NCBI RefSeq assembly: GCF_029227915.1
Contig: NC_079880.1
Location: forward strand, 13,598,001-13,662,000
Reading direction: 5' to 3'
Source of the DNA: Hydractinia symbiolongicarpus
Taxonomy: Eukaryota; Cnidaria; Hydrozoa; Anthoathecata; Hydractiniidae
DNA length: 64,000 nucleotides
Under the pieces are notes generated by a model. The model made no database searches. It was not told the DNA's origin and worked only from the letters and a program-made list of their open reading frames with translations. The first letter of the stretch is position 1; each line of letters begins with the position of its first letter. The translations under genes were made by a program, and so were the position numbers. Below are positions 1 through 64,000 of the stretch, one piece after another.

Positions 1-3000
1 GTGTAACTTGAAAAAAAATAATCCATTGGAATCTAATGTCATATCATTCCTTAATCTCCAGTATCTATTGCCCGGGCCTCTGTAAATGACAGTCCTGTCT
101 TTTACTGGGATTTTGGATTGACCATTGTTCTTTATCATCTTCGCTATCATGTCATACTTGTCTTCTCGCATGCAATAAATATAAGTCAACAATACGAGCC
201 TTAAATTCCATAACAACATCAGAATAGAAAATTTGCGAAACATGTTTTTCTTTTAATGTCAATTCTGGTTTCACAAAAGGTAAGAAACGCGTCCGGTCCA
301 AAAACTATTCCAAAAATCAAAATCCGTTAAAAAGAATATACGTTGATGTCCAAAAGCTTATCATATCCATTCCAGTCCAAAAAACCAAGTGTGTTTGATG
401 TAACTAATTGAATTATCTCTTTGCCTACAAACCTCTCTATATCCTGCTATAACGCAACTAACTTTATCAAAACTCACAGCAGCTTGATGGTTATCATTCA
501 GAAGTTATTTCATTGTTTCGACACCTTGAATAAGAGAGAATACTAGCTAGTGATAAGAAATTTTCGAAAAATACATCCAAAAAAACACTTTTACTCAAAT
601 TCAACTGCAGCTATAATATTTTTATATACTTTATCACGTGTACAATGTACCTGCAAGCATATATTCACCTTATCACTTTTATTAACTTTCAATTTGTGTC
701 CTCTTTTAGTGTGCTGCGCTTTAAATTCATAGTTCGCGACCCCCTTTTACACCATCGTCCCCAGGGTTTTGTGCCTTCTTAATGGAGACATTGAAATATT
801 ATTGGTTTCTACATTTTTGCATAATTATTACGACTTTTTCCTTAGTCAGCACTTTTTCAAGGCAAGGATAAAATGGCGCATTGAGCCATGGTCGATTATA
901 TTTATAAAAAACAAAACTTTGTTATAAAGCTAAGTTAAAATGTTTGGTTTTCTTTTGTTAGATTTATTAAAATGTCACTAACTAGTTTACGGTGTCGCGT
1001 TGTACATTAAGAAAGAATATAGCCGGATAAAAAAGTAGGCTACTGATATAAGAAAAACAAGTATATGTAGCTAGCTAACAATGTTTTTAATATATTTAGC
1101 ACGTAGTGGGTGATCAAAAACCTAATGCAGACGTGTTGACGACAGCTAGTTTTATATATTTTAGCTTGGTATTTTGTTTTAATTTAGCTATTAGCTAGCT
1201 AGCTTAACTTTTTCATAGTAAAATTTGTATATGTTGAGGGGATTAGAAACTTTGTTCCTTTGTTCCTCAATTAAATTTCTCCCAAAGACTTGCAATATTT
1301 GTTTGTAATCGGATTTACAAAAATAAATTCTAAATATGCGTATATTTCTTGGAACGCTATTCGCAAAAATTTAACCAATATTTACTAAACATTGATGAAT
1401 TTATTTAAGAAAAGAAAATGTAATTTTTAAACTTGGGTAAGGGAGGATTTATTGTCCCTGAGAAATCCCAAAATTTCATACCTACCTTAACTGTATTTAT
1501 GCAGGAGCAGGTAAAATCAACCTAACCGCAGCTTGTTTTTGGTGACTTTTCTTTTATGGGAATCCTTTTTTATTGCCTGACTGTGAGATAGTGCGTTCAA
1601 AAATTAGCAAATATGAAACTGGGTTGCATCAATCAAACATGTCACAACTTTTATTTCGGCCCTATAATAACACTTAGACTGTCAAAATTGATATAACTGT
1701 CAAAAATCGTTTAGCGGTGTCCCTGACAATGGTTAAAACAAGAACTCAGGAACTATGGTGATAATAGTGAAAATATTTTGTGTCTCAATTTTTTTATCAA
1801 ACCAGCCTAAAAACATGTCATATTAAGTTTGAAGTCTTTATTTCAATTTTATATTTAGCAAAAAGAATGGTTTCGAGAGAGAAGTACTTTTTATAGCCCT
1901 GGGCATTCTTAAAAATCTTAATTAACACGTTTAACAGTTTGGCTTTATTCTTAGCTAGTTTTTATTCCTCTTTTGGCACACCATGTTCTAGTTAGTTTTA
2001 TAAACAATTTGGCTGGAATTTTATCCCGCCCCCTCAAATAAAAAACGCGTAGATTGAAAGGTTTTTACGTCATGTTTGATTTCAAACCGACTCCGGTTTC
2101 TTGTTGTGTTTTAAAACCGATCGCGGTTTCCATGTTATTATTAAACAAAAGATTTAAACCATTTCAAAAAGTTATTGTATACATATACAGAACTACCAAA
2201 ACTAACGAAAAAAAAACTCTTTAAAAAAAGCCCAGGTGTAATAGGGTTAGAGCGTTTTATCACTTAAATCGCCATTGTGAATTTTTAGATACACCGGTAA
2301 GCTTTATTTTACATCAAACACGATGTCAAGTTGCCCCTCTCCCCTAAAGGATACTTTATATTGTTATAATTTTTGACCTGTAAGGGAAAATGGATTTAAA
2401 CTTTGCCAACATCTAAGGGTTACAGAAACCAATAAAAAATCCATAAAATGATGCTAGTTTACTCGCACCAGGCCTCATTAATTACTCGGGCTATAGAAAA
2501 GAAAGTTAAAAAAAATTATACAAATTGGCAGCAAACAAATCCAGGGGTGATTAAATTTGGGGAACTTATTAACACAATTTATAACATTCTTTAAAAACGT
2601 ATATTGCAAAAATGTAAACAAACTTAGTTCTTGTTTATGTAAACTCTTAGATAAATAAAATGCAAAGCTTTTATTTAAAGAAAACCTATCTAAAGCTAAT
2701 ATGGAACGCAAATGAATAACAATGGCGAGGAAAGCGTTTAATTTGTGGGACATGTACTGCTAAAAGTCAAACGCACATGGTAAATCTAACAAACTTTAAA
2801 TTAATGAATAGAACAGTTGGTAGAATAGCTAAAGTACCGAAAAATTTTGAGAAAAATTTGTTTCAAATGTGTTCCAAACTCCCATCTTATACGGTTGGTT
2901 AAAGTACACTCTGGCGTTGATAAGCTGTAGTTAATGTGCATGTTTTTACGAACAATGATATTTATTTATTGTTCTGTCAAATGGTTTTTTGTCCTTCCCC

Positions 3001-3392
3001 TCAACATTATAAATTTAAAATAGATGGCTTATTATGACAACTTACTTTTATGTGGTTATCGTTGGCCCATTAAAAACAAAGCACATTGTCGCTGATAAAA
3101 GTTCATTCATGACATATCATAACATCAAACACAGTACTTTTATGAACAGGCTATTGAAGAAGATGCAGCTAGGTAACTTTCCCAGATTGTAATAACATAC
3201 GCAAAGCACCTTCATATTTCACTATTTGCATAATGCAAATACTTAAAACAGACATCTTAAGAGTCAACAGTACTTGAAAAAACGTGTTGTTCTCAGTCAT
3301 CGTGAAAAGGAAACTACCAACGTAAAATCAGAAATCCTCTTGGTTCAGACTCCCATTTTCCCCTAACTTAGATGATAAAAAGTCACAATTAT
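1..3392. other. Gene-poor AT-rich stretch
   Basis: I see no supportable gene here. All open frames are short, lack recognisable motifs and sit in strongly AT-rich sequence. Small low-complexity patches occur, such as the tagctagc-rich stretches near 1060-1210. Short degenerate exons or old transposon relics could be hidden, but nothing can be named from the sequence alone. Confidence 0.5.
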
Positions 3393-3424
3393 TAATAGAA
3401 TTAGATGACGATCTAATTCTATTA
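3393..3424. repeat. Perfect 14-bp inverted repeat (hairpin)
   Basis: The arm TAATAGAATTAGAT is followed by a 4-nt spacer (gacg) and its exact reverse complement. It would form a compact hairpin in single-stranded DNA or RNA. No flanking duplication or known family was recognised, so it is a structural observation only. Confidence 0.7.
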
Positions 3425-4027
3425 GACCAAAGTGGAGCGTTCATTTTCCCCCATTTAATTGGTGTTTTGATGTGGAGATGTTCAAGATAATTCTTATCAG
3501 TGTGACAGGAATGACTCGTGTGGGTTTTATCCAGAGATACATTTGCTGTCTGAAACTTTTCAGCACCACGTTTAGAGTTAATATCTTCAAGAACAACTCT
3601 GCAAAGGGAGTTGGTTTAAATGACAAACAGCTGTTTCATTTACCTCAAAATCAATATCATTATCACCGTAGCAGCTTTGAGAATTATGAAGGGTAGAATA
3701 CAGAACTACAGTGAACTAATATGCACAGGACAAAGGACCACCCTGCGTTGCCTGGCGCACAGGGTAAGGCTATAATTTTCACAGCTTTGCCAAAACTGTG
3801 AGAATTCGCTAGCGACTTATTAACCAATTAGTCATTCAAGTAATCAAATCAAAATCATTTCCCTAAGGATTTGCTTAAAGACGGTCAGGACAGGTACCAA
3901 GTCATACAGTCCTAGTCTTTCTCCGTGTTCCTAGTCCCTCCCAGTGTCACTAGACTATCCTAGAGTCAGCCAGTCTTTCCTGACAGTCATGAGACCGTTA
4001 CGGTGAACAGATAATGATTATCAGATA

Positions 4028-4810
4028 ACAAAACAGCAAGCTGATCGTTTAAGTAATGATGAGGTGACAAAACAGCAAGCTGTAATAATAAAAGTTGTCT
4101 TAAGACGGGTTGTTATTGCTACGAAGAGGTTTGACTCTGTAACGCGTCTGCTGTGCTACAAAATTTTTCTTGTTACATTGAACTTTTAGACTAACATAAG
4201 GTACAAAAGAACAGTGGGTAACAAAACACATCGAAAAGGCAACAAAAAAGAAAAAACAACGAACGAAAAAAAAAACGTTCATGGACTTGTTAAATCAATA
4301 TTTAGGTTGATATGTGTAAGAAAAAATAATAAGCAACAAAATAGTTAAGCAATTCAATGTAACAAAAATGCATAAAATACGTAAAAGGTATTATAATCCT
4401 TGATATCCTTGAACGGATAGATTTTAATGCGATTGATAAAGCATGACGCGAATAAGTAAAAGCAGACAACGATCTGTCAACTTATGACTCTGGCAGTAGC
4501 TTTACGCGTCTTAAAAGCGCCAAAACTCGACCTTACACAGATCTTTGCCGATGCGGACCTGCGCGATGATTTTACCAGACTGTTGTAATTGAGGCTTTGG
4601 GTTATTTTTATTCTCGAAATGTAAAAGTATTTAACCTCTGGCTTCCTAAAAGTAACTCGGAGCAGCAGGGTTGTCAATTCTGAAGACCAAGTGAGCAAGC
4701 TGTCGAGCCCCGTTACTATGCTTCTTATATGGTCTCCAAAAGAAAAGGGAATGAGAAAACTGCATTACCATGGTAAACCGAAACCATGGTAAACAGCTGG
4801 GATAAGTTAC
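4028..4810. repeat. Terminal region of the USP-encoding repeat family, degenerate
   Basis: The terminal motif ACAAAACAGCAAGCTG occurs twice, at 4028-4043 and 4067-4082. It is followed by degraded versions of the landmarks found at the other copies: the aggttt..ctctgtaacg block, 'ccttgaacggata', 'gacaacgatctgt', 'ctctggcagtagcttt', 'ccttacacagatc' and a late 'aacagctgggataa'. These occur in the same order at about 28.0-28.4, 40.2-41.0 and 42.9-43.5 kb. No protease coding sequence follows. It looks like an old solo end, or one whose partner decayed. Confidence 0.6.
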
Positions 4811-5080
4811 AATTTAGGTGGTTGCACAAAAGAATACTAACAGCATTCAAAAAAAGGTATATAAGCTGAGCGATTGTTTATTTGCGATGTTGATATCTCA
4901 GCGATTGCACGATCGTCACACTGTTGTCTTTGAACGATAAAGCGTGTACTGATAAATATCTAAGCAATTAAAAAAATTAAAATTAAACTTTTTTCTTTCA
5001 ACCGTTGCGTCGTGGAGTGATCCATAAATTTTCTAAGTAGAATCACATTAATATTAGCTAAGCATAAATTTATTTCAGAT

Positions 5081-6805
5081 ATGGATAAGTCAAAGAAGCG
5101 AAATTTAAGACAAAGATTACAGCAAAAAGTTGAGGAGTCTTTAAGGGAGGATGATAGTGAAAGAAGTAATGGCATGTTAGATGATACTTTAGAAATTGAA
5201 TGTCAACCAACATGTCAATTGACGGAAATGTAGAGGAAAGTTCTGCATCTTCCTTGTTTTCGTTTCGTCGTTATAGAGCCAACTTTACAAGATAATCTTG
5301 CTAACTGGGCTACAAAGTACCAGTTAGGGAGAGATTCCCTTAATGATCTTCTGTTCATTTTACGAAAATCCGGACTTGACCTTTGCTCAAAACTCGTCGA
5401 TCTGTTCAAAATGTTGTTCTTAATGATACCAGCAGCTGCTACTATTTAGGAAATAAAAGTTCACTGATTCAAGCTGTAACTTTTACCAGTGATCAAATCA
5501 ATACACTTGAGCTACTGGTTAATATTGATGGAGTCCAATTATGTAAATTAACTAACTCCCAGTTTTGGCCAAATTCTGGGTTCTTTAACGGATACAAGTT
5601 ATGTCTTTCTTATTGCGTTATTTTATGGAAAAGCAAAACCTACATCTGTTCACGAATTTCTTTCTGACTTTATCAATGAGGTCAAAAACCTAACATGTGA
5701 TTTCAAAAACGAAGGTTTTACATTTGTTCCTCAAAGCCATAATCGAAGATGCTTCAGCCAGATCATTTCTAAAGTGTACAATAAGTCACACTGGTTACTA
5801 TTCCTGTGAACGATGTTGTTTAAAAGGTGTAAGGCTGGAAAACAAGATTGTTTTTAATGATGTTAATGATGTTGAGCTGTGTAACAACCATAATTTTTCT
5901 AGCTTTATCTTTAAAGGTGCTCATCAAAAGGATCTATCACCCTTAGTAGACATTGGGTTTGACTGTGTTAATGATTTTCCCTTAGATTATAGGCACCTAG
6001 TTTTGCTAGGAGTTTTAAAAGGTGTTCCTACTTTTTAATTGAAAGGTCCAAATCTGGTGTCGTATTTCACAATGGAAAAATGCCATCTAATTATATTCGC
6101 CAAAAAAGAGGATTTAATGATCTGTGTTATTGGAAAGCTACTGAATATCATCAATTCTTACTATACCTTAGTCCAGTTGTACTTAAGGCTTTCATCAGTG
6201 CAAAGGCTTACCGAACATTTTCTTGTTTTGCATGTGTCTATGTCAATTTTATTAAATGCTAGTGCTGTTTCAGATTCTGATCTTGTTCAATATGCGAAAG
6301 AATTGTTGTGCTGCTTTGTTTGTAATGCTGCTATTGTCTATAGCAAGTTGTTTAATGTATACAGCGTTCATGGCTTAATTAATTTGGCTCATAATGCCAT
6401 TCATCGTAAGCGTTCTTTAGAAGTCATTTCTGCTTTTTAATTTTGGAATTACATGCAAACTTTAAAAAAATGGTCCGAAACAGCAACAATCCAATTGTTC
6501 AAGTGGTAAAACGTCTTGCTGAAAAATAAAGGTTACATTTGTGAGATTAAAAATTTTGTTGATTTTGATAAGTATCAATGCATCATTGTAAAAACAGGCA
6601 TGCTTGAGCCATTTTATGAAAGGCCTATTGATTCACGAAAGCTTGGAATCTACTACGCTCGTGATTTCAGTCGTATAAAAAAAGTTTGGGGACTTTGAAA
6701 GTAAAAGACTTTTTTGCATACGCAAGTTGCAGAGAAACTTTTATGTTGCCTTACAAAGATAGCCGTGTATATTTTCCATTACTTTGTGACATTCAGGAGA
6801 ATTAA
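5081..6805 (+). pseudogene. Degenerate tnp2-like (CACTA-related) transposase
   Basis: An ATG at 5081, just after an acceptor-like 'tttcag', opens a basic N-terminus (MDKSKKRNLRQRL). Later frames give the landmarks of a large transposase family common in cnidarians and arthropods. These are a zinc-like 'TGYYSCERC' block near 5790-5830, 'FPLDYRHLVLLGVLKG' near 5980-6025, 'WKATEYHQFLLY' and 'SPVVLKAF' near 6130-6195, and a 'LLVLHVSMSILL' helix near 6220-6255. The protein is split across all three frames by at least six frameshifts or stops, and the last recognisable block ends at the TAA at 6803-6805. I place it near Pfam tnp2/CACTA by motif memory; the superfamily is not certain. No terminal repeats were identified. 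Confidence 0.7.
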
Positions 6806-7161
6806 ATTTTAGATGGTTGTTTTCCTTTGGAGTTATTATCACTCAATTATATAGTAACATGTAAATGATGTCTAAATCTAAAAAATAGGTTGTTTTTAGC
6901 ATATAACAACTCTATATAACCCAACAGGTAAATTTGACGTAATAACACTTTTTAACTTCTTCTCGTTTGCGAATGCAGGTTGGCACCAACATAAATCGTT
7001 AGTAAAATTATGCTATAGTGTATAAAAAAAACAGATTTTTAACCTAAATTTTGCAGTCAAAAATATAATAAATAACAATAAGCGAATTTAAAAACTATTT
7101 TAATGTCAAGAAAAAAATGCAAAATAAAAGCCAATAGCAATACAGGGGTTTATCAATTAGA
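6806..7161. other. No feature seen
   Basis: This is AT-rich non-coding sequence between two transposon relics, with no motif I can support. Confidence 0.4.
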
Positions 7162-7416
7162 ATGATTATGCAGAAAGACATTAGTGAAATAGGCTGTAAA
7201 ACGTGTACTCGTCTTAGCCAACATAAAAAAGATATACATGACGGAAGATGGGAAAGCATGGGAGTTTCTGAAAACTCACGAGTTTGTCATGGAGCATTTA
7301 ACTGGAACTCGGCAAAAACAGTGTGCATCGATAATAATAGATTTACCGTAAAGTACGGGAGACATATTAACAAAGAAGAAAACGCAAAAACATTGAAACA
7401 CAATAATGCAAGATAA
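7162..7416 (+). pseudogene. Fragment resembling a GIY-YIG/Penelope-like C-terminus
   Basis: This 84-codon frame with an ATG start contains the spacing 'LSQHKKDIHDG', 'GVSENSRVCHGAFNW' and 'TVCIDNNRFTVKYGRHIN'. It resembles the H(K)xAI, SxHxxxxxHxxxW and 'ENxxxxRxxxEAxxI' blocks of C-terminal GIY-YIG nuclease domains in Penelope-like elements. The upstream reverse transcriptase is absent, and the GIY and YIG tyrosines are not visible. It is probably a truncated relic. A chance resemblance is possible because the match rests on short motifs. Confidence 0.35.
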
Positions 7417-8349
7417 TAACTTCAGTTCATTACGCCACAGTTTAGATTTAAAAAAGACACAGTAAAGACGTGTCGAAATATTATCGTACGGACTTCCATA
7501 GAAAGAAGAGCTTAAAATATTGAATTTATCTTATTTTGAGTTAGTATAATTTCTTAACCTTTTTAGATTGCTCTTGCTGCTGAAAGATATTGAGCCTAAT
7601 ATATGTATCAATACGTTACTGAGAGATAAAGTCTCCCTCTTGAATAGTCCTCATATCTTCAACTGCAACAACCTTTTCATTTCCCTTCTTAACCAGTCTT
7701 GTTTCCATTTCTTTAGTCAAGTCGAAAAGCCGGTCAAAGGCTAGACTAACTATTTTTATCGTGCGTATGCAACATCGTAAAACTTACATTGTATATGTAG
7801 AGAAAGACAAAAGATCTTTCATGGCAAAGTGTTCCAATTATAAAAATGGTAATTCCTTCAAAAAATTTCGCATCAGAAAATGAACAAAAAACACACTACT
7901 TTACGATCTCAGTTGCAGTCCACATTTTACACAGATATTATTGCAAGCCAGAGAAATTTTGAGCAAAAATAAAAAACAATCAGTTGCAGCAGAAGGTGAA
8001 AGAAGCACTATCAAAATATAAACAATCAAGTACAAAAATGCTTACAAAGTATATCATATTCACAATTACAAAACAGTATTTTTAAATACTAAACAAGCAC
8101 TAAATTATATATTTAGCAAATTATTTTGTCATAAGTGCTAGATGTGAAATTGCAAATGTAAATATGTCAGATGAATCAGGAAACATCCAAGGGCTTAAAG
8201 AACTAACCTTGAAAGATTTCAGGCCGTAGATTTTAATTACATTAAGGTCGATTCTGTAGCTGGCTCAATCAATAACTGACAGCTCAGGAAGTGGGGTAGT
8301 TATATAGCTAGCCAATATAGCTACATCATATACAACGCCTGTGGATGAT
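7417..8349. other. No gene seen
   Basis: This is AT-rich sequence with only short open frames and no repeat boundary that I can define. Confidence 0.4.
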
Positions 8350-8480
8350 TATGTGATAACAAGACAGACCGCTGTCATGATGAGACGGGTACAATGACCC
8401 CTTTGGTTAAATTTGTAGAGGTTACACCGTCTAAAGATCGAAACACAGTGCAAGATCTTCCTTATTTCTTCTTGTAATTA
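8350..8480. repeat. Short fragment of the USP-family terminal region
   Basis: The string 'gtgataacaagacagaccg' and the following 'gtagaggttacaccgtctaa' ... 'agtgcaagatcttcctt' align by eye with 51.29-51.41 kb and 42.85-42.96 kb, in the same order. Only about 130 bp are recognisable, so this is a decayed or truncated end. Confidence 0.55.
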
Positions 8481-8597
8481 GTAAACAGAACACGACCATT
8501 TAAATGCGAATTTCCTGTTCCCTCTTTACGCAATCCATTATGGTAGTTGTATTCTAGCTACTCTACTTTCTCTCGCAAAACCGAAAGTATGTATATA

Positions 8598-9275
8598 CCT
8601 TATTTGTACAAATTTTGGCAGACTTAATGCCCGCCAAAATTTGTACGAATTTGGCAATTTTGATCTGACATTGTCAAATTAAGTGTTCCCCAAATTTATT
8701 TATATTTATCCATCGTCAAATAAATGCTCGCCAAATTGAATGTCGTCATTTTAGAAAACAATGTTTCAATACAAATTACTAATAACCATAACTATTCTTT
8801 CGTCCTTTCATTTGTCTTGGTAATCCCAGGATGTTTACTGGCCGTAAAAAAAGTTTCTAATGTCTAGGTGCTGAGTATTTGTAAGTCTAATTGCAGGTTT
8901 CTTATTTTCTTTTTTTTTGTCTCAAAATTGAGTGCTTCGTCAATTGCTTTCACATTTAGAAAGCAGTCACGTATTTTTCTGCTGCTAATTTCCACAGAAA
9001 TCCATTCAACCTAATCATTGACGACAAAGACGACCAAGAAAACTTAACTTTTACATGACTGTTGTTTTAACACACAGCATACAATCGTTTTTTATCTTTC
9101 CTGTCCTTCCATCGTCAAGTTAAATATACGCCAGATTTAAGTTAAAATGGTCATCGCCAACTCAAATGCGCGCCAAATTTAAGATATTTTTGCCAAAGCA
9201 AAATTAAATGCTTGCCGAAAACATCAATTTGCTCTATCGCCAATTTAAATGCTCGCAAAACTTGTACGAATAAGG
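8598..9275. mobile_element. TA-flanked MITE, 678 bp
   Basis: The left end CCTTATTTGTACAAATTTTG and the right end (reverse complement CCTTATTCGTACAAGTTTTG) are near-identical inverted termini. They are flanked by TA at 8596-8597 and 9276-9277, as in Tc1/mariner-type insertions. The interior has no transposase and is filled with degenerate repeats of 'tcgccaa.ttaaatgctcgcc' in both halves (8640-8740 and 9115-9260). It is therefore non-autonomous. The parental superfamily is inferred from the TA duplication only. Confidence 0.8.
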
Positions 9276-9300
9276 TAGTAGGAGCATTCTTTTTAATATA

Positions 9301-9354
9301 AGTAAGTAAGTAAGTAAGTAAGTTAGTAAGTAAGTAAGTAAGTAAGTAAGTAAG
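9301..9354. repeat. (GTAA)n microsatellite
   Basis: About thirteen units of taag/gtaa with a single interruption (agttag). It lies next to the MITE right end and the 'tgctccct' repeats. A similar 'aagtaagtaag' string also occurs inside the satellite at about 16.26 kb. Confidence 0.95.
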
Positions 9355-9360
9355 GAATCA

Positions 9361-9570
9361 CCTGCTCCCTATTTCCATATTTTGTGCTCCCTAAACTCCA
9401 TTTATGCTCCCTTTTTTCATGCGTACGATTGGATTTAGGGATCATGCTCCCTATGTCCAAGAATTTAGGGAGCATGCTTCATAAACTCCACTTTTTGCTC
9501 CCTAAATCCACTTCGTGGTCCCTATTTTCAATTTCAGTGCTCCCGAAATCCAATTTGTATTTTAATAATG
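9361..9570. repeat. Degenerate short repeats of 'tgctccctaaattcca'
   Basis: Seven or so copies of a 20-30 bp unit built on 'gctccctaa.(t)cca' follow the microsatellite. The same word recurs at 14868-14905 and is the conserved anchor of the 16-18 kb satellite, so these are probably related satellite relics. Confidence 0.6.
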
Positions 9571-9639
9571 GTAGCTTCGAGCATGGGCGAATTGTGTTAG
9601 TCAATGAACCAAAGGGTAAGGTAAGGTTATGTAAATAAC

Positions 9640-10029
9640 TGGCTACATATATAGGATTTTTGTTCCTAATTGAAAGCTTTATATACATTATTCTTTGTAT
9701 TTTCGTTCTCACTGGGTAACAAGTGGAGTCTCAATATATCCAGTGTTGTAACTATTTTAAATTTTTAGTCATGTATTATAGCTAGAGGCTAGCTAGCTAG
9801 AAAAAGAATGAAAATGTATTTTTAGCCAGCTATCAATATCTACAGAGTTTAGTAAGTCATTATTAAATGTTTATCTTGCTAGCTAGCTACATTTCAGACC
9901 TCACTCAAATATAGCTACGCTAGAAAGCAATTCAAATCAAGCTGTTAGCTGTTATATTTTAAGCCTTAGAAATGTGCATACTTTATGTCTAGTCTCACAA
10001 ATATTGAGAGATATACCCTGTCTATTATT
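9640..10029. other. No gene seen
   Basis: This is AT-rich spacer with several tagctagctag tracts and no coding or repeat boundary I can support. Confidence 0.4.
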
Positions 10030-10325
10030 TCCAGGGGGGTTGGAGGGACATGGCTTTGATTTGTGATTGGGAGTCCTGGAGTATTTAATGCTCATTTCGA
10101 GCTACGCAGACCCAATTAGGTTTCGTGCTCTGCTAGACAACTCCCTGCAAGACTCAACAGTCCACACAGTGTGCCATCTCCCCAATTTCCCTCCCGTGAC
10201 TTGGCTTAACCCGGGCTATGGTAACATTCACTCTCGCCCATATATTGAATCGCCGACAATGGGAACTAAACCCCGGTCTCCCCGCACAAAGTGCAAGAGT
10301 TATAACCACTAGGCTGCGGGGCCAC
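10030..10325 (-). mobile_element. tRNA-derived SINE
   Basis: On the minus strand the sequence starts with a tRNA-like head. A box-A-like TAGTGGTTATAACTC lies at 10311-10297, and a box-B-like GGTTTAGTTCCC at 10272-10261 (consensus GGTTCRANYCC). The 25-bp spacing and the leading GGCCCCGCAGCC fit a pol III promoter. About 230 bp of body follow to the left. A functional tRNA is unlikely because the acceptor stem does not pair and box B is imperfect. The left boundary is approximate. Confidence 0.6.
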
Positions 10326-10329
10326 AGTC

Positions 10330-11470
10330 TTTGATTTTTGGTTCTGTAAACTACTACTGACATTGAAGATGCAGTGATAAACAGTTATTTGATAAATCCA
10401 TAATGGCAGACTTATTTGTGACATTTGGCCTTACACTATGTGGATTTATAGTTTTTGTTGCTTATTTAAGCCAAAGGAAAACGTTTTAACGAAATATTAG
10501 AAGGTAGCAGAAATAAACGGGACTATACTGTGGAGAATAAAATACAATGTTGATGTCTTGTGCGGGATATCTCATCATTAAAAGTTTGTCTTTAGTAATC
10601 GCTGTATATACACCATTACTTCCATCGCAAAACAGTTGTGGTCTCTTTTAGTCCAGTTCAAGTCACTGCCTCATATATTAGGTGTACAATAGGTTTTGTG
10701 TATATATAGGTTTTGGTTATATTATGTTTATGGACTTGTGTTTAGTTACAACTGCTTCTTAGGACTTCTTGTCAGTGTAGGATGGCTTAAACAAAACAAA
10801 GTACGACATAAATAAAAGTAGAAATAGAAGTGCTTCACACGTTACATGTGACAATGATAGGTCTGCGAAACATTTACCACGCAGGACGATTTTTTCTTCT
10901 CGTCTGCGGGTATTTTTCCTTAAAAAATCAAATACATGCCATGTTGCTGTCATGGTATCATTTTCCACCTGGTCTTTGGTGTTGTACGAGCCCTGGTATA
11001 CAATGCATGCCTTTTAACATAAACAATATTGGATTTGGGGGAGGGGGGCCTGTCTACTTAACTTGTAGGGACATTTTCCTTTTACAACAAAAGTTTTCTC
11101 AATATATTTGTGGAGGGTTGTAGGTCAAAGGAATTGCTTGGCCTACTGAACTTTTGCAATAACAAACAATATTGTGTAGCAAAAGGATTATTGTTTTTTA
11201 AATATTGAGTAAATTGCTTCTAAAATGATTATAGGCACCCAGCTAATTATTCCATGTGAATAATAAATATATTTATGACAATGATTACCAGGCCTTATTT
11301 TATGGCACAAGGAAAAACGTATATAATACCTTTTCAAAACTAATATTTGAAATGAGTTATGTTTTTGTGCATTTTATAGCGTGTAACTGTAGCTCTCTAT
11401 ACCACATTGCTGATGAAAAATGTAAGGATATTCAACCAGAGTTAGCTATTGTTTGAATTGTACTTTTTAG
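10330..11470. other. Spacer upstream of the spliced gene
   Basis: No supportable gene. Promoter and first exon(s) of the gene below are presumably in or before this stretch, but I cannot identify them. Confidence 0.35.
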
Positions 11471-12783
11471 AAAATCTCAAAATGAGTTATATAAAAACAA
11501 GGAATATGGTAAGAATTATCTGAGTTAAATTTTTTTTGTGTCTTTTACTTGCTCATTATTTGATTTTTTTGATTTTTTTTTTTTTGATTTTCTCTTTATT
11601 TAACGTCGATAGATACAATAGTATTTAAATAACTAATTTAAATCGACAATTTTAACTGACCTTTTACCAATAAAATAAGTACACAGACATTCAATCATGC
11701 TTGACGTGTGTACTGTGATATTTTATTAAAGCATTGTTTTCACTATCTTAGATTAAAAAATGCAAGGGCAAATTACAGCTTCCCCAAGAGAAAGGTAAGT
11801 ATGTCAAGTCGGATATATACATGACTTTGAGTGTAGAATAGGAGTGACCAAGTATAACTTTTGATCAAATCTATATATTTTAACTTTGTGCAAATTATAT
11901 TTGTGATTTTTTTCTTGACTAAAAAAAGTGTAGAAGAGTAATTATATAATGGTTCTGATGTATGCGCAAACAAGCTTGGTGAATTATTACTAAATTGGTG
12001 CAAATTTTTGTTAACTTCAATTTATCCAGCAATTTATAGTATATATTTTTACTCAATATTTATTCCACAAATTTATGTGATAATTTAGGTGAAATAAATA
12101 ACCAGAAAGCTGGTCTTGTTGAGTCATTAGTTAGTGCTGTGGAAAATCAACAAGACAACAATAAAATTGAGGTATATATATTTCCCTGTTAACACTTATT
12201 ATTTCTGATTATTTCGTTGACAGCAGCCCTATATAATAACAGCGGCAATTTAATTATGCTATACTTATTATTTTTACCCTTCTGTAAACTGTGCAGTCTA
12301 TTGCTGTATTCATTTTATTTCTGTCTTAGAAACCTGCTTTGAATTCTACTGGAAAGGGTATGTCTTTCGTCTTTCTCATGGAGGTTTTGGAGACTAAAAG
12401 TAATATCTCTTTAACATTTAACATTTTCAGTTCCAGGTAGTATTGATATTGAAGAAGCAGATATAAAAGCAGCAGTATATTGCTCAGAACTGCAAGATAT
12501 ATTTAGTGGAAAGGTAAAGTTTTTTCATAGTTTGTATGAAATATTTTCCTCCCCTTTTTTTCTTTTTCATTTTTGAATTAGCAGTTTTCACCTATGTGCA
12601 TCACCTAAAAACAAATTATTGCCTTTTAAGGTATATTGTCAACGACACAATTTATTTAAAGAAGGTGCTAAAAAACGAGGTACAGTTTATTACAATTTGC
12701 CATATTGTCTTAACCTTTTGAAATCAATAATATCAGCTGTTTTCAAGAATAAGTTTTATCAGAACGTAATAGTGAGATTTCAG
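11471..12783 (+). CDS. Candidate upstream exons of the recombinase-like gene
   Basis: Five AG...GT-bounded segments keep an open frame when joined: 11471-11508, 12089-12171, 12330-12357, 12431-12513 and 12631-12783. The first ends in phase 1 and the second begins in phase 1. The second ends in phase 0, matching the third, and a Val codon spans the 12357/12431 junction. The peptide is acidic and helical (for example 'AGLVESLVSAVENQQDNNK' and 'DIEEADIKAAVYCSEL'). Donors are gtaaga, gtatat, gtatgt, gtaaag and gtgtta. The fifth exon uses an unusual TTTTAAG acceptor, and its phase-0 end does not fit the phase-2 start of the 12877 exon, so one exon is misplaced or missing. I recognise no domain. 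Confidence 0.4.
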
Positions 12784-12876
12784 GTGTTAAGCAATAGCTC
12801 TATTAGTTAGAACAATAGAAGAAGAAAAAGAATGTAACCACTTTGTTTTGATTTCATTTTATTTATACTGTTCTAG

Positions 12877-13936
12877 ATGTTCTCAACCATATGCGCTTCA
12901 AAACATGACTTTGGGGGAATTTCACCACGCGAAATTAGAGGATAATGTCTACATGGTTTATGTGATGAAGCATAAGACAGCGTCGACCTCTGGCCCGGTT
13001 GTTCTTGCTTTTTCCACTTCACTATACAACGACTGCAGAGTGTACATTGATAAAATTCGAAATAAGATTCCAGGTGTTGGAGTGGAACCCAGCGATTTGG
13101 TTTTCATCAGTTGGAGTGGTAGGCAAATGACTTCATCTATGATCGGTGACCAATTCAATGCATTCTTTCAACGTGCTACTACAAAAAATCTTTTGGAAAG
13201 AAATAAAAGAAAGTTAACGGCAACGCTAGTACGCAAATCTTTCGTATCTACCGTGCATTCGTCTGTTCCTGGGTTGAAGCGCGACTTATCGAACATGATG
13301 TGTCACAGCGAAGATACCGCAGCTAAATCTTATTTTCTTCAGGAAAAAACAAAAAATGTAGCTCAAACATTTAAGCGAATGCATAGCGCCATGAGGTCAT
13401 CATCTTCATCTATGAGTAGCGAAGAAATTGAGAGGAAAATTACCGAAATCTTTAAAGATGTTTTGTCATCAGATGCTACCATAACTTTGTCATCAGTACG
13501 AGAGAAAAACGATCTGTTGGTGAATATTCCAATGACCGAATACCAAATTCGCGACAAATTAAGATACATTGTAGAAAACCAAAAACTGAGTAGGAGGGGG
13601 AATCAAACTTTAAATAACGAGGAAGACGTTTTACCTCCAACAGATGAGCTTGGGCCTCCTGAAGACTCAGATAGCTCTGCGCATGATGATCATTCTAAAT
13701 ATGAGTTCTCTGCTGAATGTCGGTCACGTACATTGTATCTTCCAAAAGAAGAGATTGCCATACGTAAAGCTTTTAAAGAAATTATAAGGCATCCTACCTC
13801 TTTTATTCGCCGTTCTGCTGTAGAACGCATTTTAAAGAACGATCGGAATCTGAAGGAAATTTACGAAAAACATGGTTTGCAGAAAATACTCGTGAAAGTA
13901 AGGACTGAGAGGCGGAAATATTGCTGTAAAAAGTAG
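12877..13936 (+). CDS. Tyrosine-recombinase-like terminal exon (Crypton-type)
   Basis: This is a roughly 352-codon open exon after the acceptor 'gttctag' at 12871-12876, ending at the TAG at 13934-13936. The fold signature of tyrosine recombinases is visible. There is a 'MTLGEF...KHKTASTSGP' beta region, then 'TLVRKSFVS' with the second catalytic Arg at 13232 (the usual HxxR His is Thr). 'MCHSEDTAAKSY' carries the third-box His at 13304 and the candidate nucleophile Tyr at 13331, with the classic nine-residue spacing. The first catalytic Arg appears replaced (SQPYAL where RPGAL is usual). A 200-residue C-terminal tail follows, with a Ser-rich segment, an acidic linker and a basic end (RTERRKYCCKK). 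The frame is undamaged and apparently spliced, which suggests a host or domesticated gene related to cnidarian Crypton-like proteins. It begins inside an exon, so there is no start codon. Confidence 0.7.
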
Positions 13937-14222
13937 TAAAAACATTTGTTAGAAAGGACTTTTAAGATAATTGTTGCACAATTACGTTACTTCAAAACAA
14001 AGAAATTCTAAAGCAGTTCGCTTTTTACATAGCCACCTATTTTTATTTTTTTATTTTTTTTTACGTTTGGAACGTTTGGACAGCGTTTCACGGACCGATA
14101 AGTCTTGCCTCTTTCATCTTGCATGTTTTGTTTTTGAGATTTGTATGGATTGTTTTTTGTTTTAACTTAGCTAATGTCTTACACACACGATGACCTTTAC
14201 TTTGTATTTTACTTTTTTCGTT

Positions 14223-14228
14223 TAATAA
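14223..14228 (+). terminator. Polyadenylation signal AATAAA
   Basis: This is the first AATAAA hexamer downstream of the recombinase-like stop codon, about 290 bp after it. A T/GT-rich stretch follows at 14236-14252. It is a plausible 3' end for the gene at 11.5-13.9 kb, but untested. Confidence 0.45.
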
Positions 14229-15308
14229 AAATCATTTGTTGAGTTATTTTTTATTAAATCGTTATCTTCCACAAAGAGAAAAGTTCCTTGTTGCACTATG
14301 TGTTAAAATTACATTTTTGAAAGTACCACTCAAAAATCTATACCTCCGCGAATATACACAACCTTAAAGTAGCTAAGCTCTAGTAACCATAAAACACGGT
14401 TAAAACTTCTGGCGCTGGAAACAGGCGTTAAAATCGAAAGTGGGCGTTAAAAAAAATAAACTTAAATATTCATTTCTTCTTAACATAGTCTTCGTCTTTT
14501 CTGTCTTCTAGCAAATTGCAGTTAACCTCATTACTTACTAGAGATAGAGACGAAAATCTAAAGTAGGAATCCTAGTAAATGCTTTATTTCTTTTTTCCCT
14601 GGTGGTTGATTGAATAATAAAGGCTCTTAAGGAACGTCCTTGCTGAACAACGGACCGTTTGTCCGTAATTTATTTAACATTTTGTTACTTGCTGAGGCGT
14701 TTATTGAAGTCGGACCTTTTATGGAGACGGGGCATTTTAAGCATAAGACTTTTAAAGCCTTCCTTTACGCGAAGAAACTTAATGGGAAGGAAACTTTAGC
14801 GTGCGAATTAACCCTTTACGATAAAATGGAATTTGTGGTTTACGGTTAAATGTAGAACAAACTATGCTCCCTAAATTCTAATTATGTGCCCTAAATTCAA
14901 TTAAGTAGCAGGAGGAAATTGAAATCATTTTTTCTTAAACCCTGTTATTCTTTTTAGTTCTGTGTAATTACAAACTAATTTAAAATCAGTTTTTGATTGT
15001 ATTGATATTTGAAACGAAAAGGATACATCTGAAATTGTAACTTAACAAAATTTAACACAGAAACGTTGACTCTAACATTTGTTTATGCACGTGATCTTAT
15101 GTCTTTTACAACAGAATTACAGTATACATTCCTGTGGCGGGCGCCTTCTAATTCAGACACCTCTGCAAAATGGACGTTTTAAGCTGCCCAAGGCGTTTTT
15201 GATAAGACACTGCTTGATAGGAGCTCTTATTCGGGTTTTATATAATATGACCAAAATAATCTCTTTATAAGTTTTTACACCGTCAGGCGAAAGAAGAACG
15301 CCTCGGGG
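14229..15308. other. Spacer with scattered 'tgctccct' repeats
   Basis: No supportable gene. Two copies of the 'ctccctaaattc' satellite word lie at 14868-14905. The rest is AT-rich. Confidence 0.4.
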
Positions 15309-15312
15309 TTAA

Positions 15313-15957
15313 CTGCCGTGGCGGATTAGTACTTCTTGTCCCGTAACATGATAGTTGATGTGCGGTCGAACCTTTGAGATGTGCGGCCGAACGTCATAAC
15401 ACTCGGCTGAAAGTTGTGATGTTCGGCCGCACGTCCGCAAGTCCGAACGTTTCAAATTATGAATGTTCGGCCGAACGTTTCAGAGAATCTGGTCTGTATA
15501 TTTACCTAGCTTTGTGTGTTTAAACGTTCTACACATTACGGATCGAGTCTCATCAAATTTTGTCGAACAAGTTCTCTAGAAACATTGATGTTAAACATAC
15601 CAATTCCGTTTTTATTAAAGCTTTTTTAAATGTTTGTTGCATCCAGGCAAATGTTCCAACATCCGGCCGAAGATTGTGATATTCGGCCGGGCTTTCAAGA
15701 TCTTTGGCGGAATGTTTGTATGATACAAACACCCGGCCGAACGTTTGAAACTCGGTAAATAAATATATACATAAATATATATATAAAAATATACAGATCA
15801 GATTCTTCAAAACGTTCGGCAGAACATTTATAATTTGAAATGTTCGGACTTGCGGATGTGCGGCCGAACATCAAAACTTTCGGCCGCACATCTCAAAGGT
15901 TCGGCCGCACGTCGACTATCCTGTTACGGGACAAGATGTACTAATCAGCCACGGTAG
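15313..15957. mobile_element. TTAA-flanked foldback MITE rich in CGGCCG
   Basis: The left terminus CTGCCGTGGCGGATTAGTAC and the right terminus (reverse complement CTACCGTGGCTGATTAGTAC) are inverted. They are directly flanked by TTAA at 15309-15312 and 15958-15961. Inverted similarity continues for about 190 bp into each side (15313-15510 against 15790-15957), so the element could fold almost end to end. A palindromic core CGGCCG, usually inside (a/t)gttCGGCCGaacgt, recurs more than ten times. TTAA duplication suggests mobilisation by a piggyBac- or Kolobok-type transposase. No coding capacity remains. Confidence 0.85.
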
Positions 15958-16029
15958 TTAACGGATTTCTAAACTAACGGTTTTATATTCTTTCTTTCTT
16001 TAATTAGTAATTGTTAAACATTAATTCAA

Positions 16030-17945
16030 TGTCTTTTTAGGATATTTAACGAACGCCTCCCTAGAATAAGCGACTCCTTCAAATGAGCATCAAATGAGTT
16101 TCGGAACTTCTTGGAGTAAGTTCGGGTTTTCCTTTCTATCGCACAGTAAAATTCATGCACGCCTTTAGCCTCAGTAATGCAAAAGATAACGGTAAATGTT
16201 ACAGCCAAATTTATTCCGTAAAAAACATTTGACAAAAAAAATGATCCCTAAATTCACGTAAGTAAGTCTTTGTCGATAACGGCAATTTAATATCTTTTGA
16301 AAAACACCAAAAATTTAAACAGTAAGACCAGTTATAAATCATTACAAAAAGGTCCCGCCAATTGAAACGCTTTGGAACGTGACAACGCGACATTTTTTTC
16401 TCAATTTTGGCAAATACCGTTAATTTGTACATGCTCCCGAAGTTCTAATTTTAAAACGTTTTTATCAAGGAAAAAAAATAATCTTTTCTATGCGGTTGCT
16501 TTTCCGGGAATCGATTTCCTGTGTGATCTCATGCTAAAGTATCGTGTAAAAGGGATAATTTTACCCAAAAAAACCCTTCTTAAAGATTCGGGCAAAATTT
16601 AGACAAAAAAAAGGTGCTCCCCAAATCCAAGTAAGCAAGTAAATGTTTAAAACGGGATTTTGATATTCTTTGAAAAGGATAAAAAATGGAAAAGAAATCG
16701 CTTGTACAAGTCAAGACAAGCAGTTGCAATCAATTACAACTCTTTGAAACGTTTAAACGCGACATTTTTCTCAACCAAAATTAATTATCGCTACTCTGCA
16801 CATGCTCCCGAAATTCTAATTTTAAAATATCTTTATTACGGAAAAACAATTGTTCTATTCAAGGACAAGTCGTATTAAATCTAAAATTGAAGTTGCAACA
16901 ATCCGGTCCACATCACTAAGGCATTGAATTAACTTCAGTTAAACTTAAAAACGTGTTTTTTTCAAAATATGTTCTGCAAACTTTTTGAACAAACCTTGAC
17001 ATAATGGGATCCCTAAATCTACATAAGCATGTTTTCGTCAAAAACGGGAATATTATATATTCTGGAAAACACAAAACAATAGAATAAAAAAGGGTTTTAC
17101 AAGTCATGGCGAAAAGATCACATCAATTAAAACGCTTTAGAACGTGTAAATCTCAGGTTGGTTCAGAAAAAGTAGCAATTACTGTTAGGTTAGGTGCATG
17201 TTCCGGAAGTTCTATTTTTAAAATATATTTGTCAAGGAAAAAAAATAATTTTTTCTAAGCCGTAGCATTTCAGGGATTTGATTTTCTGTACGACGTTAGG
17301 CTAAAGTATCCTGTTAAAAGGGAATTTTTACCCAAAAAACTCTTCTTAAATAATTTATAAATTTGGATAAAAATAAGGTGCTCCCCAAATTCACGTAAGC
17401 AAGCAAATGGATAAAGCGGGACCTTAATATTTTTCAAAAAGGACAAAACAATGGAAAAGAAACGGCTTTCATAAGTCAAGCGTAAAATATCCTGTCTAAT
17501 AAAATGCTTTAAAATGTAAAAACCTTACTCCGGTTCTAAAAAAACAGCAATTATCATTAGTTCTTGCATGCTCCCGAAGTTCTAATTTTAAAATTTCTTT
17601 ATTAAGAAACATTAAGCGTTCCTTTCGAGGACTATATATTTCAAATATGAAATCGAATTTACACTATTCCGGTCTATACTTCTAAGGCATTTAACCAATT
17701 TAGATAGATTTTAAAAAAGTTTTTAAAATATCGTCTAAAAATTGAGAAGAAAATCGAGCGAAGACAATTCCACTGCTTTCCCTGAAGGCCTTTAGTTGCT
17801 ATTTTTTTACATTTTCGTAAGTAGCGAAATACATTGCAGGTGGAATTTGGTGGAATTGTGCTTTTTTTGTTCTCTTTAGAGGTACTAACAAGTACAGAAT
17901 AGAATGGATATATGAGAACAAATTGATACATGAAATTTAGCCATG
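16030..17945. repeat. Divergent satellite array with dimeric higher-order units
   Basis: The anchor (c)atgctcccgaagttctaa recurs at 16431, 16802, 17198 (as atgttccgg) and 17578, with a last relic at 17943. Spacings are 371, 396, 380 and 365 bp. Units alternate in the sequence after the anchor. Type A continues 'caaggaaaaaaaataatc' (16460, 17230). Type B continues through 'ccggtc.a.a.cactaaggcatt' (16905, 17670). The higher-order period is therefore about 767-776 bp. A further partial unit precedes 16431. Divergence between units is substantial, so the array is old. Confidence 0.75.
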
Positions 17946-18535
17946 CTCCCTAAAAACACAAATGTAAGTTGCAAAAGACCAGTAACCAATGCTCATGGGA
18001 AATAGAACATTTCGGTCTACATTCGCACATAAACCCTCAACTGAGAAAATCAGAAAATTAAGGACAGACTTATTGGACATAGGACAAGAAACTTCAATGG
18101 CATATACAAGAAAATGACTATAAACCATCGCCATTATGACACATCTATAAAAGAATTTAATCTTAAAGAGACAAACAGTGAACAGTTAAATTAGGTCCGG
18201 CAGTTGATTTATTTCTACAAGATCTTGATTTTGAACCAAAAATTACGGACTTAAGACAAGGAAAAATCATTTGTAAACAATTTCGCTCATGTTCATGTTG
18301 AAGAAGTTCAAAACATCCATATGTATTTAATATTATTGTGATATGTGGTACAGAGACAGAAAGAAGCGCATAACATCATCTATCGTAGGATATATTATAA
18401 ATGGAAGAAAAAATATACATCAAAAAACCATATTACAAAATATGTGAATAACAACAAAACATAACAGAGTTGAGTAAGATTTCACGTTTGTAAGAATTGG
18501 CAAAATTGTGCCTAGAAAAAGAATCTTTTTGTATA

Positions 18536-18899
18536 CCGTATTTCCTCTTTCAAACGCCGCCCCTGCGATAAACGCCACACCTTTGAATGCGGTGTTAATT
18601 GGAAAACCCCTTAAAATGCGGCGTTTAATGGAAAAAAACATCTAGGTGAAGGACGATGTAAAATAAAAACGTTTAATATAAAGCAGTTTTGCTCAATATA
18701 TGGTTCATCTCTTATACGGTAACAAAGTTTCCCAAGTTTAAGGCTTTTTATAGTATTACAGAAAACACAGTTATGCTTTTTTCTTTGTAATTTTCTCTTT
18801 GGAATAGCCGCTGCCCTCTGATAAACGTCTTCTTCTAAACGCCGCACCCAAAAGTCCCCAAATTTAATAAACGCAACAGTTGCCGTTGAGGAAATACGG
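18536..18899. mobile_element. TA-flanked MITE, 364 bp
   Basis: The terminus CCGTATTTCCTC at 18536 and its exact inverse GAGGAAATACGG ending at 18899 are flanked by TA at 18534-18535 and 18900-18901. Both subterminal regions repeat 'aaacgccgc(a/c)cc' and 'ataaacgcc'. This is a typical mariner-type non-autonomous element. The open frame crossing it on the minus strand is not a gene. Confidence 0.85.
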
Positions 18900-19196
18900 T
18901 AATCATCTGTAGCAACCTCATTGCCAGTGCATCTTGTTTTTTTATTATCGCTGCGCTTTTTGCAAGACTCCTTGGGAACGAGATTGTAGATCTTCTTTTT
19001 TAACATTCATGTGAGAGAAGAAAGTGGTATCTAACGAATGAACGTTATCAAACTTCGTATCTAATAGTATCATTATCACTCGCGAAGGCAAATACACATT
19101 CCATCTGTTTGAATGGTCTTCTTAAGATTTTTTTTTACAAATGCGAGTAGTTTGTATGAAAATGGAGTTTTTATGCATTGTTTGTTCTTATTTCAG

Positions 19197-19253
19197 GGAA
19201 GATGAAACCTACTACGCCTAAACAGTCGACTTCCTTAGCTAAATCAAACCAAG
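19197..19253 (+). CDS. Candidate phase-1/phase-1 mini-exon
   Basis: It is bounded by 'tttcag' and 'gtaact', and its 57 nt encode (G)KMKPTTPKQSTSLAKSNQ(G). It begins and ends one base into a codon, so it can be skipped or included without frameshift. It is paralogous to the next exon (19554-19619), sharing K-x-TTP...STS-AKS-x-Q-G. The host transcript is unknown; it may belong to a gene whose other exons are hidden by the transposons around it. Confidence 0.45.
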
Positions 19254-19553
19254 GTAACTGAATGTTCTGGTTTCTCTACAACAGATACCAAATTGATAGA
19301 CGTTTAGGTTACATGCTTTTTCTTGTTTGTTTTATGGGGTCCATTTTCTTACAGTTTAGGTCTGGAGTCAAATCTCAGCTATATACATGTTTTTTATACT
19401 TAAGAAAAAAGCAACCGAGTCGTTATCATTGGGTCATACATATGTACCTTAAAAGGAAGATATTTTTGCAGAATTTATTTTTGCATTTTTGCTCCTTTTC
19501 CGCAAAATGCAAGAAAAACCACTTTTTAAAATGATTTTAAATATATATTTCAG

Positions 19554-19619
19554 GCAAGAAGAGAACTGCTACACCACCACCTTCACAAAAGTCAACGTCG
19601 TCAGCTAAGTCAGGCCAAG
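19554..19619 (+). CDS. Second candidate phase-1/phase-1 mini-exon
   Basis: Bounded by 'atttcag' and 'gtaaat', its 66 nt encode (G)KKRTATPPPSQKSTSSAKSGQ(G), a basic Ser/Thr/Pro linker. It has the same phase and layout as 19197-19253, implying tandem exon duplication about 357 bp apart. The retrotransposon starting at 19.7 kb interrupts whatever intron follows. Confidence 0.45.
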
Positions 19620-19946
19620 GTAAATGCATAATCTGATTTCAGGAAAAAAATGATAATATTTAATGTGGGATCTAGGTATAAGTAACTCCATTTTAAGGTG
19701 GTGTGCGCAATTATGGCGGCACAGAGGACGGACGTGCTTTTTATCGCTTTTGTATTTTGTTTTTATACTTGTGGTATTGGCTTTAAAAATAATAGATACA
19801 GAAATGTTGATTTACATTTACTGGAATCATGGAAAGAAAGCAACAGTTTAGTTGTATCTTCACTAAATACTGATCATGGAAAGATGAACACGAAACTTCC
19901 ACAAACGCTACGTAACGATTTTTTATTTCTATTGCTTTTACTATGT

Positions 19947-19973
19947 GGAGATATTGAAAGTTGTCCTGGGCCC
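19947..19973 (+). other. 2A-like motif at the LINE protein N-terminus
   Basis: GDIESCPGP follows a leucine-rich run (LFLLLLLC). The canonical 2A ribosome-skipping core is D(V/I)ExNPGP; here Asn is replaced by Cys. 2A-like motifs in this position are known from CR1-type non-LTR elements of marine invertebrates. The substitution probably impairs skipping, but the position and context match. Confidence 0.55.
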
Positions 19974-20390
19974 AAGGGACTAGAAGATTTCGTGAAACTA
20001 CGTGGAAAGATATTCCATCAGAATGTGCGAAATCTTAATCAAGATAAACTTCATATCACAAGTTTATTAAATTCAGTTGAAAAAATCGATATTCTACGTC
20101 TCACAAACCCATCTCTCAGACGAACCGGCCGACATTTTCAAACTTTCGGGGTACAATTTTCTGAACAGAAACCGTCGTACTGGCAAATGTGGTGGAGTTG
20201 GTGTGTATGTTAAAAATTCAGTTAGCTTCGAAAGAAGGGAAGATTTGGATAACACCAGGTTAGAATGTATTTGGATTGAATTGCGATGTAAATCTACTAA
20301 AAACTGAAATTTGTTGGTTCTCGCTATCTTCCGAAAGATTTTAATGATCTATTTAGTGAAATGATATTATTAGCAATTGAGGATAATAAT

Positions 20391-20880
20391 CATTGCAGTT
20401 TTAATTTCAGGTGTTAGCCAAGGTACAGGTTTCGATTTTACGCGCTTCATAATAAAGGGAGCATGTTTGTTAAATATTGTGGAAACTGTTTAATTGAAAT
20501 ATTGCCACGCCGTGTTAACATTTTTTAAAGTAAGACATTTTTCCAATCAGAATTTCGAAGTTCAGCGTTCATTTTATTGTGATTATAATTAGAGTAGTCT
20601 CGACAACGGATCTCTTTAGGTTTGAATTTTACGTGATTCAATTTACGCACACAGCCAACCAAATCATGATCACTGAAGGATGTCGGGAAAACGTTACTTG
20701 ATCTAATATTCACAGATTTGTTTGTGGCTATTATATCAATCAATGTATCTGTTGTATCACATACTCTAGTTGCAGATTTTATTACTTGCTTAAAACCTAG
20801 GAGAGTTAAAAACTGTTTAAACTCTTTTTTGTCGTCTTTATTTATATAGTTGACATTCAAGTCTATTAAAAAAAATTTCG
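20391..20880 (-). other. Inverted internal segment of the LINE
   Basis: Read on the minus strand, this block gives 'KFFLIDLNVNYIN' (endonuclease GDLN box), 'ATRVCDTTDTLID', 'TSFSDHDLV' (the SDH box) and 'YSNYNHNKMNAEL', then the linker 'TIFNKHAPFIMKRVKSK' and 'PWLTPEIKTAM'. The flanking plus-strand code ends at 'SEMILLAIEDNN' before 20391 and resumes at 'KAKSEFDRRAYQTKIN' from about 20884. Re-inverting the block would restore normal order with little or no loss. A minus-strand reading of about 150 codons here is thus not a separate gene. Confidence 0.85.
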
Positions 20881-22060
20881 CAAAGCAAAATCTGAATTTG
20901 ACCGAAGAGCGTACCAAACCAAAATAAATCGCGTAAATATCCTGCTTTGGACCTCCAAAAGTAGCTATTGCAAGAACTTGCTTGAACAAAAAACGCTAAT
21001 AATCCTGAAAATTTTTTGGAAAACTTTAAAATCGATTTATCCATCCAGCTCATTAGAAAATGTAACTTGCAAAACGTTTGACATTGGCGGAGAGAAATTT
21101 AAAGATAGCAAGAAGATCGCGCTCGGCTTTAAATCATTCTTTTCAACAATAGTTCAATCAATACAGTCGAAGTCGTGGCTTTTATGTGATTCGATCTGGA
21201 GAAAACCGTCCGATATATTGTTCAAGATTTACAAAACCTAATAAACGATTCTCCAGATGAAGTTTGTGACAACCTTAACAAATTAAAAAGAAAGGAAGCC
21301 ACTGGTAACGATGACCTTTTATCCGCTTTACTGAAAGATTCAAAGCATTCAATAAAACATCCTTTGTGCCAAATTATAAATCTATCGATATCAACTGGGA
21401 TTATACCAACTGCCTGGAAGAATGCCAAAATTATACCGGTTTACAAATCTGGCACTCGATCTACTTTTGACAATTATCGACCAATTCTTGAAAAAATTAT
21501 TGAAAAAATTGTCCATAATCAGCTTTACAGCTATTTGGAGGAAAGAGAACGTAAGGACATGTCAACCGAACAAGCAGTTATTAGATGATATTCGTTCAAA
21601 TGTTGATAATGGAGATGTGGTTGGTGTATGTTTTATAGATCTTACGAAAGCATTTGACACAATTAATCATTCTAAATTGCTATCGAAACTTCCGAAATAT
21701 GGAATACATGATCGTGAACTAGATTGGTTTACAGATTATCTTTTTTGTCGTACAGCTTATGTCAAATTTGATCAATGTGAATCCGAAAGCTTTGATGTTC
21801 CTAAAGTACCGCAAGGGTCTATCCTTGGTCCTCTTTTGTTTCTGCTTATTTTAAATATGCTGATGACACCGTATTGTACTGCAATTCGAAAAACGTTGAA
21901 GACATAACTACGAAAATGAGCGCAGATTCCAAAAGAATCAAAAACATTGGAGAGAATTGCAAAAAGGTGACAAAAATATTCCTGATGTTCGGTATCATTT
22001 TGCCAACCAGCCGACCAATAATCTACAAGGGCGACAAAGGCGTGTGGAATGTGCGATAAA

Positions 22061-22240
22061 TTTTAGCTATGTCTAAAATCTTTCTAGTTTTTAGACTTTC
22101 TTGTGTTTTGTTTCATTTACGATTTTAAAAGTTATTTATATGTTTTTAGCTAGAGCCAGGTATGTCTTGAACTTTACAAAATAATTTTAACTCAACTGGG
22201 CAGTGGTACCTGGAAATTTAGGTTAACTGTGAGGCTATGA
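22061..22240. other. Short spacer between LINE and pogo element
   Basis: No coding or repeat signal that I can support. Confidence 0.4.
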
Positions 22241-22359
22241 TAGTGGGGCAAGATGGGACAAGAGTATAATTTTTCAGGCCTTATTCTAGGTTTGTTGTTG
22301 TATATGATTTGGTTCCAAACAACTTAAGTTTATTTCTATATTTCAGATTACAATTCAAA

Positions 22360-24092
22360 ATGGTTAGAAATTATGTCAGAAAAACAGAGAGGGCTGTGGT
22401 CTGAAGATTCAATGCTGGAAGCCATACGAGCTGTCAAAAATAAGGAGATGAGTTTACGTAAAGCTGCAGATGCATTCAATGTGCCTAAAAATGCTCTTCA
22501 CAGAAGGGTAACTGGTCAGTTAAAGTTACTCAGTGAGGATAACTTAAATACAAAAATACTGGGTCCTAAAAGGACAGTTCTAACCAAGGACCAGGAAGAT
22601 AAGCTTGTCAAGTATATTAGAGATATGGACACTGTATTTTATGGTTTGACAATTTAATGACATTCAACGCATTCTTTTCCAATATGTCGATAGAAACAAA
22701 ATTCCTCACCCTTTCAATGTGGTCTCAGGTCTTGCTGAAAGAGATTTTGTTGAAGGATTTCTGAAAAAAAACCCAATGTTATCTTTACGAAAACCACAGG
22801 GCGTTGCTCTTAATAGAATTTATGCACTTAACCGAGAGTCGGTATCAAGCTATTTTGCCAATTCAGAAAATATTTTAGACACTTATAAATTTCAAGCACA
22901 CCAAATTTATAATTGTGATGAATCTTGCATAACAGCAGTAAACAAACCAATGAAGGTGATTGCCCCAAAAGGCAAACACTGTGTCTCCTCAGCTACCAGC
23001 CGCGAGAAGGGAGTCACAACAACAATTGTGTGTTGCACCAGTGCTACAGGAAATTATGTGCCACCTTTAATGGCTTTTAAAAGGAAAAGAATGAAACCTG
23101 AACTCATTGATGATGCCCCACCTGGTACAATAGGAGGGTGCTCGGACAATGCCTGGATAACAACCGAACTTTTCCTCACATATATGAAACACTTTTGTGT
23201 ACATGTACGTTGTTCAAAGGATCAGAAAGTCTTACATATTTTTGATGGTCATGTTACACATACGAAAAACATAGAAACTATAGATTATTGCAGAGAGAAT
23301 GGTATTGTTTTATTGTCCCTACCATCGCACACCTCCCATTAGTTACAACCTCTAGATCGAAGTTTTTTTAAGCCACTGAAGACTGCTTATCACACAGAAT
23401 GTAGTCGATGGATGAGGGAACACCCGGGACGTAGAATAACTGTTGACCAGATTGGTGCAATTTTTTCAACTGCATATTGTAAAGCAGCCACAACTCAAAA
23501 TGCAGTTTCTGGTTTTAAAACAAGTGGAATTGTACCATTAAATCGTGATGTTATTCCTGATAGTGAATATGCTGATGATGCACGTTTATCAGTCGAGACC
23601 ACTTTACCCAATGTTACCACTGCACCTCAATCGTCCACTGTTACCAACACACCTCATTCATCACCTGTTGTGCTCTCTTCAACACCTGTTGAAAAACCTT
23701 CATCTTCAAAAGCTGCTTAATTTTCCATTGAAACAAGTTTTGAAAACATTGTTCCTGTAACAAACGTTAAAATGCCAGCAGAAAAGGGTGAGGAATCAAT
23801 TATTATAACAGCATCACCACATCGTAATATGGGAAAAAAATTGCCGAAGAAGAACAAAATAAAGGAAAATATGGATAAAAAATGCTTAAAACCGAAAAAG
23901 GATCGCGGGAAAGGTAAATCGAAAGCAAAAGTAAAGCTTGTTCTGGAAGACTGGGAGTGTTATGTTTGCAACGGACTGTGGAGCAATGCAAAGGAGGGTG
24001 AAAAGTGGGTCCAATGTGTACGTTGTGTGACCTGGTGCCTCGAAGAGTGCTGCACGTTTCCAGGTGGTCAAGCTCTATGTGACATATGTTAA
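22360..24092 (+). pseudogene. pogo/Tigger-like DDE transposase with C-terminal PHD-like finger
   Basis: The best start is the ATG at 22360 (MVRNYVRKTER), after which a frameshift leads into 'GLWSEDSMLEAIRAVKNKEM', a psq/CENP-B-type helix-turn-helix. A second frameshift near 22655 precedes 'NDIQRILFQYVDRNKIPHPF'. The DDE_1 domain carries the first Asp in 'IYNCDES', the second in 'HIFDGHVTH' and the third in 'LQPLDRSFFK'. A TAG at 23340-23342 immediately precedes that third block, and a TAA at 23718-23720 splits the C-terminus. The last 50 residues form a Cys-rich finger (C-x2-C ... C-x2-C ... C-x2-C, 'WECYVCNGLWSNAKEGEKW'). This is unusual to see intact at the end of a pogo protein, though known in some invertebrate families. 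It is non-functional as written. Confidence 0.85.
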
Positions 24093-24266
24093 TATATAAA
24101 GCTACTATTTTTTACCTTTTCGATTGACCACTTATAATATAACTTTTTGTAACATGTTTTCTTCTCTAATATTTGTGTGTGTGTTTACAGTAGGCATCCA
24201 TGATATATTATTGTAACTTTTATTTTTTAAAAAACATGATTTGCTTAACTTAACTATTTTTTTGCA

Positions 24267-24304
24267 TGTCCCATCTTGCCCCGATTGCGGGGCAAGATGG
24301 GACA
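24267..24304. repeat. Head-to-head terminal repeats of the pogo family
   Basis: The two 16-bp arms, TGTCCCATCTTGCCCC and its exact inverse, are separated by 6 bp (gattgc). They match the outer termini at 22245 and 24466, so four copies of one end sequence lie within 2.2 kb. Confidence 0.9.
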
Positions 24305-24484
24305 ACACCTCCCCATTAAGTTTTAGTCATTTTTCCCAAATTTGATGATAGTTTTTGCTGATTATTTGGCTGCGCATAAATTGTAATAGGTATAGGTTCA
24401 TTTCAGGTGAAATTCTAAACTACTTCATTTTAACAGCAGGTGTTATTTAGGAAAATAACCTTAAGTGTCCCATCTTGCCCCGTA

Positions 24485-25954
24485 TTACGCTAATAAAACA
24501 TACAAATAAGAAAACTGACACAATAATTTCTAGCGCATCAGAAGAAACAATAAAAAAATGTCCATTTGTGAAAAAAACAACACCGTTAGAAATCCGTGCG
24601 TTTATTGGGTTGATGTTATATCGTGGTCTTTATAAACTCAATACTTTCACTGTGAGGAAACTGTTTTCAGATAGATATGGACCTCCAATATTTAGTGCAA
24701 CCATGTCGCGATACAGATTTTATTTTCTGATCGCAAACTTGATATTTGACGACGAAACCACTCGTGGCGATCGATGGAAAAAAGATCGTTTTACTGTAAT
24801 TCGAGATTTCCTTAAAATGTTCAACAAACAATGCATGACATGTCTTCGAGCATGTGATTATCTTTCCTTGGACGAAACACTTTCTCCAATGCGAACAAAA
24901 ATTGCATTCAAACAGTATAACCCAAATAACCCAGCCAAATGGGTTTACTTTTCAAATCGATAAACGCAGCTAGACACGCGTATACATACATCACCGCACC
25001 ATATGCTGAAAAGCCTCAAGAAGAGGGAGGAAAATTTTACTTTCCTGGAACAGAAACCATAACAAAACATCTTGTTTTGACATTGGATAAACATCAACCC
25101 CTCGATGGTCGAAACATATCATTTGACCGCCTCTACACTTCCTTCTCACTCGCAACGTTGCTCTTGATAGAGATCCATGTCACGTGTATTGGTACACTAA
25201 TGGCTAATAGGAAGGGTATACCAGCTAATGTGAAGAAGGTTGACCACAGAGAGGCACATTCCACTGAACTTTATTGGGAAAAAGAAGATCTTATTTTGGG
25301 TTCTTATGTGGTGAGTACGGCTACAGAGAAAAACAAAAATGTTCTCATGCTTTCGACAGTAAATCCCATTCTTGGTACAACCATTGCGATGACAAGAACA
25401 AAGCGGCACTTTATAAACTGTATGATTTCACCAAAGGCGGGACCGATATTGTAGATCAACGGATGGGCTTTTACACATGCAAGGTGAAATCTCGTAAGTG
25501 GTCCATGGCTGCATTTGCCTAAATTCTAGACATGGCTAGGGTGAATTCATAGATTTTGTACGAATTGAACAAAGAACTGTGTCCACTGAAGCAAAATTTT
25601 TTTGAATATGGCATGGGTGTTGTATTTGATCTTGTGAAACCATTTCTACAACAAAGAAATCAAGCCAGGTTATCACCAGCTGTGAAAACGAAGATAACGA
25701 TAACACTTATAACCATGAAAGCTGATACAGATCACGAAAACCTTGCCGCCAATTATGATAACCAGGATATTTACCCTGCATTAAGTAAAAAAAGGAGGCG
25801 ATGCAAAATGTGTATCAATAATCTCAAAACCCGTGAAGGTCAGAACTCCATATGCGGTGTATACTTCACTTGTCAGATGTGTGGAATTCAATTCATGTAT
25901 GTCGAAATCACTCCACCAACAAGTGCAACAATTGTATTAGCATTTCAAAGGTAA
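24485..25954 (+). pseudogene. piggyBac-like transposase, N-terminally truncated
   Basis: From the pogo right end the frame runs 'TPLEIRAFIGLMLYRGLYK', a typical piggyBac DDE-fold opening, then 'CDYLSLDETLSPMR' with the first catalytic Asp near 24870. A frameshift near 24940 leads to 'FDRLYTSFSLATLL' (second Asp, 25120). Another near 25400 leads to 'FTKGGTDIVDQRMGFY' (third Asp, 25445). A stop at 25520 and a stop/frameshift before 25556 precede the tail with 'RRRCKMCINN' and 'CQMCG', a RING-like Cys-rich finger. The missing first ~100 residues coincide with the pogo boundary, but I see no upstream half before 22.24 kb. Dead copy. Confidence 0.85.
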
Positions 25955-25984
25955 AAAAACTTGTATATACCTTTTTTTTTACAA

Positions 25985-26390
25985 TTTTTCTGGTTGCAAT
26001 TGGTTCTTCAATTCAGTGTTAGGTCTTTTATGAAAGAAAATTTACTAAAAGTATATTTCATTATCATTTTTGTGAAATTTTTGAATGAATAGTCATTTTT
26101 ATAAATTACGCTTGGTATTTTAAGATTTTGTTGATATTTTGAAGGGTCAAAAACGTGATTGTACATAGTTACACAACTTCTTTCTGTTTGTAATTGGTTC
26201 CTCAATATAATGTTAGGTATAATATGAAAGAATGAAAATTACAAAGTGCACGCACAATGATAAACTAAAATTAACTAAAAAGATTTTTATTATCATTTTT
26301 GTCAAATTTACACTTGGTAGTTTTTTGTGTTAATATATAGATTTATGTTGAAAGCATTAATACTGTGATTTTTTATGCTTCATACATTCC
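25985..26390. repeat. Diverged tandem duplication, about 190 bp period
   Basis: 'ttgcaattggttcttcaatt'...'gtgttaggt' at 25995 is repeated as 'ttgtaattggttcctcaat'...'atgttaggt' at 26190. Both are followed by 'attatcatttttgt.aaattt'. Part of the second unit ('gaaaattacaaagtgca', 26235) also occurs at 48552, so it is a dispersed family. Confidence 0.6.
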
Positions 26391-26455
26391 ATTTAGGCTA
26401 AGTTACTTCCAAAAAAAATTTGAGACCAAAACGACTTGTCGTTCTCTTTCTTCAG

Positions 26456-26479
26456 GGCTCGTACAGATCTGTACGAGCC
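26456..26479. repeat. Perfect 24-bp palindrome
   Basis: The half-site GGCTCGTACAGA is followed directly by its reverse complement without a spacer, centred on AGATCT. It is GC-rich compared with its surroundings and lies immediately upstream of the RPA-like frame. It could be an element terminus or a binding site. Function unknown. Confidence 0.8.
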
Positions 26480-26514
26480 GGGCCATTGAGGCCTAATCTG
26501 ACCGGGTAAAATAG

Positions 26515-27176
26515 GGTAAAGCTGCAAGCTCATGTCATCAAGTTGTATGAAAAAACTTTGCACCAAACTAAGCAAGGAGAAATCAAGAAGCAGGAAGTTA
26601 TTATTGTTGATGAAACCATTTCAAGAAAATTAGTGTTGTATGGAAATGTTGTAGGATCCCTAAAGCAAAATCAATCCAATACCATGGAAAACCTAAGATT
26701 GCACAGATAAAGAGTTGTATTTTTTAAACACTACACTATATAAGAAATTTAAGTTCGATGAAATTGAAACAATTAAACATACCATATATGTTTCTGAAAG
26801 CCCATCACATGAACTGCGTATTATGTGTACTATTAGAGCTGTTTCTTCTGTCAATATATATTACTGTTGTGTCAGTTGCAATGGAAGGTTAGATCACAAT
26901 GTCAAATTACTTTATTGTGATAGATGCAAACTGAAACAGAAAACGTCCAATTGTATCATACAAAGTTCAATGACACTACTTGTAAAAGATATCTCATCCA
27001 ATAATGATGCATTTACCCTTTTCTCTGATAATGACCAGTCGTGTAGGCTTCGTTCAATTGTAAACTTTGAGTTTGAAGATGGAGATGAGAAGGTCACAGA
27101 AGCTCTTTTTCATTATTCTGTTTCATTAAACATAACCTATGACTTTTCAACCAAAAGAGACCTCTTCGTTGCATGA
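26515..27176 (+). pseudogene. RPA1-like OB-fold/zinc-ribbon protein fragment
   Basis: Two connected frames resemble the C-terminal half of replication protein A large subunit. The first reads 'LQAHVIKLYEKTLHQTKQGE', 'IKKQEVIIVDETISRKLVLY' and 'GNVVGSLKQ', a strand-rich OB fold. After a frame break near 26710, the second carries the zinc ribbon 'YYCCVSCNGRLDHN' with 'LLYCDRCKLKQK' (C-x2-C ... C-x2-C) inside a second OB fold. A normal RPA1 would be about 600 residues, so most is missing. RPA-like genes are commonly carried by Helitrons, and a Helitron relic lies 4 kb downstream. A truncated host-gene copy is the alternative. Confidence 0.5.
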
Positions 27177-27229
27177 ACTGTTAATAAATATTATAAAAAC
27201 AACATTCTTGCTATTTCATTAGCATTTTA

Positions 27230-27935
27230 TGGGGGCGAACCCACCTGTTGTCGCCTACAAGTTGTTGCGACTGCGAAATTGCCCTGAAAGAGTCCCCTAT
27301 TGACTTCATGTTTGAAAAATAACAATTGTCTCCTTTTGTTCTTTAGAAGAGGAACACAAACAAGTGTTACGAGTTGTTGTGGTTGTTAGACTAACAGAGA
27401 GAAGATTGCTAACCAAGGAATAAGATCCGATTACTTCGTCAATGACTACGTGGAGCTTCTCAGGGACGTCTTGCTGATTGTTGCAATGAAATTCTTTTTG
27501 TTGTTGTTAAGAGTGTGCATTCTGTTTTGCAAAGCCCGCAGGAAATTGGAAGGATTGATAGGTGAACGGGAGCGATGTAAAAGGGACATATTTAGGACTA
27601 TTGACTTCAATAGTGGCGATAACAAAGAGGACTCTGATGGCAGTTCAGACCAAAGTCTTGGAAGGACAGTTAACACTTGAAAGATGGAGTTTGCATAGCA
27701 TGTGTTATCTTTGTTTATCAAACCGGCGTGGACATTGTTAGCTTTCTGCTTGGATTTGGTATTTTGGTCAACCGCAGGTTTTGGCAATGATGTAGCTGGA
27801 TACGCATTGTTATCGAAAAAAGAGTTTGATGCCAAAGGAGACACTTGAACATACATCTTTTGAGGTTGCGGATATTGTTGGACTGCATTCTTAGGATCAA
27901 TGCAAAGAATCTCTAGCAAATCAGATGTTATATAT
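27230..27935 (-). pseudogene. USP-family copy E (N-terminal half of the protease)
   Basis: On the minus strand a Ser/Pro/Lys-rich linker runs into the catalytic cysteine box 'GLINKDNTCYANSIFQVL', where G-N/D-TCY-x-NS is the ubiquitin-specific protease signature. 'SESSLLSPLLKSIVLNMSLL' and 'NPSNFLRALQNRM' follow, matching copy A. After a break near 27440 the zinc-finger start 'TCNTCLCSSSKEQ' appears in another frame (about 27330). The sequence then decays near 27230, before the His box. It is therefore a truncated, frameshifted copy. Its 5' side abuts a repeat end of the same family. Confidence 0.75.
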
Positions 27936-27936
27936 T

Positions 27937-28400
27937 GACCATTAAACAGGACGCGTAAAGCACAGAACACTAATAAAAAAACCTAAAAAGACAACAAACA
28001 AAACAATTAGCCAATTCAAACTGAATTAACAGGCACACGTAAAATAAATAAACCTTATTATGCGAAAGAATCCTTAAACGGATAAATCTTAGAATAATTC
28101 CTAACAGAACAAATGTAAACTAAGGCAGGCAACGATCTGTGCGCCAGGACTTGTGAACCTGGCTGTAGCTTTACACGTATTAAGGGCGCCCAACACTCAG
28201 ATCATTGCTGCTGTGGGTCAAACTAATGACAGTGCCAGCCTATCATGACTGGGGTGATGTGCGTGGGCGTCAAACCACGAAGACAAAATAAGAATATCAA
28301 ACCCCTTGTAATGCTTCTAAAATGACTCTGGGCAGCAGGATCGTCAATGATAAAGGCAAAGTGAGCAAACTTTGCCTCCCTACTCGAGTGGGTAACTATA
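27937..28400. repeat. USP-family terminal region, internal part
   Basis: 'accattaaacaggacg', 'aaacaaaacaattag', 'caattcaaactgaattaa' and 'cttaaacggataaat' are followed by 'gcgccaggacttgtgaacc', 'ctggctgtagctttacacgt', 'gcgtgggcgt' and 'gcagcaggatcgtcaatg'. All recur in the same order at 40.4-40.8 and 43.1-43.3 kb. The outermost end is missing, having been replaced by copy E. Confidence 0.75.
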
Positions 28401-29296
28401 TACAGAAAATTTTTAAGATGTGGCTAATGACCAAACCGGCAATCGGTGGGATGCATCTCAATGAGAAGTCGGCTATTGGGATGCCAACCGGGGATGAACT
28501 TGGCATAATCTTGATGCCTTACCGAAAACGGCTTTTGATTCCGTCTGCCGCCAATCTCAAAAACCAATGCTATGGCCAAAATGTTTAAATACAACTACAA
28601 TAACCTGGATCATATCGACGCCAAAGGGGTTTTTAAATCAACGCTACAGGGTGAACGTCGTCAATGGTCATAGAATAATGACAGGCGATGAGGTGGGTTA
28701 TTCAATTTATGATGTTTTTGCAAATAAAGTCAAGACATTGGTGAAAAAAGCTAAGAAAAAAATCCGATCACAAGATACTTGAAAATCTATCAATATGTTG
28801 TCAATACGCGGAACAATTATTTAACAAATTGTCCAAGGCAACCATACCATTGTTGGTTATTTGCGGAGAAAACATTATTGATCGCCCCAAATATTATGAA
28901 AATTTAGGATATGTTTTAATCAGAAACATCAATGATTATGTTTATGAGAAATTCGGCGGCGGCGAAACGGACAGGAAAGGTTATCAAGAAGAGATCAATA
29001 ATAAATTGGGTGAGTTGTGGTTTTGTGCAAGACGTATCATCGACCAGGCAGATATGTTGTCGATAAATTATTTTATTAACGGTATTAAAAAAAAGCGGTC
29101 ATCCAAAAATCCCACCACTATTTTTGTTGATATGTTACAAGAAATATATCTTAAAATTGATGAGGATGAATATGTTGATCGCCTGTCAAACCAATATACA
29201 ACAATATCAACACATATATTTAAAAACATCTTGTCATTTTCGGGCAATTCCAAAAACATTTTGCATCCCATGAGAACATTAATGGTCAAGGTGTAA
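28401..29296 (+). pseudogene. Unidentified coding remnant
   Basis: Three successive open stretches in different frames (28322-28588, 28567-28782, 28829-29296) look like one decayed protein. The last two are separated by a frameshift at the A-run near 28757 and join to 'VKTLVKKAKKK' then 'SDHKILENLSICCQYAEQLF'. The 155-codon end segment contains 'ATIPLLVICGENIIDRPKYY' and 'ELWFCARRIIDQADMLSINY' and is charged and helical. I do not recognise the family. It sits between a USP-family end and the BEL/Pao remnant and is somewhat less AT-rich than both. It may be cargo, a viral relic or an unfamiliar transposon gene. Confidence 0.35.
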
Positions 29297-30110
29297 AGTC
29301 TAATGAGGATGATACGTCTTATTGTGACACTATCTTCCCTCATGCTGACAAAAATGGCACTGTATTGGGTTTAAGGTGGGATACCAACACTGATGAATTT
29401 ATTTTTGATTTCAACAATCTACTTCAAAATTGTTTAGAGATGAAAAAGACTAAGCGCGGTCTGTTGAGCACAGCCACAAGTCGTGCGATTCATTTGTAAC
29501 TTGCAACCGATCAGTCTACCCATTCGTTCGTTCGAGGTTTTCGCAGATTTGTTTCACGGAGGGGAACTCCGAATACTATTGTGGTCGTTGTTAACGTTTG
29601 AAGAACCCCAAACAACGGTGTGTGAGGTACAAACAACGATCAATAGTCGTCCATTTACATACGCGAATGAGGATGACCTCGACAAAGTTTTGACACCAAC
29701 CCACCTGATTTTTGGAAGGGACATTCAAGAAAACGATTAGAAATTTCATTCGATTCTGCAATATGAGTAATTCCCAAAACGTGTTCGTCATATTCGACTT
29801 ACTTTACAATATTTCCGTGAACGATTTAATACGACGTATATAAACGAACTCCGTCAATCCAATCTTTATCGAAAAGAGAAGACTGAAGAAAAAACGAAAA
29901 CTAGTGGAAGGAGACGTAGTTTTGATTAAAGATGATTCATACTTACCAAGAGGACGATGGAAAATTGGCAAAATTATCAAAGTTATTCATGGAAAAGATG
30001 GAGTCTTTCGAGGTGCGAAATTAAAAACAATAACCGACGGTACAACTAACAAAAAATGAAAACATGACAACATGCACAGTACAGGAAGGAGGAGTATAAG
30101 GAAAGCTGCA
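29297..30110 (+). pseudogene. BEL/Pao LTR retrotransposon remnant
   Basis: 'TVLGLRWDTNTDEFIFDF' then 'KKTKRGLLSTATS' (29355-29480) is the end of a Pao-type reverse transcriptase region. It jumps directly to integrase ('SRAIHL', 'ATDQSTHSFVRGFRRFVSRR', 'GTPNTIV'), so several hundred residues are deleted. Later blocks are 'TTINSRPFTYANEDDLDKVL' and 'TPTHLIFGRDI' (29635-29730), then 'RVRHIRLTLQYFRE' and the chromatin/DUF5641-like 'GDVVLIKDDSYLPRGRWKIG' (29910-29970). Frameshifts and stops are frequent. BEL/Pao is confident from the linked motifs. Confidence 0.85.
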
Positions 30111-30154
30111 ATTGAGGGACAGAACCTGCGAAGATTACGTGAACAATATAAATG

Positions 30155-30420
30155 AATATTTTTGGTCGGGGAAGATGTAGTACTTAGGATTGAGCATTGG
30201 CTATGTTTCTATTTTTTTTGTATATAGTATTGTGATGGTTATATTTGGTCGCGTGCTTATATTCTGTATTTTAACGCTACGTCGTGTATATTTTTTTTCT
30301 TGCAAATAGCCTTTCGAGAAGGAAGTAGAGTTGTGTCTTCTAATCTCGTTTTTACACACATAAAGCTAGTGTATTTTTTTTCTAATAAAATAAATAAGTT
30401 TGAGCCGAGGGGTTAAAGTA
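30155..30420 (+). repeat. Possible 3' LTR or tail of the BEL/Pao remnant
   Basis: This AT-rich stretch directly follows the pol end. It begins near 'tgaatatttttggtcgggg' and contains a TATA-like tatatagta and an AATAAA at about 30388. No second LTR copy was found in the window, so the boundaries are guesses. Confidence 0.3.
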
Positions 30421-30479
30421 TAAGTCTAGTAAAAAAACCAAAAAGTACGGCTCGTACCCCCCTCAACCCCGGATTTTGA

Positions 30480-30493
30480 CCCCCCCCCCCCCC
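30480..30493. repeat. C14 homopolymer
   Basis: A run of fourteen C in an otherwise AT-rich context, preceded by a C-rich cccctcaacccc stretch. Confidence 0.95.
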
Positions 30494-30499
30494 GTCTTT

Positions 30500-31370
30500 T
30501 GGTTTGGATTATACGTCCGCCGAACTTGAAAACGCAGAGAGGATTATGCTGTGAACAAGATACGGTAGTCGGCATTTTAAACACTAAAATTTTACAGACG
30601 TGATGCAAAGCAAGATCTTCCTTTTACAAGGATACAAATATAACACAAATAGTTTTTCACTTTTGCGTTTTATACTATTATAGTTCTATTTTAGCTAAAT
30701 ATAATAGTATTAATAGTATTTTTTCTTTTAGGATATCTCATCTCCAGTCTTGTTTCTTATCGATTTTGTCGTGTATTTTTAACTTTCCCGCTTTTTTGTA
30801 CCGCTGCTTTTCTCTTGAAATTTAAATTGGAAAGCCCTTACTTTTTTCTGAAGGAAGATTAAAGGAAATTTGAACAATTATTACGCGTCAAGGTGTTTTA
30901 TTTCATCGTTTTTAAGAAGATTAAAGAAAAAGAAATAATCAGTTTTAGTGGTATTATCTGTATAGTATCCTTTTCTCCAGATCACGGTGGTGTCAGAAAG
31001 GTGCATGCAAATTAGAAAGGTAGCTATCTAGCTCTGTTTTGTATAGGTTTAACATGCCTTTTTTGTAACAGGAGTGTTTATTAACAGTTTATTCAATTTT
31101 GACACTCGCACGCCTACACACACGTCTAAATCCGTATTGGGTGTATGGTTTTAAGGTCTTAAAAATAGCACAAAAAATAAGCACGCAGAAAAATGTATTA
31201 AAAGAACACTAAAATTTTTAATAAAAATAATTTTTCTTTTTTTTTATTATTTTAAGTGGGAGAAGAATGGCCTGTTGTATAAATTTCCAAACAACACAGC
31301 CTACTGTATAAATTTCGAAACAATACAAGTAAAATAAGTTTCTAAGTAAAATAAGTTGCAAAGTCCTGGA
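30500..31370. other. Spacer upstream of the Helitron
   Basis: AT-rich, no gene recognised. The Helitron 5' terminus presumably lies within it, but I cannot define it. Confidence 0.35.
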
Positions 31371-31379
31371 TTCGCAAAA

Positions 31380-34300
31380 ACAAGTTCCAGCAAAAGAAAG
31401 GCTGAGAGAAGAAAATTAAAAAAAGATATTGAAACTCAAGGTAAGAAGACTAATGAAAAAATCAGTGGAGATATTAGTGGCAATCAAAATGTTTATGACA
31501 CGATTAAAAAATTGAATATTTAAAAGGTGAACATTTGCATATCATAAAGACATGTGAAACGTGTAAGGAAACTAGACCTGTTTTCCATGAAACTGAGCCA
31601 TCTAATTTGCTTAAAAGTAGAACCAGACGCTTAATTTCAAATTAGAAAATCTTTGCAGATAATAGATATACTCGTTGTCAAAGTGAATTTCTTAAACAAA
31701 GGAGAAAAAGAGAATCTAATTTTGCTGCTAAATTTTCTGGTATCAATTCAGACATGCCGCACCTTCATTGTTTAGATTACACATACCATAATAACATGCA
31801 TTTTGCAGACGTTCCAGATTCAGGTAGCCGTGTATGTTCACTCATTAAAATATGGTTTGTTAGCATCAAAAGGTCATGCTGTTGCTATACCACACAATAT
31901 AAAGATCGCAACTTCACTTCCTTTATTACCATCAGAAATCAGCATATTATTGTTAAGGACAAAGAAAACTTCTAGTAAACAATACCTTGTGTCAATACTT
32001 TGTGCCACCAACATTACTTTGTGTCACGTACATCAATTGAAACAGCATTAAAAGGACTTGTGTTTGGTTATCCAACACATGGTGTAGAATCACAGGTTTT
32101 AGGCTATACTAAGTATAAAGGGCCGGATCATTGTTCAGGAATTAAAATAAATGGAAAGTACTTTTAGTGACTTCCATTCCGTACTATAGTGATGTCATAA
32201 TTGAGCAGGATCGATTAAATATTTTACCGATAAAAAGAAGTGAGAAAGAGGGAATTCCAACAGTACATTTTCCTGAAAAAAACACAGATGAACAAGATAA
32301 CCAGTTTGATCATTTAGACCCTAATGAAGAGATAGCATCATGGTCTGGAATTGTTACTCCGTTGGCACCACAAGATTTTGATGATAAAATTAAACATATG
32401 TTAAAAACGTTTTTAGGTAATAAACAAGATATTCTAGAGCAAGTTATTCAGCAAGGCAATGTTGCTTCCACTTTCTTAAACCAAAACAAACAAGATACTC
32501 CTTTTAGAGAGCTAAGTACACCTTTTTTAAAACGGCCTACCCTCAGATATTTGTGAACGGAACTTGTGATATCACAATTAAGCAATTACACCCGCTAGAC
32601 TATTTTTATTGGGTTGAACATATATATTTTACAAGTGTTAACAAAGTTACACAGCACCCATTTTTAAAGTTTCACTTGTTAAATCTTGGATTGTGTAAAA
32701 AAGCACTTACTCAAGGTAGTTTTGTTGTTGCTCAGCAACTTAATGATGCACCTTTAACAGTTGAGGAATTACAAAAAAACTTTGAAGAACAGGATGAAAG
32801 TGTTCCAAGAAAGATTATCAGTATGACTGCAAACCTGCCAAACACTGATACATATGGGAGAGAACGTAAAAAGGAATTAGATGCGCTATGTTTTATTATG
32901 TTAAAGGAGTTTCATGTTTTACCTACTTATTTTGACACTAGTAGCTGTGCCGAACATCATTGGAAACCACTTCACAAATTATTGAGAGAGTACTATGCAA
33001 CAGTGACCCAGACCGATATCAAGGAAGTTAAAAATAAATTTTATTCGAATTAACTTTTTAAACATAAACCTTCACATTGCTACAAAATATTTCAGTGCCA
33101 GACATGATAATTTCTCTAATACAGTGCTCAAAGAACTTTTTCAATATTCCGATTTCTAGGTTAGAATAGAATTTGCAAAATCTCGTGGTCAAATTCACAG
33201 CGATGATATTATATTTTCTTCAAATCACCATAATATTGTAAAATCTATAATGACGAATTATGAGGAGGGAATAAGTATAGAAACCCAGTTTTATGAATGG
33301 TTACAAACAGACTTAAAAAACACGGATGAAGTATTTTCCCCAAAATTCATATCATTGCACCCAGCTGACAGAATAGAAACTGGCGGAACTTCCAATGAAG
33401 AAAAAAATTGGTAAACAAACAAATCATTATGGGCTAAACCACAAGGTAGTGCATTACCTATTGATGGAACCATCCTTAATTGGCTGACCTGAATACAACT
33501 TAAAAATTAAAAGACTTCCAAATCTTGTAAACAAAATTTTGTTACATTGGTGCAGTTTGTTCTTTTGGCGTAGAAAAACCATGACAGTTAATAGTCCAGA
33601 TGGCAAAAGTAAAAAGGTTGTCAAATATTGTAGATTTCATTTTGGAGAATTTAATGAAGAAACACAAACAATTTCCGGAAAGAACATTCATACATATCAA
33701 CCAGTAATTACTGATGGTGCACATCCATGCTATGAAGGACCAACTGATCATCACAGATTTATACAACATGCAAAGTGTAGGCCCATGAGTTAGTTAGCAA
33801 ATTGTGACACCCAGCAAATTATAGAGAAAGATTTTGTTTCTTGTCTTAAATATCTAGCAGTGTATGCTTATAAAGGAGCTGCCACAACCAGTGATTTAAT
33901 AACTATTTATAGTAATTTATTGAATACATCTGCTACTAATGCATATGTCCGAAGTATAGCTCAAAGACTATTGTTAAAAACTGTTGACATGGTTGATACA
34001 CCTGGATCTGCTACTGATTTCATCAACAGTAGATCAAAATTATACCATTGCTCTAGAAAATTTAAAAGAATTGGATTGAGTGGTTATAGAACTTTAAAAA
34101 TGCAGAATGATTGTGGTGGTACTGTCACAAATTCCACACATTGGACAAATTTTCTGGAGATGACAGGCGTCAAAATCTCCCTGCAATTAACCTTTTGTGA
34201 TTGTCCTAAAAGTACAAGCTGTGGACAAGACCATGTTCCTGTTTTTACTCGATTACCTATATATCCAAATTGGCCAGTTGATGCAAAAGCCCAATTAATG

Positions 34301-35165
34301 ATATTTTCAAAAGGTACATGGAGAAACACAAACGACTTATTTAATGGACATGACAACTTTACAAATGCTTTTGCAGAGTTCTTAGATTCCGAAGAATGCC
34401 CCGAAGCTTTATTAAAAAATTGGTTAAAAAAGTATGAGATGATAACAATCTTTCTTTAATGTGTGTTAATGTTGATTAACAAGGTATGATCGGTCAAAAT
34501 CTTACTGCATGGTGTAGTCAGAGATTTTGTGAAGTTACTGCAAATGTAGACCATGCCAAGCAAGTACAGAATAGCTTTGGGTGCATCCTTAACCTTATTT
34601 GGTGATTTATTTCAACTGGGAGCAATAAGGGAAACTGACCTTCATAAATCTCCTTTGCCAAACTCTTCTCCAGCAGTACATGCAGGTTATGCTATTTATA
34701 GATCTTTTAATCAAGTGGTGGTTTTAGATCAAGTGATGAGACAAAAACCAGATCAAATTAAATTGCTAGACAGATTAAATCGCATCAGAACAGGAAAAAT
34801 AACACAATTAGACTGGTAAGATATTAACAGTAGAACTTTTGATTCTCTACCAAGTAGTGAGAAATCTTTTTTCTTAAGTGAAAATGAAATTTGGCTGACA
34901 GAGATTGCTAAATCACAAGGTATGACCATTGGTAATGGACAAACATGAACCAAAGCTGTTATTAAACTGAGTGATGATGTGAAGATGGAAGCTTTAAATT
35001 TAGGAATGACATACACGGCTTTCTCTCGTTGTACGGAATATGTTGATTGGTGTTTAGCCTCTCCCATTCCACTTAGTCGACTTGAATATATAAATAGACA
35101 TCCACAAATAAAAGCAAGGTTAGAGGAAGAAAAAAGATTGATAGAATTATGCAATCAAACATGAA
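31380..35165 (+). pseudogene. Degenerate Helitron RepHel protein
   Basis: Blocks appear in family order. A basic N-terminus is followed by a zinc-knuckle region 'KTCETCKETRPVFHETEPSN' (31550), 'SGINSDMPHLHC' (31740), and 'LKYGLLASKGHAVAIPHNIK' with 'LPLLPSEISIL' (31835-31950). Then come 'FFKTAYPQIFVNGTCD' and 'LDYFYWVEHIYF' (32530-32630), 'HPFLKFHLLNLGLCKKALTQ' (32655), 'KIISMTANLPNTDTYGRERK' (32815), and the Rep box 'RIEFAKSRGQIHSDDIIFS' (33160). In that Rep box one metal-binding His of the usual motif is Asp. 'FHFGEF' and 'DHHRFIQH' follow (33640-33770). The Pif1-type helicase C-terminal half shows 'GASLTLFGDLFQL' (34570), 'VVVLDQVMRQK' (34720) and 'ALNLGMTYTAFSRC' (34990). Many frameshifts and stops occur, and the Walker A region is not visible. 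Dead copy. Confidence 0.85.
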
Positions 35166-35294
35166 TAATTCATGTTCACAAATAGAATATTTAAGGTTGT
35201 TAGAGGAGTTGGATAGATTATGTGATGATGACACCATGATGCTATATGCAACATTACCCAGGGATGCTGTTTTCAATCTACTTGTGACTAATTT

Positions 35295-35890
35295 TGTTAA
35301 CTACCTTAAATTCCTATTTTCCAAAAGGGTAAAAAGATAGTTTTCTGGTAAATAACTACCTTAAATTCCTATTTTCCAAAAGGGTAAAAAGATGGTTTTC
35401 TGGTAAATAATGCCAGTTGACCAAATTCAATATCTGATATTTGATTTCAATAATACTCACCGGATTGTGAAGATCTAATTTTTTGAACTACCTTATAAAT
35501 TCCCATTTTCCAAAAGGATAAAAAAGGTAGTTTTCTGGTAAATTATGCCAGTTCACCAAAATTTAAAAGTTTTTACTGACAGATGGATCTAAGGCTTGTT
35601 TTATCACCAATAACTGCCAGATTGTGCAAGATCAATAAATAATCTTATTTTTACAACCTAATTAATTCCCATTTACCAAAAGGGTAAAAAGGTAGTTTTC
35701 TAGTAAATAATGCCAGTTCGGTAAAAAAAATAATATTTCACTGGATTTTATTAACAATAAACTGCTGTGTGCAAGATACATATTTATAAGCCAATTTTTT
35801 ACTACCAAGTAATTCCCCTTTTTCCAAAAGGCTAAAAAGGTTCACCAAAAGTTTAAAATATTTTACTGGCAAACGAATTTAAAGATTAAT
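35295..35890. repeat. Subterminal tandem repeats downstream of the Helitron
   Basis: A unit with 'ccattttccaaaagggtaaa' and 'ggtagttttctggtaaat' recurs about five times, near 35310, 35365, 35505, 35670 and 35820. The first two copies are a nearly exact 55-bp duplication, and the later ones are spaced 140-170 bp. Minisatellites near the 3' end are common in Helitrons, so this is probably its tail. A terminal CTRR plus hairpin was not located. Confidence 0.75.
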
Positions 35891-35929
35891 GATAAGAAAT
35901 AAAATCATAAACGTTGGCCAAAAAAATGC

Positions 35930-35995
35930 CGGATGGTGGTGGGGCAAAACTGTATCGACGACTATAAAAATGCCGGGTGGTGGAGGGTCTAAAAC
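35930..35995. repeat. Short direct repeat 'atgccggrtggtgg'
   Basis: 'aatgccggatggtggtgggg' and 'aatgccgggtggtggaggg' occur 41 bp apart, each followed by 'c..aaactgt'. A local duplication close to the presumed Helitron 3' end. Confidence 0.7.
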
Positions 35996-36397
35996 TGTTT
36001 TATTAAATGTTTTATCTATTTTGTCTGTTTTCTAAGTACTATTAAGACATAAATGTTTTATTTTCTTTATTTTCCCTTTTTGTTACCGAAAACAAGTAAA
36101 AAATATTTTTAGTTGTCTTTGTTGAGAGTGCTAACAGAATTCTTTACATATTTTTTACTAAAAATTAATTGATAATAACAGGACAATTTTAACAAGTTTT
36201 TGCATATTTTGGAACTGTATTTTATTATTTTTTGTTGTTTTTTCTGTCACTATCACTGCTACTAATATTGCTATTACTAATACTGGTACCGCTGTTACGC
36301 AAAGAAACTTTTGTTTTATTGTGTTAAAGTATTGTTTTTTAGTGTGTGTTTGTTTCTTTTTAATTTCTTAAAAAAGTGATTTTAATAATCAATTTAG

Positions 36398-36548
36398 TTA
36401 TTTAATTTCTGGGTCATATCACCACCAGCAGTACCAGCACCACCAGCAGTACCAGCACCACCAGCAGTATCAGCACCACCAAAAGTACCAGCATCAGAGC
36501 AGGATGGTGTAGAGAAGGAGGAGAGGCGTCGGCTCGGTGCTGAAGAAG
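36398..36548 (+). CDS. Candidate exon with Pro-Ala-Val repeat
   Basis: After the acceptor 'aatttag' the frame reads through three or four copies of PPAVPA/PPAVSA into 'VPASEQDGVEKEERRRLGAE' and ends at a 'gtattt' donor in phase 1. The repeat is encoded by an 18-bp 'gcaccaccagcagtacca' unit. The acceptor choice is uncertain; a closer one is also possible. No homologue recognised. The same segment can be read on the minus strand as a Gly/Ala repeat, but splice signals favour the plus strand. Confidence 0.35.
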
Positions 36549-36619
36549 GTATTTTAATTAATTTTAGTTGTTGCATTAAATTTATCATCATTCTATATTT
36601 TGTAGTGGAAGAATTGTAG

Positions 36620-36667
36620 CACGTGTGCTGGAGGAGCAGCAGCGAGAGCGCCGTGAAAGGCGGCAGG
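36620..36667 (+). CDS. Candidate phase-1/phase-1 exon, charged helix
   Basis: Bounded by 'attgtag' and 'gtatgt', its 48 nt encode (A)RVLEEQQRERRERRQ(G), a strongly charged helix continuing the EKEERRRLGAEE end of the preceding exon in matching phase. The GC and codon content differ from the surrounding AT-rich DNA, which supports coding. The gene's remaining exons were not found. Confidence 0.4.
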
Positions 36668-36669
36668 GT

Positions 36670-37734
36670 ATGTTATTTTCAAAATGTGCATAAACAGTTG
36701 TTGCAGTTTGAGGAAGATGACGTTGCAGTTCTCGCAAAATAAAATACAGACTTTATGGAGGAAAACATATTGAAATTAGCAGAATTTAGTTTCATGGATA
36801 TAAAAGAAATCATTTTTAAATGCATTTTAAAACACCATACAATTATAAAATTAGATCAAGCAAAGTCACTCGTCATCAAATATTAAAATCAAAAAACGTT
36901 TTATTCTACCAATCAGCTTAATAGAAAAGAAAAAATAGGGGGGTGGAATTTAATGTGACAAATCTGTCAAATTTTCTTTCTGCTAAAACTTTCCCCCTTA
37001 AAGTTACTAAATAGTTTTTGTTTTTTTACTTTTAGTAATCTAGTTTTGAATGGTTTGCATACCTGTGTTTTGCTGACGCAAAATTTTCGTTCATTCTGTA
37101 AAACCCGAATCTGTTTTATATATTTAGCTATGTTTATATTAAGTCACGCATACAGATCGAAGTAAAATCTTCAATGTATGATTGTTGGGGTTGGGGGGCT
37201 AAGGCGAGGGCGTGGTGCAACGATTTTTATTTTTATTTTTTGTTTTTTTATATTTCATAGTTCCGTTTTTTCTTTTGTTTATTTAATACTTTTATAAACA
37301 GGTTAGCTACCAAGTTGATTAACTTATGAGTTTTTAAGTTTTGAGGTTTGGAGATTTAAAGTTTGAGTTTTTAAAATTCTTCAAAAGTTAGTAAAAACTA
37401 TTACAAATTAACCCTAATTGTACAACTTCTTACAGCTATAGTTATGTAGTACAAACCTTTTTTTATCAAATATTCATAGTTTTGCGATGATTTTTTTTAA
37501 AACTAGATTTTCGTTCCAAGACGGTAGTTAGAGATTCAGTTTAAGATGTAGTAATCTACTGACAAAAGATAGTAAATAGAAGTTGCAAATAAAATGTAAG
37601 TAATATAATAATGGAAATTTTTTTATAATTCTTATACTAGTTAAGTAGTGTTACAGAAAACCTGTAATCACCCCTAATTGTTAATTACGCCGGCTATTTT
37701 ACTACCTTTTTATTGTTATGGAGGTAATTCGTGA
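36670..37734. other. No gene seen
   Basis: AT-rich, probably intronic if the two preceding exons are real. Confidence 0.35.
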
Positions 37735-38110
37735 AATTTCAAAAAATTTCAGGGAATTTTATCTGGGGTCAGGGAAATTCAGGAAAAAAGACCTATTTTT
37801 GGGAAAAGTCAGGGAAAAGTCAGGAAATTTTTCTCTTTTAACTTGACTTAGACTGATAGAATATATATAGCTCTTTTTAATAATTGTGTTGATAATTACT
37901 GACAGGCTCCGTTAGTCATTCAGTGGAACTAACATACTTTGATTATTTTATGTAGTATATGGATTAAAGCTCCTTTGCGACTAATACGGGTTTTTTAATT
38001 TGTTTTTTTTTTGTTTGCCTGTAGAATTCCTTAAAAAAGTCAGGGAATTTGACCTAAATAAGTCAGGGAAAGTCAGGAAATTTGATTCCATATTTTTGGT
38101 GGAAAGCCTG
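37735..38110. repeat. 'gtcaggga' repeat element
   Basis: The words 'gtcagggaaa' and 'gtcaggaaattt' recur at least seven times in two clusters, 37748-37835 and 38036-38085. They are separated by about 200 bp of unrelated AT-rich sequence. The paired clusters suggest ends of a small interspersed element, but they are in direct rather than inverted orientation. Confidence 0.6.
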
Positions 38111-38160
38111 TTTTATGCCTTGTAAAAACATAGTGATTTTTTAGCATTCTGCTTATTGCA

Positions 38161-38177
38161 TATATATATATATATAT
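38161..38177. repeat. (TA)n microsatellite
   Basis: A short uninterrupted tatata tract of about eight units. Confidence 0.9.
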
Positions 38178-39870
38178 TATGCCTGGAGTGTTGGATTATC
38201 CCCATATCTATATCTATAGGCGTAGACATTCATACTAAATACTAAAAAGTTACAGGAAAAAGAGTTTATCAATTTTTTTTCCTATTTTATACCCCTTTTT
38301 AACCTCATTCTAGGAATAATAGACGCCCTCTAAGAGGTGTTTTCAAGTAATAGAAGACGGCTGTAACTGTTTATATGAAATGTGTTATGCTCCAAAAATT
38401 TTGTTGGCAACTTGCGAAATGCTTCACAAGCTTTTTTTTAATTTCTTTTAACTTTTTTTAATTTGTCGTAGAAATTGAAAACCAGACTGTCTTCTGTACG
38501 AAATTGTATACTTTTAGTAATCTTGAGAGAGTCAAACGTGCACGTAGCCATGACCTTTGTCTTAAAATAAGTTTTACCATTACAGTTTGCTGTTTTGTCA
38601 TTTCATTTTCATCAATTTTCGATTTATTTAGACAAATAGAATTATATTGCGTGTGCTATGCGCTCTGACATAATTCCCTCATTACAAGGTTAGGATGGCG
38701 GACGTTTTTTCCTACGCTTCGAAGTTTTAAGAGGTTTTTGAATTCACAATAACAAAAAAAGATCTCTGCAATCGTTCAAATTTTTACTAATATCGTTTAT
38801 GCTATGATAACTATCAACTTAAAATGAAAGAAAAACCTAATTTAATGCTACAATTACTATCCTCCTAAAACTAACCTGCAGTTCCTAAAATGAAATTAGG
38901 AGGGAATTATTGCAGAAATGACACTAGAATCAATTTTTTACCAATATGATGATACCAGAGTATGTAAATGTCTATTAAGGACGTTTTAGTTAAATGCGAT
39001 ATAAAAAGTTGAACAAAGCCTTTCTGGATAAGTATAGAAGGAGGGTGATGGTCGTCGTAAGAGGGACTCCACGCAAACAAAATGAATAATCTTTAAGTTA
39101 AACTGGCCGAACTTGTGCAGATACAGGTATCAAATTTAAATTCCACTCTTCAAAGAAACTTTTACAACAACGGAAAATAGCTCTCATTTAAGTCGATTGA
39201 GCAAGTTGGAGAAAAGCTGGACAGTAATTGTTTCTCTGTCTTTAAATCTCACCAAAATTTATTCCCTTAGGGTAATAAATATAATTTGTAAGAATTCTGA
39301 TGTAACCGATGAAACCTTTTGTCTAAGAACCAGTAAGATCAAATATTGAGGACAATTTTTTATAGGTACATCGTTTCTCTTTTATTCAATAGCTCCAACT
39401 TTATGGCTTGTGTACACAATTATAAAAAACATATTTGCAGCTTCTTTAAGATATTTAACAAAGTGTGAATAAAACTGTCCTGGAATTAAGTGGCAATAAA
39501 AGATTGTTGCCTATTAAGCAACAAATTCAAGAGTTGCATAACGTGGTTTAATTGGTCCTGAGAGTACAAACAGAGCACAGGACACCCAGATTTTACTTGC
39601 AATTCAAATCCTAGAACATCATGCACAACAAAACAGAACGGTTCTTTCAGTAAAAAAACAAAACGTATGACAAACTTTGACTTTTCTCAAATAGGCAGCT
39701 AAGCAACAAAAAAATGAAGGTAAAATTGACCTGTATTCGTTTATTTTAAGTAAAAAACAAGAAACCTTGAACAAGCTTATAGGAATCACATGGGACATGC
39801 ACTCCGCAACTAACAAGTAAAACGACAACAGAAGACTCGCTTAGAAGTTTTAAGGAAGTGCGCTTAACAA
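38178..39870. other. Spacer with an isolated LINE-like 5' motif
   Basis: No gene recognised. ATGGCGGACGTTTTTTCC at 38695 resembles the first bases of the intact retrotransposon at 55618 (ATGGCGGACGTCTTTCC). It may be a relic of a related 5' end, but the following sequence is not similar. Confidence 0.35.
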
Positions 39871-39876
39871 CAATGT

Positions 39877-40160
39877 GCCCGCAATTGTGAAGGTCAGTGG
39901 TATAACACTGGAGAAGTTGTAAAAATACTACTCGAGAAGGGTTGTGAAAAATTGAGAAACATATTTATCTGTGGTCCAGCCAGTTGCAGTGAAACCTTTG
40001 TGGCTTATTAACGAATCCTTCCAAAAACCCGCCACAGGTTCCTTCAATTGGGTTGGTGTAAACGAAAAAGAGATCATACTTTTGCATGACTTCTATTGGT
40101 CTAGTCGATTGTTGCAACAAGCAGTTTCAAAATACTTGCCGTTCATTTTATCATGATTTT
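39877..40160 (+). pseudogene. P-loop NTPase remnant (superfamily-3-helicase-like)
   Basis: 'WYNTGEVVKILLEKGCEKLR' leads into a Walker A-like 'NIFICGPASCSETFV', where the usual GKT/S lysine is Glu. After a frame change comes 'KPATGSFNWVGVNEKEIILL' then 'HDFYWSSRLLQQ', a Walker B-like hydrophobic strand with Asp. The order and spacing match a group of cnidarian repeat-encoded ATPases related to parvovirus/SF3 helicases. Only about 90 residues survive. It could be an old viral copy or a transposon accessory gene. It abuts the terminal motif of the USP family at 40243. Confidence 0.55.
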
Positions 40161-40242
40161 CACATGCTATGACACCTTTGTCGTACACATTGGTCCCAAC
40201 GAAATGCACCATTTTACACCTACATCCGCCAATAATGAGGTG

Positions 40243-41034
40243 ACAAAACAGCTAGCTGTAATGATATTTCTTGTCTAATGATAGCTGGTTCTACTATAGT
40301 TAGAGGTTGCAACTCTCTAGAGATTTTTCAAAAAAGCAAAATCCCCCTTTTTGCAAGGATTTCCTAAAAACATTGACCGTAAAAGGCAGAAAAATACAAC
40401 AGCGACAGAACACAACACTAAACAATAAATATTAAAGCAATTCAAAATGAATTGAATAGGTACAAATGAGATAAATAAAACTTATCATAACGTGAATATC
40501 CTTAAACGGATAAATTTAAAATTATTCTTTAGAGAATGTGTTTAAGAAGCAAACAACTATCTGCGCGCCAGGACTTGTGACCCTGGCTGTAGCTTTCCAC
40601 ATGTGTTATGGAGCTCCAACACTCAGCCTTACACAGATAATTGTTGCTGTGGACCTGCCTAATGACAGTACCAGCCTGTCATAACTTGGGTAATATGCGT
40701 GGGCGTAACACCACGAAGACCAGATAAGAAAATCTAACCCCCTTGCAAAGCTTCTTCTAAAATGACTAAGGGCAGCAGGATTGTCAATCCTGAAAGCAAA
40801 GTGAGCAAACTCTGCCTCCCTACTGGACTGAGGTAATAAGTGGGATCGTTAAGCCCAAAGACAAGATATGATATCAAGCCCCCTTGCTGTGCTTCTTACA
40901 GTGTCTCTATACAAAGAGAGGAGTGAGCAAACTCCGGTTTCACAGTGCACTGACCAACATAAATCAGCTGGGGTAAATAAAACCGCTAGGGTCATGGATT
41001 CCCTCCCCCATTTGTTGTGTGACATACAAATAAG
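40243..41034 (-). repeat. USP family: 3' flank and terminus of copy D
   Basis: The terminal motif ACAAAACAGCTAGCTG at 40243-40258 is followed by the full set of family landmarks, ending in 'aaccgctagggtcatgg' and 'ccctccccca' just before the copy D stop codon. In gene orientation this is a roughly 800-bp non-coding 3' region. The order of landmarks matches 42.86-43.54 kb. Confidence 0.75.
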
Positions 41035-41640
41035 CTAACTTCTGGAAAAGAAAAGTATGTATGACGAAGAATTATTCAAGTGGAATGTGTCTACTTGAGA
41101 AATACAGCGATCGTTGCATTTGAACCAGGTGTTTTGTTGGTCCTTAATGAAGGCCCAGTAATGACCTGCTTTTAATGTACCTGAGTGGTTAATGGTAGCA
41201 ACCAAGTTATACTTGTTGTTGAAAGACACATCGTCAGTTGGGTGAGATGCAACCTTTAAGACATGATGTTTTTTAGGCAAGCAATTGACTAACTTGTTGT
41301 CTTTAAAAGAAGACCCATTTACTGATGTGTATCTTAACAATTGTACAACAAGGAAGTCGCCGCAAGTAGAAATCTGAGTTTCAATTGTGGCCTCTTGATG
41401 CGATGAACACTGGGGGCAGAACCACTTGTTGTCACCTAGAAGTTCTTGAGGTTGCAAAAATTTGTTAAAAGAGTCTGCTATTGACTTACACGTTGGTAAA
41501 ATTAAAATTGAATCCTTTTGTTCCCTGGACGTGGAAAAACAACAGGAGTTGCATGACGTTGTTGTGGTCACAGTTACAGACAGTAGATTGTCAATCAAAG
41601 GGGAAGAAATACTAACCCACACGTAAATTTTAAAATTGGT
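41035..41640 (-). pseudogene. USP-family copy D (C-terminal half of the protease)
   Basis: The minus strand encodes the USP zinc insertion 'TTTSCNSCCFSTSREQ' with 'LQPQELLGDNKWFCPQCSSH' (C-x2-C ... C-x2-C), then 'CGDFLVVQLLRYT' and the catalytic His box 'INHSGTLKAGHYWAFIKD', 'WFKCND' and a terminal 'SSSYILFFSRS' before the stop. The frame is open across this region. The Cys box and endonuclease-like part are missing upstream, where unrelated sequence ('MSSPFPPKSML') replaces them. A complete USP needs the Cys box as well, so this copy is inactive. Confidence 0.85.
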
Positions 41641-41719
41641 TTCTGGAGTACCTTTGCAAGCGTCAGCTAGGGCAAACACCATCTTCAACATTGACTTTGG
41701 TGGGAAGGGGGAGCTCAAA

Positions 41720-42479
41720 ATGAAATTCTTAATGGATTATTTCCAGGGTTGTAGCTAACTGTATTAAAATTGAAAAGAAAAAGGGATTTTCTAGATCACA
41801 AATCGATTAATTTGGAGAAAGCAGATATAGAAGATGTAACTTTCCATGTGGAAAGGAAAATTTGGCAACTACAAATTTGATTTTTTTAAAAAATAGTTGT
41901 TGTTTCGTGGTCATAGCTTACATGGTACTGAGAGTCCAAAAGATGCAAAAATAAGGTAAGCCTGATAGCATCATTATCATATAACAAGCAATTATTTATA
42001 TAAAGTTCATTTATAAAAATACTTATTTCTCTCAGAGTCAATAAAACATTATTGTGTATATATGATAAAACTAACTATAGCTATACACAAGGACCGATAT
42101 AAACAATATATCATTTTGGAGTTCTGAAATATTTCGAATTCTAGACACAAAATAACATAGTGAGTCCAATTGAGAGTATGATTTGAATAAAAGCTAAAGC
42201 AGAAAAATTAAACTTAAAAATCAAATTTGATATTAAAGCCTCAAAATTTTAGATGTAACACTTGCACCATGTCCTGACATACTGAAAAGAAATACAGCCA
42301 ACACAAAAAATGCGATCGGTTGGTCCAAATCGTGATGATAAAGAACTCACCAAGCACCTGACATCAGATGAAATAAACCATGCATTATTGACACAATGAC
42401 TAGCAATAATATCAAAACCATCTTTTCCATCCTGACGTTTTATTAAGTCACACCACACTGTGTTAAGTAAGTAATGGGA
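41720..42479. other. Spacer upstream of copy D
   Basis: AT-rich, no gene supported. A 69-codon minus-strand frame at 42249-42458 has no recognisable motif. Confidence 0.4.
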
Positions 42480-42745
42480 AGTTTCATTGTCCTTGGGGAT
42501 TCCCTCCTAACGGTTGGCTCTTGCTCCACTCCGACCATAACTATGTTACATTACCGCCAGAGATACGTATAGCATTGCTCTAACTTGCTTGGCTGCCACA
42601 CAAGGCGGTTAGCGGTCAGTGGATGGCACCTAATGGGCTGACAACACTCCATTTAAAGTGTGCCGGAGTTGGTAGTCGAACCTGAAACCTTATGATTGCA
42701 AGTCAAATGCGCTACCACTACATCATCTCTGCTTTTTAGCGCTTG
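42480..42745 (-). mobile_element. tRNA-derived SINE, second family
   Basis: On the minus strand, a box-A-like TAGTGGTAGCGC (42720-42709) and a canonical box B GGTTCGACTACC (42682-42671) form a pol III promoter. About 190 bp of body with 'gccatccactgaccgctaac' follow. It ends near 42480 with a 'ccaaggacaatgaaac' tail that resembles SINE 3' ends. It differs in sequence from the 10-kb SINE. The antisense direction is relative to the window only. Confidence 0.75.
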
Positions 42746-42858
42746 GTCAGTTGGAAGTTGAAAAAACTAATACAAGAAGGCTTCCTCACTTTAATATCAA
42801 TAATGCACTCATGTGAAAAACATCCGTATGCTAAGCATTGTCTACCAAGATTGAGATA

Positions 42859-43542
42859 ACAAAACAGCAAGCTGTAGTGATTCAGTCTAATGACTCTTAT
42901 TTTAAGTGGTAGAGGTTAAACCCTCTAAAGATCTCTATGCAAACCAAGATCTCCCTTTTACAAGGATGGTCTGTACAATCAAGTTAATTGAAAAAGCAAC
43001 CCCCTGGACAATACAAATATTGCAACAACAAAACAAAAAAACAACATATATTGCCATAAAACGCCATAAATATACAAATAAATAAAAACTATAAAAAGAG
43101 GGCAAACAACTACCTATGCGCCAGGACTTGTGAACCTGGCTGTAGCTTTACACGTGTTACGGGATCCCAACACTCAGCCTTACACAGGTGATTGATGCTT
43201 AGGACCAGCCTGAAGTTACTGGGGTGATATGCGTGGGCTCCACACCCCCTTGCAGAGCTTCTTACAAGAATAACTATGTGTACAGCAGGATCGTTAACCC
43301 TGTAGACCAAGTGAGCAAACTTGGCCTCCTTGCTGGACTGGGGTAAAAAGTGGGGTCGTCGCAAAGACAAGACATTTCGAACCCCCTTGCTATGCTTCTT
43401 ATGATTACTCCAGAAGAAAGTGAAGAGTGAGCAAACTCTAAGTTCACGGTAGACTGCTTGTGACAGAAAACAGCCGGAGTAATACAAAACCGCTAGGGAA
43501 AGATAACCCTCCCCTTTTATGTGAATGTTAATCAGACAATTT
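42859..43542 (-). repeat. USP family: 3' flank and terminus of copy A
   Basis: The terminal motif ACAAAACAGCAAGCTG at 42859-42874 is followed by 'gtagaggttaaaccctctaa', 'caagatctcccttttacaag', 'gcgccaggacttgtgaacc' and on to 'accgctagggaaagataacc' next to the copy A stop. A minus-strand open frame of 125 codons inside it has no protein-like features and is not counted as a gene. Confidence 0.8.
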
Positions 43543-43944
43543 TTAAATTTTCACAAAAAACAACACATACACAGAAGAGTTATTTAAATCGGATGGTGCA
43601 ACTCTAACAACTGCTTTATCGTCACATCTTAACCATGAGCCACAGCTGCGATCTTTAATGAATGCCCAATTCTTATGATTACTCTAAAAGAAAGTGAAGA
43701 GTGAGCAAACTCTAAGTTCACGGTAGACTGCTTGTGACAGAAACAGCCGGAGTAATACAAAACCGCTAGGGAAAGATAACCCTCCCCTTTTATGTTAATG
43801 TTAATCAGACAATTTTTACATTTTCACAAAAAACAACACATACACAGAAGAGTTATTTAAATCGGATGGTGCAACTCTAACAACTGCTTTATCGTCACAT
43901 CTTAACCATGAGCCACAGCTGCGATCTTTAATGAATGCCCAATA
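43397..43944. repeat. 274-bp direct tandem duplication
   Basis: The segment from 'cttatgattactcc' at 43397 to 43670 is repeated at 43671-43944 with only a handful of differences. It duplicates the 3' end of the USP copy A gene, including its His box and stop codon, plus the first part of the 3' flank. The near identity points to a recent event. Confidence 0.9.
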
Positions 43945-45452
43945 GTGACCTGCTCCTGAATGATTAATAGTGGCAGCTAACGAATATTTGTTGTTAATTG
44001 ATATGTCATCCGTTGGCTGAGAGCGAACTGTAACAATGTTGTCATTTGAAGCAAGGCAGGTAACAAATTGTTATTTCTTAGAGTTCTTCCATCAAGAAAC
44101 GTAAACCTCTTCAGTTGGATAATTAGAATGTCTCCACACTGGGTGAAAAACGTTTCGCTTGTACTGTCTTGATAAGAAGAGCACTGCGGGCAAAGCCACC
44201 TGTCATTTCCAGACAAATTTTCGGGCTGCAAAAAACAATTAATTGAACCTGTAACGCTGTTTGAGATAGGGAGTGGCACAATAGGCATACTTTCCTCCCT
44301 GCTAGTTGATAAGAAGCATGCATTACATGACGTCGTAGTGGTGATAATGTTGGTGATGATATTATTTGCGATAACCGAAAGGCCTGTTAATTCACCCAAG
44401 ACATGAAGCAGTATTTCTGGCACGTCCTGCTGGGTATTAATGTTGAATGGGGTCTTCCTAATGCTGGACATCTCACGCTGCAAGGCTCTTAAGAAGGCGG
44501 AAGGGTCAACAGCTGTGGAAGACTGGGACAGCATGGACATACTGAGCATAACAGACTTCAATAGAGGAGAAACAAGAGAAGATTCCGAAGCACAACGTAA
44601 CCAAAATGATGGGATTGCAGTTAATGCTTGCAGGATGGAATTGGCGTAACAGGTGTTTCCTTTATTTATTAATCCTGCGTAAATTACTTTGCTGTGGGTA
44701 GGTGGGTGTGGCCCTGCTTTAAGAGGTGTATTGGGCTTGGTGACTGTTGGTTGTTTGGCCTTTGGCACTGGAGGAATGGGTATGGAATAGTTGGTTGAAA
44801 TAGGGATGTGGCTGTGTTCATTCCATACCTTGGTATTTCTAGCAACCCAAATACAGAAAGAAGCTTTCATGCACATGTCGCCAAGTTGACGAGCAGCTTG
44901 AAAAGATTTTCTGCGACCCAATCCCAGTCTTTCAAACACGAAGAAACAGATCCAGAGCAGTAGCCTCTGCCACCTACTTCGATGGCAAAAAGATCTATAT
45001 GCCAACCGTTTTGTTTGATGATGTTCACCAGAGGATTGTATTTGGACATCTTAGTTGAATGCCAAGTTTCCATATTTTCCTCGCATGGACAGACAGGTAA
45101 GCTCTCTTACAATCACATGCTTTCTGTTGTTGGAATAGATAACAAGATCTGGCCTGAGTGATGTTAAAGCAACATGCCCAGGGAAAACAAATCCGTCCTT
45201 TAAGTCAGACAAAATCATCCAATCGCAGGCGAGATGTAAAGGACCTGTAAGTTTAGACTTTTTACCAGGAGTGTGGGCACCAGCTTTAACAAACTTAATG
45301 CTATTTAGCTGTTTTACAGGTGACGTGATGGACTTACAAAAAGTACTGAGCAACTCCAGAAGTTCTTTTAAAACAGAATCGTGGCGGAATGTAAATCTAC
45401 CCCGCGCAAGAGCAGTATTGCAGGCACCTAGGATGTGAGGTGTGGTGCACAT
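43543..45452 (-). pseudogene. USP-family copy A: CCHC/endonuclease-like domain fused to USP
   Basis: This is the most complete copy. From the N-terminal side it reads 'CTTPHILGACNTALARGRF' and 'FRHDSVLKELLELL', the end of a zinc knuckle and the RHD box typical of R2-like C-termini. Next are 'LHLACDWMILSDLKDGFVF', 'TSLRPDLVIYSNNRKHVIV' and 'RELTC', a PD...E nuclease-like core. Then, after a frameshift near 45060, come 'KYNPLVNIIKQNGW' and 'FAIEVGGRGYCSGSVSSC', and after another near 44870 'MKASFCIWVARNTKVWNE'. A Pro-rich linker joins it in frame to the USP Cys box 'AGLINKGNTCYANSILQAL' (44680), the zinc insertion 'TSCNACFLSTSREE' with 'WLCPQCSS', and 'CGDILIIQLKRFTF'. A frameshift near 43980 precedes the His box 'INHSGAGHYWAFIKD'. 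It is a decayed gene, but the fusion is clear. Confidence 0.85.
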
Positions 45453-45645
45453 TTTTTTTCACATAAAAAACAAGAGGATTCAGTGTATATCCGCCAACGC
45501 TTTAAATTACCCGGGGACGGAAGTTTGGTTGCATTGCCAACAAGGATTTCCAGGAGAGATTGTGCTTGATGTAGTTATTCCATTTACTCCAGTACCCTTT
45601 CACCTGAAGTTGCGTTGTTGGTGTTGTTAGGAATTACTATTGCCA

Positions 45646-46250
45646 AAAGTTACTATTTAATGACCATATTCAAAATATATGCTCTACGGCTAACTATAAA
45701 CTCCATGCTCTCCGTAGATTAAGACAATATTTAACACTGAATAAGGCTAAAGTCATAGCCTCTGGATTCATCAAAAGTCAATTCAGTTATGCTGCGATAA
45801 TCTGGATGTTTTGTAGAAAAAAGTCTTATAAAAAAATTGAGAAAATTCATCGTAGGACACTAAAAGTCGTTTAGAACATTGACTTATCATATGGTGATTT
45901 ACTTGCCACATTTAACGAAATATCTATCCACCAGCTACATTTACGAACACTAGCGATTGAAATTTTTAAGTCAATAATGCATCTGAACCTTTTAATCTTG
46001 ACTCAAAACCCTTAAACTATGAACTTAGAACGGGAGGAACGTTAGCTCTCCCTCCTGCCAAATCGACCTATTTTGGTAAAAACTCTGTTTTATATAGAGG
46101 TTGTTGGCTCTGGAATAAATTGCCGCAAAATGTAAAATTATGCCAAACGGTCGAAGAATTTAAAAAGCAACTTGTGTCACAAGGAATTATCCATTGTAGT
46201 TGTTTAGTTTGTTTATAAATTAAAATAAAATTGTAAATAAATGTTTAATA
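45646..46250 (+). pseudogene. 5'-truncated CR1/L2-type LINE 3' end
   Basis: The plus strand encodes the post-RT C-terminus of a LINE: 'NDHIQNICSTANYKLHALRR' and 'LRQYLTLNKAKVIASGFIKS', then 'QFSYAAIIWMFCRKKSYKKI', 'EKIHRRTLKVV', 'YELRTGGTLALPPAKSTYFG', 'NSVLYRGCWLWNKLPQNVK' and 'GIIHCSCLVCL'. There are one internal stop and a frameshift. It ends in an A-rich 3' end with AATAAA-like words near 46220-46246. Truncation at the 5' side is typical of target-primed insertion. Confidence 0.85.
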
Positions 46251-47000
46251 TAACCTCGTTCACAGGTTTTCTCGCCTTTCTTTACAAGAAAGCATAAAGC
46301 TGGATCGCCTGGTGACTAGGTTAGTTGGTTTTTATTAGTCTAGGCTACGCATTGTAACCAACTTAAAATAAAGAATACATAACTCTACCTACTTGTTCTT
46401 CTTCTTCTATTTCCTTTGCAGTGTCTGTTATTAGCTTCCTGTAAGAGTAACATTGTCGGGAAACACGCATTTTAGCTCTCGGACACAGACCTAACCCACA
46501 GGCTGTTCCCTGTGTTTTCATTAAAACCGAAGTTGCAATGAAGTTTTTTTGGAAAGTGGTATTACGCCTATACGCCTGTTCAACTCTGTTTAACTATACT
46601 GAGCGGTTAGCCCAGTGTTAACAACAGACTGTTGTTTTTGGTAAAGGCTGTTGCGCTTATCCGCCATGTACAACGTGGTTTACCTGTACTAAGGGGTACT
46701 TTTCGCGAAACAGTACTAGTCTTACATTCATGTCGAGGCCACATTACGTAATTTAATTTAGGAACAGGTTTATTCAATTTTTTTTTATTAATTAAACTAA
46801 TTTGGGCAATCATGATGGCTGGTTGCTGACATGGAACAGAAAGGATGTGTGAATGGCTCACTTGATATATGCCTAACTCCTTGAATGCTTTACGCATTTC
46901 TACCAAACACGAATTCCCCTCTTCTTTTCCAAACACAACTTTCAATTTTTTTTAGCAACAAGGGGATTGGAGTAACTACATCGCAATGCATTTAGATTGA
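46251..47000. other. No gene seen
   Basis: No coding motif recognised. The minus-strand frame at 46607-46945 (112 codons) shows no family features. Confidence 0.4.
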
Positions 47001-47004
47001 TGAT

Positions 47005-47330
47005 AAAGTGACGAAACAGCTGACTGTTGTAATATAGCTTGTCTAATGACGGCTGGTTCATTATTATAGAGGTTGTAACCCTCCGATGATTCTGCAAAAC
47101 TCTCCCTTACAAAGATTCTCTTAGAAAAAATACATTTACCATTAAACAGGACGTGAAAAGTGGTAAAGCAAAAACACTAATAAAAATACAAAAAAAGACA
47201 AAAACAAAACAATTAGGCAATTCAAACTGAATTAATAGAAACAACACGTAAAATAAATAAATCTTATTATGACGAAACTATCCTCAATGTTTTGAGACGG
47301 AAAGTTTGATGAAAATATAGGTTTCTCTCT
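47005..47330. repeat. USP-family terminal region, partial
   Basis: 'gtgacgaaacagctgactg' and 'cttgtctaatgacggctgg' are followed by 'accattaaacaggacg', 'acaattaggcaattcaaact' and 'taataaatcttattatgac'. These are the outer 300 bp of the family end, lacking the later landmarks. Confidence 0.7.
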
Positions 47331-47761
47331 AAAGAAGAGGCCACTTGAGAACTTCTGTATTCTCCAATTTACAGGGATGATCGAAAAGCTAATGATTTAG
47401 GTTGTACTGAAACAAAGACCAGTGAATGTAGAAACACGAGGATTGGCGAAATAAGACACCAGTCACATTCATTGACACCATCCACCAAAATCAATAACTT
47501 CATTTAAACGTTGAAATAAGAAGAGTCAACAACTGCAAATTGTATCGTTGTTGCTTTTACCTGCCGACACAGGGCCCAGGGTTAAGAGAGCACTTAGAGA
47601 TATTGTGATAAAACACATAAGTCAGCAAACCTGGAAACAGAAAAACTCTTTGACCTTACACATAAACACCCGAGAAATCGTATCTTAACTAATTTGAAAT
47701 TACAATGAGTTGTCTAAAAGTTATATGTATAAATGGATATGGGTCAAACAAAAATGGACAG
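47331..47761. other. No gene seen
   Basis: No supportable coding or repeat signal. Confidence 0.4.
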
Positions 47762-47772
47762 GGCTGTTGTGG

Positions 47773-47821
47773 CTGTGTGTGTGTGTGTGTGTGTGGGGGG
47801 GGGGGGGAGGGGGGGGGGGGG
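47773..47821. repeat. (TG)n followed by poly-G
   Basis: About eleven TG units run directly into a G tract of 27 bases with one A interruption, an unstable compound microsatellite with possible G-quadruplex potential. Confidence 0.95.
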
Positions 47822-47849
47822 CACTTGAGTAGTTACCAGTTTCAAATGA

Positions 47850-48420
47850 AAGAATTACCAAATAATAATCCAATGGCATAATAATTATCACTCAGTTCTT
47901 CCATGAGATTACCATCAAAGTATTTCCATTTGACAGCCCGTAGCATCATAGCAAAAAGTTCTTTGCATGGCCCACCATACTCAAACCTTAGCCATCTGAA
48001 AAAAATCTGAAAATAGTTCCAACAACAAAACTTTACAAGTGAAGCAAAATGCAAACAGCATCTCAAACACATGCATATAAACTTTTGTCACCATGAAACT
48101 AAACTTCGAGAATTAATAATTTATCTTCAAGTGAAAGCATTTCATCCAGAACAATCATAGGACATCATTTCCACTGATTATGATCAAATAAGTCCGCCCA
48201 TTTTTACATACTGCAGCATCCCTGACTTCCAATATACGGCCCTTAATAAGCTCCTTTTGTAAAACCTTTACAGTTACATCAACATTATACGGATGATTAT
48301 CACTGGTTTGTTATCCATTATAATCGTCTTGCACTACACCAGTTTGATCATCATTTAAAGGCTCATTATCTTTAAAAGACAAGTGTTCATAACCACGTGA
48401 TTTTAAACAGATAGTGACTC
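47850..48420 (-). pseudogene. HECT-type ubiquitin ligase fragment
   Basis: The minus strand reads 'VTICLKSRGYEHLSFKDNE', 'LQKELIKGRILEVRDAAV' and 'RTYLIIISGNDVL' (48420-48160). After an intron-like gap comes 'FRWLRFEYGGPCKELFAMML' and 'NLMEELSDNYYAIGLLFGNS' (48030-47850). This resembles the N-lobe start of HECT domains (GGxxREFF...L, followed by YYxxG+L...S), most like G2E3-type ligases in invertebrates. The catalytic Cys lobe is absent. A further possible exon 'YARNVSNPQDKLVLAKADMC' lies at about 48760. It is a decayed gene or a captured fragment between two USP copies. Confidence 0.55.
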
Positions 48421-48852
48421 CTGGATTGGCCTGATGCACCAACAACATTTCTTATCCCCCTAGCAGATAGAAGACAACTCATACCATCCAAGTCACGGCG
48501 GTTTGCCACACACTTTAAAAGCTGAACCCTCCAGCATATTAAAGAAGGATGAAAATTACAAAGTGCATACACAATGATAAACTCGACGCACAATATAGCT
48601 CAAATTTCGTGAAGGTTTATTTTCCAGTTTGACATCAGAAGTTATTTTATCAACAACAGTTTTTTCTTTATCCTTAATATCAAGTCTAATTATTTAAAAG
48701 CACATGTCAGCTTTTGCAAGGACAAGCTTATCCTGTGGGTTTGAAACATTTCTAGCATACCTGCTAACTAAAAGAGATTAAGAGTAACAAAGCACAAAGT
48801 GCAACGACAAAACTTGTTTTTAGACAATGTCGGTGATTTCAAAATATTTTTT

Positions 48853-49895
48853 TTAAAATGACCTAAATGTATCCGATACACATGTTATGGTTTTTTCCTC
48901 CTTGAGACAAAACACCGGTGCCAAACTACCAATACAACACAAGTTAGTATTGCCCCTTGCAATGCCTGAGAGTTCCTCTCTTGAAGAAATACAAAAACAG
49001 GTATCACATGTTACAGTTGAAGTGATGGTCACCTTAGACATATAGTCAGCAGGTTAGCAGTATTATTTTCTGATATTTTCATTTAAAAACCCCTAAAATA
49101 ACTTGATGGGTCAATGTATGATGGAGAACATTAGCGCATAGACATTTTAAGTACGAAAGCCTTTGTATTTGGAAAGAAGCAGGAAGACTTAGACGGCCAC
49201 TGAGAGCACAACAACGGACACACGCAAGTGTTGCCTTTGTAAATAAAGCCTAGTTTTCTCGAAATTCCTTGATTTACATGGTACGGTTTGGTGGAATGTG
49301 GAATTCGGTTGGCAATCTTGTTTCCGTGATGGTTATTGATTTAGCAAGGGCTTTTTTCTCGGTGTTTTTAGAATGTTCATGGTTGCTTTTATACGAGGAG
49401 AGATTGCTGGGCCATTCTGTAGTGTTCCTTACTAACCATATACAGAAACAGGTTTCCATGCTTTTGCGGCTTAGATTTTTAACTGTGCGAGTATGGAACT
49501 TTAAGCAGGAGGTGATAGTGTTCGGACAACTCCGTCTAGCTCCTATTTGCTGCAATGACATTGACTAAGGATTAATACTTCGTTGTTTACCCCATATTTA
49601 CCTTGCATGGACATGCTAGTTCTATGAGTATTATTCTTTTAAGGCAGTTGGAAAACATAACTATGCCTTGTCCTAATTCGGTCATTGCAATATCACCAGG
49701 ACAAGAACTCAAGTTGTTTAGTCTGGATAGGATTTTCCAATCTGAGGCAAGATAAAAAAAATACCTGTTGGCAAACTTTTTCATTTGGCAAGTTCCTGGG
49801 CCGATTTTTACAAAGATGTATTTGGTGATGCGCGTTGATGTTGGATGGTAACCTTCCTTTTGGCAAAGATATTCTACATGATACAAAAACATAGG
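48853..49895 (-). pseudogene. USP-family copy B, truncated
   Basis: Minus-strand blocks repeat copy A's order with heavier decay. They are 'LASDWKILSRLNNLSSCPGD' (where A has DWMILSDL), 'IVMFSNCLKRIILIELACPC' (the nuclease strand pair), 'METCFCIWLVRNTTEWPS' (A: MKASFCIWVARNTKVW), a Lys/Thr-rich linker, 'LGFIYKGNTCVCPLL' (degenerate Cys box near 49250) and the zinc start 'TVTCDTCFCISSREEL' (48990). The His box is missing. The PD aspartate has become GQG, so the nuclease core is lost. Confidence 0.7.
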
Positions 49896-50244
49896 ACGAA
49901 GTGCAGACTGCTTTCCTGCCTAAAAGACAAGGTAGCTTCTGTGTTAATATGCCAGCGTTTCAACTTAGATGGGGAGGGTAAAACATCAAACTTAGAAGCT
50001 AGACAAAAAGAAAGTAAATTTGGAGGCATGTCAAGCTCCTCTTGCTTTATGTATTTCTCCCATCTTGCTCATCGCCCTTGTACTTCCATCTGGAGAGCTT
50101 TAGACATGGACAATTTGTCATCAATTTGTTCAGACTTGTGACTGGCCAGCTTTCTACGTGCATGGCTGGGTATGTTTATATCTGCATTTTTTCCTTGTGA
50201 GTCTTACTTGTTCCACTGAACAGTATTATATGTAAAAAAGGTTT

Positions 50245-50740
50245 ACAAAACAGCAAGCTGCACTGAAGTATCTTGTCTGCAGGGACGGTTGTTGTCAAAA
50301 CTGGGATTAGGCTGCCCGAAGGTGCTGAATACACTTTCTTGCTTCTTACAAGCATGGGTACTGTCCAACTTGGACCTAAAACAATTGTTTAAGAAAATCG
50401 TAAAGAGAAAAAACAATCCTTCTATCACAAACAATACGATACAAGACAGAGCTAACAACATAAACGGACTGGTTACAGATCGAACACAAAAAGAAAAAAT
50501 GTATATGTTAAAAATACATTAATACAAAAAAGAATTAAATAAGACCCTCCTGTGCAGCAGAACTTGTGACTCTGGCTGTCAGGGTTGTCAAGCCTGAAGA
50601 CCAAGTTAGTAAACTTGGGCACCTTACTGATCTGGGGTAATAAGTGGGGTCGTTACACTCAAAGACAAGCTAAAAGCAATCCCCCTTGCTAAGCTTCTTA
50701 TAAGTTACCAGCTCGGATTTACATTTTCCTCCCCCATAAC
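50245..50740 (-). repeat. USP family: terminus and 3' flank of copy C
   Basis: ACAAAACAGCAAGCTG at 50245-50260 is followed by 'cttgtctgcagggacggt', 'ttacaagcatgggtactgtc' and later 'aataagtggggtcgttacac'. About 120 bp of it is the inverse of 62055-62175. This shows that both ends of the family share one long terminal repeat. Confidence 0.7.
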
Positions 50741-50929
50741 CCTGGTAGTACAGGTTTAAAGCAACAGTGAAGGTATTTTAAAAAGAGGAAAGTTAAAAAA
50801 TAAAAAATATAGCAGCGGGTATAAAAGAAAACATGATATAGTGCTGTTGCGCGTTATTGGATCAACATTGCTTATTGCCTTGTCATTGCAGAGGTATCAA
50901 GAAAAAAACCTTCAAGAAATTTATTATCC

Positions 50930-52690
50930 TTTACCAGATGTTCTCCATCTCTTGCAAACCTTGCAGGTGCAAGGTTAAAATTTCGCTATTCCTCGTAATC
51001 TTTGTTTCCCTAGTGCTCTCTTGGTGCAGGGAACATTGTGGGCAAAACCATTTATTTTCATTCTCCAGATTTTCGGAATCTAAAAATATACCAACTGACA
51101 ATTGTACGCCGGAAGACGGTGACATTGTTAGGATGTACTGATTTTTAACAGTAACAGAAGAACAGAGACAGGTGTTACAGCTAACTGACACCGATACTTC
51201 TGTCAAGATGTTCTAAGACGTAATTAGAACCCTTTCAATTCATCAAAGACAAGAAGTAACATCTCTGCTACATCTTGCTGAGATTTGATTGTGAGATAAC
51301 AAAACAGCAAGCTGTAATAATGGAACTAGTCTACTGACTCTTTCGTTTTTGAATTGTAGAGGTTACACCCTCTGGAGATCTATATTCAGTGCAAGATCTC
51401 CCTTTTTACAAGGATAGTCTGCAGAATTAAGGTAATTGAACTAAAGACCCTATATAAACATTACATCACAAACACCTACTGACAGTTACAAATTGCTATA
51501 CGACATAGAAAGAAAAATATAAATATAAAACTATAAATACAAAACTATAAATAAGAGTAGACAACCACCCATGCGCCAGGACTTGTGAACCTGGCTGTAG
51601 CTTTCCACATGTGTTACGGGATCCCAATACTCAGCCTTACACAGGTGATTGACGCTTGGGACCAGCCCTATGTCAGGACCAGCCTGAAGTTACTGGGGTA
51701 AAATGCGTGGGCGTAAATCGTATTTCCAGAAGAGTGTCTCTTACGTTCTAGGGCCTTGAGAAAGTTTGAAGGATCAACGGGGGGCAAAGAACAGTTTAAC
51801 AGGTCTTGTTAAGATCAATCACTCTCATAATTGGTGACAAGCGGGGTGACTCCGAAGCACTCTGGGACCATAGCGATGGAATAGTACCTAGTGCTTGCAA
51901 AATAACATTGGCATATCACATATTGCCTTTGTTGACAAAACCTGCATTTATAAAATTTGTCTTTGTTTTGGCACTAGTTTTGCTATGGTTGGTTTTTAGA
52001 GAATCCGGAGTGCGTGGACCTGATATATGATCCTTAGGCAATTCTTTTACTGGAGCTGGATTACTTTACAAGATGCAACAGACTTGGGTGGAAAAGTCTT
52101 TCTCGTTCCGGGTGCCTTAATTAACGAGTCTCCTGACTACCGAGCAATCCATACACAGAAAGAAGCTGTCATAATGATTTTACCAAGGTTTTTGCGGTGA
52201 AATATGCCATTTTGTTGGAAAACCCCAGCCTTTTCAGACAAGACGTGGTTGTTCTCGCGGAATAACCTCTTGCCTCTACTTCTACAGCAAAGAAATGAAC
52301 TTGTCAACCACTGGATAGAATTACGTTAAACAAGCAAGAATATTTAGTGACTTTGGTGGAGTGCCAATAGTTTGTATTTTCTTCGCAAGGGCAAGTGAGT
52401 CCGATAATTATAACTCGTTTAGGATTATTTGATAAGATAACTACATCAGGTCTTAGCTGTGACACAGTAATGTGGCCTGAAAAAACAAAGTTTCGAATAG
52501 TGTCGGCAACAACTATCCAATCGTTGGTGAGATGCAATATACCTGTAAGCTTGGTCTTTGTTTGGGGACCAACATAAGCACCTGCCTTGACAAAATTCGT
52601 AGAATTACATTTCCTAGAGGTGAGTAGAAGTGCTGACAGGAATTCTTTTAAAGTGTTACTTGGCTCAGCATGCAGTCATTTAGCAGCTTA
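50930..52690 (-). pseudogene. USP-family copy C, interrupted
   Basis: Minus strand, from the N-terminal side: 'NDWIVVADTIRNFVFSGHIT', 'SQLRPDVVILSNNPKRVII' and 'LTCPCEENTNYWHSTK' (nuclease-like core, 52530-52330), 'IMTASFCVWIAR' (52170), then remnants of the Cys box region ('NKGNICYANVILQALG', with Ile for Thr, 51930-51890) and 'SASESPRLSPI'. A 430-bp piece of the family's own terminal region interrupts it at 51290-51725. The zinc insertion 'VSCNTCLCSSVTVK' with 'KWFCPQCSLHQEST' follows (51200-51020). The His box is absent. Confidence 0.75.
51290..51725. repeat. USP-family terminal fragment inserted in copy C
   Basis: It begins with gtgagataACAAAACAGC (core 51299-51314), runs through 'gcgccaggacttgtgaacc' and 'cctggctgtagctttccaca' and stops at 'gcgtgggcgtaaatc'. 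It separates the zinc part from the Cys-box part of copy C, so the family has inserted into itself or been rearranged. Confidence 0.7.
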
Positions 52691-52699
52691 CTGTTTAAA

Positions 52700-53110
52700 T
52701 TGGAAACATGTGTACGGCTACAGTTACACAAAACTGCAGTAACCAGTGAGCTTTGTCGATGACACCAACCACATAAATGTGCTGAACCAGAGGTTTGAAA
52801 AAAATAAGCTTTAAGTGACCAAGAGGAGGAGACTTACCACAGGCAAAATGTAACAAAACAGTGAAACAAAATTATACTGTTGAAAACTTTCACAGTACAC
52901 AGTTTAAAATTAGTCAAAAAAAATTACAAGAAGTAATGCCTACAGCTTCATTCTTCGGCAGGTATAATTCTGTTTTGTCATAATATTTTTTTATATTTTT
53001 GTTCTACTGGCAGGCATTATTATAATGAAATTTCAAACTAAAAACTTTTTTTATCATTGCATTAATGAAAATGTAAGTATCCATTGACACATTAATTCTT
53101 TTTTCCTTTA
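52700..53110. other. No gene seen
   Basis: AT-rich spacer. It presumably contains the left end of the YqaJ-bearing element, which I could not delimit. Confidence 0.35.
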
Positions 53111-53113
53111 CTA

Positions 53114-54090
53114 GTGTCACATATGATGATGACTTCGAGACACATCAATTCCCAAATAGACAAGGCTGATGAAAATGATATTAATTGCATTCCAGAGCCA
53201 CTAACCAGCTTATACGATGCTAAAAGAATTAACTTTTCGTCCGAACAACTAAAAAGTGCATATGACAGAAGTTTTGAACATTACAAAGCTACCTATGATC
53301 AAAAATCATATAATAATATGACAAAGGCTACATCAATGAAAAGTTTAAGTAGTGCTTGGAAACTTCATAGAGGAGGGAGAAATGTGGTTGGAAAAAACTT
53401 GCTGTTGAATCAACTTATGAACTACACCACACTAGCCTATGCCCCTGCATTTAATTATGGACGGGAATGTGAAAAAAGGCAAAAACACAATTTAAGGAAA
53501 CTTTTAGGAAAGAGCATACATGTGGCATATTACGATTCAATGGGCTTCTTGTAAGGGCAGATATGCCCTTTCTTGGTGCATCACCTGATACGTTAATTAA
53601 TTGTAGTCATGGTGAAAGTTTGTTGGAGATTAAATGTCCGTACAAGTATCAAAATGGCTTATCAGGATGGGAAAATGATAGACTTTACGTTAGATTTAGA
53701 TATAACAGTGAAGGAGAAACATAATTATTATTACCAAATGTTGGGGCAAATGTTGGTTTCAAACAGATAATTTTGTTATTTGTTTATTTGGACACCTCCA
53801 ATGACTGATGATAATATTTTTATGTTTAAAGAAGAAAAAGATAATAATTTTTGTGAAAAGATGTTGGAGAAACTAAATCATTATTTTTTACAGTACTCCT
53901 TTCAGAAGTTGTTATCAGGAAAAACAATCTCTGTTTTGACAACAAGCTACATCACTACTGTTCCTGCAAGTGCCCGTGCATGCAACAACAAAGACTGTGC
54001 GACGATTGGTACCATAACGTCTGTGTCAATATTACAAGAGCTTCTAAAGGGGCATGGTATTGTCCTGATTGGGTGTAAAATAGGAAAGAA
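53114..54090 (+). pseudogene. YqaJ-like exonuclease with C-terminal PHD finger
   Basis: The first frame (146 codons) has the helical N-terminal part. After a stop at 53552-53554 the frame continues 'MPFLGASPDTLINCSHGESL' and 'LEIKCPYKYQNGLSGW', the YqaJ/lambda-exonuclease-like core in which GASPD and EIKCP carry the metal-binding Asp, Glu and Lys. Further blocks 'MLGQMLV'-like and 'FVYLDTSNDxxIF' are frame-shifted, then 'FCEKMLEKLNHYFLQ'. Around 53960 another frame gives a PHD finger, 'CSCKCPCMQQQRLCDDWYHN' followed by 'KGAWYCPDW'. The final zinc-ligand Cys is replaced by Trp. YqaJ genes travel with DDE transposases of the ISL2EU/Harbinger-like groups, consistent with the convergent gene next door. 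Confidence 0.75.
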
Positions 54091-54194
54091 ACAAGTCAAA
54101 AATATATATTATTTTATGATCTTTTTATTTAGTACTTTTGTATATATTTATAAGCTAATACACTGTAAAATCTAATAAAGTGACTAATTTTTTG

Positions 54195-55430
54195 TTATGC
54201 AACACTTGGATTTAAATTTACTAGTCCACAGAATGATATAATTATTATGGATGACTGGATCTTAATTTTTTTAATTCTACCAATTACTCGCTCAACATGT
54301 ATCCGCACATGTGCTATTTGCCGTGAAGTGTCAACATCACATGCTGTTAGCTGTTTTTCACCCCTAATAAATGCAGGTATACATAACACAGCAGAACGGC
54401 TTGCAAGCTCTTCAACTAAAAAACCTTTATCTGCAAGTACACAATCTCCATGTGTAACTAAGTCCAAAAATACGGAGTCAATTGTATAGTTATCCCTCCA
54501 TTAGGTAATTTTGACAAGCTTGCATGAATACTTTTTATTACTTTTATTGTATTTATACTATCTGATGGAAAATAAATAAATAAATAAGATTATTGGTCTC
54601 TCTATAAAAATTTTTGTGCAGTCGATAATGGAAGTGGGGTCCTAAAACTTTCAAATGAAGATTGTAAATTTAAGCACACTACATTTTTATGTGACCAAAT
54701 AATAAAATTTCTAAGCATTAAGGCCAAGGGTTGTATCCAAGTACGAAATATTTTTAAAATATTCTCTTCACTGATTCCAAATCTGAAGCTTATGTCACGG
54801 TTCATTAAACCAAGCTTAAGTTTTATTAGGATTATCATCAGGTGATTTTCACAACGAAGACGTTAAATTTATTAAATTATGATTTAAATATTCTCCTTAA
54901 TAATATTTACAATCCATTTAAAAGCACCTGCATTTCGTACACCAGTTAAAAAAGCCAAGTCCTTAGGTTTTGTCTTCAAATAGTTATAATCGGTATACCA
55001 AGTTGGTTTTTCTTTAACTAAACACTCAATTTTGAAATTTCAACTTCTTTTTGTTTTTGTTTAGACTTCTCTTGGAGTAGTTGGTGACATAACTTTTTAA
55101 TTCAAGATCCTTTCTCTTTAATTCCGTATTCGACGATACCTTATATTTCTAAATTAATTCGATACCAGTATTTGTTTGAACTACTAAAAAACATCAAAAA
55201 TTATCAAAAAGACGACACGATTTAAAAGCATGAGGTACAATGTTTCTACAGTTACCTTTGTCGGTTGTTGCTTTAAAATCGGGTTCATCTACTACTAGAG
55301 TTTTCTCAGCATCCTTGCTTTCCTGAGCATCAACAAATTCTTCCTTCTTTGAGGTGTAGCATTAGATATAGCATTTCTTTTTTTACCTTTCATATCGATG
55401 AAGATCATTCAAACGTTTTCTCTTCACTGC
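54195..55430 (-). pseudogene. DDE_Tnp_4-type transposase (ISL2EU/Harbinger-like)
   Basis: Minus strand, N- to C-terminal: a basic start 'MKGKKRNAISNATPQRRK' (55400), 'KPKDLAFLTGVRNAGAFKWI' (54960), and the helix-turn-helix 'LIKLKLGLMNRDISFRFGIS' with 'EENILKIFRTWI' (54830-54730). A degenerate first catalytic block follows (54640), then 'HGDCVLADKGFLVEELA' with the second Asp and 'VRIHVERVIGRIKKI' with the Glu (54440-54270). Several stops and frameshifts occur. It is convergent with the YqaJ gene, 105 bp apart, as expected if both belong to one element. Superfamily assignment is from the pairing and motif style. Confidence 0.75.
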
Positions 55431-55589
55431 TGGTTTAAAGGGAAAAACTGATAACAAAAATTTGAGACATTGCAGCAAAGCACAATGAAATACTCAGCCT
55501 GTTAAGTTTTAGGGTTAAATCATAGAGGTTTTGTTCCTCCAAAGTTACTGCCAAGAAGACAGTTAAACTTCCTTTTGGCAGGAGACGCA

Positions 55590-55604
55590 ATATCAGTGAA
55601 GAAA
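55590..55604. repeat. Target-site duplication, left copy
   Basis: ATATCAGTGAAGAAA here is repeated exactly at 58997-59011, immediately after the second poly(A) tract of the retrotransposon. This defines the insertion boundaries. Confidence 0.9.
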
Positions 55605-55617
55605 TTGCAATGACTTC

Positions 55618-55630
55618 AAAGATGGCGGAC
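55618..55630 (+). promoter_or_regulatory. YY1-like AAGATGGCGG motif at the element 5' end
   Basis: CAAAGATGGCGGACG lies 14 bases into the retrotransposon. AAGATGGCGG is the core YY1 site in animals, and the human L1 uses one at the same relative position to fix its transcription start. ATGGCGG also marks the starts of the two other LINEs here (19713, 59993). Function in this organism is inference. Confidence 0.45.
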
Positions 55631-55754
55631 GTCTTTCCGCTAACGGAAAACAGCTAATCACGAAACCAAGAGTTACATTCTTAAGTTATTTGTACGTCTA
55701 TAAACGTTGAATCACATATGAACTTTGCGAATTGATAACACATTGGGACAAGTT

Positions 55755-58700
55755 ATGGCTGCAACAAATACGCCGTTAGTGATGAACACAGACGCCACCA
55801 GGAACGATGCACAAATGAACAATCTGACGATAACTATGAGAAATTCATGTATACGATGCAAAAGAACTTTCAAGACGAGCAAAGGACTCTTGGTTCATTT
55901 GAAAGCTTGCAAAAGAAAAGAGGTATCATTAGTAGACAACTCACCGACGCAAACACCGAAGGAAGAAACTTTATTTAAATTCAAGTGGAATGAGGTAGAA
56001 GGCGAAAAAGTTAGCAAAGATCTCGACATGATTTATAATGAGATTGTGTTTTGGAAAAAGAATTTGTTTATACTACCATCAGGTAACGCTGGAAAGTCTT
56101 ATATTAGGGAACTCACTCGTCTAGTTAATGCTTGGAACAATAGTTCACCTCTTCGCAGTATTGCAATGAAAGCGATCCATGTTATGCCAGCCTTGCTACT
56201 ACAGAAACCAAGTAAAAAATCAAAAGCGAAAGACCATCAACTAGCTCTCGAAAAGCGATTGAAAATGTGGCACGAAGGAAACTTCTTGGAACTTTATACA
56301 GAATGTTTAACTATACAAAGCCGTATGACGAACGCATATGCAAAGAGAGATATATCGGCGATATCTAAAAAGTTTAAACTATTCATGCAGAAAGGAGACG
56401 TCAACTCAGCAATGCGATTATTATCTAATAGTATGCAGAATGGAATTCTTCCGTTAAATGACGAGACCTTGATGCTGTTAGAACAGAAGCACCCGAATGC
56501 ACAAGAGGTATGTGGGGATGATGAAATCTTACTCAATTTTCCGTTACAGAGAATACACCCCATTGCCTATGACGTCATTGACGAAGACCTTGTATTGGAT
56601 GTTGCTGCTCACACGAAAGGAGGATCTGGACCATCGGGTCTAGACGGCGATGGATGGAGGAGAATATTATGCTCTTCTTCGTTTGGTACTACGAACTCAG
56701 ATTTGCGGAAGGCTATTGTTGATATGATAAAGAAATTGTGCACGGAGAAGATAACTGACTCAGAGGGTGGTGGTGATTGTTTGGAAGCTTTTGTGGCATG
56801 CCGTATGATCCCTTTGAATAAGAATCCTGGTCTGAGGCCCATTGGGGTAGGAGAGGTTTTGAGACGAATTGCTGGGAAGGTAGTTATGCGTGTAGCTAAA
56901 AAGGACATCATGGAATCAACTGGGTCTTTACAAGTCTGTGCTGGACAGGACGCGGGTGCAGAGGCGGCAATTCATGCTATGCATGATATTTACGAGAATG
57001 AAGAAACAGAAGCGGTGCTACTGATCGATGCTGAGAATGCATTTAATTCTATCAATCGGAAGGCGATGCTACATAATATTGCAGTCCTTTGTCCTCTTAT
57101 TTCTACTTTCATGGAAAATTGTTACAATGTTCCGGCACGTTTGTTTGTTATTGGGGGTAAAGAACTGTCATCAAAGGAAGGGACTACTCAAGGTGATCCG
57201 ACCTCTATGGCGGCATACGCAATTGGAGTTTCGCCTCTTCTTAGAATTCTTCTTGATTTTATGAACACTAGTGGTAACAATACGGCAAAACATGTTGCAT
57301 TTGCGGATGATTTCACTGTAGCTGGTAAATTGTCAGAGATAAAGAGCTATTGGGAAAAATTGACTTCGATTGGGCCGAAATTTGGTTACTTTCCGAAGGC
57401 TGACAAGTCTTATTTGATTGTCAAAGCAAGATATATAGAAAGCGCAAACGAAATTTTTAAAGAGATGCATGTGAAAATAACGTCATCGGGTCAAAGACAC
57501 CTTGGAGCTGTCATTGGAGATATCAATTACAAAAACCAATATGTGAATAGTAAAATTCAAGATCTTTCGAATCAACTCCAGCTACTTTCACAGATTGCTG
57601 TTATGGAACCACAGTCTGCATTTACTGCCTTCAACGCTGGTTTCAAATCGAAATTTACGTATTTGATGAGAACTATACCAAATATTTCGAAAAATTTACA
57701 ACCAATCGAAGATATCATACGTAACGAATTTCTTCCAGCAATTACCGGAGGACATTGCTGCTCAAACGCTGAAAGGGATCTCCTATCCTTACCGATTCGT
57801 CTGGGTGGCTTGGGAATCACTAATTTCGTGAATGAAAGCGACTTTGAGTATGACAACTCTCGTTCCATCACTGCTTCACTTTCCAAAGCCATTTACGAGC
57901 AAGTGGACAAATCTATCTGCGAGATTGAAAAACGTCATTTGAAGAATCAAATCAAGGACTCTCGCAACAAACGTCATGAGGACAGATTAACAGATGTTAA
58001 AAAAAACTTAGACGAAAAACAATTACGATTAAACGACATATGCAGTGAGAAAGGTTGCTCCAACTGGTTGACAGTATTGCCATATGCTGAACACGGATTT
58101 GATCTCAACAAGCAGCAGTTTTGGGATGGAATAAAGCTCCGTTATAACTGGCCTGTTGAAGGATTACCGACGCATTGTGTTTGTGGGTCGACATTTGACA
58201 TTCAACATTGTTTGAGTTGTAAGAAAGGTGGGTTTGTCACGCTTCGACACAACAACATACGTGACATAACGGCATCCATGTTAGGTGAGGTTTGTAAGGA
58301 TGTGGCAATTGAGCCTTCGCTAATTGGGTTGACTGGCGAAACTTTTGATTTAGAATCTGTGAAAAAGGGGGATGATGTAAGAACGGATGTACGTGCTCGG
58401 GGATTTTGGACGAAGGGTCAACAAGCATTTTTCGACGTAAGGGTTTTTGATCCCAACGCTTCGAGACACCTTCAGCATACTCTCCAACAATGCTATGCAA
58501 AGAATGAGGCGGAGAAGAAAAGGCAATACAACACTCGCATCAACAAAGTTGATAACGGGACATTCACGCCACTGGTATTTTCTCTTTACGGAGGAATGGG
58601 AAGAGAGTGTGCGACTTTTTACAAGCGTCTCGCAGAAATGATCGCCGAAAAACGTAAAATAAATATTTCTGTTGCATCATCTTGGGTCAGAACTAAGATT

Positions 58701-58817
58701 TGTTTTGCTTTAATTCATGCTTGTTTGCTTTGTTTGAGAGGTTCGAGAGGGATTTATAAAAGAATCGAAATGGGGGATGATATTGTTTTGAGTGAGTTGT
58801 CAAGTTGTATCAAGTAG
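55755..58817 (+). CDS. Single-ORF retrotransposon protein: zinc finger, RT, CCHC, REL endonuclease
   Basis: The first in-frame ATG is at 55755 (1020 codons); a five-codon upstream ATG frame at 55718 overlaps nothing essential. N-terminal C-x2-C-x12-H-x3-C finger at residues 32-52 ('CIRCKRTF'...'HLKAC') probably binds target DNA. The reverse transcriptase spans roughly 280-600: 'LRPIGVGEVLRRIAGKVV', 'LLIDAENAFNSINR' (catalytic Asp 425), 'EGTTQGDPTSMAAYAIG' and 'HVAFADDFTVAG' (FADD at 516-519). The C-terminus has a Cys/His knuckle 'CVCGSTFDIQHCLSCKKGGF' at about 808, 'RHNNIRD', and the nuclease-like 'RTDVRARGFWTKGQQAFFDV' near 877-897. No APE endonuclease is present. The layout is that of early-branching, target-selective non-LTR elements (R2/NeSL/Utopia-like). 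The clade is not resolved by eye. No frame damage: potentially active. Confidence 0.9.
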   Translation: MAATNTPLVMNTDATRNDAQMNNLTITMRNSCIRCKRTFKTSKGLLVHLKACKRKEVSLVDNSPTQTPKEETLFKFKWNEVEGEKVSKDLDMIYNEIVFWKKNLFILPSGNAGKSYIRELTRLVNAWNNSSPLRSIAMKAIHVMPALLLQKPSKKSKAKDHQLALEKRLKMWHEGNFLELYTECLTIQSRMTNAYAKRDISAISKKFKLFMQKGDVNSAMRLLSNSMQNGILPLNDETLMLLEQKHPNAQEVCGDDEILLNFPLQRIHPIAYDVIDEDLVLDVAAHTKGGSGPSGLDGDGWRRILCSSSFGTTNSDLRKAIVDMIKKLCTEKITDSEGGGDCLEAFVACRMIPLNKNPGLRPIGVGEVLRRIAGKVVMRVAKKDIMESTGSLQVCAGQDAGAEAAIHAMHDIYENEETEAVLLIDAENAFNSINRKAMLHNIAVLCPLISTFMENCYNVPARLFVIGGKELSSKEGTTQGDPTSMAAYAIGVSPLLRILLDFMNTSGNNTAKHVAFADDFTVAGKLSEIKSYWEKLTSIGPKFGYFPKADKSYLIVKARYIESANEIFKEMHVKITSSGQRHLGAVIGDINYKNQYVNSKIQDLSNQLQLLSQIAVMEPQSAFTAFNAGFKSKFTYLMRTIPNISKNLQPIEDIIRNEFLPAITGGHCCSNAERDLLSLPIRLGGLGITNFVNESDFEYDNSRSITASLSKAIYEQVDKSICEIEKRHLKNQIKDSRNKRHEDRLTDVKKNLDEKQLRLNDICSEKGCSNWLTVLPYAEHGFDLNKQQFWDGIKLRYNWPVEGLPTHCVCGSTFDIQHCLSCKKGGFVTLRHNNIRDITASMLGEVCKDVAIEPSLIGLTGETFDLESVKKGDDVRTDVRARGFWTKGQQAFFDVRVFDPNASRHLQHTLQQCYAKNEAEKKRQYNTRINKVDNGTFTPLVFSLYGGMGRECATFYKRLAEMIAEKRKINISVASSWVRTKICFALIHACLLCLRGSRGIYKRIEMGDDIVLSELSSCIK

Positions 58818-58955
58818 TTCGGTTGTACCAAGTTAATGAACTGTTAAATCTATATCTAATTTATTTTGTTTATTATGTTTGTTAAACGCTTTTGTATTGA
58901 AGTAACAATTTTTAGATTGTATTTATTTATTTACGTTTAATAAACACATTTTATT

Positions 58956-58997
58956 AAAAAAAAAAAAAAAAATTGTTAATAAAAAAAAAAAAAAAAA
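58956..58997 (+). repeat. Double poly(A) tail
   Basis: There are two A17 tracts separated by 8 bp (ttgttaat). The second boundary overlaps the first base of the duplicated target site. The doubling resembles the unit 'ttaataaaaa' being copied twice, perhaps by template slippage during target-primed reverse transcription. Confidence 0.9.
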
Positions 58998-59011
58998 TAT
59001 CAGTGAAGAAA

Positions 59012-59280
59012 AAGAAACACATACACAACACACGATTGCACAATACCAGCCGTGACACCAAACGGTTTCGCCCCAAAGCCTCAACTAAGGGGTGTCAGAA
59101 TTCCAGGCGGGACATCTCCAATCCGAGGTCCACTAAGTGGTCATCAGGAGGCCCTGGAATCCTCTTCTGTCATTAAATGTTCTTTAATCCGTGCAATCTA
59201 TTGCCACATAAAACAAGGGTTGACTGGGTTAAGAATCAAGACAGTTATAGAAATGTGTTAAGAAATACGTGAAACCCTCT
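59012..59280. other. Unassigned sequence after the retrotransposon
   Basis: Less AT-rich than its neighbours ('caggcgggacatctccaatc'), with a short plus frame but no recognised motif. It is continuous with 55.5 kb across the retrotransposon insertion. Confidence 0.4.
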
Positions 59281-59284
59281 GATC

Positions 59285-59985
59285 AGAATAAGAAAATAAA
59301 TGTGGGGTCGTCACACTCAAAGACAAGACTTGTAGGAAACTGTAGAAAGGGAACTAAGCAAGTCAACCCCCTTGCTGGGCGACGTTCTAATATATAATTT
59401 TTATAATTTTTAAATTCTTCTTTGTGTCACAGCTCTGTCATTGCAGTGAAGCCACTGGTCTGTCTTTTGGTCTTGAACAATGGATGTATAGTGCCCATTA
59501 TTAAGAGAACCAGAGTGGTTTATAAGCGCTCTGGTCTTAAAGTGCTAACGAGTTCTTACCTCAGGCTCGATGGTAACAGAAAGGAATAAGAAGTCTGGAA
59601 AACAAGAAACCGGCGACACTTGTTTCGAGATATAACCATTTGACATGATAAAACGTTTTAATTGAACTAAAAGGTGTGAACCACTGTTCACAATTTCTGT
59701 CTTTCGTGTTGCTGTTAGATAGGAATTACACAGAGCGCGAAAACACGTGTCAAAACCTCTGGTTGTCAGAAGGGGGTTTAATGACTCTTAAATTGTGGGT
59801 CTTGGTTGCAATTCCAAAAATAGAGACATTTCATCAGTAGAGTGCAATTAGAAACATGTGTCACGTGGTTGTAGTTCTAGCGCAAAACTGGAACATGGTG
59901 GTAGTAAAAAGCGAGTCTGTAGCAAGTTCACTTAGCAAATATCCTAGGATCTCAGGTACAAAATGCTGTGTAAAAATATCAAAGT
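59285..59985 (-). pseudogene. USP-family copy G, divergent protease fragment
   Basis: The minus strand shows 'HFVPEILGYLLSELATDS' (copy A: DVPEILLHVLGELTG) near 59960-59900, a degraded zinc region, 'GSHLLVQLKRFIMSNGY' (59690) and the His box 'INHSGSLNNGHYTSIVQDQ' with 'QWLHCNDRAV' (59530-59430). Family 3' landmarks ('tggggtcgtcacactcaaag', 'cccccttgctggg') follow at 59290-59385. It differs from A and D enough to be a separate subfamily. Frameshifts and a stop interrupt it, and the Cys box is missing. Confidence 0.75.
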
Positions 59986-59992
59986 TATGATA

Positions 59993-60830
59993 ATGGCGGC
60001 GACGGACGTGAAAACGGACGAGGAAAATATTTTTAACAAAATGCTTGAGGATATTAATAAGAGAAGAATATTGAACATAATAATGTAACTGTTAAAAAAG
60101 GTGTATATAAAGAGCTCAATACAACTTTAAATGCAGAAGATTTTATCGATAAGCACTATGAAAAAACTAGATACAGCGCACTGAGAGATTCTATCCTTGA
60201 AGACGTAAAAGGTGAGATAAACACTCTTATCTCAAATCAAATTTCAAAACTTGTCAATAATTGTTCAGTTGCTCATAAGGATGACCAAACGGATAAACTG
60301 GAATCAAATTTATTAAAAGAAATTCACTTTTTGCGACAAGAAATACAAAGTAAAAACGAAATCATAAAAATTTTAGTTGAAAACTCAGTCGAGCATAACT
60401 ATTCTACAAAATCGCTACAGCAAGAAAATTTTAATTCATTTCAAACAGTTAATAAAAAATATAAAAATAGAAGCACAATCATTAGCAACAACAATGAAGC
60501 TGTTAGTCGCCATAACAACCAAAGCTTTGTTCATCGAAATCGATTTGAACATCTGTATAATGAGAATAATGATCACTCTGAAATAACAGAAAGTTTTAGA
60601 GGTGATACTTATAATAATAATAACTTTATACATAATAAGGAGGAACTAATTGTACATAATAATGAAGACATAATTGTACATAATAATAAAGAAAACATTC
60701 CAACAAAAAGGCAATCACTTAATAACGCTAATAACATTATCAACACTAAAAAAATTACATGTATACTAGGAGACAGTATAATAAACTCTATAAGTATCAC
60801 TGCCTTTGTCATACGAGAAAGTAATAATTG
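59993..60830 (+). pseudogene. LINE ORF1 relic with coiled coil and esterase-like start
   Basis: 'MAATDVKTDEENIFNKMLED' opens the protein and is followed by frameshifts near 60085. It continues with 'HYEKTRYSALRDSILEDVKG', then a helical heptad-like region ('LLKEIHFLRQEIQSKNEIIK'). An Asn/His-rich low-complexity stretch follows, with repeated 'IVHNNE', 'IVHNNKENIP'. It ends in 'KKITCILGDSIINSISI', which resembles the GDS box of SGNH-esterase domains found in CR1-type ORF1 proteins. The domain is cut off by the USP-family insertion. Confidence 0.6.
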
Positions 60831-60837
60831 TGAGATA

Positions 60838-62180
60838 ACAAAGCAGAAAGCTGTAATGATTGAACTGTTTACCGACTCTTTTGTTCATAACATCCGCCTA
60901 CGTTAAGTCACAGCTACATCAGGTGTTATTATTAATGTTGTATTAAGATCACACATAACTTTCCAATCTGAAGCTGAATGGAGAATGCCTATTGGAGGTT
61001 TTTTCTTCCTCGCCATGGAGTAAGAACCAGCAGAAACAAAACAAAAAATTCTAGATTTGTTGTAGGGAGATGGTTTGTATGACGATTAAAAAATATTGAA
61101 AGTAGGTTACAAGGGTGCGTAACAGTGTCATGACTATATGTATAGCTCACCTAAATTAAGGCAACTTTAAAAGCTCCTAAGATATGGGGAACTGTACAGA
61201 AGTTTTTTGTACACAAACTACAGCCTGCGTAATTTTGTAATCCCCAGCGATCTAGATAACTTGGTGAAGGCAGTGTGTCATATGTGGACCCAATGCGAAA
61301 TGAAATTAGACAAGGGTGCTCCACGAAAGATCGGTTTTCACGTAACTGCACCATTTTATCCAGTTGCTGTAGTCAATATGTTGTGGATCATCTGACCTTT
61401 TTCCTGCATTATATAGAGATAAAAAATTTAATACTTTGTAAGCACAAAGTCACTGCCATGAAATAAGCACTACAGATTCGTGCATTATTCACTTGAATTT
61501 CACTTTGCAGCCAGTTCTTTCGTCTTAGCGCAGCTATCAACCTTTTCTGTCGTTTCTTTTTCTCAGTCTAGCAGGGAATCTGTAAAAACTCAATTCTTTG
61601 TCACTCCCATCTCTTCTATTTTCACATTGTATAGCATAGCAACTGTCAGGTATGTCGAACAATCTGCAAAAGACGTACTTTTCAGTAGCTAGCAGTTATG
61701 TTTGCTTTACCTGCCCAGAATTTCCGTACGCGCAGTAGAATTAAATCAACAATCCACGGAAATTTGGCTCAGCAAGTTATCTATACGCCATTCACGTTTA
61801 ATTAGCAGAAAAAACTGCATTGTTGAGATCCAGAAGGTGTAATTCAAATAAGAAAAATCATATCAATTTCTTACATATAATTGCGTACATGCCATTTTCA
61901 AATTTACCGGTTCTTACAGCTACTGGTGCACTAGCCACGTCCCATATAATTGGATTTAAACTTAGTTTTTCGAAGAAAGTTAGTTGTGAAAAGCAATCTA
62001 GAATTTTAATTGCCAAGTTTAGTATTAAAATAGTTGACTTAATGATGGTGGCCTTATAGATCCAAGTTGGACAGTATTCATGCTTGTAAAAAAGTATATT
62101 CAGCACCTTCTTCTAGGAGCCTAAGCTCAGTTGTGACAACCACCATCCTGCAAACAAGATGCTTCAGTGCAGCTCGCTGG
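60838..62180 (-). mobile_element. USP-family element inserted in the LINE (copy H)
   Basis: The left end has ACAAAGCAGAAAGCTG (60838-60853). The right end (62055-62180) is the inverse of the 50.245-kb terminus ('cagtattcatgcttgtaaaa', 'aagatgcttcagtgcagct'). Both termini of one insertion are thus visible, about 1.34 kb apart, inside a recognisable target (LINE ORF1). This is the best evidence that the family is a mobile element with inverted termini. It carries the nuclease fragment below and no protease. Confidence 0.7.
60905..61360 (-). pseudogene. USP-family copy H: CCHC/nuclease-like region only
   Basis: The minus strand reads 'CLISFRIGSTYDTLPSPSYL', 'DRWGLQNYAGCSLCTKNFCT' and 'VPHILGAFKVAL', giving C-x2-C-x7-H (the last knuckle Cys is Phe here; Cys in copy A). 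A frameshifted block 'YSMARKKKPPIGILHSASDW' with 'KVMCDLNTTLIITPDVAVT' matches copy A's 'PGKKSKLTGPLHLACDW'. It stops at the element terminus, so the PD...E strand pair and the entire protease are deleted. Confidence 0.7.
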
Positions 62181-62318
62181 ACAAAACATGGATCAGTAAA
62201 AGCTAAAAAAGATGACAGTTTGAACTCAAAAACAGTGACATTGCTAACTAAAGAGGAAATAAACAAGCTATATTATGACTCGTACCAGAACCAACAAAAT
62301 GATCAAATCAATGAATGA
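62181..62318 (+). pseudogene. LINE ORF1 C-terminus
   Basis: 'WTKHGSVKAKKDDSLNSKT' and 'LLTKEEINKLYYDSYQNQQN' end at the TGA at 62316-62318, 22 bp before the ORF2 ATG. The frame is continuous into the USP-family terminus on its left, so it has been separated from the rest of ORF1 by that insertion. Confidence 0.5.
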
Positions 62319-62340
62319 ACACTATAGTACGTATAAATAA

Positions 62341-64000
62341 ATGGACTCTGAAACCTATTTACCAGTAGAAAATTTAATCTGTAATATTTGTCACAAAACT
62401 GCTCTGACTGACTGTATATACTGTAATCTGTGTAACACATGGCTCCATAGGTCCTGTTTAAAACTCACAAAGAAAACTCTCACAATTTTATCCAAATGTG
62501 AGAGCAATTGGTACTGTAATCCATGTCTGAACAATTTTCTTCCATTTCAACTACAAACAAATACCTCTTTACTTTCTACTCTGAGTTCTAATAACAACAT
62601 ACCACCACCTAACCTTAATAAAACCTGTCTCTGTCTCAAAGTTATTAAAAGTCCATTAATTTTCTGTAGCCTTGGTAAACATTATATACAATAAAGATGT
62701 GCTAATATAACATATAAAAATAAAAAAAAGTTAAACTTAAAATTGTGGTCATGTGATGATTGTAGTTCACTTCCGTTTAAAGAAATAACTAACGATGAAC
62801 TAACCAACTTCACCTATAACTCCTTGTTTAAACTGTCGTTGTCAAAGTAAATTAAATATTAATCACACCAACCAGTTTGACAACCTTTTAAACCTACCAG
62901 TCTTGACAATCGATAATCCTATTTCTGGGAACTCATCTGTACCATCTGTCCACAACTTCAAATACTATACTACTCATGAATTCCACAAACCTAGTATGAA
63001 AGCCAACATGAATTCAAACAACTTGTCAATACTGCATACAAACATAAGATCCTTTGCTAAAAACATTAATAATTTGTGCAACCTAGTTGACTTTTTAGAT
63101 CATAAATTTGACATCATTGGACTTTCTGAAACTTGGCAACAGAATGGATCAACAATACAACCTGAATCACTACCTGGTTATCATGTATACGAATATTGTT
63201 GTGGTACTACTAGAAACTCATGGTGTGGGCTGTATATAAAAGAAAATCTCAACTACAAGGTAAGACAAGATCTTTCTACCTCTTTTTGTACTGAAAATGA
63301 AGAGTTCCAAATTTTATTTATAGAGATACTGAATGTTCACAATGAGAACATCCTAGTAGGTATTACATATAGACATCCGACAGGAAAATTCATAGACAAA
63401 TTTAAAAACAATCTTGAAGAAATCTTTAAAAAAACAAGAAAAGAGAATAAGAAACAAAATTATAATGGGTGACTTCAACATAAACCTTCTTGACTACAAT
63501 AATCACTCTGAAACAAACACCTTCCTAGACTTTATGTTGAACTTCTCATTTCTTCCACATATAACGCAACCAACAAGGCTTAGTGAAAAAGGTAAATACA
63601 CTTTGATTGACAACATATTTTACAATGACATCACTGATATATGCACTAGTGGAAACAATCTCAATTCTGTGACAGACCATCTCCCTAATTTCATAATTAT
63701 AGATCTAAAATCATTAGATAGGAATAATCTTAAAACGGTTAAAAGAGATTTTTCAAAATTCAATTTGGATCTTTTCAAAGATGATCTTCGGACAGACAAC
63801 ATCAACAAAAAACTGAATAATTTTGACAATGTCAATGACATGTATGACTTTTTTCATGACACCTTGAACAAAGTTCTAGATAAACATGCACCATTCAGGA
63901 AAACCAAGAAAAAGGATCACAAACAACTGAGAAAACCATGGGTAAGTAATCACATATTAGATTTAATTAAAGAAAAACAAATACTTTATAAAGAATATAT
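62341..64000 (+). pseudogene. LINE ORF2: PHD finger and AP endonuclease, incomplete
   Basis: From the ATG at 62341 a PHD-type finger is visible ('ICNICHKTALTDCIYCNLCN', 'WLHRSC', 'NWYCNPC'), followed by a second Cys-rich block after a stop at 62692-62694. After a frameshift near 62830 comes the AP endonuclease: 'NLSILHTNIRSFAKNI', 'FDIIGLSETWQ' (catalytic Glu), 'VGITYRHPTGKF', then, past another frameshift at about 63465, 'IIMGDFNINLLDYNNH' and 'NSVTDHLPNFI'. The frame stays open to the window edge ('PWVSNHILDLIKEKQILY'). Three defects in 1.6 kb mean this copy is dead. The reverse transcriptase is outside. Confidence 0.85.

Follow-up and report, generated by a model that had tools for sequence, protein, structure and literature searches.

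A predicted deubiquitinase domain at the endonuclease end of an R2-type retrotransposon in Hydractinia symbiolongicarpus

The R2 protein binds the 3′ UTR RNA of its own element, nicks its target and, starting at the nick, copies the RNA, and template jumping is known for its reverse transcriptase (RT). Elements of the R2 clade proper insert at one site in 28S rRNA genes and have one or more C2H2 fingers and a Myb domain at the N terminus. LINEs with a restriction-like endonuclease (RLE) also include the HERO clade, many members of which are not site-specific according to PMC4640811. The same paper describes NeSL-1 and Utopia-1_TSP of nematodes as RLE LINEs with an N-terminal Ulp1-like cysteine protease (PMC4640811). 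Further, the accessible part of Bao et al. (PMC2836005) lists a C-terminal OTU or Ulp1 domain in Ginger1, Ulp1 in Mutator-like elements, OTU in Helitrons and a peptidase C19 domain in a Trichomonas transposase_11 protein.

The element described here, from the hydroid Hydractinia symbiolongicarpus, resembles R2 (R2Tg, R2Bm; 9dou, 9nl3, 8gh6) in combining RT and RLE in one protein with a CCHC-type knuckle between them, in a 3′ end that is fixed and has no poly(A), in 5′ ends that vary and in a structured 3′ UTR. Unlike R2, it has a ubiquitin-specific protease (USP) of about 300 aa after the endonuclease and no single target site, and its families F1 and F2 are without an N-terminal C2H2 finger in a simple pattern scan. 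HERO elements share the RLE, and their non-site-specificity, as given in the consulted sections, fits the dispersed insertions seen here, but a USP is not mentioned for HERO in those sections; the likeness is to the description of the clade rather than to a named HERO sequence. NeSL-1 and Utopia-1_TSP, likewise compared by their description in part of the source, are the nearest precedent in principle, an RLE LINE with a protease of the ubiquitin/SUMO world; theirs has the Ulp1 fold and is N-terminal and in nematodes, whereas here a USP (C19) is C-terminal and in a hydroid. Ginger1, Mutator-like elements, Helitrons and the Trichomonas protein, as portrayed in the accessible text, are also mobile with a ubiquitin/SUMO protease, and the last shares the C19 class, but they are DNA transposons, with no target-primed retrotransposition. 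Titles and abstract openings of the open-licence literature yielded no USP or deubiquitinase together with a non-LTR or LINE element, and Repbase may hold such an entry. By term search, protease and ubiquitin are absent from the main text of a paper on a cockroach R2-like element (PMC7650587), and ubiquitin from the searched text of the Hydractinia genome paper (PMC11067881). To judge from the literature searched, no R2-type retrotransposon that carries a complete USP behind its endonuclease seems to have been described.

The window, a stretch of 64,000 nucleotides of contig NC_079880.1, is full of broken repeats (Table 1). An earlier note on this DNA had read, in a copy termed A, a zinc knuckle with RHD and an endonuclease core followed by a Pro-rich linker and by the Cys box, Cys4 zinc insertion and His box of a USP, and minus-strand translation bears out this order. 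The knuckle with RHD reads ILGACNTALARGRFTFRHDSVL; the RLE core reads RPDLVIYSNN...VRELTC, with its second half in a shifted frame (45091-44930) and ending in GGRGYCS; and the USP motifs are the Cys box KGNTCYAN, two CxxC pairs (the Cys4 zinc insertion) and the His box AGHYWAFIKD. The Pfam UCH/USP profile (PF00443) matched the window at 43980-45050 (E 6.8e-17), 41038-41736 (E 1.9e-21) and 27449-27982 (E 6.5e-6), and the endonuclease pieces 45054-45458 and 52307-52675, searched alone, gave no Pfam match. Copy A is decayed, with a stop and frame shifts in the RLE, one frame shift in the USP and its RT part almost gone, and in copy C the 3′ end of a further copy interrupts the USP (about 51.51-51.65 kb). 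Residues 873-1384 of the protein of L031, an intact copy in the same genome, align to copy A with 37% identity (tblastn, E 6.5e-99). Other tblastn pieces of this protein at about 27.2-27.8, 41.0-41.7, 49.3-50.2, 50.9-52.7, 59.4-60.0 and 60.9-61.4 kb agree with the claim that parts of the same order recur on the minus strand, and a short N-terminal piece was matched at 3.4-3.6 kb.

The window also holds an intact 1031-aa frame (55722-58817, plus strand) with an RVT_1 match (E 5.6e-9) and no further Pfam match at E up to 0.1, which belongs to a different, possibly young retroelement. Three frames on the plus strand (22328-23720, 24451-25454 and 12791-13936) resemble what we take to be a pogo-type transposase, a piggyBac-type transposase and a tyrosine-recombinase-like protein.

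Table 1. Element-derived features in the window, numbered from its first nucleotide
Feature	Position	Strand	Evidence
Copy A: CCHC knuckle with RHD and first RLE half (RPD...ELTC), open up to a stop	45051..45458	-	translation, tblastn
Copy A: second RLE half (KYN...EVGGRGYCS), shifted frame	44930..45091	-	tblastn to L031 residues 998-1051, 61% identity
Copy A: Pro/Lys-rich linker, in frame with USP; limits approximate	44680..44790	-	translation
Copy A: USP; Cys box ~44.65 kb, Cys4 insertion ~44.18-44.33 kb, His box ~43.95 kb; frame shift ~44.02-44.07 kb	43822..44680	-	PF00443 E 6.8e-17
Copy A: tandem duplicate, USP end and 3′ UTR start; second copy 43741-43943, 99%, 273-bp spacing	43468..43670	-	
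Conserved four-helix RNA element in the 3′ UTR downstream of copy A	43106..43196	-	
Copy B: USP, C-terminal two thirds; identity to family F2 (L036) 92%	41038..41736	-	PF00443 E 1.9e-21
3′ UTR RNA element downstream of copy B	40553..40645	-	
Copy C: RLE at 52178-52654, then linker and USP in pieces (51707-52026 and 50911-51283)	50911..52654	-	tblastn
3′ end piece of another copy, inside copy C USP	51513..51653	-	
Copy D: N-terminal USP half	27232..27982	-	PF00443 E 6.5e-6, tblastn
Copy E: stretch preceding knuckle and degraded endonuclease	49298..50194	-	tblastn
Degraded USP piece	59422..59992	-	tblastn
Degraded knuckle/endonuclease piece	60906..61362	-	tblastn
RNA element sites (also L031:6146-6238)	43106-43196, 40553-40645, 51561-51653, 28129-28209, 4466-4549	all -	

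Elsewhere in the same genome, a single stop-free frame spans RT, knuckle-RLE and USP in L031-L034 (1426 aa), L035 (1423 aa) and L036 (1379 aa); L042 (1422 aa) aligns over the RT, RLE and USP parts, and L043 is broken. The RT had gone unseen in the earlier note and was found in these intact copies. In the L031 protein, Pfam matches comprise RVT_1 at 339-609 (E 8.1e-16), UCH at 1137-1423 (E 3.7e-32) and a weak zf-RVT match below the cut-off at 828-892. R2 is the best PDB match of the RT and endonuclease by profile and by fold, the model alignment covering 677 residues including the R2 endonuclease, and in the model of an intact relative the linker between RLE and USP is disordered (pLDDT under 50). 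A weak Pfam match to the ubiquitin-like APG12 domain, below the cut-off in both F1 (residues 676-730, E 0.041) and F2 (613-670, E 0.0043), was rejected because the stretch is a helix and loop without strands in the structure model. An NCBIfam search of L031 and of the relative P0063 gave no match.

The intact copies, together with many homologues in other assemblies, sustain the earlier proposal of an element that has captured a deubiquitinase and runs in one frame from its endonuclease into the USP; given the intact single frames, the two parts are neither separated by stops nor members of separate families that sit side by side. It is nearly certain that the anatomy is RT, CCHC knuckle, RLE, flexible linker and USP in one protein. 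Our main reading, to which we assign a probability of about 0.6, is that the window holds decayed copies of an R2-type RLE non-LTR retrotransposon whose single protein ends in a USP that acts in cis.

Residues needed for catalysis are conserved throughout the protein. Among 66 near-complete element USPs, the catalytic Cys is present in all and the His and Asp in 65 each, the exception being the truncated P0071, and the four zinc Cys are kept in 64, 66, 66 and 66. The P-D, E and K of the RLE are invariant in 53 aligned rows, the knuckle Cys/His are invariant or nearly so, and the D and DD of the RT are invariant in 44 rows. In L036, one residue of the USP Cys box and one residue next to the catalytic His are changed, which indicates that single copies may be impaired. 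Like the cellular enzymes USP2, USP8, USP4/15 and USP36, the element USP has a complete USP fold with the catalytic triad and Cys4 fingers; the solved structures nearest to it in fold are various USPs, with USP2, USP4 and USP8 foremost, and its identity to cellular USPs is about 20-30% over the matches shown. It differs from them in being fused to RT-RLE and in standing apart in a tree with 21 sampled cellular sequences (97/88), a separation that is not beyond doubt. From these sequence features the USP is very probably an active deubiquitinase. Amino acid divergence rises in the order RT, RLE, USP and linker (dN 0.22, 0.36 and 0.53 for the first three), and only this ranking is informative, as dN/dS between copies is based on too few changes within a family and is saturated between families. 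No constraint on the USP is visible between the young copies L036/L042, with a dN/dS of 1.03 from 11 and 3 changes, or L031/L032, with 7 nonsynonymous vs 1 synonymous changes over residues 300-1426.

Fused relatives are found well beyond Hydractinia. Residues 300-1426 of L031, searched against 5.8 billion proteins, returned 124 proteins, and PF00078 and PF00443 were both present in 53 of the 120 listed. The fused relatives come from assemblies mostly of ENA, with some from JGI and others; P0016 and P0054 sit in metagenome bins called Pseudomonadales and are taken to be eukaryote DNA placed in the wrong bin. With the P0063 USP as query, a second search gave more fused proteins (P0121, P0123 and P0124 with both domains), and a third, with the USP part of L031, gave 11 proteins only. 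Among USP-less relatives, those with a named source are proteins of fish (about 35% identity over up to 71% of the query) and three partial Hydractinia gene models. Pattern matches in prokaryote genome contigs (50) and viral contigs (21) contained no confirmed relative. The simple C2H2 scan of the region before the RT, negative in L031 and L036, found C2H2-like fingers in the fused relatives P0063, P0062, P0070 and P0076, hinting that target recognition has been lost in the two Hydractinia proteins.

In an RT-RLE tree of 75 rows, thinned by hand from 95 (20 close relatives dropped; P0119 removed by the length filter), a branch with an SH-aLRT of 100 has on one side 56 rows, 46 of them with a USP, 4 with part of one and 6 without; the remaining 19, on the other side, are all without. 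FastTree with 99 rows and P0119 as outgroup agrees (clade of 63 tips, support 1.0). A nested clade without USP (P0064, P0067, P0069, P0072 and P0075; support 100), in which the frames end 13-42 aa past the endonuclease match, seems to have lost the domain, which would make the USP dispensable somewhere; P0050, also without, may be a truncation. The USP tree separates 43 element USPs from 21 cellular ones (support 97/88; 96% of 200 bootstrap trees) with six odd cellular rows left out, and support is 80 with all 27; the cellular sample consists of the returns of the P0063-USP and L031-USP protein searches and one host gene. Two arrangements with two captures, in which element branches join different cellular USPs, are worse and not rejected (AU p 0.238 and 0.062); the other AU tests, with each element sub-branch as one side of a branch (p 0.315 and 0.435), have no bearing on the number of captures. 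As far as these trees go, one capture is the simpler reading, though not a proven one.

In the Hydractinia genome (481 Mb, 76 contigs), a PF00443 profile search gave at least 150 matches (1016 candidates, 149 scored), some of them ordinary host USPs. Of the first 30 USP rows, 28 are element-type (263-377 bits to the element profile), and L001 and L002 look like ordinary host USPs. A knuckle-endonuclease lies beside the USP in 24 of the 28 element loci and is not found in the stretches examined of L003, L010, L013 and L020. The RLE search gave at least 153 matches (150 of 805 candidates scored); in the first 100 rows, and with pairing limited to the same strand and -100 to 800 nt, 51 have a USP among the matches listed, 94-484 nt downstream and in 22 cases at 148-149 nt. 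The other 49 are no measure of absence because both totals are lower bounds. A USP-less sub-family in Hydractinia was considered and rejected: all five stretches inspected of these 49 (L037-L041) had a USP, frame-broken. The matches are clustered: 49 of the first 100 RLE rows fall in the 12 fullest 2-Mb bins, where 2000 random draws gave 26 on average and 32 at most, and arrays and duplications contribute to this clustering. Mirrored or shifted pairs of matches with equal or near-equal scores occur on C2 (about 32.3-36.0 Mb), C7 (about 22.0-32.7 Mb) and C1 (about 8.9-11.1 Mb), which suggests either segmental duplication on a very large scale, in inverted orientation for C2 and C7, or duplication in the assembly.

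The F1 units L032-L035 are 99.6-99.8% identical to L031 over the full unit. In 11 different flanks the F1 copies, which have no poly(A), stop within 2 nt of one 3′ base (GTAAACCTTTTTCATC), and so constant an end in differing surroundings indicates independent insertions; the 5′ starts of copies vary. No target motif shared by the 11 3′ flanks of F1 is visible by eye, and their differences do not accord with a single R2-type site in 28S rRNA genes. The clean target duplications that the earlier note had hoped for did not appear: none is convincing at the four loci read at both ends (L031, L033, L034 and L035), where words shared between the flanks never exceed 6 nt and the chance of a shared 7-mer alone is 0.12. 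L031 is inserted in what we take, by eye, to be a gypsy-like RT frame, and by the usual gypsy-type RT motif the insertion would have cost about 15 bp of target.

What F1 shows as direct repeats are 3′ end pieces of varying length in head-to-tail order, not LTRs. At each of the five whole F1 loci (L031-L035), a piece of 111-1031 bp from another unit's 3′ end lies ahead of the full unit (5368 bp in L031), always with an identical junction, and L032 continues into a second unit. In another family, an array of five has RLE rows about 5.3 kb apart (C13:23678942-23700812). By analogy with R2, the head-to-tail 5′ pieces would fit template jumping, or else transcripts starting in the 3′ end of the upstream unit; such repeats were not seen in the F2 loci L036 and L042. 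A Penelope-like element, considered for the head-to-tail partial repeats, was rejected on the best match of RT and endonuclease to R2, and the 1426-aa protein has no Pfam match to a GIY-YIG domain at E up to 0.1. The F1 copy L018 (3233-3861) is truncated at its 5′ end and bears there part of the same element in inverted orientation, as twin priming might produce. Near its start, the F1 5′ UTR (L031:1217-1295) carries a 19-nt unit (GACACTGGGAAAGACTAGT) in about four tandem copies. An Rfam search of five loci at E up to 5 gave one chance-like match and nothing relevant, and so no known ribozyme at the element ends.

A 93-nt element in the 3′ UTR is common to three families (13 rows, 87% mean column identity), the USPs of which are synonymously saturated, with no pair under dS 1.6. 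In a four-helix structure, 91.8% of its cells are paired vs 31-47% in slid versions, a test that favours the structure because this was drawn from one of the 13 sequences. Double changes number 14 vs 5.0 (sd 2.0) in shuffles of the 13 rows, which are related to one another, and RNAalifold gives largely the same structure. Further pair types are not beyond shuffles (81 of 500 reach the count), and the single-sequence fold of a 126-nt 3′ UTR piece is unremarkable (z -1.54); the covariation counts carry the case. As in R2, the RNA element is likely a handle for the RT.

By inference from R2, the element protein would bind its own 3′ UTR RNA, the RLE would nick the DNA and the RT would copy the RNA from the nick (target-primed reverse transcription). 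The USP, tethered flexibly after the endonuclease, would strip ubiquitin in cis from the element protein or RNP, which could then escape proteasomal removal long enough for integration. We tentatively regard such self-protection as the main role of the USP; a compatible second role would be to deubiquitinate histones or repair factors where the DNA is nicked. Alternatively, action on the target may itself be what matters, the USP, kept at the nick by RT-RLE, deubiquitinating histones (H2A/H2B) or repair and damage-signalling factors there and opening chromatin or damping the damage response during integration. Following the DNA-cutting domain via a flexible linker, the USP would sit at the cut; a repair-related role of transposon ubiquitin/SUMO proteases is proposed in the accessible part of Bao et al. 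(PMC2836005); and, with no C2H2 finger before the RT of F1 and F2 in the simple scan, another route to target chromatin is conceivable. The nearest folds (USP2, USP4 and USP8), however, do not indicate a chromatin substrate, and we regard a primarily target-acting USP as the main rival, somewhat less likely than self-protection. A non-catalytic ubiquitin-binding module that tethers the protein to ubiquitinated chromatin would agree with the completeness of the USP fold, zinc fingers included, but pure binding would let the Cys drift, and retention of Cys, His and Asp in 66, 65 and 65 of 66 makes this improbable.

Two further alternatives concern the element itself, and we give neither any appreciable weight. 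The broken and nested copies of the window, and the 49 of the first 100 RLE rows without a USP among the matches listed, could reflect two unrelated repeats brought side by side by nested insertion or chimeric assembly, but this is contradicted by the single open frames of dispersed copies, by the 53 fused proteins among the 120 listed homologues, by the same-strand USP 94-484 nt from 51 of the 100 RLE rows and by the USP in five of five inspected exceptions. Similarly, predicted host genes overlap the element family (LOC130629774 and others), as might be expected of a domesticated host gene family. Against domestication stand the at least 153 RLE and at least 150 USP matches (some of host USPs), the near-identical dispersed copies with a fixed 3′ end, differing flanks and variable 5′ starts, and the position of L031 in a presumed gypsy-like RT frame (by eye). 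A mobile R2-type element with a cis-acting USP is the reading we retain.

R2 proteins are under development as gene-insertion tools, as set out in the available parts of two papers (PMC11371274, PMC12180492), and a natural R2 relative with its own predicted deubiquitinase is of practical interest for gene insertion. Hydractinia, presented as a model animal in the accessible text of PMC10411563, has near-identical intact copies of the element. For the family as a whole, we tentatively propose a large, old eukaryote LINE clade with a working deubiquitinase, acquired in one ancient capture and mostly retained since because the element must counter host ubiquitination, whether of its protein or of target chromatin, to complete its life cycle. 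If this is true, host ubiquitination would be a widespread defence against retrotransposition and the USP a dedicated counter-measure. The element poses a concrete question, whether ubiquitination by the host restrains target-primed retrotransposition and whether the element counters it in cis.
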